Assembly: GCF_024298905.1 (NCBI RefSeq)
Contig: NZ_CP101154.1
Location: forward strand, 3,188,932-3,252,931
Source of the DNA: Natronomonas marina
GTDB taxonomy: Archaea > Halobacteriota > Halobacteria > Halobacteriales > Haloarculaceae
Direction of reading: 5' to 3'
Length of the DNA stretch: 64,000 nt
This document shows positions 1 to 64,000 of this stretch, one piece after another. Below the pieces are notes generated by a model that saw nothing but the letters and a program-made list of their open reading frames with translations, was not told the DNA's origin and made no database searches. A program made the translations under genes and the position numbers. Within the stretch, counting starts at the first letter, position 1, and every line of letters begins with the position of its first letter.

Positions 1-1602
1 GGCATCCGTGCCGACGGTCCCGACGACCACACCATCGAGGACGGCGCGACGGTCCTCTGTCTCGGCAACGGCGCCGACACGACGAACGACGTCCTGTTCG
101 ACGCCGGTGCCACGCTCGACGCCACCGGCGGCACGCTGTACGTCGTCGACTCGCTGTCCTCCAACGACGCGCTGGACTGGAACTCGACGGGGTCGGGGGC
201 GCTCGACACCTACGCCCACGACGGCAACGCCACGAACGACATCGGGAACAACGGCAATCTCGACGTCTCGACTGACACGACCGACCGCATCGCCGACCTC
301 GATTCGGTTCCCACCGCCTCGGAGGTCGGCGCCTGGAGCGGCGACTCCACCGACGACTCGACGACGGACGACTCGACGAGCGACGGCGACTCGACGACGG
401 ACTCGGGGTTCGACGACTGGACGCCCCGGTGGGCGTCCACGACCGACGACTGGAGCGTCGTCTCCGGGTCGGGCTTCGAGGGCGGCCACGCCCTGGCGTT
501 CGAACACGACGGCACCGGCCGGACGCGCTACGCCCTCTCGTGGGACCAGGCCGGCACGCCGGCCGACGTCGAGGTGCTGGATCGATTCCGGGTTCCCGCC
601 TTCACCGCCGAGGACGGTCTCGGGTTCCACGCCCGTCTCCACCTCCGCTCGTCGACGAGCGGCGGCGCCGAGAACGGCTACTGGCTGGAGGTCGAGTCGC
701 CCAACGACGCGTTCCGCCTCGGAAAGTACACCGACGGCGCGGTGGCGGTTCTGGGTCGTTTCGGCTCCCCCGCCGAGGGGACCTTCTATCACCGTCGCTT
801 CCGCGCGGAGGGCGAGACGCTCCGGGCGAAGGTGTGGCCCGCCGGCGAGGCGGAGCCGACCGACTGGGACATCGAGGTGACCGACGCCGACCACGCCGAC
901 GGCTGGGTCGGTCCCGGCTCCTACGACGTCGAGCGGGTCGAGACGGACGTCTTCGGCGTCGCCACCGGCGGCCAGTCGGCGACGCTGTCGCCCTCGGACG
1001 GCGCCCCGTCGGTCGCCTGGGCCGACCCGACCGACGGCGCGACGGTGTCCGGCGACGTCGCCGTCGCCGTCGACGCCACCGACGCCGAGGACGATTCGCT
1101 GACCGTCGAGTACCGCGTCGACGACGGGACCTGGACGGCGACGAGTTACGACTCGGAGTCCGGCAACTACACCGCGGCGTGGGACTCGACGGGCGTCGAC
1201 GATGGCGGGCACACGCTGTCGGCACGGGCGACCGACGGCGCCGGCAACACCACCGGCGCGACCGTCGACGTGACCGTCGACAACGCCACCGACGACACGG
1301 GCGACGGGACGACCGACGGATCGAGCCTCGCCGTCGACCGCTTCGCCGTGACCGACGAGAGCAATCCGGCCTGGAGCCGGTACGACGTCGATTGGGCCGT
1401 CTCCGACGCCGACGGCGCCCTCAACACCGTCGTGACGGAACTGCGGTACGGCGGCGTCACCGTCGCCGCCAAGAGCACGAACGTCACCGGGGAGACGGCG
1501 AGTCACTCCCACGACATGCGGGTCAAGGGCCCGGTCGACGAGGTCTGGCTGGGCGTCAACAACACCGACAACGATGTCGTCAGCGACTCGGAGGGCGTGT
1601 AA
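1..1602 (+). CDS. Secreted/surface protein with Ig-like domain, 5' end missing
   Basis: The frame is open from the first base of the window, so the start lies upstream; 533 residues are visible. In order I see a Ser/Thr/Asp-rich N-terminal part, an acidic linker of repeated DDSTTD-type units (about residues 117-140), a region resembling a concanavalin/LamG-like sandwich (about 140-325), and an Ig-like domain of the kind found in bacterial surface proteins (about 338-428, motif DPTDGATVSGDVAVAV and closing GNTTGATVDVTVDN). A C-terminal beta-rich piece of about 90 residues follows. There is no C-terminal membrane anchor, so it may be fully released or anchored by the missing N-terminus. Its position beside a beta-helix lipoprotein and glycan genes suggests an extracellular role, which is inference. 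The family assignment of the N-terminal part is uncertain. Confidence 0.7.
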   Translation, partial: GIRADGPDDHTIEDGATVLCLGNGADTTNDVLFDAGATLDATGGTLYVVDSLSSNDALDWNSTGSGALDTYAHDGNATNDIGNNGNLDVSTDTTDRIADLDSVPTASEVGAWSGDSTDDSTTDDSTSDGDSTTDSGFDDWTPRWASTTDDWSVVSGSGFEGGHALAFEHDGTGRTRYALSWDQAGTPADVEVLDRFRVPAFTAEDGLGFHARLHLRSSTSGGAENGYWLEVESPNDAFRLGKYTDGAVAVLGRFGSPAEGTFYHRRFRAEGETLRAKVWPAGEAEPTDWDIEVTDADHADGWVGPGSYDVERVETDVFGVATGGQSATLSPSDGAPSVAWADPTDGATVSGDVAVAVDATDAEDDSLTVEYRVDDGTWTATSYDSESGNYTAAWDSTGVDDGGHTLSARATDGAGNTTGATVDVTVDNATDDTGDGTTDGSSLAVDRFAVTDESNPAWSRYDVDWAVSDADGALNTVVTELRYGGVTVAAKSTNVTGETASHSHDMRVKGPVDEVWLGVNNTDNDVVSDSEGV

Positions 1603-1722
1603 CGCGACCGACGCCGTCCGGTTTCGACTCCCCGGACGTTCCCGTGGATAGGAACACGCTACCGGCCCGCGACCGGCATTTGGTGGCCGATAACTATTCG
1701 TGGTGGGGCGAAAGGGCGCACG

Positions 1723-3108
1723 ATGGTATCACGACGGGAGCTACTGGCTCTATCGGCCGCGTCGATGGCGGGCCTCGCAGGCTGTAGCTTGTTTCGGGAC
1801 GAACCGGAGGAACCGGAGCCGGAACCCACGGAACCGACGCCCGAGACGCCGACGGTCGACTCCGACCCGCCCCACGACGTCCGGGACTTCGGGGCCGCGG
1901 TCGACGGCGAGACGGACGACACCGAGGCGGTCCGGTCCGCAATCGCACACGCGGGACCCGGGGAGACGGTCTTCTTTCCGAGCGGGACGACGCTCGTCTC
2001 CTCGCTGGATTCCGAAGACACCGCCGCGGTCCGCCTCCACGGCGACGACCTGCCCGAGAACCTGACGCTGGCGGGCACGGGAAAGGACGCCGTCCTCCGG
2101 ATGGACGGCGGCCACTCGGGCCACCACCAGCTGTTCTTCATCGAGGTGGCGGGCGGCATCGAGGGGCTGGAGATTCGTGACCTCCGGCTCGACGGCAACA
2201 GAGACGAGCAGCCGGGCGAGCCGGGGTCGGGCGGCCACGCCATCATCTCTGATTCGGCGGACAGCGACGACGTCCCGGTCAGCGTCCTGATAGAGAACGT
2301 CTGGGTCGAACGGTGGAACCAGTCGGGCATCACGCCCCACCACGGCGGGTTCGTCGTCAACCAGTGTACGGTTCGGGAGTGCTCCAAGCACGGCATCTCT
2401 CCCGACTCGTGGTACGACGTCCACAAGTACGAGCCGCCAATCGAGGTCAGGAACTGCTACTGCTACCGGAACGGGACGGACAGCCGGGCACCGACGTACG
2501 GAATCGACGTCTCCGGTGGGAAGGTGCTCGTCGAGGACTGCGTCTGTGAGGGCAACGCCCAGGGCACGAAGACCACCCCGGACGTCATCGAGGCGACGTA
2601 CCGCCGGGTCCGGCTCACTGACAACGAAATCAACGGGTATCTCCGCCCGGGGTCGGAGGGGAACACCGACGAGCGCGGCGTCGTTCGCTTCGAGGACGTC
2701 GTCTCCGAGGGGAACGGCTCCCGGGGGTTCCGCCTCGGTGCGTACACCGACTACGTCGTTCCCGAGGGGTCGGCAATCGTCGCCCGGGCGAACGCCAGGC
2801 AAGGTGACAACATCCTGGTGACACAGGACGCAGCGTTCGACGCTTCGACCGTCTGGTCGACGTGTGCCCAGAGCGGTTACGGCCTGAACTCGCCCACCCG
2901 GGGCTCTTCCCGCGTCGGGACGTACTACCACTTCGACAACGCTGCCGGTCCGCTCGGCGACCTCAATAACACGAAGATAGAAAAGATAATAGACGTCGCC
3001 GAGATGCCAGAGCGGTTGGCGACGGCGACCGACCCCGGGTGCCCCGGGGTGATCGAGGGCGTTCCGACCGCCGCGGACGTCGGCGCGGTACACCCGCCGC
3101 CGGAGTAG
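1723..3108 (+). CDS. Lipoprotein with pectate-lyase-like right-handed beta-helix
   Basis: 461 residues. The N-terminus has a Tat-like RR pair (MVSRREL) followed by a hydrophobic stretch and the lipobox LAGC, so it should be exported, possibly by Tat, and lipid-anchored at Cys21 or so. A Glu/Pro/Thr-rich linker (to about residue 45) leads to the motif DVRDFGAAVDGETDDTEAV, the usual opening of the pectate lyase 3/SGNH-like beta-helix superfamily. The rest has repeating short beta segments (GIEGLEIRDLRLDG, VSVLIENVWVERW, VEVRNCYCYRNG) typical of parallel beta-helix rungs. The substrate cannot be read from the sequence; pectate lyase activity is not implied. A surface polysaccharide is a reasonable guess given the neighbours. 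It converges on the minus-strand gene at 3119, 10 bp away. Confidence 0.8.
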   Translation: MVSRRELLALSAASMAGLAGCSLFRDEPEEPEPEPTEPTPETPTVDSDPPHDVRDFGAAVDGETDDTEAVRSAIAHAGPGETVFFPSGTTLVSSLDSEDTAAVRLHGDDLPENLTLAGTGKDAVLRMDGGHSGHHQLFFIEVAGGIEGLEIRDLRLDGNRDEQPGEPGSGGHAIISDSADSDDVPVSVLIENVWVERWNQSGITPHHGGFVVNQCTVRECSKHGISPDSWYDVHKYEPPIEVRNCYCYRNGTDSRAPTYGIDVSGGKVLVEDCVCEGNAQGTKTTPDVIEATYRRVRLTDNEINGYLRPGSEGNTDERGVVRFEDVVSEGNGSRGFRLGAYTDYVVPEGSAIVARANARQGDNILVTQDAAFDASTVWSTCAQSGYGLNSPTRGSSRVGTYYHFDNAAGPLGDLNNTKIEKIIDVAEMPERLATATDPGCPGVIEGVPTAADVGAVHPPPE

Positions 3109-3118
3109 GGCGGGCAGG

Positions 3119-3844
3119 CTACGCGACCGTTCCCTCGACGAACCCCTCGTGGACGACGAGTATCCGGACCGGAATCCGGTCGACGTCGAGCACCTTCGCT
3201 ATCGCGAGTCGGTGCCGGCCGTCGTTGAACAGGAGGTCACCGCGCCGCCCGACGTTGACGTTGACCTCGTCGACGGGGTGTTTCCCGAGTTCGCGCTGTG
3301 ACCTGTATCCCTCGTGTCGAACCCGCTCGTACAGGGATTCGACGTACCGGCACCGCTCCTCGAGCGCCTCGACGGAGGCGCACCCCCACGGCCGGTTCCC
3401 GTCGTCGATCTCCTCGGCGGTGCGGCTGAAGAACTCGGTATCGGTGAGCGGCGTCCCGTGTTCGGCGTACTCCCGGATTCCCCGGTATATCCGGAGGTCG
3501 GCGAACCGGACGTCCAAGTCGTCCCAGTCGCCGCTCATCACGGCGCCGGTCCGTCTGAACTTGTCGAACGCGCCGACATCGAGGTAGCCGTGGCCCGCGT
3601 CGAGTCGAGCCGATTCGGACGTCACGTACTCGATGCGGTCGGGGTCGACCCGCCGGATACCGTACCGATGGCTTCGTCCGTCGACGAGACCGTTCCGTAG
3701 ACGGTGGTACCTGCATCTGGCCCCGAAGAGGGCGTTTCGGCCGTGGAGGAGGACTGCGGTCGTCGCGGACCGACCGTCGGCTGACCGACGGGTACCGTCG
3801 GTCACCTCCGTCCACGTATCACGGGGCGCGCCCGGCCCGGTCAT
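3119..3844 (-). CDS. ParB-like-fold protein of haloarchaeal glycan clusters, unknown function
   Basis: 241 residues. The C-terminal third holds NVNVGRRGDLLFNDGRHRLAIAKVLDVDRIPVRILV. This resembles the ParB/sulfiredoxin-type nuclease fold signature in which a DGRHR loop contacts a ligand; it is the only recognisable part. The middle contains many Arg, Tyr and Trp residues (SGDWDDLDVRFADLRIYRGIREY). I infer that proteins of this kind often sit with polysaccharide genes, as here, but no reaction can be named. There is no signal peptide or membrane segment, so it is probably cytoplasmic. The ATG at 3844 is the first in frame; the next gene upstream on this strand ends at 3958, so it may be the last gene of that unit. 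Confidence 0.65.
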   Translation of the reverse strand: MTGPGAPRDTWTEVTDGTRRSADGRSATTAVLLHGRNALFGARCRYHRLRNGLVDGRSHRYGIRRVDPDRIEYVTSESARLDAGHGYLDVGAFDKFRRTGAVMSGDWDDLDVRFADLRIYRGIREYAEHGTPLTDTEFFSRTAEEIDDGNRPWGCASVEALEERCRYVESLYERVRHEGYRSQRELGKHPVDEVNVNVGRRGDLLFNDGRHRLAIAKVLDVDRIPVRILVVHEGFVEGTVA

Positions 3845-3957
3845 GCCCGGATGCCCGAGGAACGGGAACGCCGGTTCCGTCCGTCAGTCCGAGTCGCCTG
3901 CATGGGCCTTCGTACTCCGCCGAACGAGTTGGTTAGTGACATCGTAACCGCGCTCCA

Positions 3958-5046
3958 TCACCCCACGTCGAGTTCGCCGAACCCTACCAGCCAGTTGTCG
4001 GGGTCGCGGACGTCGGCGCCGTCGAGCCGCCAGCCCCGCGGTTCGTCGCCGAACGGCCGGACGACGAACGGGCGCGTCCCGACGAGGCGCCCGACGAGCG
4101 GCGCGTCGCCGCCGAGAAAGCCGAAGGCCGCGAGCAGTTCCGGGTCGACGTCGTCCGCCACCGCCGACACCAGCGGCGCGTCGGCGTGGTCGGCCAGCGC
4201 CGCCCGCACGAGCGCCGCCGAGACGCCGTCCTCGCGGCCCGTTCGCGGCAGGAACTCCATGAACCGCGCGTCCGCCGGGCCGGACCCGACCACGGTCGCC
4301 CCGACCGGGCGACCGTCCCGCCGGGCGACGTAGGTGTCGTAGTCGCGGTCGGGACGGGCGTACCGCCACCCGTAGAACCGCTCGTCTCGCGGGACGTGAA
4401 ACGCGTCGGGCGGCCGACGTCGGGTCAGGTCGGCGAGCAACTCGACCGGAACCGTCGGGCGGCGCTCGACGGCGACGCCGGGGGCGGTCGGCGCCCGGAG
4501 CCGTTCGCCGAGCCGGTAGCATCCGGAGACGCCCGCGGCCAGCGGCCGACGAAGCGCCGACGGGAGCCGATCGACGAGCCGTGCGGGGTCCTGAAACCGG
4601 TGGTGGACCGGGAGGTGCTCGACGAGTTCCCAGCCGAGTTTCCGGTTGCCGGAGAGCGTCCGCTCGTTGGGGAAGTTGAACGACAGCGCCGGCCCGTCGG
4701 CGTAGCGGGTCAGCGCGTCCCGCGTCATCCGCGTGAACAGCCCCTGCCGTCTGTGGCCCGGATCGACCATCGTGTCGCAGGCCTGGAACGCCCCGACGCG
4801 GCCGGTCGGCGTCCGGAGTTCCAGCGCCAGGAAGGACCGCGCGCCGACCAGATTCCCTTCGTGGACCGCGACGACGATGGGGACGCCGTCGGCGTAGGGG
4901 TTCGAGGCGTACTTCCAGTCGAACCACGCGTCCGTCGGTCTGCTCCCGAACACCTCGCCGTAGAGGTCGAGATACGCCTCCCGGTCCGACGGCCGGAACG
5001 GTCGGACGTCGTAGGTCGCCCGGCCGGCGGCCGTCTGCTCGCTCAC
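3958..5046 (-). CDS. GNAT-family N-acetyltransferase
   Basis: 362 residues from a GTG at 5046. I chose this start because GTGA overlaps the stop of the upstream deacetylase gene by 4 bp, a sign of translational coupling; the open frame continues further 5' only as an antisense shadow. The motif TYDVRPFRPSDREAYLDLY opens a GNAT fold. CDTMVDPGHRRQGLFTRM (about residues 92-109) is the acetyl-CoA binding motif A (V-x-P-x-x-R-x-x-G). A second GNAT-like half follows (about 200-362), so it may be a tandem-GNAT protein. The acceptor substrate is not readable. It is co-transcribed with a polysaccharide deacetylase and a sulfatase-fold gene, so an amino sugar acceptor is plausible. Confidence 0.75.
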   Translation of the reverse strand: MSEQTAAGRATYDVRPFRPSDREAYLDLYGEVFGSRPTDAWFDWKYASNPYADGVPIVVAVHEGNLVGARSFLALELRTPTGRVGAFQACDTMVDPGHRRQGLFTRMTRDALTRYADGPALSFNFPNERTLSGNRKLGWELVEHLPVHHRFQDPARLVDRLPSALRRPLAAGVSGCYRLGERLRAPTAPGVAVERRPTVPVELLADLTRRRPPDAFHVPRDERFYGWRYARPDRDYDTYVARRDGRPVGATVVGSGPADARFMEFLPRTGREDGVSAALVRAALADHADAPLVSAVADDVDPELLAAFGFLGGDAPLVGRLVGTRPFVVRPFGDEPRGWRLDGADVRDPDNWLVGFGELDVG

Positions 5047-5996
5047 GGGACGGGCACCTCCCGGTCGGCCAGTGCCCGCCGGGCGAGTCCGTCCATCGTC
5101 TCGACGCGGAGGTCCGTCTCCTCGCGTCTGTCGGCGACGTGGGACACGACCGCCGCCACCCGGCGCGCGTAGGCGTCGTCGGTGAGGTCGTTGGGATGGA
5201 GCCACAGGTGGAAGACGCCGCCCTCGCGTCGGGCGCGCTCGACGCCGCGTTTCGCGAGGCCGACCGCCGGGTCGGTGCCGACGGACGCGACGGTCCGCCA
5301 GGGCCGGTCCCTGAAGCCGCCGAGGAACAGCGACGCCGGCAGTTCGACGAGACCGTACTCGTCGACGCGCGGCGAGACGACCGGCGGCGACCCGGTCCCG
5401 GTCAGGGTGCCGGCGAGCGTGGCCGCGCCCCGAACCCCCGGAACCGCCGGCAGGCGGTAGGGCCGCCGCCCGCGATAGCAGCGGTAGCCGTGTTCGGCGA
5501 GGACGTCCCTGTGTCCGATCCGGTTGCGCGGAAAGACGAACGAGGAGAACTCCAGGCCGAGCCGCCGGCCGTAGACCCGCGAGAGCCGACACTCGGCGTC
5601 GGCGACCGACCGGGACACGTCGGCGAAGACCGGGTGCGAGAAACTGTGGCTGGCGAGTTCGTGGTCGGCGTCGGCGTCGGCGACCGCCGCCACGAGGTCG
5701 CGGCCGAGCCACTCGTCGGGCCGCCGGGCGATTCCCCGCCGGGCGGTCTCGAACCACGCGTCCGACAGCGGGTGTTCGGGGGCGGCGTCGTCGGCGCTCT
5801 CGGCGAGCAGCGCCCCGACGACCGCCCAGGTCGCCGGCACCCCGTGCTCGTCGAACAGGTCGACGAGCCACGACCACGAGCGGCGGGCAGTCTCGATACG
5901 GCGCTCCTCGGCGGCCGACGGCTGGCGGTCGTGGACCCCCCAGGCCAGTTCCGCGTCCAGCGAGATGACGACGCTGCCGGGACCGCTACTCGTCAT
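5043..5996 (-). CDS. Polysaccharide deacetylase family protein
   Basis: 317 residues. The N-terminal VISLDAELAWGVHD has the metal/catalytic Asp of the NodB fold. GVPATWAVVGALL and ELASHSFSHPVFADVS supply the HSFSH motif (H-x3-H zinc ligands). FSSFVFPRNRIGHRDVLAEHGY matches the later conserved strand with its Pro-Arg, and FHLWLHPNDL the closing His motif. These are the elements of carbohydrate esterase family 4, which removes N- or O-acetyl groups from polysaccharide. There is no signal peptide, so it could act on cytoplasmic glycan intermediates. The start at 5996 overlaps the sulfatase-fold gene by 11 bp and the stop overlaps the GNAT start by 4 bp, so the three genes form one coupled unit. 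Confidence 0.85.
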   Translation of the reverse strand: MTSSGPGSVVISLDAELAWGVHDRQPSAAEERRIETARRSWSWLVDLFDEHGVPATWAVVGALLAESADDAAPEHPLSDAWFETARRGIARRPDEWLGRDLVAAVADADADHELASHSFSHPVFADVSRSVADAECRLSRVYGRRLGLEFSSFVFPRNRIGHRDVLAEHGYRCYRGRRPYRLPAVPGVRGAATLAGTLTGTGSPPVVSPRVDEYGLVELPASLFLGGFRDRPWRTVASVGTDPAVGLAKRGVERARREGGVFHLWLHPNDLTDDAYARRVAAVVSHVADRREETDLRVETMDGLARRALADREVPVP

Positions 5997-7371
5997 AGCC
6001 GAGCATCCGGAGCCGGGTCTTCACGCCGTCGTCGACCTCGACGGCCGACGGTTCGGCCTCGTTGCTCCGGGCGACCTCGAGGCGTTCGTCCAGTGCCGCC
6101 CGCAGGCGGCGGGCCGCGTCCGGCCGCGCGTCGAGGACGTCGGTCGTCTCCTCGGGGTCGGCCGCCCGGTCGTACAGCTCTTCGGTCCCGCTCCGGAGGT
6201 CGCGGATCAGCTTGTACCGCTCGGTGGCGACCATGGCGACGCCGGTGTCGCTGTCGTGGCCGCCGGCGAACACCGCCCGGCCGTCCGGCGGGTCGGCGAC
6301 GATGCCGGCCAGGGAGTCGCCGACGCAGACGGACGGGGTTTCCGCGCCGGCGAACTCCAGCAGCGTCGGCACGATGTCGGCGTTCGAGACAGGCGTCGAC
6401 ACCGCCCCGGCGTCGAAGCCGGGGCCGTTGACCACCAGCGGGACGTGAACGAGGTCGTCGTAGAGGACGCCGTCGGGGTGGAAGACGGCGTCGTGGTCGC
6501 CGAAGGCCTCGCCGTGGTCGGAGCCGAACACGACCAGCGACTCCGAGAGGTCCAGGCGGGCGTCCAGCCCGTCCAGCAGTTCCGCGAGCCGGCGATCGAA
6601 GTGCTCGACCTCGCCCTCGTAGAGCCGTTCGAGCCGGTCGAGGTCCGCGTCCGACGCGTCGGCGCGGCGCTCGTTGGCCCGGTGGAACAGCTTCACCGCG
6701 TGTCGCTTCCGCTCGTCTTCGCTCTCGGTCCCCTCCCGCGGGTAGTAGGGCGTGTGGACGTCCATGTAGTGGATCCACAGGAAGCGTGGGCCGGTGCTGT
6801 CCTCGAGGTACTCGAAGACGGCCTCGTTGACCTCTTCGGCGGGGACGTAGGGGTCGCCGCCGAGCTGGAGTCCGAGCTTCCGGCCGGCCGTCCCGTAGGC
6901 CGACCGGACGGCACGGGCGGCCCGTTTCGGGAGCAGTGACTCCTTCAGCACCGGCCAGTACTTCGACGAGAGGGTCGTCCGGTCGAGGTTCTCGCCGGTG
7001 TCGCGGCCCATGTAGTAGTCGAACCCCCTGTCGTAGCCGTAGGTGCTGCTGAGGTAGGGGTTCGTGTTGAAGCCGGCCGTCGCGTAGCCGGCCGCCGAGA
7101 GGCGTTCGGCGAGGTGGGGTCGTCCGGTGTCGAAGCCGCCGTCGATGGAGCCGAACATCCACGGGTAGGTCCCGCTGAAGATGGAGAGGAACGACCCCTT
7201 CGTGATGGTCGCGTTCGAGAAGGCGTTGGTGAAGAACGTCCCGCCGTCGGCCAGCGCCGACAGCCCGGCCAGCCCCGGCGCCGGGGCGTCGTCCGCTGCG
7301 ACGTAGTCGTACTGCAGCGAGTCGACCGTTATCAGGACGATGTCGCGGGTCGGTGTCCCGTCGTGGCTCAT
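5986..7371 (-). CDS. Sulfatase-fold (alkaline phosphatase superfamily) hydrolase or transferase
   Basis: 461 residues from ATG at 7371 (a GTG 9 nt earlier is also possible). Metal-site motifs are present: IVLITVDSLQYDYV (Asp17), FLWIHYMDVHTPYYP and FGSDHGEAFGDHDAVFHP (Asp-His pair). The C-terminus has the usual YKLIRDLRSGTEELYDRAADPEE strand of sulfatases. The segment aligned with the formylglycine motif (C/S-x-P-x-R) reads ATITKGSFLSIFSG. It has no Cys, Pro or Arg in place, so it is probably not a classic sulfatase; Thr55 or Thr57 could be the nucleophile, as in phosphoglycol/phosphoethanolamine transferases of the same fold. It is the first gene of the coupled unit with the deacetylase and GNAT, 62 bp below a GT4 gene. 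Confidence 0.8.
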   Translation of the reverse strand: MSHDGTPTRDIVLITVDSLQYDYVAADDAPAPGLAGLSALADGGTFFTNAFSNATITKGSFLSIFSGTYPWMFGSIDGGFDTGRPHLAERLSAAGYATAGFNTNPYLSSTYGYDRGFDYYMGRDTGENLDRTTLSSKYWPVLKESLLPKRAARAVRSAYGTAGRKLGLQLGGDPYVPAEEVNEAVFEYLEDSTGPRFLWIHYMDVHTPYYPREGTESEDERKRHAVKLFHRANERRADASDADLDRLERLYEGEVEHFDRRLAELLDGLDARLDLSESLVVFGSDHGEAFGDHDAVFHPDGVLYDDLVHVPLVVNGPGFDAGAVSTPVSNADIVPTLLEFAGAETPSVCVGDSLAGIVADPPDGRAVFAGGHDSDTGVAMVATERYKLIRDLRSGTEELYDRAADPEETTDVLDARPDAARRLRAALDERLEVARSNEAEPSAVEVDDGVKTRLRMLGYDE

Positions 7372-7433
7372 GGCCGTCACCAGCCGCGGCGCTCACAAGG
7401 TTATGGACCGAATATCGGCGGACGTGGCGGCGG

Positions 7434-8600
7434 TCACTCGCCGTCGAGGTCGGCCGCCAGCCCCGCGAGGAACGCCGAGAGCCGGTCGCCGACCGCCTCG
7501 GGGTCGTTCTCCCGGCGGGCGCGCCGTCGGCCGGCCTCGCCGAGTCGCCGGCGCTCGTCGGGGGTCGACAGCAGGCGGTCGAGGCGCGCCGCGAGTTCGC
7601 CGGGAGCGTCGGGGGCGACCAGGAATCCCGTCTCGCCGTCGGTTATCTGGTCGCGCATGCCGCAGGCGTCGCTGGCGACGACGGGGACGCCGGCCGTCTG
7701 GGCCTCCAGGACGACGTTCGGGTAGCCGTCGAGGTCGGAGACGTAGACGAAGACGTCCGCAAGCGCGTACAGGTCCGCCACCGAGTCGACGTGGCCGGGG
7801 GCGTGAACTCGTCGCCGGACGGCCGGGTCGTCGATGGCCGCTATCGCGTCCCGGAGGTCGGCGTGGTACTCGCCGCCGCCAGCGACGACGTAGGCGAGGT
7901 CGGGGTCGGCCGAGAGCAACGGCTCGACCGCCTCCAGCACCCGCTCGACGCCGGCCAGTTTCGCCCGGAACTTCAGGTTCGTCACCGTGAGCAGCACCCG
8001 CTCGGCGTCGATAGCGAGGGCGGCCCGCGCCGCGGCCGCCGACCCGCTCGTCGTGTCGGTCGTGACGGGGACGGGGACGACGCCGATCCGCTCGGGCGGA
8101 CAGCCGGTCCGCCGGGCGGCGACGCGGGCGAGGTCCGTCGAGACCGTCACGAAGCCGCTCGCTCGCTCGAAGACGACCCCGTTCAGCCCGTGGCTCAGGC
8201 GGTGTCGCAGGTACCGCGGGATATCCCGGTCGGCCCGGGCGGGAGCGAGCCGCTCCTCTTCGAGCTTCCGCCAGGGGTCGCCGACGAGGCGGGCCACAAC
8301 CGGCACGTCGTGGCGGTCGGCTACCAGGGCCGCCGGCGCGCCGAGCGTCTCGAAGCAGTCCAGCAGGAGGAGGTCCGGGTCGTGGCGGCCGAGGGCCCGC
8401 CGGGTGCGCCGGGCGGCCGACAGCGCCCTGGCGAGCGGGCCGGCGGAGTCGTCGAGTTCCAGCACCGACACGTCCAGGTCCGTGGCGGCCAGCGGGTCGA
8501 GCAGTTCCGCGGGCCGGTAGGACGTGACCGCCAGCACCGACACCGACGACGGCGGCCGGCTCTCCCGGCCCGCCAGCCGGGGTGACTCGCCGGCCGTCAT
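7434..8600 (-). CDS. Glycosyltransferase family 4 (GT-B)
   Basis: 388 residues from ATG at 8600, which shares ATGA with the stop of the upstream GT4 gene (8597). An N-terminal Rossmann half opens with SVSVLAVTSYRP. The C-terminal GT4 domain shows LLTVTNLKFRAKLAGVERVLEAV, YVVAGGGEYHADL and VFVYVSDLDGYPNVVLEAQTAGVPVVAS. The Glu pair (E-x7-E region) binds the nucleotide-sugar donor, here in a variant form (DGYPNVVLE). Length is normal for the family. It probably adds one sugar to a lipid-linked glycan on the cytoplasmic face. Donor and acceptor are not readable. It is co-transcribed with the upstream GT4 gene. Confidence 0.87.
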   Translation of the reverse strand: MTAGESPRLAGRESRPPSSVSVLAVTSYRPAELLDPLAATDLDVSVLELDDSAGPLARALSAARRTRRALGRHDPDLLLLDCFETLGAPAALVADRHDVPVVARLVGDPWRKLEEERLAPARADRDIPRYLRHRLSHGLNGVVFERASGFVTVSTDLARVAARRTGCPPERIGVVPVPVTTDTTSGSAAAARAALAIDAERVLLTVTNLKFRAKLAGVERVLEAVEPLLSADPDLAYVVAGGGEYHADLRDAIAAIDDPAVRRRVHAPGHVDSVADLYALADVFVYVSDLDGYPNVVLEAQTAGVPVVASDACGMRDQITDGETGFLVAPDAPGELAARLDRLLSTPDERRRLGEAGRRRARRENDPEAVGDRLSAFLAGLAADLDGE

Positions 8601-9772
8601 CGGAGCGCCTCCCGGTGAATCTCGCTGACGCGCCGGGCGTGGCCGCTCCACGTCCAGTCGTTGGCCTCCAGCCGTCGCCGGCCCGCGGCGCCCATCTTGC
8701 GCAGTCGGTCGGGGTCGGCCGACAGGTCGGCGAGCGCGTCGCCCAGCGCCGTCACGTCGCCCGGTTCGAGGAGGCGTCCGGCCTCGCTGTCGGCCACCTG
8801 CTCGGGGACGCCGCCGACGGCCGAGGCCAGCACTGCGGTCTCGCTCGCCATCGCCTCGTAGACGACCGTCGGCCGGCCCTCGGCGTGGCTCGGCAGCACC
8901 AGCAGGTCGGCCGCGGCGAACCACTCCCGGAGCCGTTCGGAGGGGAGACCGGCGTGGACCGTCGCGTCCTCCCGGTCGGCGACCGCCCGCCGCAGGTCGG
9001 TCTCCCGGTCGCCGCCGTGGCCGGCGAAGGCGAAGGTCACCCCGGGAAACGTCCGCGTCGAGAGCAGTTCCAGAAGTTCCGGGACGCCCTTCCGGTCGCT
9101 GAACTGGCCGACGAAGAGCACGAGCGTCTCCTCGGGGTCGAGACCGCGCTCGCTCCGGAGGCGTGCCCGCTCGCCGAGGGGGAACTTCCCGGGGTCGGCG
9201 CCGATGGGGACGGTCGCCACCTTCGAGGCGTCGACGAGCGACCGGGCCCGCTCGGCGAGGGCGTCGCTGACACAGAGGACGCCCTCGGCGGCCGCGAGCG
9301 TCTCCCGGACCCGGCCGGCGACGCCCGGCGGGAGGTCCTCGAACCCGTTGAGGAGCGCGCCGTGGGCGACGACGAACAGCGGGAGGTCGTGCTCGCGGGC
9401 GTACGGCAGCGTCCCGTAGCCGTCGGGGTAGATGTGACAGGCGTGGACGACGTCGGGCGGGTCGAAGGTCCGCTCGAGGTAGGGCGGCACCCGTTTAGCG
9501 TAGGAGTCGCCCGAGACCGCATAGAGGAGGCGCTTCGGCAGGAGGTACCAGAACCGGGGGTGGTGCACCGTGTAGCCGTCCCACCGCTCGGCCTCCGGCA
9601 GCGACGCGTACGCGGAGTAGGGGCCGACCGGCGGCGCGAACGGGCGCGGGGAGACGGCCGACAGGTCGACCCCCGTCTCCGAGAGCGCCCTGATGATGCG
9701 GTGGTTGAACAGCCCCTGGTAGGGGTTGATCGCGTCCGGGTGGTTGATCGCGCTGGCGATGAGCGAGTACAT
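8597..9772 (-). CDS. Glycosyltransferase family 4 (GT-B)
   Basis: 391 residues from the ATG at 9772, chosen because MYSLIASAINHPDAINPYQGLFNHRIIRAL is the usual GT4 opening strand and the 16 residues before it are Thr/Pro-rich and unlike the family. Domain features: HACHIYPDGYGTLPYAREHDLPLFVVAHG (acceptor half), LVLFVGQFSDRKGVPELLELL, and LLVLPSHAEGRPTVVYEAMASETAVLAS with the donor-binding Glu pair. The stop overlaps the next GT4 by 4 bp. It is one of three glycosyltransferases in this minus-strand block, consistent with assembly of a surface glycan or exopolysaccharide. Confidence 0.87.
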   Translation of the reverse strand: MYSLIASAINHPDAINPYQGLFNHRIIRALSETGVDLSAVSPRPFAPPVGPYSAYASLPEAERWDGYTVHHPRFWYLLPKRLLYAVSGDSYAKRVPPYLERTFDPPDVVHACHIYPDGYGTLPYAREHDLPLFVVAHGALLNGFEDLPPGVAGRVRETLAAAEGVLCVSDALAERARSLVDASKVATVPIGADPGKFPLGERARLRSERGLDPEETLVLFVGQFSDRKGVPELLELLSTRTFPGVTFAFAGHGGDRETDLRRAVADREDATVHAGLPSERLREWFAAADLLVLPSHAEGRPTVVYEAMASETAVLASAVGGVPEQVADSEAGRLLEPGDVTALGDALADLSADPDRLRKMGAAGRRRLEANDWTWSGHARRVSEIHREALR

Positions 9773-9832
9773 TGGCTGGCAGTCGGTCGATCTGGCGGTC
9801 CCGTTGGGAAGAGTATGCACCGGCTACCGCTG

Positions 9833-10921
9833 TCAGCGGCCCGAGAGCGCCGACAGCGCCCTGCCGACGTTCGAGGCGGCCAGCCCGAGTCCGGCGACGA
9901 CCCCGAGCACCAGGAAGACGAGTGCGCGGACGACCGTCCCGCCGAACAGACCGATGAGACCGACCGCCGATCCGAGCGCCGCGACGGCGACGACGCCGCC
10001 GGCGGTCGCCCGCGGGTCCGGCGTCGGGACTATCTCCCGGAGGATGGCGCCGACGAGGACGAGCCCGTGGGTGAGCGGGTTCTGCGTGCTCGGGTCGTCG
10101 ATGTCGTAGTCGATGGTGGTCGGCACCTCGGCGACGGTCAGCCCCTCGCGGGCGGCGTGAAAGAGGAGATCGAGGCTGGCCTCCATCCCCTCGCCGATCT
10201 CGCCGCGCCGGGCGACCGTCCGTATCGACTCGCGGTTGTACGCCCGGAAGCCGCTCTGGGTGTCCGAGACCCCCGACGCCGAGTACCGGAGCCGCAGGCC
10301 GGCGTTGGTCAGTGCGTTCACGACGGCCAGCCCGACCCGCCGGTAGGCGGGCGCGTCGGTGTCGGCCCCCTCGAGAAACCGGCTCCCGACGACGATGTCG
10401 GCGCCGGTCTCCCGCTGGGCGGCGACCAGTTTCGGCACGTCGCCGGCGTCGTGTTGCCCGTCGCCGTCGAGGACGACCAGGTGGGCGGCGTCGACGGCGT
10501 CGGCGTGCTCGAAGATGGTGCCCAGGGTCGCCCCGTAGCCGCGGTTCCGGTCGTGTTCGAGGACCGTCGCGCCGGCCGCCCGTGCCCGCTTGGCGGTCCC
10601 GTCCGTGCTGCCGTCGTCGACGACGACCACCTCGTCGACGTGGGGCGCCACCGCCCGCACGACGGCCGCTATCGTGTCGGCCTCGTCGTAGGCGGGGACG
10701 CCGGCGACGACCGGGGCGCCCCCGGCGTCGGGACCGACCGCCGTCGCGGGCACGGGCGGCTCGACGGCACCGATGCGGCTGCCGTACTCGCGTCTCTCCA
10801 CTGTCTCTTCGGCTCTGGCGGCCCTCGCGGGCCGGTCGTCGGGAGTGAAGTTCTGTGTCACGGCTTTGATCCCGGAACTGGAGGGTCTCCGCCGCGGGTC
10901 GGGTGCCTTCGGCGGTCGCAT
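9833..10921 (-). CDS. GT2 glycosyltransferase, dolichyl-phosphate hexose synthase type
   Basis: 362 residues. The GT2 A-fold is clear: VVAGVPAYDEADTIAAVV, VDEVVVVDDGSTDGT (nucleotide-binding Asp), LVVLDGDGQHDAGDV (DxD-like metal site) and GEGMEASLDLLFHA. Two hydrophobic segments near the C-terminus (about residues 307-350) suggest membrane anchoring. This layout is that of archaeal dolichyl-phosphate glucose/mannose synthases such as those priming N-glycosylation. The first about 65 residues are Arg/Pro-rich and unlike the family, so the true start may be downstream of 10921. It is separated from the GT4 pair by 60 bp and divergent from wecB. Confidence 0.82.
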   Translation of the reverse strand: MRPPKAPDPRRRPSSSGIKAVTQNFTPDDRPARAARAEETVERREYGSRIGAVEPPVPATAVGPDAGGAPVVAGVPAYDEADTIAAVVRAVAPHVDEVVVVDDGSTDGTAKRARAAGATVLEHDRNRGYGATLGTIFEHADAVDAAHLVVLDGDGQHDAGDVPKLVAAQRETGADIVVGSRFLEGADTDAPAYRRVGLAVVNALTNAGLRLRYSASGVSDTQSGFRAYNRESIRTVARRGEIGEGMEASLDLLFHAAREGLTVAEVPTTIDYDIDDPSTQNPLTHGLVLVGAILREIVPTPDPRATAGGVVAVAALGSAVGLIGLFGGTVVRALVFLVLGVVAGLGLAASNVGRALSALSGR

Positions 10922-11345
10922 TCGGCGGTCTACTCCGAACGAGGGCAGGTTCGGTCATTGTTAGCACCCGAGTAATCCGAGCGCGACCGACGGCCGCTCG
11001 CTGGGGGTCGTGACGACACGGACCGCCGCAGGCCGCGAGGTCGACGAGGCGGCCGACGCCGCCCCTGCCGGTCGAATCCGAGACCGGTTTAGCCGCCCTC
11101 TATCCGAAGTTCGCTGGCGGTACTCCGGGGTGAACCGACGCATAACAAAGCCCCGAAACGGCCATCGGTGAGACGTACGGAGTCCGGCGTTCGTCCGGTT
11201 TCCGCAAACGGATACCGACAGCCATGCAACACCAACTACCCGCCCCTCGATTCGGTGACGGGACCGGCACGTCGACCGCTCGACGCCTCGCCCATCCCGT
11301 CCTGAGGTTCGCCCGGCGCCGGGGCGCCGTCCGGAGGCGATCCGG
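10922..11345. other. 424-bp divergent intergenic region between GT2 and wecB
   Basis: No convincing gene: the only long minus-strand frame across it is basic and Ser/Arg-rich, unlike haloarchaeal proteins. It must hold the promoters of the two divergent genes. Candidate AT-rich boxes on the plus strand are ggtttag near 11083 and gcataacaaag near 11141. The wecB ATG lies at 11346, about 200 bp further, so a 5' leader or a nearer unrecognised promoter is possible. Confidence 0.5.
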
Positions 11346-12446
11346 ATGAGCGGCCCCGTCGCCTTCGTTCTCGGCACCCGACCGGAGATCATCAAGCTCG
11401 CACCCGTGATACGCGCCTGCCGCGAGCGGGGCGTCTCTCACACGATCCTGCACACCGGGCAGCACTACTCGGAGATGCTGGACTCGGTGTTCTTCGAGCA
11501 ACTGGAGCTGCCGCGCCCGGCGTACGAACTCGGCGTCGGCTCGGGCTCGCACGGCGAGCAGACCGGGCGGATGCTGATTCGCATCGAGGAGGCCCTCCGC
11601 GAGGTCGACCCGGGGACGGTGCTCGTCCAGGGCGACACCAACAGCGTCCTCGCGGGGGCCATCGCCGCCAGCAAGATGGACGTCGAGTTGGGCCACGTCG
11701 AGGCGGGCCTGCGGAGCTTCGACCGCGAGATGCCCGAGGAGACCAACCGGGTCGTCGCCGACCACGTCGCCGACCACCTCTTCGCGCCGACCGAGGCGAG
11801 CCGCCACCACCTCGAAGCGGAGGGCATCCCGCCCTCGCGGATCGTCGTGACGGGGAACACCGTGGTCGACGCCCTCGAACGGAACCGGGAACTCGCCCGG
11901 GAGAAGAGCGACGTCCTCGGGAAACTGGGCGTCGAGGACGGCGACTTCTTTTTGATGACGGCCCACCGGGCCGAGAACGTCGACGACGAGTCCCGCTTCC
12001 GGGGGATGTTGCGCGGCGTCGACCGGGCGGCGGCCGCGGCCGACGTCGAGGTCGTCTATCCGGTCCACCCCCGCGCGTCGGAACGGCTCTCGGCGTTCGA
12101 CATCGACGTCACCGACCGGATTCGGACCGTCGAGCCGGTCGACTACCTGGACTTCCTCCGCCTGGAGACGGCCGCCGACGTGATACTCACCGACTCCGGC
12201 GGCGTCCAGGAGGAGGCCTGCGTGCTCGGGGTTCCGTGCGTGACGATGCGGGACAGCACCGAGCGGCCGGAGACGACCGCGGTCGGCGCCAACCGGCTGG
12301 CGGGGACGGACCCGGCGGCGATACGCCGGGCCGTCCGGGAGGCCCGGGGGACGACCGGCGACTGGGAGAACCCCTTCGGCGACGGCACCGCCGGCGAGCG
12401 CATCGTCGAGGAACTGCTCGCGGACCTCGAGCCGGCCTCGCCATGA
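11346..12446 (+). CDS. wecB: UDP-N-acetylglucosamine 2-epimerase (non-hydrolysing)
   Basis: 366 residues, full length. It interconverts UDP-GlcNAc and UDP-ManNAc. Family motifs run in order: FVLGTRPEIIKLAPVIRA (residues 6-23), LVQGDTNSVLAGAIAA, GHVEAGLRSFDREMPEETNR (with conserved His, Glu and Arg), VVTGNTVVDAL, MTAHRAENVD and ILTDSGGVQEEA (UDP-binding Ser/Gly/Glu). The stop overlaps the ATG of the following UDP-ManNAc dehydrogenase (ATGA), so the two enzymes are coupled and together should make UDP-ManNAcA, a donor for surface glycans. The gene diverges from the glycosyltransferase block. Confidence 0.93.
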   Translation: MSGPVAFVLGTRPEIIKLAPVIRACRERGVSHTILHTGQHYSEMLDSVFFEQLELPRPAYELGVGSGSHGEQTGRMLIRIEEALREVDPGTVLVQGDTNSVLAGAIAASKMDVELGHVEAGLRSFDREMPEETNRVVADHVADHLFAPTEASRHHLEAEGIPPSRIVVTGNTVVDALERNRELAREKSDVLGKLGVEDGDFFLMTAHRAENVDDESRFRGMLRGVDRAAAAADVEVVYPVHPRASERLSAFDIDVTDRIRTVEPVDYLDFLRLETAADVILTDSGGVQEEACVLGVPCVTMRDSTERPETTAVGANRLAGTDPAAIRRAVREARGTTGDWENPFGDGTAGERIVEELLADLEPASP

Positions 12447-13735
12447 GCGAAGTCTGCGTCCACGGACTCGGCTACGTCGGTCTCCCGGCGGCGACGATGA
12501 TGGCCAACTACGGCCACCGGGTCTACGGCTACGACGCCGACCCGGAGGTGCGGTCGCTGCTCCGGGCGGGCGACGTCCACCTCGAGGAGCCCGGGCTCCG
12601 GGCGTTCGTCACCCAGGGGCTCGAATCCGGGCAACTGGAGGTGGTCGACGAGGTGCGGCCGGCCGACTACCACGTCGTCTGCGTGCCGACGCCGTTCGAC
12701 GAGGCCTCGAGAACGGCCGATCTCGGCTACGTCGAGTCGGTCGGGCGGGCGGTCGCCGACCACCTCCGGGTTCAGGACACGGTCGTCCTCGAGTCGACGG
12801 TGCCGCCGGGAACGACGGAGGAGGTCCTCGCGCCCATCCTCGAGGAGTCGGGGCTGGCCGTCGGCGAGGAGGTCGCGCTCGCGCACTGCCCCGAGACGGT
12901 GCTGCCCGGCGACATCATCGCGGAGTTGCGGAACAACGACCGCATCGTCGGCGGCGTCGACAGCTACTCGAGCCAGTCGGCCGTCCGGCTCTACGAGTCG
13001 TTCGTCGACGGCCGGATACGGACCGTCTCGAGTCCGACCCTCGCGGAGTTCGTCAAGCTGATCCAGAACACCTTCCGGGACACGAACATCGCGCTCGCAA
13101 ACGAGATTGCCAGACTGGCGGCCGACTACGGCGTCGACTCCCGGGACGCCATCGCGCTTGCGAACGGCCACCCGCGCGTCGACATCCTCCAGCCCGGTCC
13201 CGGCGTCGGCGGGCACTGTCTCCCCGTCGACCCGTGGTTCCTGGGCCACGACTCCGAGGAACTCGACCTGATCGAGACCGCACGCCGGGTAAACGACGGA
13301 ATGTCCGAGTTCATCATCGGCATCCTCGTCGAGGAGCTCGGCAGCCTCGCCGACCGGAAGATAGCGATCCTCGGGGCCGCCTACAAGGGCAACGTCGGGG
13401 ACACGCGCTCCAGTCCCGGGCTGAAGCTGGCGCGGGAACTCCAGTACGCCGACGAGAAACCGACGCCGGTGACGGCCGACGGCGGCGCCATCGACCCGCC
13501 GACCGTCTCGGTTCACGACCCGCATGTGACGGACCCGACGCTGAACCTCGACGACCTCGAGGCGGCGACGACCGACGCCGACGCCGTCGTCGTCACGACG
13601 GACCACGACGAGTTCGAGCGATTGAATCCGGCTACTCTCCGGGAGCGCATGTGCGGTTCGACCGTCGTCGACACCAAGGCAATCCTCCGGCCCGAGGCGT
13701 GGCGACGCGCCGGCTTCGACCTCCGGCGAGTATAG
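12443..13735 (+). CDS. wecC: UDP-N-acetyl-D-mannosamine dehydrogenase (UDP-sugar 6-dehydrogenase family)
   Basis: 430 residues from the ATG at 12443 that overlaps the wecB stop. The N-terminal NAD-binding motif is VCVHGLGYVGLPAATMMANYGH. LAHCPETVLPGDIIAELRNNDRIVGG and VKLIQNTFRDTNIALANEIARLA are the central-domain signatures, and GPGVGGHCLPVDPWF carries the catalytic Cys in the HCLPVDP motif. The C-terminal domain has ILGAAYKGNVGDTRSSPGLKLARE. It oxidises UDP-ManNAc to UDP-ManNAcA with two NAD+. The tandem with wecB supports this substrate over UDP-glucose, though the related UDP-GlcNAc dehydrogenase cannot be excluded from sequence alone. Confidence 0.9.
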   Translation: MSEVCVHGLGYVGLPAATMMANYGHRVYGYDADPEVRSLLRAGDVHLEEPGLRAFVTQGLESGQLEVVDEVRPADYHVVCVPTPFDEASRTADLGYVESVGRAVADHLRVQDTVVLESTVPPGTTEEVLAPILEESGLAVGEEVALAHCPETVLPGDIIAELRNNDRIVGGVDSYSSQSAVRLYESFVDGRIRTVSSPTLAEFVKLIQNTFRDTNIALANEIARLAADYGVDSRDAIALANGHPRVDILQPGPGVGGHCLPVDPWFLGHDSEELDLIETARRVNDGMSEFIIGILVEELGSLADRKIAILGAAYKGNVGDTRSSPGLKLARELQYADEKPTPVTADGGAIDPPTVSVHDPHVTDPTLNLDDLEAATTDADAVVVTTDHDEFERLNPATLRERMCGSTVVDTKAILRPEAWRRAGFDLRRV

Positions 13736-13917
13736 CGAAACCGACAGTTTTCAGACATTAATCGGCTCCTTCCGTTATCCCGGCAGTGCCGTCGTCGGTT
13801 TCGTCTGCAGAAATCCTGAGACCCGCAGAAACAGCCTTCCGAGGTTTGCTGCCGTTCAGGGTCACTCAAACGTTCGCTAGAAACCAACTAACAAGGTGTG
13901 TCTGACGGATGTAGGCT

Positions 13918-14610
13918 ATGCGTATGACCACGTCCAGCAGTTCATCGTCGGCGGAGGCGTCATCAGGCAATAGTTCGGACTCGTCGGGAGCCGAGCGCCC
14001 GTCGACGCGGAGCGCGGGCGAGGCGTCGTCCGAGGACGGCCGGGGCGGCAGCGAGGCGTCGTCCATCGACGCCGACGCGCTCGATGACCTGCCCGGAACC
14101 AAGCGAAAGGACGGTGAAGAACTCGACATCGGGGAGGTGTTCGAACTGCTAAAGAACGAGCGGCGACGGCGGGTGATACGGTTCCTGAAAGAACAGGAGG
14201 ACGGCACCACGACGCTGGACGTACTCGCGGAGCACATCGCGGCCCTCGAGAACGACATCGACGTTTCACAGCTGTCCTCGAGCCAGCGCAAGCGCGTCTA
14301 CATCGGGCTCTACCAGTGTCACCTCCCGAAGATGGACGACTTCGGCGTCGTCGAGTTCCGGAAGAACCGCGGCATCATCCACCTCCGGGACACCACCCTG
14401 CTGGACCCCTACCTGCCCGACCTCGAGTCCGACGAGGAGGAAGCCGACGACGCCGAAGCGGACACCGGACGGGCGAAACTGGCGGCGGCGGCCGGTGTGG
14501 CGGTCGTCGCCCTCGTCGGGGCGACGGGTATCGGCCCGCTTGCGGTCGTTCCGGGCGTCTTCTGGACGCTCCTCTGTGCCGCCGCGCTGCTGTTCTCGGC
14601 TACGAGTTGA
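13918..14610 (+). CDS. DUF7344-like winged-helix protein with C-terminal membrane segments
   Basis: 230 residues. The first about 55 are Ser/Ala/Glu-rich and disordered. Residues about 72-165 (DIGEVFELLKNERRRRVIRFLKEQ, TTTLDVLAEHIAA, SSQRKRVYIGLYQCHLPKMDDFGVVEFRKNRGIIHL) form the winged-helix layout common in haloarchaeal DUF7344 proteins: an HxLP-containing helix pair followed by a beta wing. The last about 50 residues contain two hydrophobic segments (LAAAAGVAVVALVGATGIG, LAVVPGVFWTLLCAAALLF), so it may be a membrane-tethered regulator. A second ATG two codons later is an equally possible start. A PadR gene follows 75 bp downstream. DNA targets are unknown. Confidence 0.7.
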   Translation: MRMTTSSSSSSAEASSGNSSDSSGAERPSTRSAGEASSEDGRGGSEASSIDADALDDLPGTKRKDGEELDIGEVFELLKNERRRRVIRFLKEQEDGTTTLDVLAEHIAALENDIDVSQLSSSQRKRVYIGLYQCHLPKMDDFGVVEFRKNRGIIHLRDTTLLDPYLPDLESDEEEADDAEADTGRAKLAAAAGVAVVALVGATGIGPLAVVPGVFWTLLCAAALLFSATS

Positions 14611-14684
14611 GCCGCGTTGCGGCCACGACGTTGTCTCCCGTTCATCGACTACTAACGAAGTACCGGTATCACGGCTATAGGGAC

Positions 14685-14972
14685 GTGTTCGAACTCACCG
14701 GCTTCCAGCGCGACCTGCTGTACGTCGCGGCGGGGCTCGACCGGCCGTCGGGCCAGGAGCTCAAATCGGAGCTCCAGACGGAGATCGACCGGATCACCCA
14801 CGGCCGGCTCTACCCGAACCTCGACACGCTGGTCGAGGACGGCTACCTCGCCCAGGGAAAGATAGATCGGCGGACGAACTACTACGAGGTGACGGAGTTC
14901 GGAAAGGAGGCGATCCGAGAGCGCCGTCAGTGGGAGAACAGCTACGTCGCCGACGGTGTGGTGTCGGAGTGA
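14685..14972 (+). CDS. PadR-family transcriptional regulator
   Basis: 95 residues from a GTG at 14685, chosen because VFELTGFQRDLLYVAAGLDRPSGQELKSEL matches the usual N-terminus of short haloarchaeal PadR proteins; no ATG exists upstream in this frame before the previous gene's end. The winged helix shows DRITHGRLYPNLDTLVEDGYLAQGKIDRRTNYYEVTEFG, with the HGRLYPNLDTLV recognition helix and RRTNYY wing. It probably binds DNA as a dimer. Its target is unknown; it sits between the wecBC genes and an SDR gene and is oriented like both. Confidence 0.83.
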   Translation: MFELTGFQRDLLYVAAGLDRPSGQELKSELQTEIDRITHGRLYPNLDTLVEDGYLAQGKIDRRTNYYEVTEFGKEAIRERRQWENSYVADGVVSE

Positions 14973-14984
14973 CCGGCGAGCACG

Positions 14985-15341
14985 TCACCGGGGGTGACGG
15001 GGAGGTTCGTCCAGCGTCGGGCTCGTAAGCTCCGGCGGATAGGCGACGACGTGGCCGTCCCGGTAGACGACGACCGTGCAGTTCTGGTGAGTGAACGTCA
15101 GGTGATCACGGGTGCCGTCGCCACCCGAGGGGCCGAACAGCCGGTTCAGCGCGTCGGGATCGATGGCGTCCGACAGCGGCGGCCCGGCGTTCGGCTCCAG
15201 ACCGGAAAGCGCCAGGATCACCTCGGAGACCGTCTGGCTCAGCCGTTCGGGGCCGTCCCAGTCGTGCTGACGGTGGTACGCCCCCGTGAGCGGCTCGTAG
15301 CCGGAATAGTCCCGCCGGCGGCCGTTTCGTGTACGCCTCAT
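14985..15341 (-). CDS. HalOD1-type output-domain protein
   Basis: 118 residues from the ATG at 15341. The frame is open further upstream, but that part (to 15467) is basic and unlike the rest. The C-terminal about 80 residues (LSQTVSEVILALSGLEPNAGPPLSDAIDPDALNRLF ... LTFTHQNCTVVVYRDGHVVAYP) match the halobacterial output domain HalOD1, a small domain of unknown function found alone or behind response-regulator receivers. A TATA-like cgttattt lies about 25 nt upstream of the ATG on the minus strand, suggesting a leaderless mRNA. It converges with padR (12 bp between stops) and diverges from the SDR gene. Confidence 0.72.
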   Translation of the reverse strand: MRRTRNGRRRDYSGYEPLTGAYHRQHDWDGPERLSQTVSEVILALSGLEPNAGPPLSDAIDPDALNRLFGPSGGDGTRDHLTFTHQNCTVVVYRDGHVVAYPPELTSPTLDEPPRHPR

Positions 15342-15442
15342 GCTATACCTATCCTCGAAATAACGTACGTTTCCTCCGTGCTTTGTTAACAGCCGCCGAC
15401 TTCTTTCGAAAACCCGACATAGGGTAAATAATACGGAATTTA

Positions 15443-15457
15443 CCGTGACGGTCACGG
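15443..15457 (+). promoter_or_regulatory. Palindrome beside an AT-rich promoter-like box
   Basis: ccgtgac-g-gtcacgg is a perfect 7-bp inverted repeat around one base. It follows an AT-rich stretch (gggtaaataatacgg, 15422-15436) in the 311-bp divergent region between the HalOD1 and SDR genes. The layout fits an operator for a dimeric regulator, but no regulator can be assigned. Apart from this and the TATA-flanking repeat at 15611, I see nothing else in the 15342-15652 region. Confidence 0.4.
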
Positions 15458-15610
15458 AAGCCGACACCGGCGGCCACGGACGGGCGTCGCGCCGCCCCCG
15501 GTTCCCCCACCCGGAGCGACGCCCGAGGGCCGTTCCGGCGAACGGGACCCGCCGTCAGTCCCGCGGACGACGGTCCGGGGCTCCGGGGACGCCGTCCGAT
15601 GAGGCCTTGT

Positions 15611-15634
15611 AGGCGGTCTATACCAAAACCGCCT
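15611..15634 (+). promoter_or_regulatory. Promoter of the SDR gene with inverted repeat around the TATA box
   Basis: aggcggt (15611-15617) and accgcct (15628-15634) are perfect inverted arms around ctataccaaa, which looks like the TATA box. The ATG at 15653 lies about 30 nt below it, so the mRNA would be leaderless or nearly so. A protein bound to the arms would block TBP, so this is a candidate repressor site. Confidence 0.45.
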
Positions 15635-15652
15635 CTCCGCATCGCCCGGCGT

Positions 15653-16594
15653 ATGTCGAGAGAACTGAGCGGTCGCCGCGTCCTCGTCACCGGTTGCTGG
15701 GAGTTCCTCGGGTCGGCCCTCGTCGATCACCTCGCGGAGCGAAACGAGGTGATCGTCGACGACGGGATACTCGGGCAGCCGTCGAACCGCTCGGTGGCGG
15801 GCCCACCGACCGACGTCGACCTCGTCTACTACCTCGCGCCGCGTCCGTCGTACCCGGTGGGAGGCCGCGACGGGACGCAGGACAGCGCCGAGCGGTTCCG
15901 CGACGTGGTCGAGCAAGCCCGACTGGAGGACTGTGAGGCGGTGGTCTACGCCTCGACCGCCGCCGGCCACGGCGACCGGACCGACCCGACGACCGGGTCA
16001 GTGTCGGTCACGGCGCGGGCGGGCCACGAGGCGGCGAAACTGGCCAGTCAGCAGTACGCCGAGTACTTCCGCACCCACTACGGGATGTCGGTAGCGAGCG
16101 CCCGGCTCTTCTCCGTCTACGGGGCCGCAGGAACCTACGAAGCCGCCGGGAGCGTCGTCTCGAAGTTCGCCGACGACGTCGCCAGGGGACGGCCGCCGAA
16201 GATTTACGGCGACGGGACCCGGACCCGTGACTTCGTCCACGTCGACGACACCGTCCGTGCGCTGGAGCTCCTCGGGCTCGAGGGGGCCGACGGCATCTAC
16301 GACGTCGGCACCGGCACGGCCCACAGCTTCGAGGCGGTCGTCCGGGCGCTGGCGGCAGTATTCGACCGCGAGGTCACCCCGGAGTACGCCGATAACCCGA
16401 TCCCCGGGGCGGCGTCAGTCGGGAGTACTGCGGACTGCGGGCCGCTACGCCGGGATACCGGCTGGGAGCCGGCGACCGACTTCGAGGAGGGCATCCGGCG
16501 GGTCTGTGAACCGTACCTCGAATCGATGCGGACGGACGGTGGCGACGCGCCCGAACCGCGGCAGGCGAGAGCTGCCCACAGGGACCGGCGATGA
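15653..16594 (+). CDS. NAD-dependent epimerase/dehydratase-like (extended SDR), degenerate catalytic motifs
   Basis: 313 residues from the ATG at 15653. The extended-SDR fold is clear from ARLFSVYGAAGTYE, GDGTRTRDFVHVDDTVRALELL, YDVGTGTAHSFEAVVRAL and the closing GWEPATDFEEGIRR, as in UDP-glucose 4-epimerase-like enzymes. Two key sites are off. The N-terminal nucleotide loop reads TGCWEFLGS (residues 13-21) where the family has TGGxGFIGS. The catalytic Y-x-x-x-K reads HEAAK, with His125 for Tyr and Lys129 kept. It could be a binding or scaffold protein, or use another proton donor. The stop overlaps the next gene's ATG (ATGA). Confidence 0.8.
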   Translation: MSRELSGRRVLVTGCWEFLGSALVDHLAERNEVIVDDGILGQPSNRSVAGPPTDVDLVYYLAPRPSYPVGGRDGTQDSAERFRDVVEQARLEDCEAVVYASTAAGHGDRTDPTTGSVSVTARAGHEAAKLASQQYAEYFRTHYGMSVASARLFSVYGAAGTYEAAGSVVSKFADDVARGRPPKIYGDGTRTRDFVHVDDTVRALELLGLEGADGIYDVGTGTAHSFEAVVRALAAVFDREVTPEYADNPIPGAASVGSTADCGPLRRDTGWEPATDFEEGIRRVCEPYLESMRTDGGDAPEPRQARAAHRDRR

Positions 16595-16836
16595 CCGACG
16601 ACACGGAACCCACGACGGGCAGGCAGTACAGACACGACGACGGCATCTTCGAGGTCGTCTTCGAGGTCGAGGAGGGGCGCGTGCTCACCGTCCGGGAGTA
16701 CCCGACCCGGGAGGCCTTCGAGGACGCGGTGGCGACGGCAACCGACGCGGGTATCCACGAGGCCGTCGCGGAGCTTCCCGACCCCGCTGCGTTCGTCGAC
16801 GCCGACGATCCGTCGGACGAGCGGGACGACCCCTAG
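16591..16836 (+). CDS. Small acidic protein, unknown function
   Basis: 81 residues, translationally coupled to the SDR gene (ATGA at 16591-16594). The core is beta-alpha-rich: GIFEVVFEVEEGRVLTVREYPTREAFEDAVATA. No known motif, membrane segment or signal is seen. The coupling suggests a function tied to the SDR-like protein. Its stop TAG and the stop of the convergent gene share the palindrome ctag at 16833-16836. Confidence 0.6.
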   Translation: MTDDTEPTTGRQYRHDDGIFEVVFEVEEGRVLTVREYPTREAFEDAVATATDAGIHEAVAELPDPAAFVDADDPSDERDDP

Positions 16837-17957
16837 GTGGCCGAGAGACGACGCCACAGCCCCACCAGGAGGGCGACGACGAGAAGGCCGGCCCCGCTAC
16901 CCCCGCCATCGGCGTCCGTCACGACCGGATCGGTCGGGCTCGGTTCGTACGCCGGTGCGACGGTCAGCTCGCCGGCCGAAACGCCGGCCACTTCGACGAC
17001 GCCGGTTCTGGGCGACCCGAAGACGACCCGGACGTCGATGTCGGCGGTCTCACCCGCTGCCACGGTCACGACGTGCGTCGAGACGACGCTGCCGCCGTGG
17101 GTCACCGGGATCTCGACGTCCCCGCCCTCGCCGACGTTCCGGACGGTCGCCCGGACCGTCGTCGGGCGCCCGGCCCGAACCCAGTCGGCCGGAACCGACG
17201 CCTCGAGTACCTCGATACGTCGGTCGTCGGTCTGGATCGCGGTCCCTGTCGGGGTAGCCGTCGCCGTCGAGGATACCGTCGGTCGGGGCGACGGTGACGG
17301 GGGAACGCGCGTCGGGGTCGCCGGCGGACCGATGGGGTCCGGCACCGTCGGTACGGCCGACGCCGTCGGCGTCGGTTCGGGAGTGGCCGTTGGTGTCGGT
17401 GTCGGTTCCGGCGTGGGTGTCACCGTCGGCGTCGGTTCGGGAGTGGCCGTTGGAGTCGGTGTCGGTTCCGGTGTCGGTGTCGGTTCGGGAGTCGCGGTTG
17501 GAGTCGGTTCCGGCGTCGGCGTCGGTGTCAACGTCGGCTCCGGCGTTGGTGTCGGCGTCGGGGCATCGGTTCCCGTCGGTGTCGGCGTCGGTAGCGGAAC
17601 GAGCGGGTCCCCTTGCGTCGGGGTCGGCGTTGGCGCCGCCTTCGTCTGGACGGCCGTCGGAGGGTCGGTTCCCGTCGGTGTCGCCGTCGGAGGGTCGGTT
17701 CCCGTCGGTGTCGCCGTCGGAGCGTCTGTCTCCATCGGTGTTGTCGTCTGGACGGCCGTCGGAGCGTCTGTCTCCGTCGATGTCGGCGTCGGGGCGGTCG
17801 TCGGGGCTGCGCTGGCGGTGTTCAGATCGAGCGAAATGGAGATCAGCGGAGCGGTATCGTTCTCGGTGGAAGACGATCGTCCGTCGCTGGCCCCCGCACC
17901 GAGAGCAAACGCCAGCAGGACGAGCACCGCGAGAGCCACGTTCGTCACCGTTCGCAT
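16833..17957 (-). CDS. Surface protein with Thr/Pro-rich repeat stalk and C-terminal anchor segment
   Basis: 374 residues from ATG at 17957. A signal peptide is visible (TNVALAVLVLLAFALGAGAS). Residues about 45-225 are almost entirely Thr, Pro, Glu and Ala in repeats such as TPTPEPTPTATPEPTPTPE and a perfect 10-residue duplication TATPTGTDPP. This looks like an extended, probably O-glycosylated stalk. A CARDB/Ig-like domain follows (about 235-335: VLEASVPADWVRAGRPTTVRATVRNVGEGG ... AAGETADIDVRVVF), then GGGSGAGLLVVALLVGLWRRL, a membrane anchor ending in Arg residues. I see no PGF motif. The plus-strand Gly/Val-rich frame across it is a shadow. Confidence 0.8.
   Translation of the reverse strand: MRTVTNVALAVLVLLAFALGAGASDGRSSSTENDTAPLISISLDLNTASAAPTTAPTPTSTETDAPTAVQTTTPMETDAPTATPTGTDPPTATPTGTDPPTAVQTKAAPTPTPTQGDPLVPLPTPTPTGTDAPTPTPTPEPTLTPTPTPEPTPTATPEPTPTPEPTPTPTATPEPTPTVTPTPEPTPTPTATPEPTPTASAVPTVPDPIGPPATPTRVPPSPSPRPTVSSTATATPTGTAIQTDDRRIEVLEASVPADWVRAGRPTTVRATVRNVGEGGDVEIPVTHGGSVVSTHVVTVAAGETADIDVRVVFGSPRTGVVEVAGVSAGELTVAPAYEPSPTDPVVTDADGGGSGAGLLVVALLVGLWRRLSAT
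17361..17480 (-). repeat. 60-bp imperfect tandem duplication inside the Thr/Pro stalk gene
   Basis: Positions 17361-17420 and 17421-17480 are near-identical 60-bp units, differing at a few positions. Each encodes about 20 residues of the pattern TPEPTPTATPEPTPT. Further shorter units of ggtgtcggttc type continue to about 17560. Such arrays vary in length between strains. Confidence 0.7.
17661..17720 (-). repeat. Perfect 30-bp tandem repeat in the stalk gene
   Basis: 17661-17690 is repeated without mismatch at 17691-17720; each copy encodes ten residues of the TPTGTDPPTA register. Perfect identity suggests a recent slippage event. Confidence 0.75.
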
Positions 17958-18172
17958 GACGACCGGTAGCGGGGCGACACGGTTCGTTATTCGTCCTGGA
18001 GTCCGAGGTAATTCCGGATTACTTCGAGATACCGGCGGCGTCGAGGTCCGAGACGGCGCTCCGTCGGCCGTGGTGCGTCGCAGCGGTCGAATCGCGGGAC
18101 CGCGACCGTCGGGATTCCGCCGTGATCGTACGTCCCGGCTAACAATACCCGGCGACAGGATAGCCCTCGGCG

Positions 18173-19084
18173 ATGCGTCAGCGTGAGAACTCCGGACCTC
18201 GCCCGCCCGCCGACCGGATGGGCGACCGCCTCCGACCGGCCGACGAGGAAACGACCGCACCGGCGGCCGACGGACGGCCGGGCGAATCCACGACGGGCGG
18301 CGACGACGCCGACGTACGGCGACTCCGGAACCGGGTTCGTGAACTGCAGCGGCGAAACGAGCGTCTCGAGTCGTTCGTCGGGGCGCTCGACCACGACATC
18401 CGGGGACCGCTCGTGGTCGCGGGCAACCACCTCGAGTTCGCACGCGAAGAGCCCGAACCGACCCACTTCGACGCCATCGAGCGGGCCCACGACCGGCTTT
18501 CGGCGCTCGTCGAGGAGCTTCGGGCCACCGCGGAGGGAACGGGCACCGACGGCGAGCGCCGACCCGTCTCGGTTTCCGCGGTCGCCGAGGAGTGCTGGGC
18601 CGCCGTCGACGCCCCCGACGCCGAACTGGTCGTCGACACCGACGCGACCGTTCCGGCCGACCGCCGCCGCCTGCTGCGGCTGTTCGAGAACCTGTTTCGG
18701 AACAGCGTCGAACACGGTTCGACGGACCCTCCCTCGCAGGCTCGGGAGGACACCGGAAGCGAGGACGCTTCCGAGCCCTCGGTCGCTGACGCTCCCGACG
18801 ACAGCGGCGAACGTCGTGGCGGCGCCGGCGTCGACGTGACCGTGACGGTCGGGGCGCTCGACGGCGGGTTCTACGTGGCCGACGACGGGGCGGGGATACC
18901 GGGGCCGGAGCGCGAACTGGTGTTCGAGGAGGGGTACACGACCGACGAGAACGGGACCGGGCTGGGGCTGGCCATCGTTCGTGACGTCGTCCGCGAACAC
19001 GGCTGGACGATACACCTCACCAGAGCCGAAAACGGCGGTGCCCGGTTCGAGATCACCGGCGTCGGGACGCGGCCCGAACCGTAG
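18173..19084 (+). CDS. Sensor histidine kinase, soluble
   Basis: 303 residues. There are no membrane segments and no PAS or GAF domain. An acidic disordered N-terminus (about 1-45) leads to a short coiled coil (VRRLRNRVRELQRRNERLESF). The HisKA box is GALDHDIRGPLVVAGNHLEFA, with phosphoacceptor His74. The HATPase domain has RLFENLFRNSVEHGS (N box), VADDGAGIPGPERELVFEEGYTTDENGTGLGLAIVRDVVREHGW (G1, F and G2 boxes). An insertion of about 35 acidic residues separates the N and G1 boxes. The signal-sensing part is missing, so it probably takes input from a partner. No response regulator gene is adjacent. Confidence 0.88.
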   Translation: MRQRENSGPRPPADRMGDRLRPADEETTAPAADGRPGESTTGGDDADVRRLRNRVRELQRRNERLESFVGALDHDIRGPLVVAGNHLEFAREEPEPTHFDAIERAHDRLSALVEELRATAEGTGTDGERRPVSVSAVAEECWAAVDAPDAELVVDTDATVPADRRRLLRLFENLFRNSVEHGSTDPPSQAREDTGSEDASEPSVADAPDDSGERRGGAGVDVTVTVGALDGGFYVADDGAGIPGPERELVFEEGYTTDENGTGLGLAIVRDVVREHGWTIHLTRAENGGARFEITGVGTRPEP

Positions 19085-19111
19085 CAGGGTGCCGGACCTG
19101 ACGGGGGCGCC

Positions 19112-19261
19112 TCACCGCTCGGGGTGGACGACGTCTCGGCACTCGGGACACTCCGCGAACAGCCGGGTTTCGGTGCCCTTCCGGTACCGGATCAGCATCC
19201 TGCCCTCGGGGATGGCCGTCGTGCAGTTCGGGCAGCGTCCGAGTCGTTTCGAGTTGCTCAT
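19112..19261 (-). CDS. Small zinc-ribbon protein
   Basis: 49 residues, ATG at 19261, stop at 19114-19112. The sequence contains two CPxC knuckles: GRCPNCTTAIPEG and FAECPECRDVV, 27 residues apart, which is the spacing of a compact zinc ribbon. Acidic/basic balance and length are typical of the many small zinc-finger proteins of haloarchaea. The target is unknown. It lies between a histidine kinase and a small acidic gene, both closely spaced. Confidence 0.72.
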   Translation of the reverse strand: MSNSKRLGRCPNCTTAIPEGRMLIRYRKGTETRLFAECPECRDVVHPER

Positions 19262-19282
19262 CTTCGATTTCGCTCCAGGTGG

Positions 19283-19597
19283 TCAGTCGAACCCGCCCTC
19301 CACGTCGGGAACGGAAATCGCGTCCGACAGCCCGTCGTTTCTCGCCACCGCGGTCACGTACTCCGAGAGGTCGGACTCGTCGCCGTCGTCGATTCGCCGC
19401 GAGGATCCCGAGTCCGAGCGCCGCTCGATCAGTTCGTCGGTACCGGTCACGTCAACGAACAGCGACTGAAGTCGCCGCTGCCGGTCGCGGGGCTCGCTTC
19501 CGGCCGGAGTGCCGTCCTCGGTGCGAACCGCCCCCGGTGCGGTCGCCGGCACGCCCGGTGATTCCGCTTCCTCGCGGCTGCCGTCGGAATCCGGCAA
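19283..19597 (-). CDS. Small acidic disordered protein, unknown function
   Basis: 104 residues, rich in Asp, Glu, Ser, Arg and Gly. No domain is recognised; the only ordered-looking segments are RDRQRRLQSLFVDVTGTDELIERR and ESDLSEYVTAVARNDGLSDAI. It lies 21 bp upstream of the zinc-ribbon gene in the same direction, so the two may be co-expressed. The composition fits a haloarchaeal protein, but I cannot exclude a spurious frame. Confidence 0.5.
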   Translation of the reverse strand: MPDSDGSREEAESPGVPATAPGAVRTEDGTPAGSEPRDRQRRLQSLFVDVTGTDELIERRSDSGSSRRIDDGDESDLSEYVTAVARNDGLSDAISVPDVEGGFD

Positions 19598-19829
19598 TAT
19601 TCGTCACCGCCCTCCCCGCCGGGCGGGACGCGGCCGGTCGATATCGGGACTACACATGAGTGTCCCGACGGTACACCGAAACGGCCTTAGTTACCAGTCA
19701 GATACCGCACCGGAGCGGCTGATAGGCGGTCCCTAACGGCGTCGGACGCCGCGCCGCCCGGAGTCGATCCCGTACGGCGTTCGGACCAAAACCGTTACAC
19801 GTCCGTCGTATCAACTCACACACTAGTTC

Positions 19830-19847
19830 GCCGGCCGCACGGCCGGC
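19830..19847 (+). promoter_or_regulatory. GC-rich inverted repeat just upstream of cydA
   Basis: gccggcc-gcac-ggccggc forms a 7-bp stem with a 4-nt loop, ending 11 nt before the cydA ATG. If transcribed it would mask the start region of the mRNA; as DNA it could be an operator. The AT-rich accaaaaccgttac at about 19788-19801 is the nearest promoter-like box. Confidence 0.35.
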
Positions 19848-19858
19848 AGGTCCCCACC

Positions 19859-21301
19859 ATGGTCGATCCAGTCCTCGCGAGCCGGCTCCAGTTCGCACTG
19901 ACAACCATCGTCCACATCGTCTTCCCCGTCGTGAGCATGGGCCTGGCGCCATTCCTCGTCTACTTCACCTACAAGGAGATACGGACGGGCGAGGCCATCT
20001 ACGAGCAGCTCCGGCGGTTCTGGACGCGAATCTTCGCGGTTAGCTTCGTCGTCGGGACGGTGACGGGGCTCGTCCTCGAGTTCGAGTTCGGGACCAACTT
20101 CGCGGCCTTCTCCCGGACCGCGGGCGAACTGTTCGGCGGCCCGCTCGCCCTCGAGGGGATGATGGCGTTCATGCTCGAGGCCACCTTCCTCGGGATATTC
20201 GTCTTCGGCCGCGACCGCGTCAGCGACGCCCGCTACATGCTGTCGGCCGTCGCCGTCGGCCTCGGGACGTGGCTGTCGGCGGTCTGGATACTGATCGCCA
20301 ACTCCTGGATGCAGACGCCGCGCGGCTACGAGATGGTCCGGCGGAACGGTCACGAGGTCGTCACCATCGTCGACCCCTCGGCGGCCTACCTCAACCCACG
20401 CTTTCCCTGGATGTTCGTCCACATGCAGAACGCCGCCGTCGAGTCCGTCGCGCTCATCATGGCCGGCCTCGGCGCGTACTTCGTCTTCCGCCACCACGTC
20501 TGGGGCTACCCCATCGAGCGGATCGACTTCTGGGAGGCGACGCTGAAGTTCGGTCTCGTCGCGCTCCTGATAACCGCGCCGCTGCAGGTCGTCCACGGCG
20601 ACCTCTACGCCCAGCACGTCTACGAGACCCAGCCCCAGAAGTTCGCCGCCATGGAGGCCGTCTGGGAGACCGACTCCTACGTCCCCGAGTACATCGTCGC
20701 CGTCCCCACCAGCGTCGACGACCTGCTGGACCCCCGCGCGAAGGACATCTTCGGCATCGGCATCCCGGGCGGGGCCTCCTGGCTGGCCAGCCACGGTGAC
20801 CCCCAGGCGACGATACGCGGCCTCGAGTCCTTCGAGGGGCCACAGCCGCCCGTCGCCGTCGTCTTCTGGTCGTTCCGGCTCATGGTCGCGCTCGGCTTCT
20901 GGTTCGTCCTGCTGGCGTTCTGGGGCGGCTACCGCTGGTGGAGGGGCCAACTGCTCGAGGACGGCCTGCTGCACAAGGCGCTGATGGCGTCGACGCCGCT
21001 GGGCGTCCTCGCCGTCGAACTCGGCTGGGTCGTCACCGAGGTGGGCCGCCAGCCGTGGGTCATCCAGGGCGTGATGAAGCGCGACGAGGCGGTCACGCAG
21101 GACCTCACGGGATTCGAGGCCACGCTCACGCTCGTCGGCTTCGCCGTCGTCTACCTCGGCCTGCTGTCGCTGTACCTCTACGTCGTCGGTCGCATCGTCC
21201 GGGCCGGCCCGCCGGCGCCCGCGGACCTGGCGGCGACCGACGACGCGGACGGTACCCCGCCCGACGCGGCCGCCGAAAGCGAGGTGGCCACCGATGACTG
21301 A
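19859..21301 (+). CDS. cydA: Cytochrome bd-type quinol oxidase subunit I
   Basis: 480 residues, integral membrane, about nine helices. It oxidises quinol and reduces O2 to water with haems b558, b595 and d. Conserved features: FALTTIVHIVFPVVSMGLAPF (N-terminal helix with a haem-ligand His), EGMMAFMLEATFLGIFVFG, QTPRGYEM, HMQNAAVESVALIMAGLGAYF, YETQPQKFAAMEAVWET (Q-loop core) and WVVTEVGRQPWVIQGVMKRDEAVT. The short length indicates the short-Q-loop form. The C-terminal tail is acidic and disordered. The gene overlaps cydB by 8 bp. Confidence 0.95.
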   Translation: MVDPVLASRLQFALTTIVHIVFPVVSMGLAPFLVYFTYKEIRTGEAIYEQLRRFWTRIFAVSFVVGTVTGLVLEFEFGTNFAAFSRTAGELFGGPLALEGMMAFMLEATFLGIFVFGRDRVSDARYMLSAVAVGLGTWLSAVWILIANSWMQTPRGYEMVRRNGHEVVTIVDPSAAYLNPRFPWMFVHMQNAAVESVALIMAGLGAYFVFRHHVWGYPIERIDFWEATLKFGLVALLITAPLQVVHGDLYAQHVYETQPQKFAAMEAVWETDSYVPEYIVAVPTSVDDLLDPRAKDIFGIGIPGGASWLASHGDPQATIRGLESFEGPQPPVAVVFWSFRLMVALGFWFVLLAFWGGYRWWRGQLLEDGLLHKALMASTPLGVLAVELGWVVTEVGRQPWVIQGVMKRDEAVTQDLTGFEATLTLVGFAVVYLGLLSLYLYVVGRIVRAGPPAPADLAATDDADGTPPDAAAESEVATDD

Positions 21302-22292
21302 GGGCGGCCCGCTGACCGGCGGCCCGCTGTTCGGACTCCCGCTGGCGGAGGTGTGGTTCGGACTCCTCTTTTTCGTCCTCGCCACGTTCCTCTTTCTGGA
21401 CGGCTTCGACTTCGGCGTCGGCGCGCTGTTCGGGACCCGCGACGACGAGGCCGAACGCGAGACGCTGCTCGCCGCCATCGGCCCCTTCTGGGACGGCAAC
21501 GAGGTCTGGCTCGTCGTCTTTGGCGGGACGCTGTTCGCCGCCTTTCCCGCCGTGTACGCCAACCTGTTCGGCCGCCACTACCTGCTCACCTTCGGGATTC
21601 TCGCGGCGCTCATCGCCCGCGGCCTCGCCCCGGAGATGTACGAACAGCGCGAGGACGACCGCTGGCAGCGGTGGTGGGGCCGCGCCTTCGTCGGCGGCAG
21701 CGTCGCCGCCCCGTTCTTTCTCGGACTGTTCGTCGGCAACTGGCTCGTCGGCGCGACCACCGCCGTCACCCTGCCCGGCGTCCTCGTCGGCCTGACGCTC
21801 GTCGCCCTCGTCGTCGTCGACGGGGTCGCCTTCCTCCGGGTGAAGACCCGCGGGGACCTCCGCGCCGACCTCCGGGCGACCGGTTACCGGGCGCTGGCGG
21901 CGTATCTGGTGTCGCTCGTCGTGACGCTCGCCGCCATCGCCGTCACCACCCCGCTCGGCAGCGCGATGGCGTCGCCGTCGGTCGCCGCCCTCGTCGCCGC
22001 GACGCTCACGCTGGCGGCGCTCCACGCGGCCGCGACCGTCCGCGACCGCCGCTACCTCGCGTTCGGAAGCGCCGGCGGCCTCGTGTATGCCCTCGTCGGC
22101 GTCGTCGCCGTCCTGCTGTACCCGCAAATCGACCCCGCCGCCGGCCTGACCGTCGAGACTGCCATCGTCTCGACGCTGCCGCTGAACATGATGACCGTCG
22201 GGGCCGCCCTGCTGTTCCCGCTCATCTTCGCGTACTTTGCGGTGCTGTACGACTCCTTTTCCGGCCCCGTCGAGGCCGGGGAGGGCTACTGA
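21294..22292 (+). CDS. cydB: Cytochrome bd-type quinol oxidase subunit II
   Basis: 332 residues, eight or nine membrane helices. The signature FDFGVGALFGTRDDEAERETLLAAIGPFWDGNEVWLVVFGGTLFAAFPAVYANLFGRHY is the conserved CydB N-terminal half (Trp-Asp-Gly-Asn-Glu-Val motif). It partners CydA and stabilises the haem site. The start overlaps cydA; the stop TGA shares one base with the next ATG (TGATG at 22290), so all three genes are coupled. Confidence 0.95.
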   Translation: MTEGGPLTGGPLFGLPLAEVWFGLLFFVLATFLFLDGFDFGVGALFGTRDDEAERETLLAAIGPFWDGNEVWLVVFGGTLFAAFPAVYANLFGRHYLLTFGILAALIARGLAPEMYEQREDDRWQRWWGRAFVGGSVAAPFFLGLFVGNWLVGATTAVTLPGVLVGLTLVALVVVDGVAFLRVKTRGDLRADLRATGYRALAAYLVSLVVTLAAIAVTTPLGSAMASPSVAALVAATLTLAALHAAATVRDRRYLAFGSAGGLVYALVGVVAVLLYPQIDPAAGLTVETAIVSTLPLNMMTVGAALLFPLIFAYFAVLYDSFSGPVEAGEGY

Positions 22293-22591
22293 TGGCGGAC
22301 GAGGAAGGCGAGGAAGGTGCGTCGACGGCCGAATCGACCGTCTCGGAGTCGCCGACCCGACCGGACGGTCCCGACGCCCCGCCCGCCCCCCGACTCGCCT
22401 CCCGCGTGTTCGTGACCTGGATAGAGCTGACCCTCGTCGGCCTGGTCGGTGGCCTGGCCGCCGACGCCGTCGGCGGCCCGCCCGGGTTCGTCGTCTACCT
22501 CGCGGCGACGCTCCTCGCCGTCGGCGTGCTGTTCTACAACGTGAACGAACTCCTCGAGCGCCGACTGCGGGCCGCCGGAGTCCCCGAGTGA
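22292..22591 (+). CDS. Small membrane protein coupled to cydAB
   Basis: 99 residues, ATG at 22292 overlapping the cydB stop by one base. An acidic N-terminal half of about 40 residues precedes two membrane helices (FVTWIELTLVGLVGGLAADAVGG, FVVYLAATLLAVGVLFYNVNELLERRL). Bacterial bd oxidases carry short single-helix subunits (CydX, CydS). This protein is larger and has no similarity I can see, but its coupling suggests it is a haloarchaeal accessory subunit or assembly factor. That is inference. Confidence 0.75.
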   Translation: MADEEGEEGASTAESTVSESPTRPDGPDAPPAPRLASRVFVTWIELTLVGLVGGLAADAVGGPPGFVVYLAATLLAVGVLFYNVNELLERRLRAAGVPE

Positions 22592-22597
22592 GCCGTC

Positions 22598-23512
22598 TCA
22601 GGCCTCGACGATGTCGTCGTCGTCCGGCGCGGGAACGACGACCGACCCGTCCAGGGCGGTGACGGCCCGGCCGCCGACCTCGACGGGGTCGGCGCTGGCG
22701 CGAACCCGGACCAGCCCCGGCCGGTCGACGAAGTGGCCCTGCTCGAAGGTCATCTCCTCGGGTAGTTCGCCGTCGAACACCTCTAGCTCCCGGAGGTACG
22801 CGCCGACGGCGCCCGACGCGGTCCCGGTGACGGGGTCCTCGTCGACGCCCGCCCCCGGCGCGAACATCCGGCCGTGCAGCGTCGAGTCGGCGCCCAGGGC
22901 GTCGAAGGTGAACGCGTAGACGCCCGTCACGCCGAGTTCCTCGGTCAGTTCCGCTATCGCCTTCGAGTCCGGCGACAGCCCCGACACCGCCTCCAGGAAG
23001 TTCACCGGAACGACGAGGAACCCGAGTCCGGTCGAGGCCGTCGCAAGCGGCAGGTCGGCACCCACGTCCCGCAGCGTCGCGGGGTCGGCGCCGAGCGCCT
23101 CTGCGACCCGCTCGTAGTCGACGTCGACCTCCTCGACGACGGCGTCGTCCTGGGTCATCCAGACCGTCCCGTCGTCGACCGTGACCTCGATGACGCCGAC
23201 CTCGGTCTCCAGGGTGTGGGTGCCGTCGTCGATCTCGCCCGATTCGGCCAGCCAGGCGTGACTCGCTACCGTCGCGTGCCCGCAGAGGTCGACCTCCTGG
23301 GTCGGCGTGAAATAGCGGATCCGGCGGTCGGCCTCGTCGCTCGGCGCGAGGAAGGCCGTCTCGGAGGCGTTGAGTTCGCGGGCGATGGCCTGCATCTGGT
23401 CGTCCGCCAGTCCCGCCGCCTCGGGGACGAGGCCGGCGGCGTTGCCGGCGAGGGGCTCACTGGTGAACGCGTCGACGAGCAGCGCGCGTCGGGTCTCGAC
23501 GTCGTCGGTCAT
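22598..23512 (-). CDS. PhzF family isomerase-like protein
   Basis: 304 residues from the ATG at 23512; the 17 codons upstream are unlike the family. It has the two-domain diaminopimelate-epimerase-like fold of PhzF: LLVDAFTSEPLAGNAAGLV at the N-terminus, RELNASETAFLAP (catalytic Glu), VDLCGHATVASHAWL, and GAGVDEDPVTGTASGAVGAYL in the second half. Most archaeal members have unknown substrates; phenazine synthesis is not implied. Cytoplasmic. It converges on the cydAB unit. Confidence 0.88.
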   Translation of the reverse strand: MTDDVETRRALLVDAFTSEPLAGNAAGLVPEAAGLADDQMQAIARELNASETAFLAPSDEADRRIRYFTPTQEVDLCGHATVASHAWLAESGEIDDGTHTLETEVGVIEVTVDDGTVWMTQDDAVVEEVDVDYERVAEALGADPATLRDVGADLPLATASTGLGFLVVPVNFLEAVSGLSPDSKAIAELTEELGVTGVYAFTFDALGADSTLHGRMFAPGAGVDEDPVTGTASGAVGAYLRELEVFDGELPEEMTFEQGHFVDRPGLVRVRASADPVEVGGRAVTALDGSVVVPAPDDDDIVEA

Positions 23513-23622
23513 GTCCGCAGCAACGGCGAGGGGGGCCATAGGCGTGGCGCACCAGGTCACCATCGACGCCGACGGCCGGTGGCGGGCCGAACACCTATCC
23601 GACCGGCTCGAGTGGGGCAGGT

Positions 23623-23925
23623 ATGGCGCTCGTCGGGATTCTCGGCGTCTCGGACGCGACGTTCGGCGCGGTGCTGACCGTCGCCTGGCTCCTGATCCTC
23701 GGCGCCACGGCCGACCGGTACCGACGAGGCACGCTGGCCGGACCGAAGGCAGCGCTGATGGCGGCGTCGGCCGCGTTCTGGCTCGGGTTCGGCCTCCTGC
23801 AGGTCTCGACCGCAGTCGAGGGCGCGGCCGAACTGGTCGTGGTCGGGGTGGCCGCGGGCTGCTTTCTGGCCGGGGTCGCGGCGGGCTACCGGTGGTGGAC
23901 GACGCGCGACGTGACCCACGGGTGA
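23623..23925 (+). CDS. Small membrane protein, unknown function
   Basis: 100 residues with three likely membrane helices (VLTVAWLLILGATADRY, ALMAASAAFWLGFGLLQVS, LVVVGVAAGCFLAGVAAGYRWW). No known family recognised. It is divergent from phzF (110 bp apart) and converges with the next small gene. Confidence 0.6.
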   Translation: MALVGILGVSDATFGAVLTVAWLLILGATADRYRRGTLAGPKAALMAASAAFWLGFGLLQVSTAVEGAAELVVVGVAAGCFLAGVAAGYRWWTTRDVTHG

Positions 23926-23969
23926 GCGCCGGGTCGCCGGTTCCCGCCCGCCGGGGCGGGCGGGACGCC

Positions 23970-24179
23970 TCAGGGACCGTCGTCGGAGCGCCACGCGTAG
24001 CCCGCCAGCGCCAGCGAGGTCAGGAGGACGGTCGTCAGCCAGACAGCTCTCGCCTCCGAGAGCCCGAGGTGGACGACGAACAGGGCTCCGAGCAGGTAGC
24101 CGAACGGTGCGACAGCGATCGGTATCGCGGCCGTAGCGACCGGGGACCCGCCCCCGGACCGCGGACTCGTGTCGGTCAT
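23970..24179 (-). CDS. Small membrane protein, unknown function
   Basis: 69 residues from the ATG at 24179, chosen over an upstream in-frame GTG because MTDTSPRSGG is a typical haloarchaeal start and the extra 9 codons lie in the promoter region. Two membrane helices (AVAPFGYLLGALFVVHLGL, AVWLTTVLLTSLALAGYAW) and a short acidic tail. Function unknown. Confidence 0.6.
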   Translation of the reverse strand: MTDTSPRSGGGSPVATAAIPIAVAPFGYLLGALFVVHLGLSEARAVWLTTVLLTSLALAGYAWRSDDGP

Positions 24180-24322
24180 ACGCTCGTTTTCTCGGGCGAC
24201 TACCAACAGTCTGGCCCCGGGAGGGCGAGGTCGACCCGTCTCGATCGGTCGACACAGTGGCCCTCGACTCGCTTCCCGATGTGCGCCGAACTATTACGTG
24301 GCTCGATGGGGTCGGTGTCCGC

Positions 24323-25249
24323 ATGTCGACCTCCACCTCGGAGGGGACCCCTCCCAAGAACCCCACCCCGATCGCGGTCGAGTTCGGCGTCGTCGCCGCC
24401 ATCCTCGCCGGGCTCTACATGTGGAACCGAATCGTCAGGGAAACCACGACGGCTCTCCTCGGCGACGCCTCCGCCGGCGGGTTCCTCGTCAACGGCCTGG
24501 TCACCGGCGGCCTCCTCGTCGCCGGCCTCGTCGGCTTCGCGGCCGCCTACGTCAGCGCCCGTGACGTCGAGGTCGGCCGCTCGCTGCCCTCGCGGGCGGA
24601 CCTCCCGCTCGTCGCCGCAGCCGTGCTGGTCCCCGCCGCCCTCGTCGGGCTGACGAAACTCGTCGGCACGCTCACCGGCGTCCACTACAACGCCCTGACC
24701 AGGACCGCGGTCGCCGCCGACCCCGCCCTCCGACCCATCCTCGTCGTGACCGGCCTCGGTCTGGCCGTCTCCGTCCCCGTCCTCGTCGTGGTCTGTCAGG
24801 TCCTCGTACAGGGGAGCTTCGACCGCGTCGTCGGCCGGAACGCCGGCGTCGGCCTCACGACGCTCGTCGCCGGCGTCGCATTGCTTGGCGCTACCGGCGG
24901 CCTCGACGCCGTCCCCGACCGGGGGAAGCTGTTTGCGACGATACTGCTCGCGGCCGGTCTCGGCGTCGCCGTGTACGGCCACGAGCGGCTCGAACGGGAT
25001 CGGTTCCGCTATCTCGCCTACGTGCCCACCGCCGTCGTCGCGGCGCTCGTCGTGTTCTCCGTGGTCGCCGAGATCGGGTCGGTCGCCGGCGGGCTCTTCG
25101 TCGTCACCCAGCTGGCCGTCTTCGCCGTCGCTGCATACACCTACGACCGGACCGAGTCACTCCTCGTCCCCGCGGCCGCGTACCTGAGCCTGCTGGTGGC
25201 GAACCGCCTCGTCGTGGTCGGCCTCGAAGCCGGGATGCAAAGCTGGTAG
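24323..25249 (+). CDS. Multi-pass membrane protein, unknown function
   Basis: 308 residues from the ATG at 24323. I count about eight hydrophobic segments, beginning with VEFGVVAAILAGLYMW and ending with AAAYLSLLVANRLVVVGL. No transporter signature, binding motif or repeat is visible. The second helix pair (NGLVTGGLLVAGLVGFAAAYVSA) is Gly-rich. No adjacent gene gives a functional clue. The 157 bp between it and the phosphoribosyltransferase gene hold no gene. Confidence 0.65.
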   Translation: MSTSTSEGTPPKNPTPIAVEFGVVAAILAGLYMWNRIVRETTTALLGDASAGGFLVNGLVTGGLLVAGLVGFAAAYVSARDVEVGRSLPSRADLPLVAAAVLVPAALVGLTKLVGTLTGVHYNALTRTAVAADPALRPILVVTGLGLAVSVPVLVVVCQVLVQGSFDRVVGRNAGVGLTTLVAGVALLGATGGLDAVPDRGKLFATILLAAGLGVAVYGHERLERDRFRYLAYVPTAVVAALVVFSVVAEIGSVAGGLFVVTQLAVFAVAAYTYDRTESLLVPAAAYLSLLVANRLVVVGLEAGMQSW

Positions 25250-25406
25250 CGGACCCGCCCCGTCGTCGACTCGATTCCGGGCCGACGACCACCGGGTATC
25301 CCGACCGTCGCAACCGGGTCCGGCGGCCGTCGGACGCCACGACCGGAAGGGACCGCGCCTCGGGGCAACGGACAGATTAACGACACGGGGCCGCCTTGAG
25401 TCCCCC

Positions 25407-26099
25407 ATGAGCGACCTCCCGGACGAGTTCAAGTGCACCGTCACGAACTGGGAGTACATCTACGGGCTCTGCCGGGACGTGGCCGACGGGGTGAAGGCCG
25501 CCGAGTTCGAGCCGGACGTCGTCGTGGCGCTGGCCCGCGGCGGCTGGTTCGCCGGCCGCTGTATCTGTGACTTCCTCGGCCTGGACGACCTGACGAGCCT
25601 GAAGATGGAACACTACGTCGGTACGGGCAAGAAGGCCGACGAACCGCAGGTCCGCTACCCCATGCCGGAGGGCAGCGTCGAGGGCAAGGACGTGCTGGTC
25701 ATCGACGACATCGCCGACACCGGCGGCTCCATCCGCCGGGCCCACGAGTACGTCACCGACCGCGACTGCGCGGAGGTCCGGACGGCGACGCTGCAGTTGC
25801 TCCAGACCAGCGAGTTCGAACCCGAGTTCGTCGGCGAGCGCCTCGAGGAGTGGACCTGGGTCGTCTACCCCTGGAACTTCATCGAGGACATGATCGACCT
25901 CACGAGCGGCGTCATGGAGAAGGCCGACCAGGACTCGTTCACCCGGGCGGATCTCCGCCACTACCTCGCGGAGTACCACCGCATCGACCGCATCGAGATG
26001 GAGATAGCTCAGCCGGGCCGCCTCGACGAGGTGCTCGCCGAGATGGAGCGCCGCGACGTCGTCGAGCGGGCCGCCGAGAACCGCTGGACGCTGGCGTAG
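25407..26099 (+). CDS. Purine-type phosphoribosyltransferase
   Basis: 230 residues. The PRPP-binding loop VLVIDDIADTGGS (about residues 94-106) is typical of type I phosphoribosyltransferases, and VVVALARGGWFAGRCICDFL is the upstream PPi-loop strand. The about 75-residue C-terminal extension (DLTSGVMEKADQDSFTRADLRHYL ...) resembles archaeal hypoxanthine/xanthine-guanine enzymes. It probably converts a free purine base plus PRPP to a nucleotide. The MTA phosphorylase two genes downstream releases adenine, so salvage is a shared theme. A UbiA gene begins 1 bp after the stop. The base preference cannot be read. Confidence 0.82.
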   Translation: MSDLPDEFKCTVTNWEYIYGLCRDVADGVKAAEFEPDVVVALARGGWFAGRCICDFLGLDDLTSLKMEHYVGTGKKADEPQVRYPMPEGSVEGKDVLVIDDIADTGGSIRRAHEYVTDRDCAEVRTATLQLLQTSEFEPEFVGERLEEWTWVVYPWNFIEDMIDLTSGVMEKADQDSFTRADLRHYLAEYHRIDRIEMEIAQPGRLDEVLAEMERRDVVERAAENRWTLA

Positions 26100-26100
26100 C

Positions 26101-27039
26101 GTGCCCGACAGCCCCGCCGACGCCGTCCGCGAGCGCGCGCCGCGGGTCTGGACCCTCTGGACGGCCAGCCGACCCGCCCAGTTGCTCCTCGTCGTCGCCG
26201 TCTACGCCCTCGGGGTCGCAATCGCCGCCGCTCGCGGCGCCTCCCCCGCCGAATCGTCGGTCGCCGCCGGCCTGCTCTCGCTGCTGTTCGTCGCCGCCGC
26301 GATCCACTACGCCAACGAGTACGCCGACCACGACACCGACGCCCTCACCGAGCGGACGCCCTTCTCCGGCGGCAGCGGCGCGCTGCAAGCGACCGGCCTC
26401 CCCCGCGAACTGGTGGGGAGGGCCGCGGCGGTCGCCCTGACGGTCGGTCTCGCGGCCGCGGCGCTGTTCGTCTCGGTCGGCCTGCTGTCGACGACGGCGG
26501 GCGGCCTGCTGGCCGTCTCCGCGCTCGTCGGCATCGAGTACTCGCTGCCGCCGCTGTCGTTCGCCCGGCGGGGTCTCGGCGAACTCGTCAACGCGCTGCT
26601 CGGCGGCCTCGCGTTGCCCTGCTACGGCGCGGCGGTCGTCGGCGGACTGGACCGCGCCGTCGCGCTCGCCGTGCTGCCGTTCGCGCTCCTCGTCTTCGTC
26701 AACCTCCTGGAGACGCAGTGGCCTGACCGCCACGCCGACGCCGACGTCGGCAAGGACACCCTCGCGGTGCGGTGGCCGCCACGACGCCTGCGGGCCGCCT
26801 ACGCGCTGGTCACGGTGGCGGCGTTCGCGGTGCTTCTGGCGCTCACCCGAGACATCGCGGCGGCCACGCCCGATGTCGTCCCGTGGGCCGTCACGCTCTC
26901 GACGCTGCCTGCGATGCCGCTGTTCGCGTGGGGGGCCGTCCGTTACACCAGACGCGAGACGCCGTACCCCGCCGTCGTCGGGATGGTCGTCGCCGCCGTC
27001 CTGCAGTTGCTCGCGTGGACCTTCGTGGCTGTCGGCTGA
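26101..27039 (+). CDS. UbiA-family prenyltransferase
   Basis: 312 residues from GTG at 26101. About eight to nine membrane helices. Both Asp-rich motifs are present: NEYADHDTDALTERTPFSGG (first, binding prenyl diphosphate through Mg2+) and DRHADADVGKDTLAVRW (second). The fold and motifs fit polyprenyl transfer in quinone (MenA-like) or lipid synthesis. With cydAB nearby a menaquinone role is attractive but unproven. One base separates it from the phosphoribosyltransferase stop, so they share a transcript. Confidence 0.85.
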   Translation: MPDSPADAVRERAPRVWTLWTASRPAQLLLVVAVYALGVAIAAARGASPAESSVAAGLLSLLFVAAAIHYANEYADHDTDALTERTPFSGGSGALQATGLPRELVGRAAAVALTVGLAAAALFVSVGLLSTTAGGLLAVSALVGIEYSLPPLSFARRGLGELVNALLGGLALPCYGAAVVGGLDRAVALAVLPFALLVFVNLLETQWPDRHADADVGKDTLAVRWPPRRLRAAYALVTVAAFAVLLALTRDIAAATPDVVPWAVTLSTLPAMPLFAWGAVRYTRRETPYPAVVGMVVAAVLQLLAWTFVAVG

Positions 27040-27109
27040 CGCCCCCGGACGGCCGCCGCCCCGCCGCCCCGACACCCAAACAGAAGTGCCCCGGCCGTGA
27101 ACGTCCCCC

Positions 27110-27952
27110 ATGCTCGGCATCATCGGCGGCAGCGGCATCTACGAGGCGCTCGGGTTCGAGAACAGTTACGAGGACCGCGTGGAGACGCCGTTCGGTTCGC
27201 CGAGCGCGCCGCTGGAGGTCGGCGAGGTGGCCGGCCGCGAAGTGGCCTTCCTGCCGCGGCACGGCCGCGACCACCAGTACGACCCCACCAACGTCCCCTA
27301 CCGGGCCAACGTCTACGCGCTGAAGCAGGCCGGCGTCGACCAGGTGGTCGCCACCAACGCCGTCGGCAGCCTCCGGGAGGCGCTGTCGCCGCGGACGCTC
27401 GTCGTCCCCGACCAGTCCTTCGACCGCACGCGGGACCGCGAGCGCTCCTTCTTCGGCGACGGCATCGTCGTCCACGTCTCGATGGCCGACCCGTTCTGCG
27501 AACGGCTCTCCGGGCACGTCCTCGACTGTGCGGACGCGACCGACGCCGACGTCGTCGACGGCGGCACCCACGTCACCATCGAGGGCCCGCAGTTCTCCAC
27601 GAGGGCCGAAAGCGAGTTCTACCGGGACCGCGGCTTCGACACCATCGGCATGACCACCGTCCCGGAGGCACAACTGGCCCGCGAGGCCGAGATGTGCTAC
27701 GTCCCGCTGGCCGGAGTCACCGACTACGACGTCTGGCACGACGAGGAGGAGGTGTCCCTGGAGACGGTGCTGGGCCACGCCGCAGCGAACGAGGCGTCGA
27801 TGTCCGCCATCATCGAGGAACTGGTCGAGACGCTGCCCGAGGCGGACTGCGAGTGCCACCACGCCCTCGAGGACGCCATCAACACCCCACCCGAGGCTAT
27901 CGGCCGGGAGACGCGCACGCAGGTCTCGCTGCTTGTCGGCGACTACCGCTGA
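27110..27952 (+). CDS. mtnP: S-methyl-5'-thioadenosine phosphorylase
   Basis: 280 residues, normal for the family. It cleaves MTA with phosphate to adenine and methylthioribose-1-phosphate. Motifs: MLGIIGGSGIYEALGFE, PRHGRDHQYDPTNVPYRAN (phosphate and substrate loop), VATNAVGSLRE, VTIEGPQFSTRAESE and GMTTVPEAQLAREAEMCYV. These also occur in archaeal 5'-deoxyadenosine/MTA phosphorylases and inosine-type relatives, so substrate breadth may be wider. The 3' end overlaps a small minus-strand gene by 10 bp. Confidence 0.92.
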   Translation: MLGIIGGSGIYEALGFENSYEDRVETPFGSPSAPLEVGEVAGREVAFLPRHGRDHQYDPTNVPYRANVYALKQAGVDQVVATNAVGSLREALSPRTLVVPDQSFDRTRDRERSFFGDGIVVHVSMADPFCERLSGHVLDCADATDADVVDGGTHVTIEGPQFSTRAESEFYRDRGFDTIGMTTVPEAQLAREAEMCYVPLAGVTDYDVWHDEEEVSLETVLGHAAANEASMSAIIEELVETLPEADCECHHALEDAINTPPEAIGRETRTQVSLLVGDYR

Positions 27953-28056
27953 CGGCCGTCCTCGCGGACGTACGTCAGCGCGGTCAGAACCTCCTCCGGG
28001 TCGACGCCGTCGCGCCGCGCCGCCTCGAACCGCTCGCGGACGCTCGTGGGTGTCAT
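27943..28056 (-). CDS. 37-residue protein, unknown function
   Basis: The frame encodes a helical charged peptide (TSVRERFEAARRDGVDPEEVLTA). A TATA-like aacttattt lies about 25-30 nt upstream of the ATG at 28056, giving a leaderless layout, which supports it being real. It lies 77 bp downstream of scpA in the same direction and overlaps the mtnP end by 10 bp. No function can be suggested. Confidence 0.5.
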   Translation of the reverse strand: MTPTSVRERFEAARRDGVDPEEVLTALTYVREDGRQR

Positions 28057-28133
28057 GCTATGACATACCACGAGAAGCGAAATAAGTTTGTCGGCAAGTA
28101 TTGACGCGGAAGAACGTTCGCGCGACGGCGCCG

Positions 28134-29237
28134 TCAGTCGTCGGCCGGGGCCGCCTGCTCGCCGCCGACGGCAGAGGGGTCCTGAATCCAGAGGTCGCCG
28201 AAGGGCTCGTCCTGTTCGAGGCGGACCTGCCCGCGGTGGGCGAGGAAGAGCAGCCCCAGGAACGTGTCGACGCGGGAGCCGCCCGCCTCCCGCACCTCGG
28301 CGAACAGCACCTCGTCGCGCCCGCCGTCGTAGTGGCGCTGGACGGCGACGTAGACGTCGTTGATGATGTCCTCCATGTGCTCGTCGTGGGCCGTCCCGGT
28401 CACGTCGTCGGCCGTCGGCTCGTCGTCCATCCGGAAGTCGTCGCCGGCGTGGTAGTCCAGCGTCTGGGTCCCCCGGCCGTAGCCCGACGGCGACTCGGAG
28501 GTGTCGTACGTCCTGGACTCCTTCCACCAGGTGTCCCGCTCGCGCTCCCGGAGGTCGCGCACCAGTTCGTCCAGCGTCTCCGGCGTGCCGCGGGCCCGCT
28601 TGCGCTCGATGCGGCGGTCCATCTCGGCCTCCAGCTGGTCGAAGGGGTCGACCGCCGGCGCCCCCTCGCCGTCCATCGGCTCCGTCTCCCAGGGCTCCTC
28701 CTCAAAGGCCTCCTCCGGTTCGTCGTCGTGCCACATCGCGTCGCTCTTCATCCGCAACAGCACCGACGCGTAGAACAGCGCCCGGCCGCCGGTCCGCAGG
28801 TCCGCCTCGTCCAGCCGGTCGAGGAACTTGTCCGTCACCGTCACCACGTCGATGTCCCAGGGGTCGATTTCGCCCTCGTCGGCCAGCTGGACCAGCAACT
28901 CGACCGGTTCGACCTCCTCGTCGTCGGCCTCGGTCGCCGAGACGTCGAACCCCGAGAGGACCGCGCCGTCGCCGTCCGACTCGGCGTTCGGGTCGGTGCC
29001 GTTCGTCTCGGCATCCTCATCCGCGTCCGCCCCCTCGCCGTTCTCGCGGCGCTCCTTCTCCGCGTCGTGGCCCGCGATGTTCAGCGGTATCTCGTCCGTG
29101 GTCCCGCCGTCGGCGCGGTGCTTCGAGCCACCTGACGTCTCGCTCTCGTCCGTCGGAGGCTCCGGGGAGTCGCTGTCTCGCGGCTCACTCCGCTCACCGC
29201 TCGACTTCTTCGAAGACTCGCTATCCTCGCTAGTCAT
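28134..29237 (-). CDS. scpA: Segregation and condensation protein A (kleisin)
   Basis: 367 residues from the ATG at 29237, overlapping the smc stop by 8 bp. The first about 110 residues are acidic and disordered. The kleisin N-terminal helices follow (EPVELLVQLADEGEIDPWDIDVVTVTDKFLDRLDEADLRTGGRALFYASVLLRMKSDAMW), and the C-terminal winged helix is DEVLFAEVREAGGSRVDTFLGLLFLAHRGQVRLEQDEPFGDLW. It closes the SMC ring in chromosome organisation. Gene order smc-scpA and the overlap indicate stoichiometric expression. No scpB is in the window. Confidence 0.93.
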   Translation of the reverse strand: MTSEDSESSKKSSGERSEPRDSDSPEPPTDESETSGGSKHRADGGTTDEIPLNIAGHDAEKERRENGEGADADEDAETNGTDPNAESDGDGAVLSGFDVSATEADDEEVEPVELLVQLADEGEIDPWDIDVVTVTDKFLDRLDEADLRTGGRALFYASVLLRMKSDAMWHDDEPEEAFEEEPWETEPMDGEGAPAVDPFDQLEAEMDRRIERKRARGTPETLDELVRDLRERERDTWWKESRTYDTSESPSGYGRGTQTLDYHAGDDFRMDDEPTADDVTGTAHDEHMEDIINDVYVAVQRHYDGGRDEVLFAEVREAGGSRVDTFLGLLFLAHRGQVRLEQDEPFGDLWIQDPSAVGGEQAAPADD

Positions 29238-32200
29238 CCGCCGGCACCTCCCCACCCTCCGCCGACAGGTCGATGCCGGTCACGGCGGAGACGTTGTCCT
29301 CCTGCATCATCACGCCGATGGCCCGCTCGGAGCGCTCCAGGAGCGCCGAGCGATGGGAGACGACGACGAACTGGGCGTCGCCGGCCAGTTCCTCGACCAT
29401 CTCGCCGACCATCTCGGCGTTGGCGGCGTCGAGGAAGGCGTCCACCTCGTCGAGGGCGTAGAACGGCGCCGGGTTGTGCCGCTGGATGGCGAAGATGAAC
29501 GCCAGCGCCGTCAGCGACTTCTCGCCGCCCGACATGGCGTCGAGCCGCTGGACCGGCTTGTCCTCCGGCTGGGCCTTCATCGTCAGCCCGCCCTCGAAGG
29601 GGTCCTCGGGGTCCTCCAGGACGAGTTCGCCCGTCCCGCCCGACAGACGCGCGAAGATGTCCTCGAACTGCTCGTTGATGGCCTCGTAGGCGTCCATGAA
29701 CGTCTCCTTCTTGCGGGCCTCGTAGGCGTCGATGCGCTCGCGGATGCCGTCGGCCTCCTCGACCAGCGTCTCGCGTTTCTCCTCGAGTTCGTCGAGTTCC
29801 GCCTCGACCCGGTCGTACTCGTCGATGGCGAGCATGTTGACCGGCTCCAGGGCCGACATCTCGGCCTCCAGCCGCGTTATCTCGGACTCGACGGTGTCGT
29901 GGTCCGGGATCTCCTCGGGGTCGTAGTCGCCCACCTGCGATTCGAGTTCGTCGATCTCCCACTCCAGGCGGTTGGCCGCGTCACGCAGGTCGTCGCGGTC
30001 GGACTCGACGCTTGCGACCGCTTCCGCCTGCTCGTCGCGGGCCGACTTCGCGTCCTCCAGTTCGCCGCGTAGCTCCTCGCGTTCGCCCTTGAGGTCCGCG
30101 AGTTCCGCCTCCAGTTCCTCGACGGCCTCTTCCTTCTCCTCGAGTTTCGCCTCCTCGTCGGCGACGGACTCCTCGAGGTCGACGATGGTCTCCTCGGCCT
30201 CGGCCTTCCGGTTCTGGGCGGCCTCGATGTCGTCGTGTAGCTCCTCGATGGCCTCCTCGGCGTACCCCTTCTCCAGTTCCAGTTCGTTGAGGTCGCCGTC
30301 GAGGTCGTCCATCCGGTCCTCGAGGTCGGCTATCTCCTCGCGGATGGACTCGGCCCTGCCGGTCAGCTCGGGGATGTCCGAGTCCTGCAGTTCCTGCTCC
30401 AGCTCGTCGATTTCGGCCTCGAGACCGTCGATTTCGGCAGTCTTGTCGTCGATGTCGGCCTCCAGGGCCTCCATCTCGTCGGCCACGTCCTCCCGTTCGG
30501 CCTCGATGTCGGCCAGTTCGTCCTCGAGGCGCTCGATGCGCTCCTCGACGGCCTCGCGTTTCTCCTCGACGGACTCGACGTCGGTCTCGATCTCGCGGAC
30601 CTGCTCGGCGGCGTCGGACTGGCGGTCGCGGGCGTCGTCGAGCCGTTCCTCGACGTCCCGGACGTCCTCGCGGATGGACTTCTTTTCGGCCTCCAGTTCG
30701 GTGATGCGCTCGGCGACCCGCTCGAGTTGTCCCTTGCCGCTCTTGGTGAACGAGTACCGCGAGCCGGACTTCGAGCCCCCGGTCATCGCGCCGGACTTCT
30801 CGACGAGGTCGCCCTCCAGCGTCACCAGGCGGAACTCGCCCATCAAATCGCGGGCGGTGTCCATGTCCTCGACGACGAGCGTGTCGCCGACGACGTACGA
30901 GAACACGTCGGCGTAGGCGGGGTCGAAGTCGATGAGGTTGTACGCGAAGTCGACGACGCCCGGCAGGTCCGGCGCCGACGGCAGCGACCGATTGCTCATC
31001 TCGGTCATCGGCAGGAACGTCGCCCGGCCGGCGTTGCGGGACTTGAGGTGTTCGATGCAGCGCTGGCCGACGCCGTCGTCGTCGACGACGACGTTCGCCA
31101 GTCGGCCGCCGGCGGCCGTCTCACACGCCGTCGCGTACTCGGGGTCGACGCCGCCCAGTTGCCCGACCGTGCCGTGGACGCCGTCGAAGCCCCCGTTCAG
31201 CACCGTCGTCACCGCCCGGCCGTAGGAGTCGTCGCCGCTCTCGCCGGCCCGCGCCTCGAGTTCGGCGTACTCCTGCTGTTTCGCCGAGAGGTCGTCCTCG
31301 ACGGACTCGAGGTCGTCCTTCAGGGCGCGCTTCTCCTCGCGGAGGTCCTCGACCACCTCCGTGATGTTCTCGCGGTTCTTTTCCGCCTTCCGCAGTTCGC
31401 GCTCGAGGTCCTCCAGTTCGGCGTCCAGTTCCGGCAACTCGGCTTCGGCGGCCTCGATCTCCTCCTTCTTCTCGCGTTCCTGCTTCGAGCGCCGCCGTGA
31501 CTCGTCGAGCAGGCGGTCCTGCTCGCGCTGGAGTTCGTTGCGCTCGTCGCGGGCCGCCTGGACCGCCTCGCGTTTCTCCTCGAGTTCGTCGCGGACCGCC
31601 TCGTACTCGGTGTCGACGGCCTCGATTTCGGCCTCGACCTCTTCCAGTTCGGCCTCCTTCTCCTGGACGTCGGCCTTCAACGAGGACTTCTCGACCTTCT
31701 TGTTGCGGATTTCGCTCTCGAGTTCATCGACCTTCTCCTGCTTGCGGTCGACCTGGACGAACGCCTGGCTCCGCTCGTTTTCCGCCTCTTCGATGCGTTC
31801 TTTCTGGCTCTCTATCTTGTCCTCGAGGCGGGAGATTTCGCCCTTGACGGCCTCGATTTCGCGCTTTATCTCTATCTGTTCGTCCTCGCCCTTCCGCTCG
31901 ATTTCGGCGTTGAGGTCGGCGAGGTCCTCCTCGAGGCGGGTGACCCGCCCCCGCCGCTCGTCGAGTTCGCGCTGCAGTTCTTCGAGTTCGGTCTCCGTCT
32001 CCTCGAGTTCTTCGCGGGTCTCTTCGAGTTCCTCACGTTTGTCCTCGAGTTCGGCGGCCTTCAGGTGGCCCTCGTACTCCTCCTTCTCGTCGCGGAGTTC
32101 CTGGTACTCCAGGGCCGTCTCCCGCTCCTCGGAGAGTTGCTCGAGGCGCTCTTCCTTCTCCTCGATGCGGAGTTCCGCCTCGTCGACGCGCTCCTGGACG

Positions 32201-32811
32201 GTCTCCAGTTCCTCGAAGGCGTCGGCCTTCTTCGCGTCGAACTCGGCGACGCCGGCTATCTCGTCGATGATCTCGCGGCGAGAGCCGGCGGTCATCGTGA
32301 TGATCTCGGTCACGTCGCCCTGCATCACGACGTTGTACCCCTCGGGCGTGACGCCGGCCTGCGCCAGCAGGTCCCGGATGTCCGAGAGGTTCACCGACCG
32401 GCCGTTGAGGTAGTAGTAGGAGTAGTAGGTGTCGGGGTCGGTCTGCTTGACGCGCCGGCGGATGGAGATTTCGTCGACGTCGCCGACCTTCTCGGAGCCG
32501 GCCGCCGAGACCACCTGCTCGCGGGTGAGCGTCCGGTCGTCGTTGTCCAGCACCACCTCGACGCTGGCCTCCCGCTCGCCGTCGAAGCTGTCGTCGTCCT
32601 CGTGACCGGGGTTGTAGATGAGGTCGGTCAGTTTCTCGGCGCGGATGCCCGAGGTGCGCGCAAGTCCCAGAGCGAAGAGAATGGAGTCGATGATGTTCGA
32701 CTTCCCGGAGCCGTTCGGGCCGCTGATGGTCGTGAAGTCCTCGTAGAACGGGATTCGCGTCTTCCGGCCGAAGCTCTTGAAGTCGTCCAGTACGAGCTCT
32801 TTGATGTGCAT
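29230..32811 (-). CDS. smc: Chromosome segregation protein SMC
   Basis: 1193 residues, full length. Walker A is GPNGSGKSNIID (residues 31-42). Long coiled coils (about 170-510 and 670-1010) surround a hinge (about 515-670, GFDGVHGTVGQLGGVDPEYATACETAAGGRLANVVV). The C-terminal head has the signature DAMSGGEKSLTALAFIFAI and Walker B FYALDEVDAFLDAANAE. It is an ATP-driven DNA loop-handling motor partnering ScpA. A small coiled-coil gene (32835-33155) lies 23 bp upstream on the same strand, so the three probably form one operon. Confidence 0.97.
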   Translation of the reverse strand: MHIKELVLDDFKSFGRKTRIPFYEDFTTISGPNGSGKSNIIDSILFALGLARTSGIRAEKLTDLIYNPGHEDDDSFDGEREASVEVVLDNDDRTLTREQVVSAAGSEKVGDVDEISIRRRVKQTDPDTYYSYYYLNGRSVNLSDIRDLLAQAGVTPEGYNVVMQGDVTEIITMTAGSRREIIDEIAGVAEFDAKKADAFEELETVQERVDEAELRIEEKEERLEQLSEERETALEYQELRDEKEEYEGHLKAAELEDKREELEETREELEETETELEELQRELDERRGRVTRLEEDLADLNAEIERKGEDEQIEIKREIEAVKGEISRLEDKIESQKERIEEAENERSQAFVQVDRKQEKVDELESEIRNKKVEKSSLKADVQEKEAELEEVEAEIEAVDTEYEAVRDELEEKREAVQAARDERNELQREQDRLLDESRRRSKQEREKKEEIEAAEAELPELDAELEDLERELRKAEKNRENITEVVEDLREEKRALKDDLESVEDDLSAKQQEYAELEARAGESGDDSYGRAVTTVLNGGFDGVHGTVGQLGGVDPEYATACETAAGGRLANVVVDDDGVGQRCIEHLKSRNAGRATFLPMTEMSNRSLPSAPDLPGVVDFAYNLIDFDPAYADVFSYVVGDTLVVEDMDTARDLMGEFRLVTLEGDLVEKSGAMTGGSKSGSRYSFTKSGKGQLERVAERITELEAEKKSIREDVRDVEERLDDARDRQSDAAEQVREIETDVESVEEKREAVEERIERLEDELADIEAEREDVADEMEALEADIDDKTAEIDGLEAEIDELEQELQDSDIPELTGRAESIREEIADLEDRMDDLDGDLNELELEKGYAEEAIEELHDDIEAAQNRKAEAEETIVDLEESVADEEAKLEEKEEAVEELEAELADLKGEREELRGELEDAKSARDEQAEAVASVESDRDDLRDAANRLEWEIDELESQVGDYDPEEIPDHDTVESEITRLEAEMSALEPVNMLAIDEYDRVEAELDELEEKRETLVEEADGIRERIDAYEARKKETFMDAYEAINEQFEDIFARLSGGTGELVLEDPEDPFEGGLTMKAQPEDKPVQRLDAMSGGEKSLTALAFIFAIQRHNPAPFYALDEVDAFLDAANAEMVGEMVEELAGDAQFVVVSHRSALLERSERAIGVMMQEDNVSAVTGIDLSAEGGEVPADD

Positions 32812-32834
32812 GGGGGCGCTCGTGGGGCCCCGAA

Positions 32835-33155
32835 TCAGGCGACGATGATGTCGTCGCCGGACTCGGAGTCCGCGTTGTCCTCCTCGTCGGCCTCGTCGGT
32901 GTTAACGTCGTCGGCCGACGCCTCCCCGTCGTCGGCCGGCGATTCGGTCTCCGTCTCATCTGTCTCGCTCTCGACGTCCTGCTGTGCCTCCGTGCGCGTC
33001 GGGCGACCCTCGAGGATGTCGTGACTCCCGTCGGCGTCGCTCTCGAGGGCCTGCAACCGCTCTTTGGTCTCGACGAGTTCGTCCGTCAGTCCGTCGATGG
33101 TCGCTTCGAGTTCCCGCACTTTGGTCTCGAGTTCGTCGACTCGGTTCCCAGCCAT
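32835..33155 (-). CDS. Small coiled-coil protein upstream of smc
   Basis: 106 residues. The N-terminal 45 form a heptad coiled coil (VDELETKVRELEATIDGLTDELVETKERLQAL), the rest is very acidic (TDETETESPADDGEAS ...) and ends in the hydrophobic DDIIVA. This pattern is widely seen in uncharacterised haloarchaeal proteins next to smc. The gene is 23 bp upstream of smc, co-directional. A role in SMC or chromatin function is inferred from position only. It diverges from gatB across 275 bp that hold no other gene. Confidence 0.7.
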   Translation of the reverse strand: MAGNRVDELETKVRELEATIDGLTDELVETKERLQALESDADGSHDILEGRPTRTEAQQDVESETDETETESPADDGEASADDVNTDEADEEDNADSESGDDIIVA

Positions 33156-33430
33156 ACCTCCGTGTGGCGCCCCCGTACGTATAAATCTGCGTCAGACATT
33201 GACAATACTTCTGATACGTCCCCACGACGGCCGCTCGCGTTCGTCGTCGGTCGGTTTCGTCTCGACCGTCCGGCCGCCGATTTCCGGTGGCTGTCATACC
33301 GATCGCCCCCGGGCGTCGGCAGCGTTCCGGCGAACCGTGCCGGCGGGCCGGGGCGCTGGCCCCCTCGCGTCAGGTCGCCCGGACCGGTCCCTTCGTTAGG
33401 CTAAAGCGTTCCCGCGTCAACTACCCGGCA

Positions 33431-34921
33431 ATGACTGCACAGACCGCGGAGGCGCGCGAACTCGCGGCCGTCATCGGGCTGGAGGTCCACGTCCAGCTGG
33501 AGACGGAGACGAAGATTTTCTGTGGCTGTTCGACCGACCCCGCCGACGACGAGGCGCCGAACACGCGGACCTGTCCCGTCTGTCTCGGCCTGCCGGGTGC
33601 GCTACCCGTCCTCAACGAGGGCGCCGTCGAGGCGGCGGTCAAGGTCGGCAAGGCGCTCGGCTCGACCATCCCCGAGGAGACCCGCTTTCACCGGAAGAAC
33701 TACTACTACCCCGACCTGCCGAAGAACTTCCAGATCACACAGTACGACGCGCCCGTCTGTGACGGCGGCGAACTCGAGTTCTCCGTCGGCGGCCAGCGCA
33801 CGGCCGTCGGCATCGAGCGGGCCCACCTCGAGGAGGACCCCGGCAGCCTCGCCCACGCCGGCGGCTCCATCGACACCGCCGACTACACGCTCGTCGACTA
33901 CAACCGCGCCGGCACGCCGCTGATGGAGATCGTCACCGCGCCGGACTTCCGGAGCGCCGAGGAGGCCCGCGCCTTCCTGGCGAAACTGACGGAGGTGCTG
34001 GAGTACCTCGGCGTCTTCGACGCCCAGCGGGACGGCTCGCTGCGGGTCGACGCCAACCTCTCTATCGTCGACGCCGACGACGTCGACGAGGACGGTACCG
34101 TCGGCGAGGCGGTGCTGGAATCGGCCAACCGGACCGAGGTCAAGAACATCTCCAGCCACAGGGCCGCCGAGAAGGCGCTGGCCTACGAGGAGACCCGCCA
34201 GAAGAACGCCATCGAGCGCGGCCGCGAGGTCGAACAGGAGACCCGCCACTGGGACGAATCGCGGGGCATCACCGTCTCGATGCGCTCGAAGGAGGAGGAG
34301 AAGGACTACCGCTACTTCCGGGAGGCGGACCTGCCGCCGCTCCGCGTCGCCGACTGGAAGGAGCGCATCTCGATCCCGGAACTGCCGGACGCCCGCCGCG
34401 AGCGGTTCCGCGAGGAGTACGGTCTCGACGCCGAGTCGGCCTCGAAACTCACCTCCACGAAGCAGGTCGCGGACTTCTACGAGCGGATCGCCGCCGAGTT
34501 CGACCCCGACCTCGCGGCGACGTGGGTCGCCGACAACCTCCTCGGCGAACTCAACTACCGCGACATGGCCATCACCGACGTCGACGACCGTCTCGAGGAG
34601 TTCGCCCGCCTCGTCGAACTGGTCGACGACGAGGAGATAACGACGAAGAACGCCGAGGAGACCGTCCTCCGGCGGATGCTCGACGACGGCCTCTCGCCCG
34701 ACGAGGTCGTCGAGGAAGCGGGTCTCGGGAAGACCGACGACGACGAGGTGGCCGCCGCCGTCGAGACCGCCATCGACGAGAACCCCGAAGCCGTCGAGGA
34801 CTACCACGCCGGCGAGGACGGCGCCCTGAACTTCCTCGTCGGGCAGGTCATGCAGGAGACGGGCGGGTCGGCCGACCCGGGCACCGTCAACCAGTTGCTC
34901 CGGGCGGAACTGGACGGCTGA
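33431..34921 (+). CDS. gatB: Asp-tRNA(Asn)/Glu-tRNA(Gln) amidotransferase subunit B
   Basis: 496 residues from ATG at 33431, where MTAQTAEARELAAVIGLEVHVQLETETKIFCGCST begins the conserved domain; the upstream open frame is Arg-rich and not part of it. Zinc-ligand Cys residues occur in CGCS and RTCPVCLG. Further motifs: FHRKNYYYPDLPKNFQITQYD, YNRAGTPLMEIVTAPDFRS and SMRSKEEEKDYRYFREADLPPL. The C-terminal YqeY-like domain (about 345-496) closes the protein. It phosphorylates and transamidates mischarged tRNA with GatA and GatC; neither is in the window. The nearby aspS may supply Asp-tRNA(Asn). Confidence 0.96.
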   Translation: MTAQTAEARELAAVIGLEVHVQLETETKIFCGCSTDPADDEAPNTRTCPVCLGLPGALPVLNEGAVEAAVKVGKALGSTIPEETRFHRKNYYYPDLPKNFQITQYDAPVCDGGELEFSVGGQRTAVGIERAHLEEDPGSLAHAGGSIDTADYTLVDYNRAGTPLMEIVTAPDFRSAEEARAFLAKLTEVLEYLGVFDAQRDGSLRVDANLSIVDADDVDEDGTVGEAVLESANRTEVKNISSHRAAEKALAYEETRQKNAIERGREVEQETRHWDESRGITVSMRSKEEEKDYRYFREADLPPLRVADWKERISIPELPDARRERFREEYGLDAESASKLTSTKQVADFYERIAAEFDPDLAATWVADNLLGELNYRDMAITDVDDRLEEFARLVELVDDEEITTKNAEETVLRRMLDDGLSPDEVVEEAGLGKTDDDEVAAAVETAIDENPEAVEDYHAGEDGALNFLVGQVMQETGGSADPGTVNQLLRAELDG

Positions 34922-35071
34922 CGTAGCGGGCGAAACCCCGCGTGCGAGGGGACAGTTTCTTCTCGACCTTCGAACTTCGCGGTTCCTCTCGCTTGTCACC
35001 TCGAACTCGTATATGCCTCAAAATGGTGGAATTTGGGAAGAATACTTATCCGTTCCACACGTACCGCTTCC

Positions 35072-35347
35072 GTGTCAATCGAGACGGACGCCAACGGCCG
35101 GCTGTACCTGTCCTCGGACCTGCGACGGAAGTACGGCGAGAAGTTCCACGTCGTCGAGTACGAGGACCGGCTCGAACTCGTCCCCATCGACGAGGATCCC
35201 CTCCAGGCAGTCCGCGACGAGGTCGGGGACGCCCTCGACGGCGACTCGGCCGGGGAACTGCGAGCGGAAGCCCTCCGGCGGGCGAAACGGCAGGCCGAGG
35301 AGGACCTCGAAGCGGCGGAGCGAGACGCGGAGGACGCCGCCAGATGA
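35072..35347 (+). CDS. AbrB/VapB-type antitoxin
   Basis: 91 residues from GTG at 35072. I chose it over the in-frame ATG at 35033 because aatacttatcc (35041-35051), a TATA-like box, would then lie about 25 nt upstream and the domain begins VSIETDANGRLYLSSDLRRKYG. This is a swapped-hairpin AbrB fold (beta strands SIETDANGRLYL and FHVVEYEDRLELVPI). The C-terminal half (DPLQAVRDEVGDAL ... RQAEEDLEAAERDAEDAAR) is a helix that should wrap the PIN toxin. Its stop overlaps the toxin ATG (ATGA). It probably represses its own promoter. Confidence 0.78.
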   Translation: MSIETDANGRLYLSSDLRRKYGEKFHVVEYEDRLELVPIDEDPLQAVRDEVGDALDGDSAGELRAEALRRAKRQAEEDLEAAERDAEDAAR

Positions 35348-35730
35348 CGGTGTTCGTCGAGACCGATTTCCTCCTCGCCATCGCCAAGGACGACGACTGG
35401 CTCCAGGGCCGCGCCGAGTCGTTCCTCGACGACCACGAGGTCGTCACCTCGCCGTTCGCGTATCTCGAGTTGCTCCTCGTCCTGGAGCGCTACCAGTTCG
35501 ACTACCTCCGCCTGTTCGCCAACCTCCTCGAGGTCGTCCCGGTCGGCGACGAGAGCGAGCAGCAGGTCGTCCTGAAGGCGGTCGCCTACTTCGAGGACGG
35601 GATGACGCCGTTCGACTCGTTCCACGCGGCCACCGCCGAGACGCGCGGGCTCTCCATCCTCGCGTCCGACAGGGCGTACGACGAGGCGGACCCGGAACGC
35701 CTCCCGCTGGAACTCGACGACGACGGCTGA
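35344..35730 (+). CDS. PIN-domain toxin (VapC-type)
   Basis: 128 residues. The PIN fold is MTVFVETDFLLAIAKDDDW (first acidic residue, Asp8), VVTSPFAYLELLLVLERY (conserved Glu), and DGMTPFDSFHAATAETRGLSILASDRAYDE (Asp pair). These residues bind Mg2+ for RNA cleavage. Coupled by ATGA to the AbrB-type antitoxin gene. Cellular target, probably tRNA or rRNA as in studied VapC, is inferred from the family. Confidence 0.82.
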   Translation: MTVFVETDFLLAIAKDDDWLQGRAESFLDDHEVVTSPFAYLELLLVLERYQFDYLRLFANLLEVVPVGDESEQQVVLKAVAYFEDGMTPFDSFHAATAETRGLSILASDRAYDEADPERLPLELDDDG

Positions 35731-35780
35731 ACGTCTCTCGCGGCCAAACCGCGACGATACCCGTCGGCACGCGCCGTTCG

Positions 35781-35838
35781 TGGCTCACAGCGTACACACG
35801 ACAACGGCTAAGTGAGCTGGCTCACAACGTACACACGA
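35781..35838 (+). promoter_or_regulatory. Operator-like 21-bp direct repeat and palindrome upstream of RHH antitoxin
   Basis: 35781-35801 is repeated at 35818-35838 with a single G/A difference; the second copy ends on the A of the ATG. Between them lies ggctaag (TATA-like, about 28 nt above ATG). The arms gtgagc (35812-35817) and gctcac (35820-35825) make a perfect inverted repeat overlapping the second copy. The layout fits autorepression by a ribbon-helix-helix antitoxin. Confidence 0.6.
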
Positions 35839-36140
35839 TGAGCAGCGACAAGAAGCGCGTCCAGTTCCGTGCGCCGAACCGGCTCATCGACCGGGCCGAC
35901 GCGCTCGCGGACGTCCTCGGGGACGACCGGACTGACGTCCTCGTGACTGCCCTGCGGGAGTACCTCCGTGAGGCCGCCCACGACGACGCGCTGACCCAGG
36001 AAATCGCGGCCGCCTACTACGACGACGAGATCGCTTTCGAGCAGCTCAAGGCACTCGTCGGCGCCGAAGAGGCGGCGAACCTCCGGGTGTTGAAGCGGCA
36101 ACTGAACGAGGACTTCATCGACGAGGTCGGCGACGCGTAG
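35838..36140 (+). CDS. Ribbon-helix-helix antitoxin
   Basis: 100 residues. KKRVQFRAPNRLIDRADALADVLGDDRTDVLVTALREYLREAA is a ribbon-helix-helix DNA-binding domain (short strand, two helices). The rest (DALTQEIAAAYYDDEIAFEQLKALVGAEEAANLRVLKRQL) should contact the toxin. The gene ends TAG directly before the ATG of the PIN gene, with no gap. The promoter repeat described at 35781-35838 is its likely binding site. Confidence 0.82.
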   Translation: MSSDKKRVQFRAPNRLIDRADALADVLGDDRTDVLVTALREYLREAAHDDALTQEIAAAYYDDEIAFEQLKALVGAEEAANLRVLKRQLNEDFIDEVGDA

Positions 36141-36653
36141 ATGTCGACGCTGGTCGCCGACGCCTCCGCGCTCGTCAGTCTCGGCGTCGTGGCCGACGAG
36201 GCGCCCGACCCGCTCGCGCTCTGTCTGGCCCGCCACGAGGTCGTCGTCCCGAAAGCCGTCGTCGCGGAACTGCAGGAAATTGCGTCGTACGAGGACGTAC
36301 ACGGCCGAGCCGCGTCCGCAGTGCTCGACCGGACCGGCGCTCTGGAAACACGGCCGGCCGACCTCGACGCGGAGTTCCCGCTCGACGACGGCGAGAACGC
36401 CGCCGTCACCCTCGCGAACGACCTCGACGCCGCCCTGTTTCTCTGTGACGAGTTCAACCACCTCGGTCTGATTCACGCCTCGCTCGCCGACACCCGACTC
36501 GTGACGACGCCGACGCTGCTCTCGGTGTTCGTCCGAGCCGAGCAGCTGTCGCCGACCGACGCTCGCACGCTCCTCGACCGAATCAGCGATGCCCGGAGCT
36601 GGGACGCGAACAGTTACGTACGACGGGCCCGCTCGGTGTTGAAAGACTCCTGA
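36141..36653 (+). CDS. PIN-domain protein, toxin partner of the RHH antitoxin
   Basis: 170 residues. STLVADASALVSLGVVADE gives the first catalytic Asp (Asp7). VVVPKAVVAELQEIASYED gives the conserved Glu, and FPLDDGENAAVTLANDLDAALFLCDEFNHL supplies the Asp-containing loop. This is a longer PIN variant than the VapC at 35344 and resembles haloarchaeal nucleic-acid-binding PIN proteins. Immediate adjacency to the antitoxin supports a toxin-antitoxin pair. Confidence 0.78.
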   Translation: MSTLVADASALVSLGVVADEAPDPLALCLARHEVVVPKAVVAELQEIASYEDVHGRAASAVLDRTGALETRPADLDAEFPLDDGENAAVTLANDLDAALFLCDEFNHLGLIHASLADTRLVTTPTLLSVFVRAEQLSPTDARTLLDRISDARSWDANSYVRRARSVLKDS

Positions 36654-36768
36654 CACGACGCTCCCGGTATCGGCGTCGACGAGCGATGCCATCTAAACCA
36701 ACTCTCCCGGTGAGACCTACCACTGTCGAACGGACGGACAGTTCGAACCGACGACCTCGCCGGGCGCG

Positions 36769-37347
36769 CTACTCCTCGGCCGCCTCCTCGCCCATCGCGG
36801 CGACGGGGTTGTCGGGTTCCTCGCTCTCGACGCGCGGGTCGACGAACAGCAGCGTCCCGAGCAGCGCCAGCGCGACGACCTCGAGCGTCTTCGAGACGAC
36901 CGCGAGCGTCGTCCGGCCGGGTTGGTCGGCGCCCGTGAAGATACCGACCAGCGGGTCGACGTAGTGGGAGCCGACGACGTCGAGGAGCCCCCGGTGGGAG
37001 GCGTCGGCGGCCGTGGCCTCGCCGACGCCGTGCCCGAGCACGGAGTGCCAGGCCAGCCAGCCGACGACGAACGTCGCCATCGCGGCCGCGCCGAGCAGGT
37101 ACGCCCGGCGGTAGCCGAGGTGGCCGAACCCGACCGCGAGGACGCCTCCGAGGATGGCCAGCGCCGACAGCGTGAACAGCCACGGTTCCGGCTGTGCGAG
37201 CGCCTGGGTCGTGAAGTACTCGACGAGCAGCCCGCCGCTTGCGAACCGGAGCAACTCCGCGACACCGACGACGAGGTGGACGACCGCGACGGCGCCGACG
37301 ACCTGCAGCGCGAGGAACCGGAGCTTCCTGACGGCGGTCTCGTCCAT
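36769..37347 (-). CDS. Membrane protein, unknown function
   Basis: 192 residues with four hydrophobic segments (LQVVGAVAVVHLVVGVAELL, PWLFTLSALAILGGVLAVGF, YLLGAAAMATFVVGWLAWHS, TLAVVSKTLEVVALALLGTLLFV) and an acidic C-terminal tail. No family motif is recognised. Divergent from topA, 206 bp apart; the 115 bp before the PIN gene are non-coding. Confidence 0.65.
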   Translation of the reverse strand: MDETAVRKLRFLALQVVGAVAVVHLVVGVAELLRFASGGLLVEYFTTQALAQPEPWLFTLSALAILGGVLAVGFGHLGYRRAYLLGAAAMATFVVGWLAWHSVLGHGVGEATAADASHRGLLDVVGSHYVDPLVGIFTGADQPGRTTLAVVSKTLEVVALALLGTLLFVDPRVESEEPDNPVAAMGEEAAEE

Positions 37348-37553
37348 GTCCGCACTCGGGGGCGCGGGCCAAAGAGGATGCCGGAAGCCGGCCGACGGAC
37401 GAGCCGCTTCCGACCGGGGCTTCGGGTATCCTCCGCCGCGCGCGGCCGGGCGCCGGGGCGGCCACGCTCACGCCTGCGCAGGCGCCCCGTACGGCGGTTT
37501 TCCGGGCGGACGACGAAAGGTTGAAAGCCGGAGTCGGCGTATCCACCCACAAC

Positions 37554-40052
37554 GTGGAACTCATCGTCACCGAGAAGGACAACGCCGCCCGCCGCATCGC
37601 GGACATCCTCTCCGAGGGGGGCGCGTCCGTCGAGCGGCGCAACGGCGTCAACGTGTATCGCTGGGGCGACAAGCGCTGTGTCGGTCTCTCGGGGCACGTC
37701 GTCGGCGTCGACTTCCCGCCGGAGTACTCCGACTGGCGGGACGTCCAGCCCGTCGAGTTGGTCGAGGCCGACGTCGTCAAGCGGCCGACCCAGGAGAACA
37801 TCGTCCGGACGCTGCAGGAGCTGGCCGAGACGGCCGACGAGGCGGTCATCGCCACTGACTACGACCGCGAGGGCGAACTCATCGGCAAGGAAGCCTACGA
37901 ACTCATCGACGAGGTGACCGACGTACCCATCCAGCGGGTCCGTTTTTCGTCGATCACCCAGACCGAGGTGAAGAACGCCTTCGCCAACCCCGACGAGTTG
38001 GACTTCGAACTCGCGGCCGCCGGCGAGGCACGGCAGATCATCGACCTGCTGTGGGGGGCGGCGCTGACGCGGTTTCTGTCGCTGTCGGCCGGGCAACTGG
38101 GCGAGGACTTCATCTCCGTCGGCCGGGTGCAGTCGCCGACGCTGAAGCTCATCGTCGACCGCGAACGCGAAATCGAGGCCTTCGACCCCGAGGACTACTG
38201 GGAACTGTTCGCGGACCTGACCAAAGACGAGACCTTCGAGGCGCAGTACTTCTACCGCGAGGACGGCACCGAAAACGAACGGGTCTGGAACGAGACCGAC
38301 GCCGAGGCCGCCTTCGAGCGACTGTCGGCGGCGGGAGAGGCCGTCGTCGAGTCGGTCGACCGCCGCCGCCGGACCGATGACCCGCCGGCGCCGTTCGACA
38401 CCACGGCCTACATCAGCGCCGCCGGTTCGCTGGGGCTGTCCGCCCAGAAGGCCATGAGCGTCGCCGAGGAACTGTACACCGCCGGCTACATCACCTACCC
38501 GCGGACGGACAACACGGTCTACCCCGACGACCTCGACCCCGAGGCGCTGCTCGAGGAGTTCCTCGGCCACCCGCCCTTCGCCGAGGACGCCGAGGCGCTC
38601 GCCGAGGGCGATGTCGAACCGACCGCCGGCGACGAGGAGACGACCGACCACCCGCCCATCCACCCGACCGGCGAGGTGCCCGGCAGACAGGACCTCTCCG
38701 ACGACGAGTGGACCGTGTACGAACTCGTCGTCCGGCGGTTCTTTGCGACGGTCGCCGACGCCGCCGAGTGGGAACACCTCAAGGTCGTCGCCGACGCCGA
38801 CGGCTGTGCGCTGAAGGCCAACGGCAAGCGGCTGGTCGAACCGGGGTATCACGAGGTCTACCCGTACTCGTCGGCCACCGAGAACTACGTCCCGGCCGTC
38901 GAGACGGGCGACGTGCTGGCCGTCACGGACGCCCGCATCGAGGAAAAGCAGACCCAGCCGCCGCGCCGCCGCGGCCAGTCGCGGCTCATCGAGGAGATGT
39001 CCACACGGGGGTTGGGCACGAAGTCGACCAGACACAATACCCTCCAGAAGCTCTACGACCGCGGCTACATCGAGAGCGACCCGCCCCGGCCGACGAAACT
39101 GGCGATGGCCGTCGTCGAGGCCGCAGAGAAGTTCGCCGACCGCATCGTCGACGAGGAGATGACCGCCCAACTCGAGGCCGACATGCGGGCCATCGCCGAC
39201 GGCGAGGCCGACCTCGAGGACGTGACCGACGAGTCCCGCGAGATGCTGGAGGCCATCTTCGCGGAACTGCACGACTCGAGGGAGGCCGTCGGCGAGCACC
39301 TCCGGGAGTCGATGAAGGCCGACCGGACGCTGGGACCGTGCCCGGAGTGCGGCGAGGACCTGCTCGTCCGGCAGTCCCGGCAGGGGTCCTACTTCGTCGG
39401 TTGCGACGGCTTCCCCGACTGCCGGTTCACGCTCCCGCTGCCGAACAAGGGTGAGCCGACCGTGCTGGACGAGCGCTGCGAGGACCACGACCTGCGGTAC
39501 GTGAAGATGCTGGCCGGCCGGAGCACGTTCGTCCACGGCTGTCCCCGCTGTGAGGCCGAGGCCGCCGACGAAGAGGCCGACCGCGTCATCGGGGCCTGTC
39601 CGGACTGTGGCCGCGACCACGGCGGCGAACTCGCCATCAAGCGGCTCCGCAACGGCTCCCGGCTCGTCGGCTGTACGCGGTACCCCGACTGCGAGTACTC
39701 GCTGCCGCTGCCGCGCCGCGGCGACATCGTGGTGACGGAGGAGACCTGCGACGAGCACGGCCTGCCGCACCTCCACATCGTCGACGGCGAGGACGACGAC
39801 GACCCCTGGGAACTCGGCTGTCCCATCTGCAACTACTCGGAGTTCCGCGAGCGGCAGGCCGCCTCCGAGGTCGAGGACCTCGACGGCGTCGGCGAGAAGA
39901 CCGCCGACAAACTCGCCGCCGCCGGCGTCGAGTCGCTGGAAGACCTCCGCGGGGCCGACGCCGACGCCGTCGCCAGCGAGGTGCAGGGCGTCTCCGCCGA
40001 CCGCATCCGCGAGTGGCAGGCGCAGGTCAACGTCGACGCCAGCGCCGACTGA
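37554..40052 (+). CDS. topA: DNA topoisomerase I (type IA)
   Basis: 832 residues from GTG at 37554 (VELIVTEKDNAARRIADIL is the Toprim start; a TTG 11 codons upstream is less likely). Toprim acidic motif: TDYDREGELIGKEAYE. The active-site Tyr is in GYITYPRTDNTVYPDD. The C-terminal region has at least two CPxCG...GCxxxPDC zinc ribbons (CPECGEDLL/VGCDGFPDC, CPDCGRDHG/VGCTRYPDC) with Cys-His pairs between. A helix-hairpin-helix (VEDLDGVGEKTADKLAAAGVESLEDL) closes the protein; this fusion is unusual relative to bacterial TopA but fits archaeal forms. It relaxes negative supercoils. Confidence 0.95.
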   Translation: MELIVTEKDNAARRIADILSEGGASVERRNGVNVYRWGDKRCVGLSGHVVGVDFPPEYSDWRDVQPVELVEADVVKRPTQENIVRTLQELAETADEAVIATDYDREGELIGKEAYELIDEVTDVPIQRVRFSSITQTEVKNAFANPDELDFELAAAGEARQIIDLLWGAALTRFLSLSAGQLGEDFISVGRVQSPTLKLIVDREREIEAFDPEDYWELFADLTKDETFEAQYFYREDGTENERVWNETDAEAAFERLSAAGEAVVESVDRRRRTDDPPAPFDTTAYISAAGSLGLSAQKAMSVAEELYTAGYITYPRTDNTVYPDDLDPEALLEEFLGHPPFAEDAEALAEGDVEPTAGDEETTDHPPIHPTGEVPGRQDLSDDEWTVYELVVRRFFATVADAAEWEHLKVVADADGCALKANGKRLVEPGYHEVYPYSSATENYVPAVETGDVLAVTDARIEEKQTQPPRRRGQSRLIEEMSTRGLGTKSTRHNTLQKLYDRGYIESDPPRPTKLAMAVVEAAEKFADRIVDEEMTAQLEADMRAIADGEADLEDVTDESREMLEAIFAELHDSREAVGEHLRESMKADRTLGPCPECGEDLLVRQSRQGSYFVGCDGFPDCRFTLPLPNKGEPTVLDERCEDHDLRYVKMLAGRSTFVHGCPRCEAEAADEEADRVIGACPDCGRDHGGELAIKRLRNGSRLVGCTRYPDCEYSLPLPRRGDIVVTEETCDEHGLPHLHIVDGEDDDDPWELGCPICNYSEFRERQAASEVEDLDGVGEKTADKLAAAGVESLEDLRGADADAVASEVQGVSADRIREWQAQVNVDASAD

Positions 40053-40079
40053 CGAGCCGACTGAAAAGCCGACTCAGCC
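40044..40079 (+). repeat. Three tandem 12-bp units across the topA stop codon
   Basis: gccgactgacga, gccgactgaaaa and gccgactcagcc follow one another without gap (40044-40055, 40056-40067, 40068-40079). The first includes the TGA stop. Probably slippage; any role is unknown. Confidence 0.6.
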
Positions 40080-40092
40080 CGTGATCTGTCCG

Positions 40093-40108
40093 GTGATTTA
40101 AATATCAC
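40093..40108 (+). promoter_or_regulatory. TATA box with flanking inverted repeat
   Basis: gtgat and atcac arms enclose ttaaat, making tttaaata a strong archaeal TATA box. The start GTG of the following gene is at 40140, leaving a short leader of about 10-15 nt. Proteins bound to the arms could compete with TBP. Confidence 0.45.
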
Positions 40109-40139
40109 GCGTTCTGATATTCCGGGCGAGCTGGTCTCC

Positions 40140-41309
40140 GTGCACGAATCGAAGGCGAGCGGAGAGCGCGGCCAGATACTCCTCATATCCGCGCTGCTAC
40201 TCGCCGCCCTGTTCGTCGGGCTAGCGGTCGTGGTCAACAGCGCCATTTATACCGAGAACCGCGCCACCCGGGAGGTAACGCGGTCCTCGCAACCGCTGGC
40301 CGACCACCCGGTGACTGCGGACCGTCTCGGCCAGGCCCTCCACGTCGCCAACTTCCACAGCGACACCGACGACTACGACGAACGGCACGCGGTCGTCGGG
40401 GGGAACGTCTCGGGGTGGAGCAGCGAGATGCAGGGCCAGGCCGTCCAGAACGGGGTGCTGTGGGGGTCGGCGGTCGCCGCCACGACGAACGGTACCCGGG
40501 TCTCACAGGACCAGGAGGGGACCTTCATGCCCGCGAAATCCTCGCTGCTGGACGAGGTGACGACCCTGGTTCTCCCGACGTTCCGGATCGACCCGCTCGG
40601 TCTCGGCGACAAGAAGAACTGGGTCATCGCCAACGGGACCGCAGTCAGGGACTTCCGCATGAACGTCACGCGGTCGTCGCTCGAAGAGCGGAATCCGGGG
40701 CTGGTCACGGTGCTGGTCGACGTCGTGGACACGACCCTCACCGGGAGCACGGTCTTCTGGGCCGAGAGCGACGTCACCGACGGGGACGGGGATTTCTGGC
40801 GGCTCTACCTCCTCGAGGACGGCACCAACGTGACCGCCTTCGTCGTCGAGTTCGACGGCGGGGCGGGGACGGTCCGGGCGGAGTGCTCGGCCCGCGGCGA
40901 GCACGTCGATGTCCTCGTCTCCGAGGGGAAACTGGTCGGCGAGGACGGTCCGGTTGCCTGTCCGGCGACCCGGAACCTCTCGGGGCAGCCCTCCCGGGAC
41001 CTGTACTACGCGGGCGCCGACGAGGTCGAGGGCACCTACGGGTTCATCGTCGACAAAGAGGAATCGACGTTCCGGAGCGAGCTGGCGGACCGGTACGGGA
41101 CCTTCCTCGACAGCGTGGTCGACGCGCTCGTGGACCTGCTGCTCGCGCTGATCGGCGGGAGCCTCGAGGACGACGACATCTACCACGAGAGCCCCTCCGA
41201 CGGCCACCCCTACACGACGACGGCCATCTACAACACGACCGTCGAGTTGAGCTACGAGGACGAGCGGGTGCGTTACAGCCGGAACGTGACGGTACCCGCC
41301 GAATCGTGA
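40140..41309 (+). CDS. Single-helix membrane-anchored surface protein, unknown function
   Basis: 389 residues from GTG at 40140. The N-terminus ([38 protein letters not shown]) is a pilin-like hydrophobic helix of a type common in haloarchaeal proteins beside type IV pilus genes, although here no pilus genes are nearby. The remaining about 345 residues look extracellular, with many N-glycosylation sequons (NVS, NGT, NVT) and short beta segments. It has its own promoter box (40093-40108). The gene stands between topA and GGGPS, 41 bp from the latter; function unknown. Confidence 0.72.
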
Positions 41310-41349
41310 AGCCGAAGCCGTTTTAGCCACCGGCGGGCTTGAGGCGGGT

Positions 41350-42072
41350 ATGAGCGCGCCCTGGTCCGACTGGGACCACATCGTCAAAATCGACCCCGAC
41401 AAGACGCTTCGGGAGGGCGAGACGTTCGAGGACGTCTGTGCGACGGGGACCGACGCCCTCGAGATCGGCGGCACGACCGGCATGACCGAGGCGAAGATGG
41501 CCCGGGTCGTCGAGGCGACGACGGCCCACGACGTCCCCGTCTACATCGAGCCGTCGAACGTCGCATCGGTCGTCCACCGCGAGGGGCTGGACGGCTACCT
41601 CATCCCGGTCGTGCTGAACGCCGGCGACGTCTTCTGGACCACCGGCGCCCACAAGGAGTGGGCCCGCCTCGACGACGACATCAGCTGGGACCACACCTTC
41701 ACCGAGGCGTACATCGTCCTCAATCCCGACTCGTCGGTCGCCGAGTACACCCAGGCGGACTGCGACCTCGAGGCCGACGAGGTGGCCGCCTACGCCGAGG
41801 TCGCAGAGCAGATGTTCGGCCAGGAGATCATCTACGTCGAGTACTCGGGCACCTACGGCGACCCCGAAATCGTGCAGGCCGCGGCCGACGCCGTCGAGGA
41901 GGCCGCCGTCTTCTACGGCGGCGGCATCGGCGACTACGAGTCCGCCTTCGAGATGGGCAAGCACGCCGACACGGTCATCGTCGGCGACCTGGTCCACGAC
42001 GAGGGGGTCGACGCCGTCCGCGAGACCGTCGAGGGCGCACGGGACGCGAAGGCCGAGCCCGTCGACGGATAA
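41350..42072 (+). CDS. Geranylgeranylglyceryl phosphate synthase
   Basis: 240 residues, TIM-barrel (PcrB/GGGPS family). It forms the first ether bond of archaeal lipids from glycerol-1-phosphate and geranylgeranyl diphosphate. Motifs: [12 protein letters not shown] (Mg2+/substrate Asp), [52 protein letters not shown] and [15 protein letters not shown] (phosphate-binding Gly-rich loops). Product length is not readable. It is followed by T-run acttttta (42079-42086) and a strong hairpin, probably ending the transcript. Confidence 0.92.
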
Positions 42073-42466
42073 AGCCCACTTTTTACACGACCCGGCGGCA
42101 GAGCCGCCGGGTCGGCAAAAACGTGGGGAAAATATGCGCGCGTACTCCTTTCGGCGAGCCTTCGGCTCGCCTCCAGTCCGGGCGCGCTACGGCGCCTCCC
42201 TGCGGTCGGCGCCGGGAACCGCCTCGGGGGCCTTCTTCGAAGGCCCCGCTCGGCGGATGCTCGTCGCCGTGTACGTGGCGGGCTCGTTTCAGTTTCCAAG
42301 GGGTGAATCGGCCGCTCGATACACAGGCTCGTCCTGACGGCCGACTCACCCTCTTAGTCCAGAACGTATCCGGATGACTTCGGTTCCCCTCGGCCGAACC
42401 GGTCGATGCAGGCCGTGGAAATCGGTCGAAGGGAGGATGCCAGCCCGTCAGACTCGGGGTCCGGTC
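42073..42466. repeat. 394-bp intergenic region with a cluster of hairpins
   Basis: No convincing gene. A perfect 9-bp-arm hairpin cccggcggc-aga-gccgccggg begins at about 42090, right after the T-run below GGGPS, and may act in termination. Further perfect hairpins: ggcgagcc-ttc-ggctcgcc (42153-42171), a cggcgcc...ggcgccg hairpin (42190-42214) and ggggccttc-ttc-gaaggcccc (about 42227-42247). Stem sequences differ. Read on the minus strand their loops are gaa or gca, and the 42190 hairpin has GA steps on both sides of a 2-bp stem. It resembles the cluster below aspS. Confidence 0.6.
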
Positions 42467-42902
42467 TCACGCATCCCCGACGCCCGCACCGCCGACCACG
42501 AGCGTCGGGATCGCCGTCAGTCTGACCACGCGTTCCGTCGTGCTTCCGGCGGTGGCGATGCGGGAAAAGCCGGTCCGGCCCTGCGTCCCCATGACGATGA
42601 GGTCGACCGCGTAGTCGGCGGCGGCGTCGACGATCTCCTCGCTGGGCGTCCCGCGCCGGAGGTGGCGCTCGACGTCGACGCCGCGCTCGTCGCCCAGTTC
42701 GACCACGGCATCCAGGGCCGCCTCGCCGATTGCTTCCTGGTTCTCGACCGGGAAGTCCCAGTGGCCGCTCGGCCCCGCCTGGTCGACGACGAACAGCGCG
42801 TGGACCGTCGCGCCGAACCCCTCTGGCGAGGTCCATCGCCTGTTCGGCGGCCAGGTCGCTGTGGTCGCTCCCGTCGGTCGGGACGAGGATGCGTTCGTAC
42901 AT
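42467..42902 (-). pseudogene. UspA universal stress protein gene with one-base frameshift
   Basis: Reading from ATG at 42902, MYERILVPTDGSDHSDLAAEQAMDLAR is a textbook UspA start. At the four-C run 42818-42821 (gggg on the coding strand) the frame breaks. Removing one base restores GFGATVHALFVVDQ and then ELGDERGVDVERHLRRGTPSEEIVDAAADYAVDLIVMGTQGRTGFSRIATAGSTTERVVRLTAIPTLVVGG, with the ATP-binding G-x2-G-x9-G(S/T) motif intact. The rest shows no other lesion, so it may be a very recent mutation, a sequencing error in the homopolymer, or phase variation. UspA proteins bind ATP under stress; role here is unknown. Confidence 0.8.
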
Positions 42903-43070
42903 GCAGCCCCCAGTGCGCCGGACGAGAATAAACGGTGGGGGTGGGCGAGTACCCGGCCGAGCCGGGTTCGAACGGGGCTTCCGAGTCCGTTCGGGAACGC
43001 CGGCGACGACCGACGCCCGCCAGCGACCCCGAAAAGTGGGGCTTAAGGGTCGGCCCCCTGAATCCGAGGT

Positions 43071-44372
43071 ATGGAGAACCGCACGTACACGGCGGACGCC
43101 GCCCCGGGCGACGACGTAACGGTCGCCGGGTGGGTCCACGAGGTCCGTGACCTCGGTGGCATCGCCTTCCTCATCCTCCGGGACACGACCGGCCGGATTC
43201 AGGTGAAGTTCGAGAAAGAGGAGATGGACGACGAACTGGTCGAGACGGGCCTGAACGCCGCCCGCGAGTCGGTCGTCTCGGTGACCGGCACCGTCGAGGA
43301 GGAGGAGCGCGCTCCGACCGGCGTCGAGGTCGTTCCCGAGTCCGTCGAGGTCATCGCGGCGGCCGACACCGAGTTGCCGCTGGACCCCAGCGGGAAGGTC
43401 GAGGCCGAACTGTCGACCCGGCTGGACAACCGGACGCTGGACCTCCGCCGCGAGGAGGGCCAGGCCGTCTTCGAGATTCGCGCCGAGGTGCTGCGCGCGG
43501 TCCGGGAGGCGTTCCGCGACGCCGACGCCACCGAAATCAACACGCCGAAAATCGTCGCGACGGGGACGGAGGGCGGCACCGAACTCTTCCCCATCACCTA
43601 CTTCGGTCAGGAGGCATTCATGAACCAGAGCCCGCAGCTGTTCAAGCAGCTCGTGGCGGGCTCGAACATCGAGCGGGTCTTCGAGATCGGTCCCATCTTC
43701 CGGGCCGAGGAGCACAACACTCCGCGCCACCTCAACGAGGCCACTTCCATCGACTTCGAGGGCGCCTTCTGCGACCACACCGAGGCGATGGACGTCTGCG
43801 AGTCGGTGGTCGTCTCCGCCTACGAGGCCGTCGCCGACAACTGCGCCGACCAGCTCGAGGCACTCGGCATCGCCGAGGAGTTCGAGCCGCCGGAGACGCC
43901 GTTCCCCCGCATCTCCTACGAGGAGGCCATCGAGCGCATCAACGCTACGGGCGAACTGGACGAACAGCTCGTGTGGGGCGACGACCTGCCGACGGAGGCC
44001 GAGCGCGCGCTGGGCGACGACGTCGGCGGCCACTACTTCATCACCGACTGGCCCGCCGAGATCAAGCCCTTCTACATCATGGATCACGACGACGGCGAGC
44101 GCTCGACCGGCTTCGACATGATGCACCCCCGGATGGAACTGGTCTCGGGTGGCCAGCGTGAGCACCGCCGCGAGCACCTCATCGAGGGCTTCGAACAGCA
44201 GGGGCTGGACCCCGAGGCCTTCGAGTACTACACCAAGATGTTCAAGTACGGCATGCCGCCGCACGCCGGCTGGGGACTGGGCGCCGAGCGCCTCATCATG
44301 ACGATGCTGGACCTCGACAACATCCGGGAGGCGGTGCTGTTCCCGCGAGACAGGCAGCGGTTGAGCCCGTAG
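43071..44372 (+). CDS. aspS: Aspartyl-tRNA synthetase (archaeal type)
   Basis: 433 residues, class II. The N-terminal OB-fold ([29 protein letters not shown]) binds the anticodon. Catalytic motifs: [22 protein letters not shown] (motif 2 region) and [28 protein letters not shown] (motif 3 Arg). GatB in the window suggests it may be non-discriminating, charging tRNA(Asn) as well. The final codons form the 5' arm of a strong hairpin that includes the TAG stop (see 44349-44390). The 168 bp before it are non-coding. Confidence 0.96.
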
Positions 44373-44630
44373 GCGAAACCGCTGGCTGTCGAGCGGGTGC
44401 TCGTGAGACGAACGGAGTGAGTCTCACGGCGTTCCCGCGGGATCGCCAACGTCTGAGCCCGTAGGGCGAAGACGTTGGGAGCCAGCGAGACGAGCGGGGC
44501 GAGGCGTGAGCGGAGCGAACGCCTCGGAACCGGCGAGCGGCGACCGACGGGAGCCGCGAGCAGGCGAGTCTCGCAGGACAGGCAGCGGTTGAGCCCGTAG
44601 GCGAAACCGCTGGCTGTCGCCGTAGGCGAC
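44349..44630 (+). repeat. Cluster of structured hairpins downstream of and overlapping aspS
   Basis: Six hairpins lie in the 345-bp gap 44373-44717, which has no gene. 44349-44390 and 44577-44618 are copies of one element (43-bp perfect direct repeat 44349-44391 and 44577-44619). 44446-44478 has the same loop but a different, perfectly paired stem. 44403-44427 and 44501-44525 have 7-bp outer stems. 44616-44630 is gtcgcc-gta-ggcgac. Four or five share: outer stem, GA, inner 2-4 bp stem, GNA-type loop, inner stem, GA, outer stem. A T5 run (44689-44693) follows and may be a terminator or belong to the next promoter. Confidence 0.75.
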
Positions 44631-44717
44631 GCGGGCCCCCGCACGGGTGCTCGTGGCGTTCGAGAAGGGAGCGTCTCCCGGGACCGGGTTTTTGTACGTT
44701 CACGACGTAGAGCGTCC

Positions 44718-45023
44718 ATGGCGCAGTCGGCCGTCACCATCACCACCGAGCTTCACGACGAGCCGCACATCGAGGGGCGGCGGGTGACCGTCCGGCGGAT
44801 TCAGGGGCTCGTCGAGGAAGCCGGCAAGCCGGCCGAGGAGGTCGCCGAACGGTTCGACCTCGACATCGCGTCCGTGTACGCGGCGCTCCAGTACTATCAC
44901 ACCCATCCCGACGAGATGGAAGCCGCAGAGCGCCGGCGACGGGAGCGCGAGCGGCGTGCGAGGGAGGCCGGGGCGAAGTCGGTCCGGGAACTCGAGGCCG
45001 ACGAGGACGCGGATGGGCTATAG
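44718..45023 (+). CDS. DUF433 antitoxin
   Basis: 101 residues. DEPHIEGRRVTVRRIQGLVEEAGKPAEEVAERFDLDIASVYAALQYYHTHPDEM is the DUF433 winged-helix-like domain (GRRVTVRRI strand, PAEEVAERF helix, YAALQYYHTHPDE). The C-terminus is a charged helix (ERRRRERERRAREAGAKSV) likely to contact the toxin. In many prokaryotes DUF433 pairs with a DUF5615 PIN-like protein, as here. It overlaps the next gene by 11 bp. A DNA-binding autorepressor role follows from the family. Confidence 0.83.
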   Translation: MAQSAVTITTELHDEPHIEGRRVTVRRIQGLVEEAGKPAEEVAERFDLDIASVYAALQYYHTHPDEMEAAERRRRERERRAREAGAKSVRELEADEDADGL

Positions 45024-45345
45024 CGTTCTCGTCGACGAGAACACGAGTCCACGGGTCGCGGCGACCCTCCGCGAAAACGGTCACTCCGCAGCGCACGTAC
45101 ACGCGGTCCTCGAGGAGGGCGTCGACGACCGGACGATACTTGCGTTCGCACGGCGGAACGGGTACCTGGTTCTGAGCCACGATTCGGACTTCCTCGCCCT
45201 CGAAACGGGACCAGACGTCTCGATACTGTACTACGGCGACGACACGATGGCCACCCACGAAATCGCCGACCGGGTAGATTCACTCTCGGAGTGGGTCCCG
45301 GACCCGACGGACCTGCCTCCGGTCGTGAACCTCGGCGAGTGGTGA
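45013..45345 (+). CDS. DUF5615 PIN-like toxin
   Basis: 110 residues from ATG at 45013. SVLVDENTSPRVAATLRENGHSAAHVHAV has the leading Asp-Glu pair of DUF5615 (VDEN). YLVLSHDSDFLAL supplies the second acidic cluster (HDSDF). These are PIN-like metal ligands for RNA cleavage. The tail (WVPDPTDLPPVVNLGEW) is typical of short toxins of this kind. Overlap with the DUF433 antitoxin indicates a coupled module. The 196 bp after it hold no convincing gene. Confidence 0.83.
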   Translation: MGYSVLVDENTSPRVAATLRENGHSAAHVHAVLEEGVDDRTILAFARRNGYLVLSHDSDFLALETGPDVSILYYGDDTMATHEIADRVDSLSEWVPDPTDLPPVVNLGEW

Positions 45346-45541
45346 GGAACCGCCGGGTGTCGTCCGTGAAACGGGGACCGGCAGGCCGTCTGCAGGCTCG
45401 TCTCCGGCGCCGCTGCCGTCGGAGTACACCGGCCGGGTCCGCTTCACTGGCCGGGGGCGGGCACGGATGGAGATGAACGGCGACTCAATCGCGGTCGAAC
45501 TCGACGAGGACCTGTCGGCCACCGTCGTCGACGAGTGACTG

Positions 45542-47356
45542 TCAGAGCACGAGCAGCACGACCAGCGCCGCGGTCAACGACGCCACGATGAGAAACACGC
45601 TCGTGCCCATCGAGATGCGGAGGTCCAGCGTCCCGGGGCGGCCGCCGTTCGCTCTCGCGTCGGCCTCGACGCCGGGGATGCGGTCGGCGGCCCGGTAGGC
45701 GAACCGGCCGGGGTCGGCGCCGGCCCGCGTCGCCCCCGAGGCGACGGCGACGACGGCGCGGTCGACGGCGGCCCACGTCTCCGTGACGGCGACGACGAGA
45801 GCCTTCCCGCCGTAGAAGAACGCGGGGTTGATGAGTCGGTCGACGTCCGGAATCCAGGTGGCCTTCGAGAGTGGCGTCTTCAGCGCGAAGAAGCCGACGA
45901 AGCCGGCGACGCCGAGCACGACGCCCTCGACGACGTGCGGGACGGTGTAGGTGGTGTACTTCTCGACGATGGTGGCGGTGTTCGGCAGCACCTCGAAGAG
46001 GGTGCCGGGCAGGAGGCCCAGCGCGAGACAGAGGCCGCCGACGACGAGCATCGGGACGGCCTGGCCGACCCTCGCGTCGTCGGGGTCGATGGTGGCCGGG
46101 CCGTGGAAGAACACGTAGTAACCGAGTTTGATGAACGACATGAAGGTGCCGACGCCACCGACGATGAGGAGCCACCACAGCAGGTCCTCGCCGCCGAGCG
46201 GCATCGACTTCGAGCCGATGACGAACGTGCTCATGCTCTTGTGGGCCTCGGCGATGACGATGCCCTTGCTGACGAAGCCGTTGAAGCCGGGCACACCCGA
46301 GATGGCCGCGGCGCCGAGCAGGTACGAGACGAAGGTGACCGGCATCACGCGCCAGAGGCCCCCGACCTCGGTGATGTCCTCGACGCCGGTCCTGTAGATG
46401 ACGACGCCGATGGACATGAAGAGCAGCGCCTTGTAGAGGATGTGGTTGAAGACGTGGCCGAAGGCGCCGGCGGTCGCAAGCGTCGTCGGGATGCCGACGC
46501 CGGCGACCATGTAGCCGACCTGCGAGATGATGTGATAGGAGAGGAGGCGGCGCATGTCCTCCTGGAGCAGCGCCATCCCGGCGCCGAAGACGGCCATCGC
46601 GCCGCCCATGTAGGCGATCCAGAGGTGGCCGTCCGGGAACGCCCGGAACATCGCGTAGACGCCGGTCTTCGTGGTGTAGACGCAGAGGAAGACGCTGGCG
46701 GCGACGTGGGGGCTCGGGTAGGTGTCCGGCAGCCAGGTGTGCAGGCCGATGAACCCGACGTTGACGCCGATGCCGACCGCCATCAGCGCGGGCGCGACGG
46801 GACCGGCCACGCCCGCGGTGCCGTTGGCGCCGAAGAGGAACGACCCCTCGGCGGCGTACTGCCAGACGACCGCCGCCAGCACGAGACTGCCGCCGATGCC
46901 GTGGGCCATCGCGTACCGGAAGCCCGTCCGGACCGCACGCCCCCCGTAGTGCCACACGAGCAGCGTGCTGGTGACGGCCATCAGTTCCCAGAAGAACACC
47001 AGCGTCAGCCAGTCGCCGGCGAAGACGGCGCCGAGGCTCGTGCCGACGTAGCCCAGCGCCGCCGCCGTCATGCGGCCGTCGGCCTCGCTGGCGTGGGCGT
47101 AGGCGACCGCCGCGGCACCGATGAGCCCGAAGATGACGCCCATCATCCGCGAGAAGTCGTCGACCTGGTACAGCACCGTCTCGAAGCCGAACAGCCGCAT
47201 CGGGAGGTGGGTGCCCGACGCGACGAGCAGCGAGCCGACGGCGACGCCGACCGTCGCCAGGAAGCCGACGGCGTGACCGACCTTCCGGGGCGCGACGGCC
47301 GCGACGGCGGCCGCCACGAGGACGGGCACGAACGGCGGAATCGACTCCAGGACCAT
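45542..47356 (-). CDS. Mrp antiporter subunit, proton-conducting transporter family
   Basis: 604 residues, about 14-16 membrane helices. It belongs to the NuoL/M/N-like family shared by Mrp antiporters and complex I: LGYVGTSLGAVFAGDWLTLVFFWELMAVTSTLLVWH (Glu in FFWELM), MAVGIGVNVGFIGLHTWLPDTYPSPH (conserved HTWLPD), LLSYHIISQVGYMVAG and FNHILYKALLFMSIGVVIYRTG (Lys in the channel helix). It is the last gene of the operon, sharing one base with its predecessor (TGATG at 47354-47358). The C-terminal about 120 residues extend beyond the family core and end in a helix. Confidence 0.9.
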   Translation of the reverse strand: MVLESIPPFVPVLVAAAVAAVAPRKVGHAVGFLATVGVAVGSLLVASGTHLPMRLFGFETVLYQVDDFSRMMGVIFGLIGAAAVAYAHASEADGRMTAAALGYVGTSLGAVFAGDWLTLVFFWELMAVTSTLLVWHYGGRAVRTGFRYAMAHGIGGSLVLAAVVWQYAAEGSFLFGANGTAGVAGPVAPALMAVGIGVNVGFIGLHTWLPDTYPSPHVAASVFLCVYTTKTGVYAMFRAFPDGHLWIAYMGGAMAVFGAGMALLQEDMRRLLSYHIISQVGYMVAGVGIPTTLATAGAFGHVFNHILYKALLFMSIGVVIYRTGVEDITEVGGLWRVMPVTFVSYLLGAAAISGVPGFNGFVSKGIVIAEAHKSMSTFVIGSKSMPLGGEDLLWWLLIVGGVGTFMSFIKLGYYVFFHGPATIDPDDARVGQAVPMLVVGGLCLALGLLPGTLFEVLPNTATIVEKYTTYTVPHVVEGVVLGVAGFVGFFALKTPLSKATWIPDVDRLINPAFFYGGKALVVAVTETWAAVDRAVVAVASGATRAGADPGRFAYRAADRIPGVEADARANGGRPGTLDLRISMGTSVFLIVASLTAALVVLLVL

Positions 47357-49365
47357 CAGGCCACCACCCCCACGGTCAGCGCCGCCCGGACGATGGCGTC
47401 GACGAGCCTGAGGAACACCGCCGCCGACGGCACCAGCCCGAGGACGACCGACCCGACCATCGCCGCCAGGATGGGTCCGAGCATGAACCAGGTGCTCTCA
47501 CCGCCGAGCCAGCCGCGGCGCTCCCAGCCGCCCGGCGGCGGTCCCTCGTGGTGGTCGTCGTGGACGTGTGCGTCGCGGACGTGGGCGGGCTGGTCGTGTG
47601 CGACGCCGTGCTCGTCGGCCGCGGTCGGCGTCTCGTCGGCGTCGACGCTCTCGGCGCCGCCCTCGCCGTCCTCGTCGACCTCATCCTCGGGGACGGTGTG
47701 GTCGCTCGGATGCTCGTCGACCGCGTACTCGCCGTCGACGAGCGGTGCCGGCTCGCTGTAGTCCCGCTCGACGCTCTCGCCGCTGAAGTCGGGGCGGCCG
47801 ACCTCCTCGGGGTCGACGTCGAGGTCGCCGTCTTCGTCGCTCCCGTCGTCGGTCTCGCCGTCGCTCTCGGCGTCCTCGACCGGCGCGTCGTCGGTCGCGT
47901 CCGCTTCCCCGGCTCCCTCGTCTCCGTCCTCGTCGTCGGGGACGCCACCGTCCGTCTTCGGGAGGATGGAGCGGCGCTGGCCGCCGATGGGCGCCGCCAC
48001 GAGCGGCTTGGCGTCGTGGGCGTCCTCGCTCTCGAAGAACGCCTGGTAGACGACGGGCCAGAAGTACGCGATGTTGAGGACGCCCGAGACGAGCAGGGCG
48101 ACGGCGAAGACGTACTCGCCCGTCTCGACGGTGCCGACCAGCAGGTAGAACTTCGAGACGAAGCCGGCCACCAGCGGGATGCCGGCCATGCCGGCCGCGG
48201 CGACGGCGAAGGCCGCCATCGTCACCGGCATCCGCTTGCCGATGCCGGCCATCTCGCTGATGTGGTCGGTGTGGGTCTCGACGTGGATGATGCCAGCACA
48301 GAAGAACAGCGTGAGCTTCATGAACGCGTGGGCAGGGATGTGCAGGAGGCCGCCGGTGATGGAGTCGGGGCTGAGGATGGCGAGGCCGAGGACGATGTAG
48401 GAGAGCTGGCTCACCGTCGAGTAGGCGAGGCGCTGTTTGAGGTGGTCCTTCCGCAGGGCGATGACGCTGGCGGCGAGCAGCGTGACGGTGGCGACGACCG
48501 CGAGCGGCAGGCCGAGACCGAGCGCGCCGACCGTCTCGGGACCGTAGACGTCCAGGACGACCCGCGAGACGCCGAAGACACCCGACTTGACGACGGCGAC
48601 GGCGTGCAGCAACCCGGAGACCGGGGTGGGTGCGACCATCGCGTCCGGGAGCCACGAGTGCAGCGGCATCAGGCCGGCCTTGACGCCGAAGCCCGCGATC
48701 AGGAGGGCGAAGGCGGCCCGCGCCGCGGCGGGGTCGGCCGTCGCCAGCGCCTCGATGCCGCCCGGCGTGAACGCGACGGTGCCGGTCAGCCAGTAGACGA
48801 AGACGGTGCCGGCCAGCACCGCGACGCCGCCGCCGAAGGTGTAGGCGATGTACTTCCGGCCGGCGGTGCGGGCCTCCTCGGTCTCGTCGTGGGCGACGAG
48901 CGGGTAGGTGGCGACGGTCAGTACCTCGTAGAAGACGAACAGGACGACCAGGTTCGAGGCGAAGGCGACGCCGACGGCGGCGCTGAGGCTCATCGCAAAC
49001 GAGGCGAAGTACCGCGTCTGGCCGTGTTCCTCGAGGCCGCGCATGTAGCCGATGCTGTACAGCGACGTGATGATCCACAGCAGGCTGGCCAGCATCGCAA
49101 AGAGGATGCCGAGCGGGTCCGCCCGGAGCGCGAAGGCGATGCCGTCGCCGAACCCCTCGACGAACGTGCCGAGCGACCAGACGTAGACGTCGCCGTCCAG
49201 CACGCCGGGTACCATGCTGGCGACGAGGCCGAACTTGACGAGCGCGACGGTCAGCGTGGTTGCCTCCCGGAGGTTCGGCCGGCGGTGGGCCGCCAATATG
49301 GCGAGCGTTCCGAACACCGATACCAGGACGGCCGCGATGGGTCGTGGGTCTGCGATTTCGGTCAC
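47356..49365 (-). CDS. Mrp antiporter subunit with acidic/His-rich insertion
   Basis: 669 residues. The proton-channel core (about 1-445) shows NLVVLFVFYEVLTVATYPLVAHDE, MPLHSWLPDAMVAPTPVSGLLHAVAVVKSG (HSWLPDA motif), LKQRLAYSTVSQLSYIVLG and HIPAHAFMKLTLFFCAGII. Residues about 445-620 are an insertion found in neither of the sister subunits. It is rich in Asp and Glu, then contains a His-rich stretch (HVRDAHVHDDHHEG), before two closing helices (TWFMLGPILAAMVGSVVLGLV ...). It probably faces the cytoplasm or the outside as a soluble lobe. Both ends overlap neighbours (TGATG, ATGA). Confidence 0.9.
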   Translation of the reverse strand: MTEIADPRPIAAVLVSVFGTLAILAAHRRPNLREATTLTVALVKFGLVASMVPGVLDGDVYVWSLGTFVEGFGDGIAFALRADPLGILFAMLASLLWIITSLYSIGYMRGLEEHGQTRYFASFAMSLSAAVGVAFASNLVVLFVFYEVLTVATYPLVAHDETEEARTAGRKYIAYTFGGGVAVLAGTVFVYWLTGTVAFTPGGIEALATADPAAARAAFALLIAGFGVKAGLMPLHSWLPDAMVAPTPVSGLLHAVAVVKSGVFGVSRVVLDVYGPETVGALGLGLPLAVVATVTLLAASVIALRKDHLKQRLAYSTVSQLSYIVLGLAILSPDSITGGLLHIPAHAFMKLTLFFCAGIIHVETHTDHISEMAGIGKRMPVTMAAFAVAAAGMAGIPLVAGFVSKFYLLVGTVETGEYVFAVALLVSGVLNIAYFWPVVYQAFFESEDAHDAKPLVAAPIGGQRRSILPKTDGGVPDDEDGDEGAGEADATDDAPVEDAESDGETDDGSDEDGDLDVDPEEVGRPDFSGESVERDYSEPAPLVDGEYAVDEHPSDHTVPEDEVDEDGEGGAESVDADETPTAADEHGVAHDQPAHVRDAHVHDDHHEGPPPGGWERRGWLGGESTWFMLGPILAAMVGSVVLGLVPSAAVFLRLVDAIVRAALTVGVVA

Positions 49366-50891
49366 TGGAAGACACCTCCGAGGACGGGGTCGAGGAACGT
49401 CTCGAAGACGCCCGTCGAGAAGCCCAGCGCGACGACGACGAGCGCCGCCAGGACGACGACGGCGACCATCCCCGCCGAGACGGCCTCGGGTGCCCGCGAG
49501 TCGGGGGCCTCGCCACCGTCGGCGACGGCGTCGGCGCCGGACGGCGCCGACGAGGCGGCTTCAGGCGGCGCGAAGTAGAGCCGCTCTAGCAGGCGGGCGA
49601 CGTAGGCCAGCGTCAGCATCGTCGAGAGGAAGACGACGACAGCGACGGGCCAGGCCTCGGCGCGGACGGCGCCGACCGCGATGTACCACTTGCCGAGGAA
49701 GCCGATGGAGGGCGGCACCCCCACCAGCGCGACGCCGAGGACGCCGACGACGCCGGCGACGACCGGCGAGCGGTAGCCCAGGCGGGCGTAGTCGTCGACG
49801 GTGCGGGCGCCGTGTCTGGCGGCGAGGATGGCCGTCGCGGCGAAGAGACCACCCTTCATCAGGCCGTGGCCGACGAGGTGGACGACGGCGCCCAGCACCG
49901 CGTCCGGCGTCGCCAGCGCGAAGCCGGCGATCACGAGGCCGAACTGCGACACCGACGAGTACGCCAGCATGCGCTTGATTTCGGTCTGGACGACCGCCAG
50001 CGCGCTGCCGGCCAGCACGCTGACGGACGCGAAGGCGAGCACGGCCGCCCGCGCCAGCGGCGCCGCCTCGAAGAACGAGAGGGTGTAGACCGTCAGCACG
50101 ACCCGACCGATGGCGTAGGCGGCCACCGTCGAGGCCAGTGCCGAGATGAACGCCGTCACGGTGTCCGGCGAGTAGGTGTAGGCGTCCGGTTGCCAGGTGT
50201 GCAGCGGGAAGACCGCCGCCTTCAGCCCCAGGCCGACGACGATGAAGCCGAACGAGGCGAGCACGACGCGGGAGCTGTACAGCGCCGCCCCGCCGCCGGC
50301 CCCGGCCAGTTGCCGGGAGAGGTCGACCATGTTGAGCGTCCCGGTCGCGATGAAGGCGTAGCCGACGCCGATGAGGAACAGCGAGGCGCCGGTGGTCCCG
50401 AGGATGAGGTACTTCAGCGCCGCGACGGCCGACTCGCCGGAGCGGTCGGCCGCGACCAGCGCGTACGTCGCCAGACCGGTTATCTCGAGGAAGACGAACA
50501 TGTTGAACAGGTCGCCGGTGACGGAGACGCCCATCAGGCCGCCGACGAGCAGGAGGTAGGCGCTGTAGAAACTGTTCCGGCGAGGGCCGGCGGTGTACGC
50601 GTAGGCGACGACGCCGAGTGCGACGACGGCGATCAGGCCGACCACGGGCGCCGAGAGGCCGTCGCCGACGAGTTCGATGCCGTGGGGCGGGGCGTAGTCG
50701 CCGACGTAGTGGCTGAGGCGGCCGTCGGCGTAGACGGCCCGGACGAGGACGGCCGCCAGCCCCGCCTCGACGAGACAGGTCGCCGCGGCGACGTACCACC
50801 CCGTTTCGGTGGTCTTGAGGCTCAAGAGCAGCGGCAGCACGGCCGCCAGGATGGGCACGGCGATGAGCAGCGGCAACACGACGTCAGTCAT
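49362..50891 (-). CDS. mrpD: Mrp-type Na+/H+ antiporter subunit D
   Basis: 509 residues, about 14 helices. Motifs: VTGDLFNMFVFLEITGLATYALVA (Glu in VFLEITGLATY), AAVFPLHTWQPDAYTYSPDTVTAFISAL (channel HTWQPDA), IKRMLAYSSVSQFGLVIAGFAL and HLVGHGLMKGGLFAATAILAAR (Lys). MrpD-type assignment rests on length and these motifs. It overlaps mrpC at the 5' end by 8 bp and the next subunit at the 3' end by 4 bp. It contributes proton/sodium translocation. Confidence 0.92.
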   Translation of the reverse strand: MTDVVLPLLIAVPILAAVLPLLLSLKTTETGWYVAAATCLVEAGLAAVLVRAVYADGRLSHYVGDYAPPHGIELVGDGLSAPVVGLIAVVALGVVAYAYTAGPRRNSFYSAYLLLVGGLMGVSVTGDLFNMFVFLEITGLATYALVAADRSGESAVAALKYLILGTTGASLFLIGVGYAFIATGTLNMVDLSRQLAGAGGGAALYSSRVVLASFGFIVVGLGLKAAVFPLHTWQPDAYTYSPDTVTAFISALASTVAAYAIGRVVLTVYTLSFFEAAPLARAAVLAFASVSVLAGSALAVVQTEIKRMLAYSSVSQFGLVIAGFALATPDAVLGAVVHLVGHGLMKGGLFAATAILAARHGARTVDDYARLGYRSPVVAGVVGVLGVALVGVPPSIGFLGKWYIAVGAVRAEAWPVAVVVFLSTMLTLAYVARLLERLYFAPPEAASSAPSGADAVADGGEAPDSRAPEAVSAGMVAVVVLAALVVVALGFSTGVFETFLDPVLGGVFQ

Positions 50892-51246
50892 CGGACACCT
50901 CCCGGAGGACGGACTCGTCGACGGTGCCGTACTCCTCGTGGATGCGGACGATGAGCGCCAGCGCCACCGCGGTGAGGCTGACGCCGACGACGATGGCGGT
51001 CAGCACGATGACGTGCGGCAGCGGGCTGACGTAGGGCCCGCCGCCGCCGTCCGGGCTCACGATGGCCGGTTTCGCGCCGTCGACGTACGCCGAGGCGATG
51101 AAGAACAGGAAGATAGCGCTCTGGAAGAGGTTCAGGCCGATGACCTTCTTGACGAGGTTGGCGTTGGCTATCATCATGTAGAGACCGGCGACCATCACGA
51201 CGACGAACGTGGCGTAGGCCCACCGGGTCGCAAGCACCTCGATCAC
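50884..51246 (-). CDS. mrpC: Mrp-type Na+/H+ antiporter subunit C
   Basis: 120 residues, three helices, NuoK-like: FVVVMVAGLYMMIANANLVKKVIGLNLFQSAIFLFFIASAYV has the conserved Gly-Leu-Asn-Leu segment, and LTAIVVGVSLTAVALALIVRIHEEYG the closing helix. A small loop (DGAKPAIVSPDGGGGPYVSPLPH) separates them. Coupled to mrpB (ATGA) and mrpD. Confidence 0.92.
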   Translation of the reverse strand: MIEVLATRWAYATFVVVMVAGLYMMIANANLVKKVIGLNLFQSAIFLFFIASAYVDGAKPAIVSPDGGGGPYVSPLPHVIVLTAIVVGVSLTAVALALIVRIHEEYGTVDESVLREVSDD

Positions 51247-51707
51247 GCCTCCTCACCTCCCGGGCCGGCGGCCGTCAGGAAGAACAGCCCCACGATGACG
51301 CCGCCGACGATCAGCGCGATGCCGCCGATCTCGACGGCCTCGATGCCGTACTTGGTCGACTTCGTCAGCGGGTAGACGGTGTACTGGAGGAACTCGCCGC
51401 CGAGGAGGACACTGCCGAAGCCGATGGCGGCGAAGACGACCAGGCCGAGACAGGCGACGAGGGTGACGGCCTGACGGCCGAGCCACCGCCGGGTGGCGTC
51501 GATGCCGAACGCGAAGGCCAGCATTAGCACGACGGTCCCGACGAGGGCGCCGCCCTGGAAGCCACCGCCGGGCGAGTCAGCGCCGTGGAAGGTGACCCAG
51601 AGACCGAACGTGAGCACGAACGGCGTGACGACCCGGACGGTGCTCATGATGACCTCGCTTTCGGTGTACGTGCCGCGGTTCGGCCGCGGCGCCTCCTCGT
51701 CGCTCAT
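51243..51707 (-). CDS. mrpB: Mrp-type Na+/H+ antiporter subunit B
   Basis: 154 residues from ATG at 51707, overlapping the upstream stop (ATGA). Four helices with the MnhB signature STVRVVTPFVLTFGLWVTFHGADSPGGGFQGGALVGTVVLMLAFAFG (the His-Gly-x-Asp-Ser-Pro-Gly-Gly-Gly-Phe-Gln-Gly-Gly loop). The short hydrophilic N-terminus is normal. Confidence 0.93.
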   Translation of the reverse strand: MSDEEAPRPNRGTYTESEVIMSTVRVVTPFVLTFGLWVTFHGADSPGGGFQGGALVGTVVLMLAFAFGIDATRRWLGRQAVTLVACLGLVVFAAIGFGSVLLGGEFLQYTVYPLTKSTKYGIEAVEIGGIALIVGGVIVGLFFLTAAGPGGEEA

Positions 51708-52243
51708 GTGAACACCTCCCGCCGGAGGACGACCAGCACGGCGACGCCGGCGGCGAAGACGACGGTCGCCTCGCCGAAGGTGTCGAAGCCACGGTAGGCC
51801 GCCAGCACCGCCGTGACGGCGTTCTTGACGCCCGTCTCCGGGTAGGCGTTCTCGAGGTAGTGGCCAGTGACGGGTTCGTAGGAGATGATGGGCGCCGAGG
51901 GGTCGCCGACCGCCGGCAGGCCGGGCAGCGTCAGTCCGAAGACGACGGCCAGCGCGCCGCAGGCCAGCAGCGCCCGCGGGTCGGGCCGCTCCAGCGTCCG
52001 GTCGTCGGGTGGCCGGACGGTTTTGGCGATGGTCAGGAGCAACAGCACCGTCGTCACGCCGGCGCCGATGACCGCCTCCGTCAGGCCGACGTCGGGCGCC
52101 AGAAGGAGCGTGTACAGCAGCGCCATCCCGAGGCTGTAGGCGGCGAAGACGATGATGGCCGCCAGCACGTCCCGGAGGAAGGCGGTGGCGAGGGCGGCCG
52201 TGACGACGAAGGCCGCCAGCGCGAAGGCGACGTACTCGATCAT
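51704..52243 (-). CDS. MbhD/DUF4040-type Mrp subunit (MrpA C-terminal equivalent)
   Basis: 179 residues. The first half (LAAFVVTAALATAFLRDVLAAIIVFAAYSLGMALLYTLLLAPDVGLTEAVIGAGVTTVLLLLTI) is the DUF4040/MbhD core with the conserved APDVGLTEAVIG loop. A second domain (MbhE-like) follows with a closing helix (ATVVFAAGVAVLVVL). In bacteria these are fused into the MrpA C-terminus; here they form a separate gene, as in other archaea. Coupled by ATGA at both ends. Confidence 0.88.
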   Translation of the reverse strand: MIEYVAFALAAFVVTAALATAFLRDVLAAIIVFAAYSLGMALLYTLLLAPDVGLTEAVIGAGVTTVLLLLTIAKTVRPPDDRTLERPDPRALLACGALAVVFGLTLPGLPAVGDPSAPIISYEPVTGHYLENAYPETGVKNAVTAVLAAYRGFDTFGEATVVFAAGVAVLVVLRREVFT

Positions 52244-52545
52244 TGGTCCTCCCTCCAGGGTTCGATGCCCTCCTCGTCGGCGGCCCGGGCGATGGCGTGG
52301 GCCGCCGTCGGGTTCGTGATGAAGACGAACGCCAAAAGGAGGGCCGTCTTGATGGTCGTCGTCTCGAGGCCGATCGCCAGGGCGACCCCCACGAGCAGCA
52401 GGCCGGCACCGAGGGTGTCGGTCTGACTCGCCGTGTGGGCGCGGGCGTAGACGTCCGGCAACCGGATGACGCCGACGGCGGTGACGAACGTGAAGAAGAC
52501 CCCACCGACGAGCAGCGCGACGATGGCCACCTCCAGCGGCGTCAC
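52240..52545 (-). CDS. mrpG: Mrp-type Na+/H+ antiporter subunit G
   Basis: 101 residues from GTG at 52545. Three helices with the MnhG motif VGVIRLPDVYARAHTASQTDTLG; LLLAFVFITNPTAAHAIARAA is the third helix. The acidic tail EEGIEPWREDQ is haloarchaeal. It lies 1 bp below mrpF and overlaps the next gene. Confidence 0.93.
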   Translation of the reverse strand: MTPLEVAIVALLVGGVFFTFVTAVGVIRLPDVYARAHTASQTDTLGAGLLLVGVALAIGLETTTIKTALLLAFVFITNPTAAHAIARAADEEGIEPWREDQ

Positions 52546-52546
52546 G

Positions 52547-52819
52547 CTACATCACCCCCCCGCGGTCGACGGTGAACTTCGATATGGCGACGGCCATCAC
52601 GAAGTTCAACAGGGCGTACACCAGCGCGATGTCGAGGAAGTAGGGCACGTCCAGCGCGGCCGACAGCAGCGCGAGGATGACGACGGTCTTGGTCCCGAGG
52701 ACGTTGACCGCGACGACGCGGTCCTGCATCGTCGGGCCGCGGACCGCCCGGTACAGCACGACGACGGCGAGGACGACCAGTGCGGCCGCCGCCAAAAGCA
52801 GGGCGTCCTCGACGATCAT
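52547..52819 (-). CDS. mrpF: Mrp-type Na+/H+ antiporter subunit F
   Basis: 90 residues. The MnhF motif is VVVLYRAVRGPTMQDRVVAVNVLGTKTVVILALLS, with the conserved Gly-Pro-x-x-x-Asp-Arg, followed by FLDIALVYALLNFVMAVAISKF. Coupled to mrpE by ATGA. Confidence 0.93.
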   Translation of the reverse strand: MIVEDALLLAAAALVVLAVVVLYRAVRGPTMQDRVVAVNVLGTKTVVILALLSAALDVPYFLDIALVYALLNFVMAVAISKFTVDRGGVM

Positions 52820-53874
52820 TCACCGTCACCCTCCTCGTCGAGTATCCGGCAGTCGCCGCGCTCTCGTGGGGTTGCGATGGCGAGCGCACGCCGGCCGTAG
52901 AAGACGAACCGGACGCCGCGTTCGAGGGCGCCGTCGAACAGCCCCTCGCGGGCCGCCGGCAGGAGCGTGTGAATCTTCATCCCGCGGCCGCGAACGCGGA
53001 CGGTGAGCGTGCCCGGCGTGAGGGTGATGCTGTTGGCCAGCGTCGTCACCGGCATCGCGCCCCACAGCGCACACTCGACTTCGGTCATCCGCGGTTCGAT
53101 GGGCAACTCGGGGTGGAGGATGGCGTACGATACCAGCAGGTTCGACTTGACGATCTCGTAGAGGAGGTACGGCGTGTAAATCCCGAGGCGGAGCAGTTGC
53201 CGGGCGAGCGACGGGAGCCGGACGCGGTCGCTGAACGTGATTCGGTGCAGCATCGTCGCAACGAGCGTCGCGGTCGCAACGCCGGTCACGAGGTCGAAGT
53301 TCGTCAGCGTGAAGCCGCTCAGGAGGTGATAGAAGAGATAGGAGATGCCGAAAAGCGTCACGAACTGGAGCGCGCCGCCGCGGCGGAGGAGTCGCTCGCG
53401 GCGGGTCGCCCGCCCGACGGGCGCCTCCTCGACGGTCAGACCGGCCTCTTCCAGCGACGCCTCCATCGGCTGGAGTATCGGCACGTTCCCGCCGGGGCTG
53501 TACTCGGGGTCGACGACGACCCGGTCGATGCCGTGGTCGTCGGCGTAGGCCGCGAGGACGCGCGCGTAGTCGTCGGGGCCGAAGAGGTACTCGTCGGCGC
53601 CGACGATGGCCGTCTCGACGTCGAGGGCGTCGTCGGCGTCCTCGTCGGCCCAGACGGCGACCCGTTCGAGGAGCGCCTCGGTCTCCTCGCGGACGTCCGC
53701 GCCGACGTCGCCGATGTCGTGCCAGGCGACGGGGGCGACGAAGTGTATCTCGCCGGCGCCCGCGAGCGCCTCGCGGACCGCGTAGGCGACGGTCTGTCGC
53801 AGCGTGACCGACTCGCCGACGGGGACGAGAAGCGGTCCCGCGTCGTCACGACGGTCTGGTGGGTCCTCGGGCAC
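52816..53874 (-). CDS. mrpE: Mrp antiporter subunit E fused to a UspA-like N-terminal domain
   Basis: 352 residues, about twice a bacterial MrpE. The first about 165 residues are soluble: LLVPVGESVTLRQTVAYAVREALAGAGEIHFVAPVAW and IDRVVVDPEYSPGGNVPILQPMEASLEEAGL resemble a universal-stress-protein fold, without the usual ATP loop. Residues about 180-330 are MrpE proper: LFGISYLFYHLLSGFT, LLRLGIYTPYLLYEIVKSNLLVSYAILHPELPIEPRM and VTTLANSITLTPGTLTVRVRG. It is the first gene of the nine-gene operon and so its promoter lies in 53875-53993. Homologous fusion is known in haloarchaea to my knowledge, but I cannot check. Confidence 0.88.
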   Translation of the reverse strand: MPEDPPDRRDDAGPLLVPVGESVTLRQTVAYAVREALAGAGEIHFVAPVAWHDIGDVGADVREETEALLERVAVWADEDADDALDVETAIVGADEYLFGPDDYARVLAAYADDHGIDRVVVDPEYSPGGNVPILQPMEASLEEAGLTVEEAPVGRATRRERLLRRGGALQFVTLFGISYLFYHLLSGFTLTNFDLVTGVATATLVATMLHRITFSDRVRLPSLARQLLRLGIYTPYLLYEIVKSNLLVSYAILHPELPIEPRMTEVECALWGAMPVTTLANSITLTPGTLTVRVRGRGMKIHTLLPAAREGLFDGALERGVRFVFYGRRALAIATPRERGDCRILDEEGDGE

Positions 53875-53993
53875 GGCTGGTCACTGTCCGGGTGTTTCGG
53901 CAGGCGGAACAAAACGGTTGTTCTTCCGGCCGAACGACAGCGACCGGCGACCGTCGAGCAACGCTTAACCGGCCGGGTCCCGGAGGCCGGTGC

Positions 53994-54821
53994 ATGACAG
54001 AGGCGGTAGCGTTCGTTCCGGGGCATGTGACCGGCTTCTTCACCGCCCACGCGGACGACGACCCGACGAAGGCGGGGTCGCGTGGCGCCGGCGTCGCGCT
54101 CTCGGAGGGGGTGACGGTCCGGCTCGAACCCGGCGACGGGGTCGAGTTGAACGGCGAGGAGTGCGACATCGAGTCCGTCGACCGGGTGCTCGGCGCGCTG
54201 CGGTCGACCGCCCACGTCGTCGTCGAGACCGACCTACCGGTGGCGTCGGGGTTCGGCATCTCCGGCGCCGCCGCCCTCGGGACGGCGCTGGCCGCAAACG
54301 AGGTGTTCGGCCGCGGGCTCTCGGAGAACGAACTGGTCACCATCGCCCACGGCGCGGAGGTCCAGGCCGGGACCGGCCTCGGCGACGTGGTCGCACAGGC
54401 CCGCGGCGGCTTCCCGGTCCGGCTCGAACCCGGCGCGCCCGCCCACGGCGCCTTGGACGGCATCCCCGCGACCTGCGACGTCGAGTACCTCCCGCTTGGG
54501 GAACTGTCGACCGAGGCGGTTCTCGACGGCGAGACGGCGGCGCTGACCGAGGCCGGCCGCCAGGCGCTGTCGGCCCTGGTCGCCGAGCCCACCCTGGAGA
54601 CGTTCATGCAGGTCTCCCGGACGTTCGCCCGCGAGGCCGACCTGCTGACGCCCGAGATCCGCGAGGTCGTCGAGGACGTCTCCGAGGCGGGCGGCGAGGC
54701 CTCGATGGCGATGCTCGGCGAGACGGTCTTCGCGCTCGACACCGGTCTCTCCGACGCCGGCTACGACGCCGAACGCTGCGAGGTGTCGGTGGCCGGCGCC
54801 CACCTGACCCGACGGCCGTGA
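53994..54821 (+). CDS. Pantoate kinase (GHMP family)
   Basis: 275 residues from ATG at 53994. VVVETDLPVASGFGISGAAALGTALAANEVFG is the GHMP phosphate-binding loop. GAEVQAGTGLGDVVAQARGGFPVRLEPG is typical of archaeal pantoate kinase, which phosphorylates pantoate before beta-alanine condensation in CoA synthesis. The phosphopantothenate synthetase gene two positions downstream completes the pair. The stop overlaps the following acyltransferase GTG (GTGA). It diverges from the mrp operon across 119 bp. Confidence 0.88.
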   Translation: MTEAVAFVPGHVTGFFTAHADDDPTKAGSRGAGVALSEGVTVRLEPGDGVELNGEECDIESVDRVLGALRSTAHVVVETDLPVASGFGISGAAALGTALAANEVFGRGLSENELVTIAHGAEVQAGTGLGDVVAQARGGFPVRLEPGAPAHGALDGIPATCDVEYLPLGELSTEAVLDGETAALTEAGRQALSALVAEPTLETFMQVSRTFAREADLLTPEIREVVEDVSEAGGEASMAMLGETVFALDTGLSDAGYDAERCEVSVAGAHLTRRP

Positions 54822-56125
54822 GACGCTACCCGGTCACGCGCCTCCAGGAGGCCGTCATCGAGGTCGAGCGGAGCCACACGCCGTGGAACGTCCAGTTCGA
54901 GGCCGCGACGACGGCGACGCTCGACGCCGAGCGCCTCGCGGCGGCCGCCCGGACCGCCTGCGGGACGTACCCGGCGGCGAAGGCGCGCCTCCGCCCGGTC
55001 GACGGCGACCCGCCCTACGAGTGGGTCCTCCCGGACGCGCCTCCCGAAATTCCGGTCGAGGTCGTCGACGGCGACGACGCCGACCTCGCTGCGGTCCGGC
55101 GCCGCTTCTACGGCAAGCGGTTCGACCTGGCCGTCGAGCCACCGCTGTCGCTGCTCGTGATCCGCGGCGACGGCGAGGCCGGCGGCGACCGGCTCTGTGC
55201 GTGCGCCAGCCACGTCTCGATGGACGGCATCGGCGTCTTCCGGGTGTTCCAGGCACTGCTGGCCGCCTACCGTGGCGAGGAGCCGACGGCCGCGACCCTC
55301 GAGGGGACCCCCCGCGAGGTGCTCGACGGCGTCCGTCCGCGGGGGGCGGCCCGGCGGCTCCGCCTGCTCGGGTCGACGGCGCGACGGCTCGGGTACTTCC
55401 TCGATTCGCCCGCGAGGCCGGTCGGCAGCGGCCCGTCCGGGTCGGCGTGGACCGGCTGGTGGTTCGCCGACCGCCACCTCGACGCCGACGCTACGGCGCG
55501 ACTGGTCGCCGACCGGCCGGCGGGCGTCACCGTCAACGACGTCCTGCTGGCGGCGCTGCATCTGACGGTCGACCGCTGGAACGCCGCCCGCGGCGCCCCG
55601 GCCGACCGAATCAGCCTGCTGATGCCGACGAACGTTCGGCCCGAGGGACGGTTCTACGACGGCGTGGGGATGTACACGCTGTTCGACAGCGTGGACACGG
55701 GACCGCGACACCGTCGGGATCAGGCGACGGCGCTCGAACGGGTCGCCGACCGCACCGACCGGATCAAGGCCGCCGACCGACAGTTCGGCTACCTGGAGTG
55801 GTGGCACCTCTTTTCGGCGGTGGCGCCGCCGGCGGTCCGGCGACGCGTCGCGCCGCAGGTGTTCGGGCCGGGCGAACCGCTGCTCGACACGGCGGTGCTG
55901 TCGAACCTCGGGCGGGTGCCCGAACCGGGCGGGCTGCCGGACGGGGACCTCCTGCGGCCGTGGCTGACGCCGCCCTGCTGGCCGCCGACGCCGCTGTCGG
56001 TCGGCGTCCTCACGGTCGGCGACCGACTCCACCTCGGCTTCCGCTTCGAGCGGTCGGTCTTCGACGCCGGCGACGCCGAGGCCTTCGCCGACCGCTACCG
56101 CGAGCGCCTCGAGGGGATGGTCTGA
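54818..56125 (+). CDS. HxxxD acyltransferase, condensation-domain-like
   Basis: 435 residues from GTG at 54818. The catalytic motif HVSMDG (H-x3-D-G, in CACASHVSMDGIGVFRVFQALL) marks the chloramphenicol-acetyltransferase/condensation/WS-DGAT superfamily. YGKRFDLAVEPPLSLLVIRG and TVNDVLLAALHLTVDRWN are further family-type segments, and RISLLMPTNVRPEGRF the latch-like region. It would move an acyl group from a thioester to an alcohol or amine; the acceptor is unknown. It is GTGA-coupled to pantoate kinase, an unexpected neighbour. Confidence 0.78.
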   Translation: MRRYPVTRLQEAVIEVERSHTPWNVQFEAATTATLDAERLAAAARTACGTYPAAKARLRPVDGDPPYEWVLPDAPPEIPVEVVDGDDADLAAVRRRFYGKRFDLAVEPPLSLLVIRGDGEAGGDRLCACASHVSMDGIGVFRVFQALLAAYRGEEPTAATLEGTPREVLDGVRPRGAARRLRLLGSTARRLGYFLDSPARPVGSGPSGSAWTGWWFADRHLDADATARLVADRPAGVTVNDVLLAALHLTVDRWNAARGAPADRISLLMPTNVRPEGRFYDGVGMYTLFDSVDTGPRHRRDQATALERVADRTDRIKAADRQFGYLEWWHLFSAVAPPAVRRRVAPQVFGPGEPLLDTAVLSNLGRVPEPGGLPDGDLLRPWLTPPCWPPTPLSVGVLTVGDRLHLGFRFERSVFDAGDAEAFADRYRERLEGMV

Positions 56126-56189
56126 TACACCGCTTCGGTCCCGAAATCATCGGAAAGACACTTGGCAGCCCCCCGAAAACACGGCGCTC

Positions 56190-56780
56190 GTGTCGAATCC
56201 ATCCGCCCGTCTCCAACGGTTCCGTCCGTACTCGGTTCCTGTCTGTCTGTTCACCCTCGTGGCGGCCGCCGCACTGTTCGTCCCGCCGCTGATACTCGAT
56301 CTGTCGCCGAGAACGTACGCCATCACCGCGGCCGTGCTCGTGCTCGCGGTCACGTCGGCCTTCCCGTACGCCGTCGCCGTCGGGGTCGGGACACTCCCGC
56401 TGCTGTACGCGGGCGCCGGGAGCTACGCGTCCCCGCAAGCGACTCGGGGGGCGCCGTCGGCGTCGACGGCCCTCCGGCACGTCGGGGCCGGCGTCGCCTA
56501 CGTGCTGGCAGCGGCCGCCGTCGGTGCCATCGGCCTCGGTGCGGAGTTCGCGGCCCCGAGCGGGCAATCCGCTCTACCGGCCGCTCTGCGGCCGTCGTTC
56601 ATGATCGTCGGCAGCGGCGTCGTCGCCGCCGCGTTCGTCGGACTCCAGTTGTGGCGCTACGAGGGCCCGGTCGGACGTCTCGAAGCCCGGGCCGTCGCCG
56701 GGACGGTCGCGCTCGGACTCCTCCTGGTGCCGGCAGCACGGGTGGCGCTGTGGGTGTTCGGCGACGCCGGCCCGCTGTGA
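56190..56780 (+). CDS. Membrane protein, unknown function
   Basis: 196 residues from GTG at 56190. Five to six hydrophobic segments, starting with SVPVCLFTLVAAAALFVPPLIL and ending LGLLLVPAARVALWVFG. No motif recognised. It lies between the acyltransferase (65 bp) and the phosphopantothenate synthetase (59 bp), in the same direction, so it could be co-transcribed. Confidence 0.65.
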   Translation: MSNPSARLQRFRPYSVPVCLFTLVAAAALFVPPLILDLSPRTYAITAAVLVLAVTSAFPYAVAVGVGTLPLLYAGAGSYASPQATRGAPSASTALRHVGAGVAYVLAAAAVGAIGLGAEFAAPSGQSALPAALRPSFMIVGSGVVAAAFVGLQLWRYEGPVGRLEARAVAGTVALGLLLVPAARVALWVFGDAGPL

Positions 56781-56838
56781 GCGCCGCGGCCCTGCCGAGA
56801 ACGGGACGCTTTTCATCGCCCGTCGCCCACCGACCGGT

Positions 56839-57585
56839 ATGAGCGACGTCGACGTGCCGGAGTCGCACCCCCGCTACGAGTCGCTACTCCTGCGACACCG
56901 CATCGAGGAGGGCGTCGAGGCGGGCATCACCTCGAAACAGGGCCTCATCGCCCAGGGCCGCGGCGAGGCCTACGACTACCTGCTCGGCGAGCGGACGATT
57001 CCGAGCGCCGACGCCGCCGAGCGGGCCGCCGCCGCCCACCTCCTCCGTGCGGACCACCCGGTGCTGTCGGTCAACGGCAACGTGGCCGCGCTGGCGCCCG
57101 AGGAGACCGTCGAACTGGCCGCGGCCACCGGCGCGGCGCTGGAGGTCAACCTCTTCAACCGGACCGAGGCGCGGATGGAGCGCATCGCCGACCACCTCCG
57201 CGAGCACGGCGCCGAGGAGGTGCTGGGGCTGGCCGCCGACGGCCGCATCCCGGGGCTGGACCACGAGCGTGCGAAGGTCGACGCCGACGGCATCGGCAGC
57301 GCCGACGTGGTGCTCGTCCCGCTGGAGGACGGCGACCGTGCCGAGGCGCTGGCCGAGATGGACACGACCGAAATCGTAATCGACCTCAATCCGCTGAGCC
57401 GGTCGGCACGGACCGCGACGGTGCCCGTCGTGGACAACCTCATCCGCGCGCTGCCGAACATGACCGAGCACGCCCGCTCGCTGGCCGGCGCCGACGAGGC
57501 GGAACTGGACGCCGTCGTCGAGGCATTCGACCGCGAGGCGGCGCTCGAGGCGGCCGAGGCCGCGATTCGCTCGCCCGAGGAGTGA
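56839..57585 (+). CDS. 4-phosphopantoate--beta-alanine ligase (archaeal phosphopantothenate synthetase)
   Basis: 248 residues. The N-terminus HPRYESLLLRHRIEEGVEAGITSKQGLIAQGRGEAYDYLLGE is the diagnostic opening of the former DUF137 family. SVNGNVAALAPEETVELA, DVVLVPLEDGDRAEAL and IDLNPLSRSARTATVPVVDNLIRALPNM follow. It joins 4-phosphopantoate with beta-alanine using ATP; cytoplasmic. With pantoate kinase it replaces the bacterial PanC/CoaA route. Confidence 0.93.
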   Translation: MSDVDVPESHPRYESLLLRHRIEEGVEAGITSKQGLIAQGRGEAYDYLLGERTIPSADAAERAAAAHLLRADHPVLSVNGNVAALAPEETVELAAATGAALEVNLFNRTEARMERIADHLREHGAEEVLGLAADGRIPGLDHERAKVDADGIGSADVVLVPLEDGDRAEALAEMDTTEIVIDLNPLSRSARTATVPVVDNLIRALPNMTEHARSLAGADEAELDAVVEAFDREAALEAAEAAIRSPEE

Positions 57586-57681
57586 GCGTCGCCGGCGTGA
57601 GTACGGTGACGACCCGTTTTTGTCCAGCGTCTTGCGTCCGTCTGACGTAGTGTTTTATGTATAGGGACGGAACACGCCCGT

Positions 57682-58560
57682 ATGGCTAGCCTCACGGAGG
57701 TCTACGAGGGAGGCAACGGGGCCGGCCTCCGGCGGCTGTACGCCGGTGTCGCGCTGTTCGGGGTCGGCGCGGTCCTACTCGTTGCAGGTATCGTCACGGC
57801 GGCCACCGGCGTCGGGAGTCGGTTCGGCCTCGACGTGTTCGAGGCCCGCCGGGTCGCGGGCGTCCTCGGCGGGGTCGGGTTCCCGGCGGTACTTTTGGGG
57901 ACCATGACCGCGATTCCGCGCACCTCGCGGAAGATCCGCGTCGCCGCGTTCGTCGGCGGCGCCATCTGCGTCGTCGGCGTCGTCCTGTTCCACGGCGCCT
58001 ATCCGACCGACTGGGTCACCGGCTCCGGCAACAGTTCGATGACGCTCGTCGTCGCGTCGGTGTACTTCCTGGGGACGCTCGTCACGTCGTGGTGTCTGTT
58101 CGTCGCCGTCGCCAACTTCAAGGCGCGCAACGACCCCGGCGGCACCGTCAAACTCGAAATCACGAAGGAGGGCGAGACCCGCATTGTCGAGGTGTCCAAC
58201 GACGACCTCCGCGGACGGCTCGGCGGCATCGGCCTGCTCGGGGGAACGCCCGACGGCGACGTCGAGACGCAGACGAACCGCGGCGACTCCTCCCGCCGGT
58301 CGTCGGACCGCTCGCGGTCGGCGTCGACCCGTTCGCCCGATGCCTCGCCCGGCGTCACCGACGGCGGCGCAACGACCGACGACGCGGAGTTCCTCACCGA
58401 CGAACCCTCCCGGCCCCTCGGGGACACCTACTGCGGCAACTGCCAGCACTTCCAGTACGTCCGCACCGACGACGGCATGGCGCCGTACTGCGGCTACCAC
58501 GGCGAGTTGATGGACGACATGGACGCCTGCGAGGAGTGGACGCCGAACACGAACGCCTGA
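57682..58560 (+). CDS. Haloarchaeal membrane protein with C-terminal zinc-ribbon-like domain
   Basis: 292 residues. Four membrane helices (about 15-40, 55-75, 87-105, 118-145) precede a cytoplasmic part. SKY-like TVKLEITKEGETRIVEVSNDDLRGRLGG is a short ordered strand-helix; a Ser/Arg/Asp linker follows. The C-terminus YCGNCQHFQYVRTDDGMAPYCGYHGELMDDMDACEEW has Cys-x2-Cys and Cys/His pairs for a metal. This resembles the widespread uncharacterised DUF7139 type. Function unknown. Confidence 0.75.
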   Translation: MASLTEVYEGGNGAGLRRLYAGVALFGVGAVLLVAGIVTAATGVGSRFGLDVFEARRVAGVLGGVGFPAVLLGTMTAIPRTSRKIRVAAFVGGAICVVGVVLFHGAYPTDWVTGSGNSSMTLVVASVYFLGTLVTSWCLFVAVANFKARNDPGGTVKLEITKEGETRIVEVSNDDLRGRLGGIGLLGGTPDGDVETQTNRGDSSRRSSDRSRSASTRSPDASPGVTDGGATTDDAEFLTDEPSRPLGDTYCGNCQHFQYVRTDDGMAPYCGYHGELMDDMDACEEWTPNTNA

Positions 58561-58651
58561 CGACGACACTCGAACGCCCGAACCGAGGGCGCCGACACCG
58601 CTTTCGACTCTTCCGCCCCGTTGAAACCCTCACAGCGGTACAAGGCGGAAG

Positions 58652-60092
58652 CCCACGGCTTTAGCCGTGGGAGGAAGCCGACACAATTGACACAGAGAAG
58701 CCGTGGTACAGCAGCCTGACATCCGAGTAATTTAAATTTCCGGATGTCTAACAACTAACTAGTGGTGGACGCGAACAGAACGCTCATCCTCCCGCTTGAA
58801 ACACCGACGAGCGATGAGCACGAACGCTTCCACCGAACCGTCGAGAAATACCAGCACTGCCGCAAGCGAGCCCGCGAGTACTGCTGGCAGAATCCCAAGC
58901 AACCTGACGACATCGTAACCTCGAAAAGCGAGGTCGAAGACGCTCTGTACCACGACCTCCGCGAAGAAACCGACGAGCTCCATGCAAATCTCGTACAGAA
59001 AGCCATCAAAGATGTAACCAACGCGATGAGCGCAGCGAAGAAAGCATGGAAGCGTGATGAGCGCATCAGCAAACCAACGTGGGATACCAGCGAGGCATGG
59101 GTGATGACCTACGATACCCGAGCTGGTACGTTCTCCAAGCACAACGCGAGGTTTGCAACCGCGGAAGCAACCGTCGAGCTTGCGTATCAAACACCGTCAC
59201 ATCTCGACGGGACGCTGTACGACAAGTACGTCCTCTCCACGAAGTGGGAGCTAACGACGAGCAAACTTGCCTATCGGGACGGGCAGTACTGGCTCCATCT
59301 CGGCGTTAAACGAGCGCTTTCCGACCAGCACTGGACAGCACGAGTCAACAGAGAGGTTTCGAACGCGCCCAATGAGGATACGAGTCGTGTCCTCGGCGTG
59401 GACCTTAATGTCAAAGGCTGGACGGCTGTAACGAGTGCTGGCGGCTTCCACGGCAACGCTGACTACCTCAACCACCGACGCGATCAGTACGAAGCACTGC
59501 GTGGCGAGCTACAGCAAACGGGAACGCGGAGCGCGTATCTTCGGTTCCACGAGCGAGCTGGTACTGAGTCAGCGTGGTTTGACGAGTACGCCCACCTCGT
59601 CTCGAATGCTATCATAGAAGACGCACTGGACACTCGTTCGACGCATATCGCCTTCGAGAAACTGAAAGGGATTCGCAAGCGGATGAGCAACCTGCCGAAG
59701 TACCAGCAGTGGCTGTTCGGGCGTGTGCAGGAGTACACGGAGTACAAAGCGACTGAACACGGGATTAGCGTTGTGTACGTGAACCCGAAGAATACGAGCA
59801 AGGGGTGTAGTCATACCGAGTGTCGAACGGTGAGCGATTCGAATCGGGGTGAAAAGCAGTTCGAGTGCGTTGGGTGTGGTCGGTCGTGGAACGCTGATTA
59901 TAACGCGGCGCGGAACATCGGGCTACGGCATATTTTCGATTCGTTGCTCCCAGCGAGCCAAACGTGTTCGTCTGGGAAGACCACTTGTCAACTGGCCTTT
60001 ATTTCAGGGGTCCTCTCCGTTACAGAGCGTGACGTAAGTCACGTTTCCAAGGAGTGGATGTCCACTGACAAGCCCACCGCTTTAGCGGTGGG
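58652..60092 (+). mobile_element. IS200/IS605-group solitary tnpB element
   Basis: The tnpB gene is bounded by two hairpins: cccacggc-ttta-gccgtggg at 58652-58671 and cccaccgc-ttta-gcggtggg at 60073-60092. They share loop and flanks (aagcccac...gtggg), and differ by a compensating base pair, as expected for conserved ends or an omega-RNA 3' stem. No tnpA lies in the window, so it is an IS1341-like, non-autonomous element. Exact ends and target motif cannot be set from one copy. The DNA is visibly less GC-rich than the host. Confidence 0.75.
58718..58748 (+). promoter_or_regulatory. tnpB promoter with inverted repeat around the TATA box
   Basis: gacatccg (58718-58725) and cggatgtc (58741-58748) are perfect inverted 8-bp arms around a 15-nt AT-rich spacer containing atttaaat, a strong archaeal TATA box. 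The GTG start lies 13 nt after the right arm, consistent with a leaderless transcript. Confidence 0.55.
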
Positions 60093-60099
60093 TAGCTGA
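58762..60099 (+). CDS. tnpB: TnpB RNA-guided nuclease
   Basis: 445 residues from GTG at 58762. It has an N-terminal helical REC-like part (about 1-130) and a split RuvC nuclease: GVDLNVKGWTAV (Asp214), IAFEKLKGI (Glu299) and NADYNAARNIG (Asp379). The triad is intact. The zinc ribbon SKGCSHTECRTV ... FECVGCGRSW lies between the last two. TnpB proteins are programmed by a transposon-end RNA (omega-RNA) to cut DNA. The last codons run through the right-end hairpin (60073-60092), so coding and RNA functions overlap, as known for this family. Confidence 0.92.
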   Translation: MVDANRTLILPLETPTSDEHERFHRTVEKYQHCRKRAREYCWQNPKQPDDIVTSKSEVEDALYHDLREETDELHANLVQKAIKDVTNAMSAAKKAWKRDERISKPTWDTSEAWVMTYDTRAGTFSKHNARFATAEATVELAYQTPSHLDGTLYDKYVLSTKWELTTSKLAYRDGQYWLHLGVKRALSDQHWTARVNREVSNAPNEDTSRVLGVDLNVKGWTAVTSAGGFHGNADYLNHRRDQYEALRGELQQTGTRSAYLRFHERAGTESAWFDEYAHLVSNAIIEDALDTRSTHIAFEKLKGIRKRMSNLPKYQQWLFGRVQEYTEYKATEHGISVVYVNPKNTSKGCSHTECRTVSDSNRGEKQFECVGCGRSWNADYNAARNIGLRHIFDSLLPASQTCSSGKTTCQLAFISGVLSVTERDVSHVSKEWMSTDKPTALAVGS

Positions 60100-60118
60100 C
60101 CAACTGATAGGAACGGCG

Positions 60119-60146
60119 TGCTGAATATAGAGGGTGGATGCAGCAG
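60119..60146 (+). repeat. Palindromic intergenic element A (half)
   Basis: tgctgaatatagagggtgga followed by tgcagcag is the right arm of the element family seen complete in 61838-61931. Only this arm is present, 20 bp after the tnpB stop. The nearest minus-strand gene stop (60209) lies 63 bp downstream. Confidence 0.65.
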
Positions 60147-60208
60147 TTGGCCGCAGTCTATTTCGCCTCGCTAGTAGCAAAACAGGCGTTGGACGAATGT
60201 GCGCAGAT

Positions 60209-60397
60209 TTATTCGGTACTTGCCCCGAGCTGGTATAGCAACAGGCCGCTAGCTAAGAGAAGCCCCCCAAACGTCCATTCAAATGCACTACCCGGAAGCG
60301 ATTGTGAGTAGCCTAATACTGGGTTAGTGAGGATTATTACACCGGCTACCAGAACAAATAGAGATGCGGAATATTCCGCGGCCTTTTGATAATCCAT
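60209..60397 (-). CDS. Small membrane protein, unknown function
   Basis: 62 residues with two helices (YSASLFVLVAGVIILTNPVLGY and WTFGGLLLASGLLLYQLGA). A TATA-like ctaatatttt box lies about 25-30 nt upstream of the ATG on the minus strand, giving a leaderless layout. It is the only gene between elements A and B. No family recognised. Confidence 0.6.
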   Translation of the reverse strand: MDYQKAAEYSASLFVLVAGVIILTNPVLGYSQSLPGSAFEWTFGGLLLASGLLLYQLGASTE

Positions 60398-60484
60398 CCC
60401 AACAAGATCGTCATATCCGATTTGACTAATATTTTGATGTACTGTCTTGACCGGTCGCCTCTGATCGAATTAGAAAATGACCCT

Positions 60485-60579
60485 ATGCGAGATACGCGCT
60501 CTGTATTCAGCAGGGCCCGTGATACTTACTCAGAGTCTGTCAGATCCCGATTGCTGAATATAGAGGCTGAGTTCAGCAG
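60485..60579 (+). repeat. Palindromic intergenic element B
   Basis: Arms cgcgctctgtattcagca and tgctgaatatagaggctga (the latter reading inverted) surround a core shared with element E. 60495-60566 is identical to 62418-62489 (72 bp, no mismatch). The following about 60 bp resemble the DNA after element D (ctgttcattccaac ... gtgaatcagctgtgag). Confidence 0.75.
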
Positions 60580-60647
60580 ACGGGCTCTGTTCATTCCAAC
60601 CACTCTGCGGTGAATCAGCTGTGAGAACGCGCTTGCGAATGTATCGG

Positions 60648-61187
60648 CTATGCTCCGCTACGACTGTGCTCGTAGACGTAGCTGAAAACGAGGCTGAGTG
60701 GGACGGCTATCCAGATCGTCCACACGACCACTACCAAGATGGTAAGGGGGTACAGCTCAAAGAACGCTCCGAGGAACTCGGTGAGCGAGGTCGGCGGGTC
60801 AACTCCCCCGTATGGGTTCAAAAACTGGTAGCCGTACACCGGAGCCAGTAGCAACCACACGGCAGTTCCGGCAAGGTAGTTTCCGGCGACCGTGACCAAC
60901 GCTGCGACGGCACTGTAGTATGGGACACTCGCCGGCAGGGAGCGCCATGTGAGCGCCCCGACCACGAATCCCGTGGCGATGTACACCGGGGTCGCAGACA
61001 GAATCACCCCTGCGGAACCCACCGTACCCGAAACCAGCGTACTCACCGGAGCAAACACGATTCCACCGGCGAGGACACCGGCGGCCATACTGTAGCCGGC
61101 CCCGACGTCCTGTCGGTCCCCGAGCGGCAACCGTGTCGGTCCGTATCGACCGTACAGCCGCACCACTCGGTCCAGCCTGGCTACCAT
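60648..61187 (-). CDS. Multi-pass membrane protein, unknown function
   Basis: 179 residues from ATG at 61187 (the open frame continues 30 codons upstream into basic, unlike sequence). Four helices: SMAAGVLAGGIVFAPVSTLVSG, VILSATPVYIATGFVVGAL, AVAALVTVAGNYLAGTAVWLLL and YPLTILVVVVWTIWIAVPLSLVF. No motif recognised. It is the only gene between elements B and C; the stop lies 69 bp above the end of B. Confidence 0.65.
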   Translation of the reverse strand: MVARLDRVVRLYGRYGPTRLPLGDRQDVGAGYSMAAGVLAGGIVFAPVSTLVSGTVGSAGVILSATPVYIATGFVVGALTWRSLPASVPYYSAVAALVTVAGNYLAGTAVWLLLAPVYGYQFLNPYGGVDPPTSLTEFLGAFFELYPLTILVVVVWTIWIAVPLSLVFSYVYEHSRSGA

Positions 61188-61403
61188 GACGCTCTGCACT
61201 CGTAATTTGTACTTGAAAAACTTTTCTCCGCCGGCTGGACTGCATCTCGCTGTCCATCTCCCGATCTGGGGCAGCATAGGCTACAGGATAGACCAGATAC
61301 ACAGGTAGAACAGTCCACTCACTGAATAATCGAATACAATCCAATCGATATATTTCTAGTCTACATCGACCGATCCGATCTTCTCCGGTGTCCGCTCTCT
61401 TGG

Positions 61404-61495
61404 CATGCCACATTCGCGCCCTCTATGCAGCAGACCTCTGCAACCCTATTCACCTGATGGCAGAAACAGCCTGACCGATAAAGAGCATATACGGC
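61404..61495 (+). repeat. Palindromic intergenic element C (diverged)
   Basis: attcgcgccctctatgcagca starts the copy. The core cctattcacctgatggcagaaac aligns with element D and the right arm (gataaagagcatata) is degenerate. It stands between the 60648-61187 gene and the plus-strand gene at 61611. The rest of the 61188-61610 gap holds the promoter of that gene and no other feature. Confidence 0.6.
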
Positions 61496-61610
61496 ACTGG
61501 TAGGGACGGTTGATGTTATCCATTGTCTCAGTCACTTGTACCCATTGTGCGTTTGCAGGTAGCAGAAATTCGGTTGCTGAATTTATTATCGGGCCCCGCT
61601 AGTGGAGAGT

Positions 61611-61802
61611 ATGGTCCTCCAGACAGAGAGTGGGAACAGGACACAGCAGGCAGGCGTCGTCGCTGGCAGTGCTGCAGTTATGTTCGCTGCTGCAGCAACG
61701 ACCGATGGACTGTTTTCAGGTGTGATGTTCGGTGCAGCGGTTGTGACGATTCTCTCCGCACTTGCGCTCTATGCGGCCGCCTACCGGGAGAAAGAGAACT
61801 GA
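61611..61802 (+). CDS. Small membrane protein, unknown function
   Basis: 63 residues from the ATG at 61611 (an in-frame GTG at 61602 is possible). A TATA-like tttattat (61582-61589) lies about 25 nt upstream, so a leaderless mRNA is likely. Two helices (GVVAGSAAVMFAAAATTDGLF, MFGAAVVTILSALALYAAAY). It is the only gene between elements C and D, and is on the plus strand unlike the others. Confidence 0.6.
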   Translation: MVLQTESGNRTQQAGVVAGSAAVMFAAAATTDGLFSGVMFGAAVVTILSALALYAAAYREKEN

Positions 61803-61837
61803 TCACGAATTCTCCGATGTGACCGTACTCATCTCAT

Positions 61838-61931
61838 GCTGCATTCGCGCCCTCTATTCAGAAGGCCGCTGCAGACCTACTCAGCTGCTGTCAGAAACGG
61901 TCTGGCCGATATAGAGCGTGGATGCAGCAGA
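61838..61931 (+). repeat. Palindromic intergenic element D (complete)
   Basis: The left arm tgctgcattcgcgccctcta (61838-61857) and right arm tagagcgtggatgcagca (61913-61930) are imperfect inverted repeats of about 25 bp. The core contains ctactcagctgctgtcagaa. This is the most complete copy. The minus-strand gene stop at 62004 lies 73 bp further, and the interval resembles that after element B. Confidence 0.75.
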
Positions 61932-62003
61932 TTGCCCCTGTTCGTTTCAACGTGCCTGCGATGAATCAGCCGTGAGGACGAGTCTGCAGATGTATTGAAT
62001 TAG

Positions 62004-62240
62004 CTATTTTTGAGTTTCATCTGCAGTCGACGACTCTGCGGAGTTTTCAACTGTCTTTTGAGAGCTTTCAATTATTGGGAAGTAATCGAAGCCGAGGTAC
62101 AGAAGGGCACCCAGTACTATCAGGCGTAAGAGACCTCCGTTACCGGATGGGTGGAGAATGAAACCGGTGAGCGCGATGGCTGCGACAAGGATAGCTGTAC
62201 ACCGGCGAACCGTTTGCCGGAGGAGAGCAGGGTTATCCAT
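62004..62240 (-). CDS. Small membrane protein, unknown function
   Basis: 78 residues with two helices (TAILVAAIALTGFILHPSG and GLLRLIVLGALLYLGFDYF) and an acidic tail (ENSAESSTADETQ). The Arg-rich N-terminus suggests a cytoplasmic start. A TATA-like gtttagac lies about 15-20 nt upstream of the ATG on the minus strand. It is the only gene between elements D and E. Confidence 0.6.
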   Translation of the reverse strand: MDNPALLRQTVRRCTAILVAAIALTGFILHPSGNGGLLRLIVLGALLYLGFDYFPIIESSQKTVENSAESSTADETQK

Positions 62241-62408
62241 ACGGTAGAGCGTCTAAACGGATGGCTGTAAAAACCTATCGTTGCAGAGGCTGTACTTCAA
62301 GAACGGCAGGTCCAGACCGCCACTGCTGTATTCATCCTCTACAAATACCGATAGCTATAACCCCCTGTACTGGCCGATTCACTTCTTTGCTTCTCTCGCC
62401 AAGAACAA

Positions 62409-62500
62409 TGCTGCATTCGCGCTCTGTATTCAGCAGGGCCCGTGATACTTACTCAGAGTCTGTCAGATCCCGATTGCTGAATATAGAGGGTATACTCAGA
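62409..62500 (+). repeat. Palindromic intergenic element E
   Basis: The left arm tgctgcattcgcgctctgta begins at 62409; 62418-62489 matches element B exactly. The right arm (tatagagggtatactcag) is partly degenerate. A further partial left arm, tgctgtattcatcctctac, lies at 62324-62342. Both sit in the 352-bp gap (62241-62592) before the histidine kinase. Confidence 0.75.
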
Positions 62501-62592
62501 GTCGGTTCGGGGCAACCGGTCTGGATACGTTGCTCGACTCACGGGCCGATACTTCAATAACACTCACAGCAGTATGCCCACATGACTGACTG

Positions 62593-64000
62593 ATGGTTGG
62601 ACAGTGGACTCTCTTTTTTATCCCGCTCTTTGGGGGTGCAGGGATTCTGTTCGGTCTGGCTGTCCTTGCGTTCAATAACCGTGACACACGCGGCGCGACG
62701 CCGCTGGGAGGATACCTCGTCACGACGGGCCTGTACAACGTTTTCTACGCGCTGCAACTGTGGGACACGACGCCCGGAGGAAGCCTCTTGTGGGCGCAAT
62801 TGCAGCTGCCAATGTGGAGTTCGGCTGCCGTTTTTGGACTCCTCTTCGCGATCGAGTACACGAACCGAGAAACATGGCTCAGTCCCGCCCGCGTTGCCGC
62901 GCTCTTCATGCCCCCTGCCATAGCGACCGTTCTCTTTGTGCTGCAGCCGGAGCTGTTCTTTGCGAACGTACGGATGCGTGAGGAGCTCTCACTGGTGATT
63001 ATGGCCGCCGACAAACGGACCGGCTGGTGGCTCATTCTCGCATACGGATACGGGGTCGTACTACTCGGAACGGCACTCATCAGTCTTCGATTCCTCCGCT
63101 CGATTCGCGTCGGGCAGTTTCGCGGCCAAGCACTGTTACTCGTCGTCGGCTACACGGCCACCATCGGAAGCAACGCCCTCCAGAACAGTTTCGGGTTTCA
63201 GGTGTCATTCGCGTCGCTCGGCTTCGCCGTGACCGGAATCATCGTTTACGTCGCGGTGTTCAGGTTCGGACTGTTCACCTCAGTGCCCGTCGCCAGACGG
63301 ACCATCCTGGAAACCATGGCAGATGGGTTTCTCGTGGTCGATCAGGAGGGCCAGATCATCGACGCAAACCAGCAGGCCCGGGAGATATTCGGCGGTGAAC
63401 CAGTTATCGATAAGCCAGTCGAGGCGGTCTATCCAGCGTACGAAGGTGAGATTCGAGGTCAACAAAACGGCCACGCAAGGCGCGAATACCAGCGCCACAT
63501 TGGCGACCGGGACAGAGTCTTCGACGTCCAGATCTCTCCAGTGGCTGGCATTGGAGGCGGGGTCGATGCGCACGTCGTCCGTTTCAGCGACATCACCGAG
63601 CGCAAAGAGCGTGAGCGGGAACTGGAAGCGACGAAGCGCGATCTCGAACGGTCGAACGAGAAACTCGACCGGTTTGCCAGTATGGTGAGCCACGATCTGC
63701 GGAACCCACTGACCGTGATCAAGGGTCGGGCGGAACTCCTTCGAGGACAGGCCCCTGCGGACGACGTCGAGCCCATCGAGAAGAGCGCCGAACGGATGGA
63801 GACGATGATCGAGGACCTGCTGACGCTGTCACGAGCGGGCGAAAGCGTCGCGGAGGCCGAACCCGTTTTGCTGGCGGGGGTCGTCGAAGACAGCTGGGCG
63901 GCCGTCAGTAGTGACGACGTCGAACTCGACGTCGATGTTCCGGATGACGTGGAAGTTGAGGCCGACGTTGACCGTCTTCGACACGTTTTCGAGAACCTCT
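62593..64000 (+). CDS. Membrane sensor histidine kinase with 7TM and PAS domains, 3' end missing
   Basis: 469 residues visible from ATG at 62593; the window ends inside the ATPase domain. The first about 225 residues hold seven hydrophobic segments (LFFIPLFGGAGILFGLAVLAF, GYLVTTGLYNVFYAL, SSAAVFGLLFAIEYTNRE, ...), the 7TM sensor region of this class. A PAS domain follows (about 237-345, LETMADGFLVVDQEGQIIDANQQAREIFGG). HisKA is RFASMVSHDLRNPLTVIKGRAELL, with phosphoacceptor His367. The start of the N box (VDRLRHVFENL) is visible. It was not obvious as a complete frame because it has no stop in the window. Confidence 0.88.
   Translation, partial: MVGQWTLFFIPLFGGAGILFGLAVLAFNNRDTRGATPLGGYLVTTGLYNVFYALQLWDTTPGGSLLWAQLQLPMWSSAAVFGLLFAIEYTNRETWLSPARVAALFMPPAIATVLFVLQPELFFANVRMREELSLVIMAADKRTGWWLILAYGYGVVLLGTALISLRFLRSIRVGQFRGQALLLVVGYTATIGSNALQNSFGFQVSFASLGFAVTGIIVYVAVFRFGLFTSVPVARRTILETMADGFLVVDQEGQIIDANQQAREIFGGEPVIDKPVEAVYPAYEGEIRGQQNGHARREYQRHIGDRDRVFDVQISPVAGIGGGVDAHVVRFSDITERKERERELEATKRDLERSNEKLDRFASMVSHDLRNPLTVIKGRAELLRGQAPADDVEPIEKSAERMETMIEDLLTLSRAGESVAEAEPVLLAGVVEDSWAAVSSDDVELDVDVPDDVEVEADVDRLRHVFENL

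What the first reader, a model, noticed from the sequence alone, without database searches (positions are those of the whole stretch)
58652..60099. Solitary tnpB with an intact nuclease triad and covarying end hairpins
Asp214, Glu299 and Asp379 are all present. The two bounding hairpins differ by a compensating pair (cccacGgc/gcCgtggg against cccacCgc/gcGgtggg), so pairing is maintained. The last codons pass through the right hairpin, the place where the omega-RNA is made in this family. With no tnpA, the element may persist through its nuclease or have been domesticated.
Basis: partly seen in the sequence, partly recalled or inferred. Interest (0 to 1): 0.55.

Follow-up and report, generated by a model that had tools for sequence, protein, structure and literature searches.

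The report
Haloarchaeal RNA-guided TnpB transposon
This is an ordinary small 'jumping gene' of a salt-loving archaeon that carries an intact-looking RNA-guided DNA-cutting enzyme and its guide RNA; its exact ends and likely DNA target could be worked out, but nothing suggests that the cell has taken it over for its own use.

Summary
Window 58762-60099 encodes a 445-aa TnpB with D214/E299/D379 and four zinc cysteines. It lies in a tnpA-less, IS1341-type IS200/IS605 element. The ends are 58634-60100, not 58652-60099: homology to copies at unrelated sites starts at TCAC and stops at TGAC, and the flanks rejoin without gain or loss into one copy of a dispersed repeat. Both ends keep the transposase-recognition signature: hairpin foot pairs with cleavage tetranucleotide in 23 of 24 left and 30 of 31 right ends. 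The 3' end encodes a guide-RNA scaffold supported by covariation (97.9% of cells paired, 10 pairs changed on both sides), with a loop that pairs with the terminal tetranucleotide (41 of 42). The scaffold should end at 60100 and the guide start at 60101. The protein is under purifying selection (dN/dS 0.11 against L021). Domestication is not supported: 0 of 19 congeners carry a tnpB here. Most likely it is a non-autonomous element, moved in trans by TnpA and retained by guided cleavage of its empty site. New member of a known kind.

The parts
58614..58633 (+). Left half of the dispersed-repeat copy that was the insertion target; its last four bases TCAC (58630-58633) are the left cleavage site and predicted TAM
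   Evidence: Homology to element copies at unrelated sites begins at 58630; left flank matches repeat copies in register
58634..60100 (+). Whole IS200/IS605 (IS1341-type) element, 1467 bp, non-autonomous
58648..58671 (+). Left foot GAAG (58648-58651), complementary to TCAC at positions 1, 2 and 4, and left hairpin (58652-58671)
58762..60099 (+). tnpB, 445 aa, GTG start; D214, E299, D379; zinc cysteines 349, 354, 369, 372
   Evidence: dN/dS 0.107 against L021
59950..60100 (+). Predicted omega-RNA scaffold (its 5' end is approximate), inside the tnpB 3' end
   Evidence: Fold z -3.99; covariation; model R1
59977..59999 (+). Stem 59977-59983 with 59993-59999; loop 59984-59992 (CTTGTCAAC) whose GTCA (59987-59990) can pair with the terminal TGAC
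60004..60068 (+). Long stem 60004-60011 with 60060-60068, enclosing an apical hairpin (about 60025-60046); pair 60006-60066 covaries A-U to G-C, both third codon positions
60069..60092 (+). Right foot CAAG (60069-60072), complementary to TGAC at positions 1, 2 and 4, and right hairpin (60073-60092)
60097..60100 (+). TGAC: right cleavage site, 3' strand of the predicted RNA pseudoknot, and site of the tnpB stop codon
60101..60120 (+). Predicted guide (about 16-20 nt) from flanking DNA; lies in the right half of the target repeat copy, which continues to about 60146
   Evidence: guide position by analogy with ISDra2 (PMC8612924, passages)

Best explanation
A non-autonomous IS200/IS605 (IS1341-type) element that inserted, without target duplication, 3' of TCAC inside one copy of a dispersed haloarchaeal repeat. 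Shown from sequence: the ends, the intact transposase-recognition signature, an intact TnpB under purifying selection, and a conserved RNA scaffold over the last ~150 nt. Inferred: tnpB transcript is processed into an omega-RNA whose guide is the flanking DNA from 60101; TnpB with that RNA cleaves TCAC + guide, the donor joint left when a TnpA acting in trans peels the element out as single-stranded DNA, so that repair from the sister copy restores the element.
For: TnpB family and triad. Ends by homology to copies at unrelated sites, by two 99.8% identical copies of another subfamily in the same genome, and by the empty repeat copies. Foot/cleavage-site pairing 23 of 24 and 30 of 31, 0 of 10,000 shuffles. 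RNA covariation, loop/terminus pairing 41 of 42. Purifying selection. Family spread: matches in 89 of 146 family genomes at E up to 1e-60 and on 98 of 72,556 plasmid records.
Against: No expression, cleavage or excision data. No intact TnpA was found in this genome: its one Y1 match has an in-frame TGA, so it may be immobile at present. The empty copies read TCAG or TCTG, not TCAC, at the junction, and only 5 of 29 examined copies align on both sides. Loop pairing was not shown for the sot0042-like subfamily (a matching loop in L041 but not in L042-L045 or L048). No Rfam omega-RNA family matches this locus.
Confidence: 0.88

Rival explanations
1. A domesticated tnpB kept at a fixed chromosomal place for a cellular job such as gene regulation or defence.
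For: Intact triad, dN/dS about 0.11, no tnpA beside it.
Against: No tnpB beside the same gene in 19 of 19 congeneric loci; nearest relatives at unrelated sites; intact transposase-recognition ends; purifying selection is shared with the mobile relatives. Conservation within the species could not be tested.
Confidence: 0.05
2. A decaying, inactive insertion whose features are inherited from a recently active ancestor.
For: No intact TnpA found in the genome; several 5'-truncated relatives are stranded in the same genome; GTG replaces the ATG start of relatives.
Against: Open frame, triad, both ends, stems and loop are all intact here.
Confidence: 0.15
3. The 3' structure is only the transposase's DNA signal and no guide RNA is made.
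For: The right hairpin and its foot also serve as DNA signals.
Against: Two stems outside the end hairpin covary and the loop follows the terminal tetranucleotide in three types. Such RNAs are published for haloarchaeal tnpB genes (PMC8303175, passages; PMC12558985).
Confidence: 0.04

Closest known systems
Haloarchaeal IS1341-type tnpB elements with sense-overlapping (sot) / omega-RNAs in Halobacterium salinarum (RF02656, RF02657; PMC8303175, PMC12558985)
   Different: Neither Rfam model matches this locus, though they match 6 of 20 other tnpB loci scanned from this genome; here the ORF runs through the right hairpin and stops inside TGAC
ISDra2 TnpB (Deinococcus radiodurans; PMC8612924, PMC10097598, passages)
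   Same: RuvC D/E/D, CCCC zinc finger, 3' scaffold with stems and pseudoknot next to the guide
   Different: ISDra2 carries tnpA and uses TTGAT; here no tnpA and TCAC
IS608 (Helicobacter pylori)
   Same: Tetranucleotide target and hairpin-foot pairing at both ends (pairing rule recalled; the TTAC target is)
   Different: TCAC/TGAC instead of TTAC/TCAA (TCAA recalled); no tnpA
tnpB copies of uncultured archaeon A07HR60 (L021-L023)
   Same: 79-80% protein identity and the same ends
   Different: Different flanks; frame broken in L021 and runs of N in the others

Membership tests
RNA-guided endonuclease TnpB family | Score over the curated cut-off of the general TnpB model | tested here: met
   NF040570 138.8 bits, cut-off 100; TNB domain PF07282 69.6 bits, cut-off 26.3
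RNA-guided endonuclease TnpB family | RuvC D/E/D triad and four-cysteine zinc finger | tested here: met
   D214, E299, D379; C349, C354, C369, C372 in the sequence and alignment
RNA-guided endonuclease TnpB family | RNA-guided, TAM-dependent double-strand cleavage | not testable with these tools
   Needs a biochemical or plasmid-interference assay
IS200/IS605 superfamily | Subterminal hairpins with feet that pair with the cleavage tetranucleotides | tested here: met
   GAAG/TCAC and CAAG/TGAC in the window; 23 of 24 left and 30 of 31 right ends of the set
IS200/IS605 superfamily | Insertion 3' of a short motif without target duplication | tested here: met
   Flanks rejoin into a repeat copy of unchanged length; the junction base itself differs from the copies
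IS200/IS605 superfamily | Own Y1 transposase tnpA | tested here: not met
   None in the element; hence filed under the tnpA-less IS1341 type
Narrow NCBIfam models IS200_TnpB and IS607_TnpB | Score over cut-off | tested here: not met
   31.5 against 425 and 24.7 against 350 bits
Rfam sot0042 / sot2652 RNAs | Covariance-model match | tested here: not met
   No match at E up to 1 in 58000-61000; not at gathering score in L024
omega-RNA (general) | Conserved scaffold at the 3' end of tnpB next to the guide | tested here: met
   Covariation and loop/terminus pairing; expression not testable
TldR / nuclease-dead TnpB regulators | Lost RuvC residues | tested here: not met
   Triad intact
Domesticated tnpB | Conserved at the same place in relatives | tested here: not met
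   0 of 19 congeneric loci, about 1.5 kb of flank held for most

The most novel reading that the evidence does not exclude
The terminal tetranucleotide (here TGAC) does three jobs: transposase cleavage site paired by the hairpin foot in single-stranded DNA, 3' strand of the omega-RNA pseudoknot paired by an internal loop, and site of tnpB's stop codon. Across three tetranucleotide types in this genome family the foot and the loop both change to match, so TnpA specificity and omega-RNA folding would be locked together and evolve jointly. In addition this copy's guide derives from a repeat matched in 74 of 146 family genomes, so the enzyme could cut any other repeat copy that acquires TCAC.
Probability: 0.35. 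Interest if true: 0.45.

Novelty: new member of a known kind. Interest (0 to 1): 0.3.

Why it matters
It gives a complete, apparently intact haloarchaeal TnpB system with protein, scaffold, TAM, guide and empty site predicted to the base, so it can be tested directly in a laboratory haloarchaeon. It also gives covariation evidence that the transposase cleavage motif and the guide-RNA pseudoknot change together, which bears on how TnpB guides stay tied to their transposons.

Tried and rejected
Domestication: no tnpB beside the same gene in 19 of 19 congeneric loci. TldR-like regulator: triad intact. Viral carriage: no match in viral contigs with the protein or with 18 nt of the guide region; phage records give only distant TnpBs, all listed at 23-30% identity, whereas 98 of 72,556 plasmid records carry family members, all below 60% identity. 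A second chromosomal target for the guide: only two other places with 3 mismatches, taken as chance. An ordinary empty site in congeners: no long match to the right flank, which led to the repeat analysis. AlphaFold2 on the window protein with three relatives failed (pLDDT 37.7) and was not used. Sub-threshold Rfam hits Acido-Lenti-1 and HEARO are taken as chance. What the dispersed repeat is: its start resembles IS6-type terminal repeats (recalled), but no transposase was tested beside it and a paper search gave nothing usable.

Analyses that first gave another number: the first automatic choice of the loop helix picked the neighbouring hairpin in many rows and gave 14 of 36 (shuffled mean 7.1); limiting the position to the second hairpin gave 41 of 42. 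The first automatic count of the foot rule gave 48 of 50 for two pairs; the tetranucleotides of L032 and L077 were assigned by hand and a third pair was added. Rows left out: one search lacks L052-L054, L057, L131, L132, L134-L138 and L079 (different or undetected hairpins; their right ends are printed). Alignment A3 uses 20 of the 29 right ends (left out: L052-L054 and L057 with long hairpins, L060, L064, L069 and L070 as close to others, and L079, which was wrongly oriented in A2). One search lacks the L041-L048 and L050 subfamilies, for which the looser search found a matching loop only in L041 of the six tried (L041-L045, L048). One search examined 29 of the repeat copies, one per fetched locus.

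Full report
What is there. The window is part of a haloarchaeal chromosome (G000:C1:3188932-3252931). The ORF at 58762-60099 encodes 445 aa. It scores as an RNA-guided TnpB (NF040570, 138.8 bits, cut-off 100) with a Cas12f-like TNB domain (PF07282). Asp214, Glu299 and Asp379 are present; the first two are invariant in 24 aligned sequences and D379 is kept where covered. Cysteines 349, 354, 369 and 372 form the zinc finger. The start codon is GTG where the nearest relatives have ATG.

Ends. The nearest relatives are three copies in MAG A07HR60 (79-80% identical) with unrelated flanks. DNA homology starts exactly at 58630 (TCAC) in two of the three (the third has Ns there); it stops at 60100 (TGAC) in one and at 60104 in another, the last four bases agreeing by chance, while the third copy is cut short. 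The element is therefore 58634-60100. Two copies of another subfamily in the same genome, 99.8% identical over 1458 bp, show the same layout with TTAC and TCAA.

Transposase signature. In IS608 (rule recalled, not from a call) bases at the foot of each hairpin pair with the cleavage tetranucleotide. Here GAAG pairs with TCAC and CAAG with TGAC at positions 1, 2 and 4. All three pairs are kept in 23 of 24 left ends and 30 of 31 right ends; shuffles average 9.6 and 12.0 and never reach the observed value in 10,000. The types include TCAC/GAAG, TTAC/AAAG, TCAT/GAAA, TTAT/AAAA, TGAC/CAAG and TCAA/GAAT. The exceptions are L041 (left) and L077 (right).

Hairpin covariation. The window's two hairpins differ by one compensating pair, as reported. 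Among the 20 elements listed such differences between an element's own ends are common; six show none, and L048, L051, L060, L061 and L064 each have a broken pair in one hairpin.

Guide RNA. The last 210 nt fold at -82.9 kcal/mol against a mean of -64.9 for shuffles (z -3.99). On 20 relatives, 24 pairs in three helices are 97.9% paired (85.9% after shuffling, 35-44% when slid), and 10 pairs show changes on both sides. Shuffles do not remove relatedness, so this is not a probability. One pair of the long stem is A-U in 11 and G-C in 9 of 20; both bases (60006 and 60066) are third codon positions and the changes are synonymous, so protein constraint does not explain it. The loop at 59984-59992 holds GTCA, complementary to the terminal TGAC. 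Across TGAC, TTAC and TCAA elements the loop pairs with its own tetranucleotide type and no other in 41 of 42 rows (0 of 10,000 shuffles; exception L064). The sot0042-like subfamily could not be shown to follow this. The layout agrees with the ISDra2 omega-RNA stems and pseudoknot (PMC10097598, passages) and with haloarchaeal omega-RNAs (PMC12558985, abstract and sections 3.3.3 and 4.3). Neither Rfam sot family matches this RNA, although they match 6 of 20 tnpB loci scanned from this genome.

Insertion site. The sequence from 60101 belongs to a dispersed repeat with matches in 74 of 146 family genomes (E up to 0.05). In 5 of 29 copies examined, the 24 nt upstream match the window's left flank in register at 16-20 positions, and in each of the five this is the best place in its roughly 3-kb locus. 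Joined, the window flanks read CCCTCAC|CAACTGATAGG; the closest copies read CCCTCAG|CACCTGATAGG. So the element sits in one repeat copy with no duplication or loss. The junction base differs (TCAG or TCTG in the five copies), so this copy presumably had TCAC before insertion. The guide expected from 60101 is thus repeat sequence. No other place in the genome matches TCAC + guide better than 3 mismatches.

Mobility and selection. There are 27 TnpB matches in the genome, some of them pieces of one gene, and matches in 89 of 146 family genomes at E up to 1e-60. The left-hand gene (DUF7139/DUF7140) has a homologue in all 19 other congeneric genomes, and none of the 19 loci has a tnpB near it. dN/dS is 0.107 against L021 (442 codons), 0.134 against L022, 0.196 against L023, and 0.20-0.34 against four more distant relatives. 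The genome has one Y1 transposase match, with an in-frame TGA; 13 of the 20 genomes of the genus, this one included, have a match.

How it works (inference). A transposase supplied in trans recognises both hairpins and cuts at TCAC and TGAC in single-stranded DNA. The tnpB transcript is processed into the scaffold plus a guide read from 60101. TnpB cuts the empty donor joint (TCAC + guide), and repair from the sister copy restores the element. This is the published proposal for ISDra2 (PMC8612924, passages). Nothing here shows expression, cleavage or excision.

Verdict. Real, well formed and ordinary: a new member of the haloarchaeal IS1341-type TnpB elements. The specialist interest lies in the base-exact prediction of TAM, guide and empty site, and in the coupled changes of hairpin foot, cleavage site and RNA loop. 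Two searches of the open library for this coupling gave no paper and one preprint seen in the listing only; this is not a claim that it is unpublished. Gomes-Filho 2015 is not held and is known here only through other papers.

Noticed in passing
G000:C1:3327244-3327387 (-), 1550026-1550178 (-), 1554152-1554297 (-), 1150957-1151090 (+), 1079295-1079437 (-): Five right ends without a full tnpB. Two (1550026, 1079295) keep the whole scaffold with loop and terminus, so they could be guide-only remnants usable in trans; the others are shorter.
   Followed up: partly
G000:C1:1166770-1166889 (+) (L158): A minimal element with a single hairpin between TTAC and GTCAA, as if the left and right ends had fused.
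   Followed up: no
G000:C1:2768405-2768761 (+) (L139): The genome's only Y1 transposase match has an in-frame TGA near its start and lies beside an oppositely oriented tnpB.
   Followed up: partly
window 58614-58633 and 60101-60146; family-wide: Dispersed repeat starting GGCTCTGTTGAAACCCTCAG, matched in 74 of 146 family genomes. Its identity is unresolved; the start recalls IS6-type terminal repeats (recalled, not tested).
   Followed up: partly
window 60485-60566, 61836-61917, 62408-62489 and 61388-61486, 61819-61917: Related repeats recur through the right-hand island; window 61362-61926 is 99% identical to G000:C1:648913-649477.
   Followed up: no
window 58718-58748: Inverted repeat GACATCCG / CGGATGTC around a TATA-like TTTAAAT just upstream of tnpB; not seen as a palindrome in L022.
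   Followed up: no
L044 and L045: Two copies of another tnpB subfamily in this genome are 99.8% identical over 1458 bp with different flanks, so mobility was recent although no intact tnpA was found.
   Followed up: partly

What the first reader, a model, noticed from the sequence alone, without database searches (positions are those of the whole stretch)
60119..62592. Cassette-like array: five related palindromic elements alternating with single small genes
Elements A (60119), B (60485), C (61404), D (61838) and E (62409) share arms (tgctgcattcgcgccctcta / tatagagggtggatgcagca) and, in B to E, a core (ctgtcaga). Exactly one gene lies between each pair: four small membrane proteins. The minus-strand genes end 63, 69 and 73 bp after elements A, B and D, and the spacer after B resembles that after D. 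This is the layout of gene cassettes with a recombination or processing site at the gene's 3' side, as in integrons, though the arms are not attC-like and no tyrosine integrase is seen in the window. Alternatives are a MITE-like element inserting at gene ends, or an RNA structure used as a terminator.
Basis: partly seen in the sequence, partly recalled or inferred. Interest (0 to 1): 0.8.

Follow-up and report, generated by a model that had tools for sequence, protein, structure and literature searches.

The report
Swappable gene cassettes in salt-loving archaea
Salt-loving archaea carry rows of single-gene cassettes separated by a fixed 93-letter DNA joint, apparently swapped in and out by their own cutting-and-joining enzyme inside a jumping element, which looks like an archaeal counterpart of the bacterial integron built from different parts.

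Summary
Elements B-E are each exactly 93 bp: a 27-bp arm, a 39-bp core and a 27-bp arm. A is a right half, and a left half F lies 340 bp past the window end. The same element occurs across Halobacteriales (120 of 146 relatives), often in long arrays with every copy in one orientation (115 of 120 neighbouring pairs). Related modules switch identity inside the 5-bp spacers of the arms, which look like tyrosine-recombinase core sites. A distinctive short tyrosine recombinase sits between two arms in place of the core: arms lie next to 32 of 40 clade members and 0 of 9 sister enzymes. Whole arrays end in inverted repeats (GGCTCTGTTGAAATCC) with 8-bp target duplications. Two plasmids share one insertion and a 91-94% identical backbone but carry entirely different cassettes, and identity resumes at the predicted spacer on the right. 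I conclude this is a transposon-borne, dif-module-like or integron-like cassette system of haloarchaea with its own recombinase. The architecture and breakpoints are shown. The enzyme's activity is inferred. I found no description of it in the open-access literature searched.

The parts
58614..58633 (+). left outer inverted end (TIR) of the array-carrying transposon, CGCCCCGTTGAAACCCTCAC
   Evidence: matches GGCTCTGTTGAAATCCTCA found at array ends elsewhere, 4 mismatches; flank GACTCTTC matches right flank GATTCATC at 6 of 8 bases
58634..60100 (+). IS1341-type TnpB element inserted in the left end (TnpB gene 58762-60099); secondary insertion, approximate ends
   Evidence: ORF and Pfam Cas12f1-like_TNB; it splits CCTCA from AACTGATAGG, contiguous in other left ends
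60101..60145 (+). element A: right half only; right arm 60119-60145
   Evidence: model positions 50-93; right halves start arrays in other genomes
60209..60397 (-). cassette 1 gene, 62-aa membrane protein
   Evidence: ORF, predicted TM segment
60486..60578 (+). element B; left arm 60486-60512, core 60513-60551, right arm 60552-60578
60648..61277 (-). cassette 2 gene, 209-aa membrane protein (start codon uncertain)
   Evidence: ORF, 4 predicted TM segments
61406..61498 (+). element C; left arm 61406-61432, core 61433-61471, right arm 61472-61498 (outer half degenerate)
61602..61802 (+). cassette 3 gene, 66-aa membrane protein
   Evidence: ORF; present with C and most of D in a second copy at C1:648913-649477, 99.5% identical
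61837..61929 (+). element D; left arm 61837-61863, core 61864-61902, right arm 61903-61929
   Evidence: the second copy loses identity inside the right-arm spacer
62004..62240 (-). cassette 4 gene, 78-aa membrane protein
   Evidence: ORF, 2 predicted TM segments
62409..62501 (+). element E; left arm 62409-62435, core 62436-62474, right arm 62475-62501
   Evidence: core identical to B; identity runs from left-arm spacer to right-arm spacer
62593..64000 (+). cassette 5 gene, 7TM-PAS sensor histidine kinase, runs to about 64290 outside the window
   Evidence: Pfam HisKA_7TM, PAS, HisKA; 565 aa in L018; closing left arm about 64341-64367 and TIR about 64392-64410

Best explanation
The window holds one array of a haloarchaeal gene-cassette system. 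Each 27-bp arm is a tyrosine-recombinase core site: two 11-bp inverted half-sites around a 5-bp spacer, CGCCC-type in the left arm and GAGGG-type in the right arm. Recombination left-with-left or right-with-right, at the spacers, excises, inserts or swaps the DNA between arms. Two kinds of module alternate: gene cassettes (right arm to next left arm) and spacer modules (left arm to right arm), the latter a 39-bp core or the gene of a dedicated short tyrosine recombinase. Because the two spacer types do not match, all copies keep one orientation. The whole array sits in a transposon-shaped unit with 20-bp inverted ends and 8-bp target duplications, probably moved by an IS5-family transposase in trans. 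Shown: architecture, orientation rule, breakpoints, integrase linkage, target duplications, and cassette replacement in a shared insertion. Inferred: that the linked recombinase is the enzyme, left/right site specificity, a circular intermediate, and which transposase moves the unit.
For: (1) Fixed 27-39-27 architecture in 109 ungapped copies. (2) Neighbouring copies within 4 kb: 115 same orientation, 5 opposite; 48 of 48 when both are full. (3) Arrays start with right-half and end with left-half elements. (4) Pairs with near-identical cores have random flanks; excess identity is 0.80 at positions 71-75, 0.38 at 76-80 and 0.06 at 81-85; pairs sharing the left flank fall from 0.84 at 6-10 to 0.04 at 11-15. 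In the window, B and E are identical exactly from spacer to spacer. (5) A tyrosine recombinase with invariant catalytic residues is flanked by arms in 32 of 40 clade loci and 0 of 9 sister loci, Fisher p = 1e-5, and is commoner in element-rich genomes, 12 of 33 versus 5 of 113. (6) Perfect 8-bp target duplications at four arrays, a fifth by eye, and an empty site. (7) G105:C5 and G033:C2 share one insertion, 91-94% identical around it, but 4.2 kb versus 14.9 kb of unrelated cassettes; identity stops in the first right arm and resumes at GCGC in the last left-arm spacer.
Against: No recombination has been seen in a cell. About two thirds of element-rich genomes lack the linked integrase (21 of 33), so those arrays are orphaned or use another enzyme such as the host XerA. 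The integrase is below the XerA and IntI family cut-offs and its sites are unproven. The left boundary of the shared-insertion comparison is blurred by a 140-bp MITE in G105. The left end of the window's second copy (L004) stops 45 bp outside an arm, next to an IS. Arms are conserved anyway, so breakpoints inside them are resolved only to about 5 bp.
Confidence: 0.82

Rival explanations
1. MITE-like or small mobile repeat: 93-bp elements with terminal inverted repeats insert next to genes by a transposase acting in trans, and arrays are chance clusters.
For: Size, inverted arms and dispersed diverged copies; Haloquadratum SMR-A repeats are about 110 bp with inverted ends, no target duplication and unknown mobilisation (PMC3119063).
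Against: 115 of 120 neighbouring copies share orientation. Identity between sister copies ends inside the arms, not at element ends. Half elements and outer TIRs with target duplications enclose whole arrays. Gene content changes inside one insertion.
Confidence: 0.06
2. Homologous recombination or gene conversion between conserved repeats shuffles the genes; no dedicated site-specific enzyme is involved.
For: Repeats are similar enough to pair; one duplicated block (565 bp) has a boundary outside an arm.
Against: Switch points cluster at both spacers rather than across the 93 bp. Arms are only 27 bp and diverged. A recombinase gene lies between arms in 32 of 40 cases.
Confidence: 0.07
3. The host chromosome-dimer recombinase (XerA) drives the exchange, as XerCD does for Acinetobacter dif modules; the linked integrase is a passenger.
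For: The arms have dif-like design, and many element-rich genomes lack the linked integrase.
Against: The integrase is repeatedly placed between arms, and the family is enriched in element-rich genomes.
Confidence: 0.15
4. RNA structure: the palindrome is a terminator or processing element at gene ends.
For: Each element can fold on its own (z -2 to -3 for B and D), and minus-strand genes end near elements.
Against: No covariation support in the alignment; no Rfam match; genes lie in both orientations.
Confidence: 0.04

Closest known systems
Acinetobacter dif (pdif) modules moved by XerCD (PMC13141974, PMC6449649)
   Same: Modules lie between 27-28 bp recombinase sites in alternating orientation. 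Two module types must alternate. Spacer identity governs which sites react. Module content of related replicons differs at the sites.
   Different: A dedicated short tyrosine recombinase is encoded inside the system. One of the two module types is a constant 39-bp core or the recombinase gene. Left and right sites have different spacers, so arrays keep one orientation. Arrays are chromosomal or plasmid-borne in a TIR/8-bp-TSD unit. Host is an archaeon.
Integrons and attC cassette arrays, including archaeal integrons (PMC9668308)
   Same: Tandem arrays of mostly single-gene cassettes separated by a repeat made of two simple sites, all in one orientation. Tyrosine recombinase. Orphan arrays without integrase. 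Carried by transposons.
   Different: No GTTRRRY/RYYYAAC core sites, no IntI-family integrase, and exchange at both arms. No support for a folded single-strand site. Gene orientation is random. Not reported from Halobacteria in that paper.
Small mobile repeats (SMR-A) and deletion-coupled insertions of Haloquadratum walsbyi (PMC3119063)
   Same: About 110-bp elements with inverted arms and no target duplication; unrelated sequences at identical positions in two strains; mobilisation unexplained.
   Different: They are reported to insert into IS605/PATE palindromes, which is not what these elements do. Relation untested.
IS5-family haloarchaeal insertion sequences
   Same: Similar GGCTCTGTTGAAATCC inverted ends on IS copies with IS5_2 transposase fragments.
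   Different: The array units carry no transposase of their own in the cases read, e.g. L212.

Membership tests
Integron / attC cassette array | IntI-family integrase | tested here: not met
   NCBIfam integron integrase 21-26 bits against cut-off 265
Integron / attC cassette array | attC site with R' GTTRRRY and R'' RYYYAAC | tested here: not met
   consensus of 92 aligned element copies lacks both motifs
Integron / attC cassette array | folded single-strand site as substrate | tested here: inconclusive
   no covariation support for a fold; activity not testable here
Integron / attC cassette array | cassette genes mostly in one orientation relative to the site | tested here: not met
   32 same, 35 opposite
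Integron / attC cassette array | tandem array of small cassettes with same-orientation sites | tested here: met
   115 of 120 pairs
dif modules (XerCD) | 27-28 bp sites of two inverted 11-bp half-sites and a short spacer, alternating in orientation | tested here: met
   site composition and arrangement
dif modules (XerCD) | exchange breakpoints in the spacer | tested here: met
dif modules (XerCD) | dependence on host Xer recombinases | not testable with these tools
   the linked enzyme is not XerA by NCBIfam (47.6-56.4 bits against 220); host XerA not assayed
Tyrosine recombinase superfamily (PF00589) | family profile and catalytic R, H-x-x-R, H/W, Y residues | tested here: met
   PF00589 at 51-61 bits, cut-off 27; invariant R57, H173, R176, W199, Y208
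MITE | whole element inserts with target duplication and free orientation | tested here: not met
   fixed orientation; identity limits inside the element
DDE transposon (whole array) | terminal inverted repeats and fixed-length target duplication | tested here: met
   8-bp duplications and one empty site
DDE transposon (whole array) | own transposase gene | tested here: not met
   none in L212 ORFs 1996-9641 nor in the window array
Haloquadratum SMR-A | sequence identity to HqIRS42, HqIRS43 or HqIRS55 | not tested
   sequences are only in supplementary tables that could not be read

The most novel reading that the evidence does not exclude
A third lineage of gene-cassette capture systems, besides integrons and dif modules: a haloarchaeal platform in which one dedicated, catalytic-domain-only tyrosine recombinase acts on paired left and right sites with incompatible spacers, so that gene cassettes and a constant spacer or integrase module alternate in orientation-locked arrays, and whole arrays travel as transposons across genera.
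Probability: 0.65. Interest if true: 0.92.

Novelty: new variant of a known kind. Interest (0 to 1): 0.86.

Why it matters
Haloarchaea exchange genes freely and show unexplained local replacement of small genes between close strains, for example the 'deletion-coupled insertions' of Haloquadratum. A self-encoded cassette system present in most of the relatives searched would give a concrete, testable route for that traffic, would be a second integron-like system in Archaea built from different parts, and could provide a recombinase with short paired sites that works at high salt.

Tried and rejected
RNA element: no Rfam match and no covariation. attL/attR/attB reading with the 39-bp core as crossover and the outer GGCTCTG palindrome as attB (formed): replaced when outer ends proved to be TIRs with 8-bp duplications and breakpoints fell in the arms. 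Second short-integrase family near elements (L144, L149, L150): one relative (L151) has no elements nearby; not pursued. HK and window-DNA searches for a syntenic empty site in relatives gave no allelic locus. Viral contigs: only one 48%-identical sister enzyme, without arms. Defence function: PADLOC hits were mostly one TnpB read as Cas12; cargo is mixed. Papers: searches for integron-like arrays or intergenic repeats in haloarchaea found none; the library is open-access only.

Full report
OBSERVATION. The repeats are real. B, C, D and E are each exactly 93 bp, a 27-bp arm, a 39-bp core and a 27-bp arm. The arm patterns have no match in 100 shuffles of the window. One ORF lies in each interval, with 62, 209, 66 and 78 aa, all with predicted membrane segments and without Pfam match. 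A is only the right half of an element. Beyond the window end the array goes on: a histidine kinase (62593-64290), then a left-half element F and an inverted outer end at about 64341-64410. The outer end on the other side is at 58614; an IS1341-type TnpB element has been inserted just inside it, which is why A looks isolated.

DISTRIBUTION. A sequence-only model built from ten copies finds 37 hits in the window's genome and hits in 120 of 146 relatives. In a sample of 197 genomes of the phylum all 22 positive genomes belong to the same order. Several genomes carry long arrays, for example G027, G033, G085, G128 and a 45-kb array in G142. Neighbouring copies within 4 kb have the same orientation in 115 cases and opposite in 5; when both are full, 48 to 0. 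The median interval is about 1 kb. Genes lie equally often in either direction (32 and 35). Cargo is mixed: small membrane proteins, lipoproteins, short-chain dehydrogenases, transporters, sensor kinases, hydrolases.

SITE ANATOMY. Both arms have the form 11-bp half-site, 5-bp spacer, inverted 11-bp half-site: left TGCAAGATACG-CGCCC-TGTATTCAGCA, right TGACCGATACA-GAGGG-TGTATTCAGCA. This is the design of a tyrosine-recombinase core site. The two arms face each other in inverted orientation and have different spacers. RNA covariation is absent and Rfam finds nothing.

BREAKPOINTS. Among 109 distinct full elements, pairs with near-identical cores have unrelated flanks (about 25% identity), and pairs sharing one flank have different cores. 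Excess identity over background falls from 0.80 (positions 71-75) to 0.38 (76-80) to 0.06 (81-85) on the right, and for pairs sharing the left flank from 0.84 (6-10) to 0.04 (11-15) on the left. These are the two spacers. In the window, B and E are identical from the left-arm spacer to the right-arm spacer and differ in both outer halves. The second copy of C-gene-D elsewhere in the genome (99.5% over 565 bp) loses identity inside the right-arm spacer of D (GAGC|G against GAGC|C); its other boundary lies 45 bp outside C next to an IS and is unexplained.

ENZYME. Comparing array loci revealed a recurring short tyrosine recombinase. It carries PF00589 with invariant R57, H173, R176, W199 and Y208. 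It lies far below the NCBIfam cut-offs for archaeal XerA and integron integrase, and only four PDB chains, all Xer proteins, match weakly. Its gene sits between a left and a right arm, in the place of the 39-bp core. Arms are found within 250 bp of 32 of 40 members of the clade and of 0 of 9 members of the sister group (Fisher p = 1.2e-5). Named hosts include Natronorubrum, Halorussus, Halorubrum, Halorientalis, Halogranum, Halobellus, Natrinema, Halonotius and a Haloquadratum MAG. The window's genome has two copies (2435526-2436203 and 2437699-2438343) next to elements. The clade is enriched in element-rich genomes (12 of 33 against 5 of 113, p = 8e-6), but 21 of 33 element-rich genomes lack it.

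TRANSPOSON SHELL. Arrays begin with a right-half element and end with a left-half element. Outside them lie inverted ends GGCTCTGTTGAAATCCTCA; the reversed motif gave no match. Four arrays have perfect 8-bp target duplications (L083, L084, L145, L212), none of 30 mispaired controls reaches even 6 of 8, and L114 and L152 have none; a fifth, L095, was read by eye. The window array has GACTCTTC and GATTCATC, 6 of 8 (chance 0.004). L212 of Natronorubrum halalkaliphilum is a 7.6-kb unit with the integrase module inside and no transposase. Similar ends occur on IS5-family elements in L092, so an IS5-type transposase in trans is my inference.

NATURAL EXPERIMENT. Plasmid-like contigs G105:C5 and G033:C2 share a backbone at 91-94% identity around the same array insertion with the same duplication ACCGACGT and the same outer ends. 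G033 has 4.2 kb of cassettes there, G105 has 14.9 kb, with no cassette in common. On the right, identity resumes at GCGC in the left-arm spacer of the last half element (ATACGTAT|GCGCTGTG against CCCGACTC|GCGCTGTG). On the left it ends within the first right arm, where G105 also has a 140-bp MITE that blurs the exact point. A further array in G105 is absent from G033, whose empty site TACCAGAA appears duplicated (TACCATAA / TACCAGAA) in G105.

MECHANISM AND LIMITS. The best reading is a two-site module system: left arms recombine with left arms and right with right, at the spacers, so gene cassettes and spacer/integrase modules are swapped while orientation is kept. Shown here: anatomy, orientation rule, breakpoints, linkage of the enzyme, duplications, replacement of content. 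Inferred: activity of the enzyme, spacer-type specificity, circles, and the transposase. It works like dif modules (PMC13141974) and integrons (PMC9668308) but fails defining tests of integrons (IntI, attC motifs, gene orientation), and its linked enzyme is not XerA by profile. No description was found in the open-access library; subscription papers were not searchable, so novelty is stated with that reservation. I file it as a new variant of a known kind rather than categorically new because cassette arrays shuffled by tyrosine recombinases are already known.

Noticed in passing
window 58634-60100: IS1341-type TnpB element inserted inside the left end of the array, splitting the outer inverted end from element A.
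   Followed up: partly
window 60579-60644 and 61930-61995; also L028, L017, L009: A conserved stretch of roughly 60 bp follows the right arm in several cassettes of two genera (about 70% between B and D; the others seen by eye). It lies beyond the 3' end of minus-strand genes and could be a shared terminator or regulatory tail.
   Followed up: no
L009 6914-7478 (G000:C1:648913-649477): Second copy of C-gene-D (565 bp, 99.5%) beside an IS1182/IS5-like transposase gene, with 79 bp of the segment after B nearby in inverted orientation.
   Followed up: partly
L100-L102 (G142:C23:29306-75113): A 45-kb stretch with about 20 same-orientation elements and integrase modules, the longest array read.
   Followed up: partly
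G105:C5, rc position 21505 (L176): A roughly 140-bp MITE with ends AGCCTTGTTTAGACGC sits in a right arm with a 9-bp duplication CAGAGGGTG; the arm may be a target.
   Followed up: no
G105:C5 array at rc 56440-62594 (L240, L176): An array whose two outer half elements are both of the right type, facing each other, unlike the usual right-half/left-half pair.
   Followed up: no
L144, L149, L150: A second short integrase family (206 aa) lies about 80-100 bp from elements in three places; one relative (L151) has none nearby.
   Followed up: partly
PMC3119063: Haloquadratum SMR-A repeats and 'deletion-coupled insertions' at identical positions are described as unexplained; they might be traces of this system. 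Haloquadratum MAG loci L226 and L228 carry the linked integrase with arms.
   Followed up: partly
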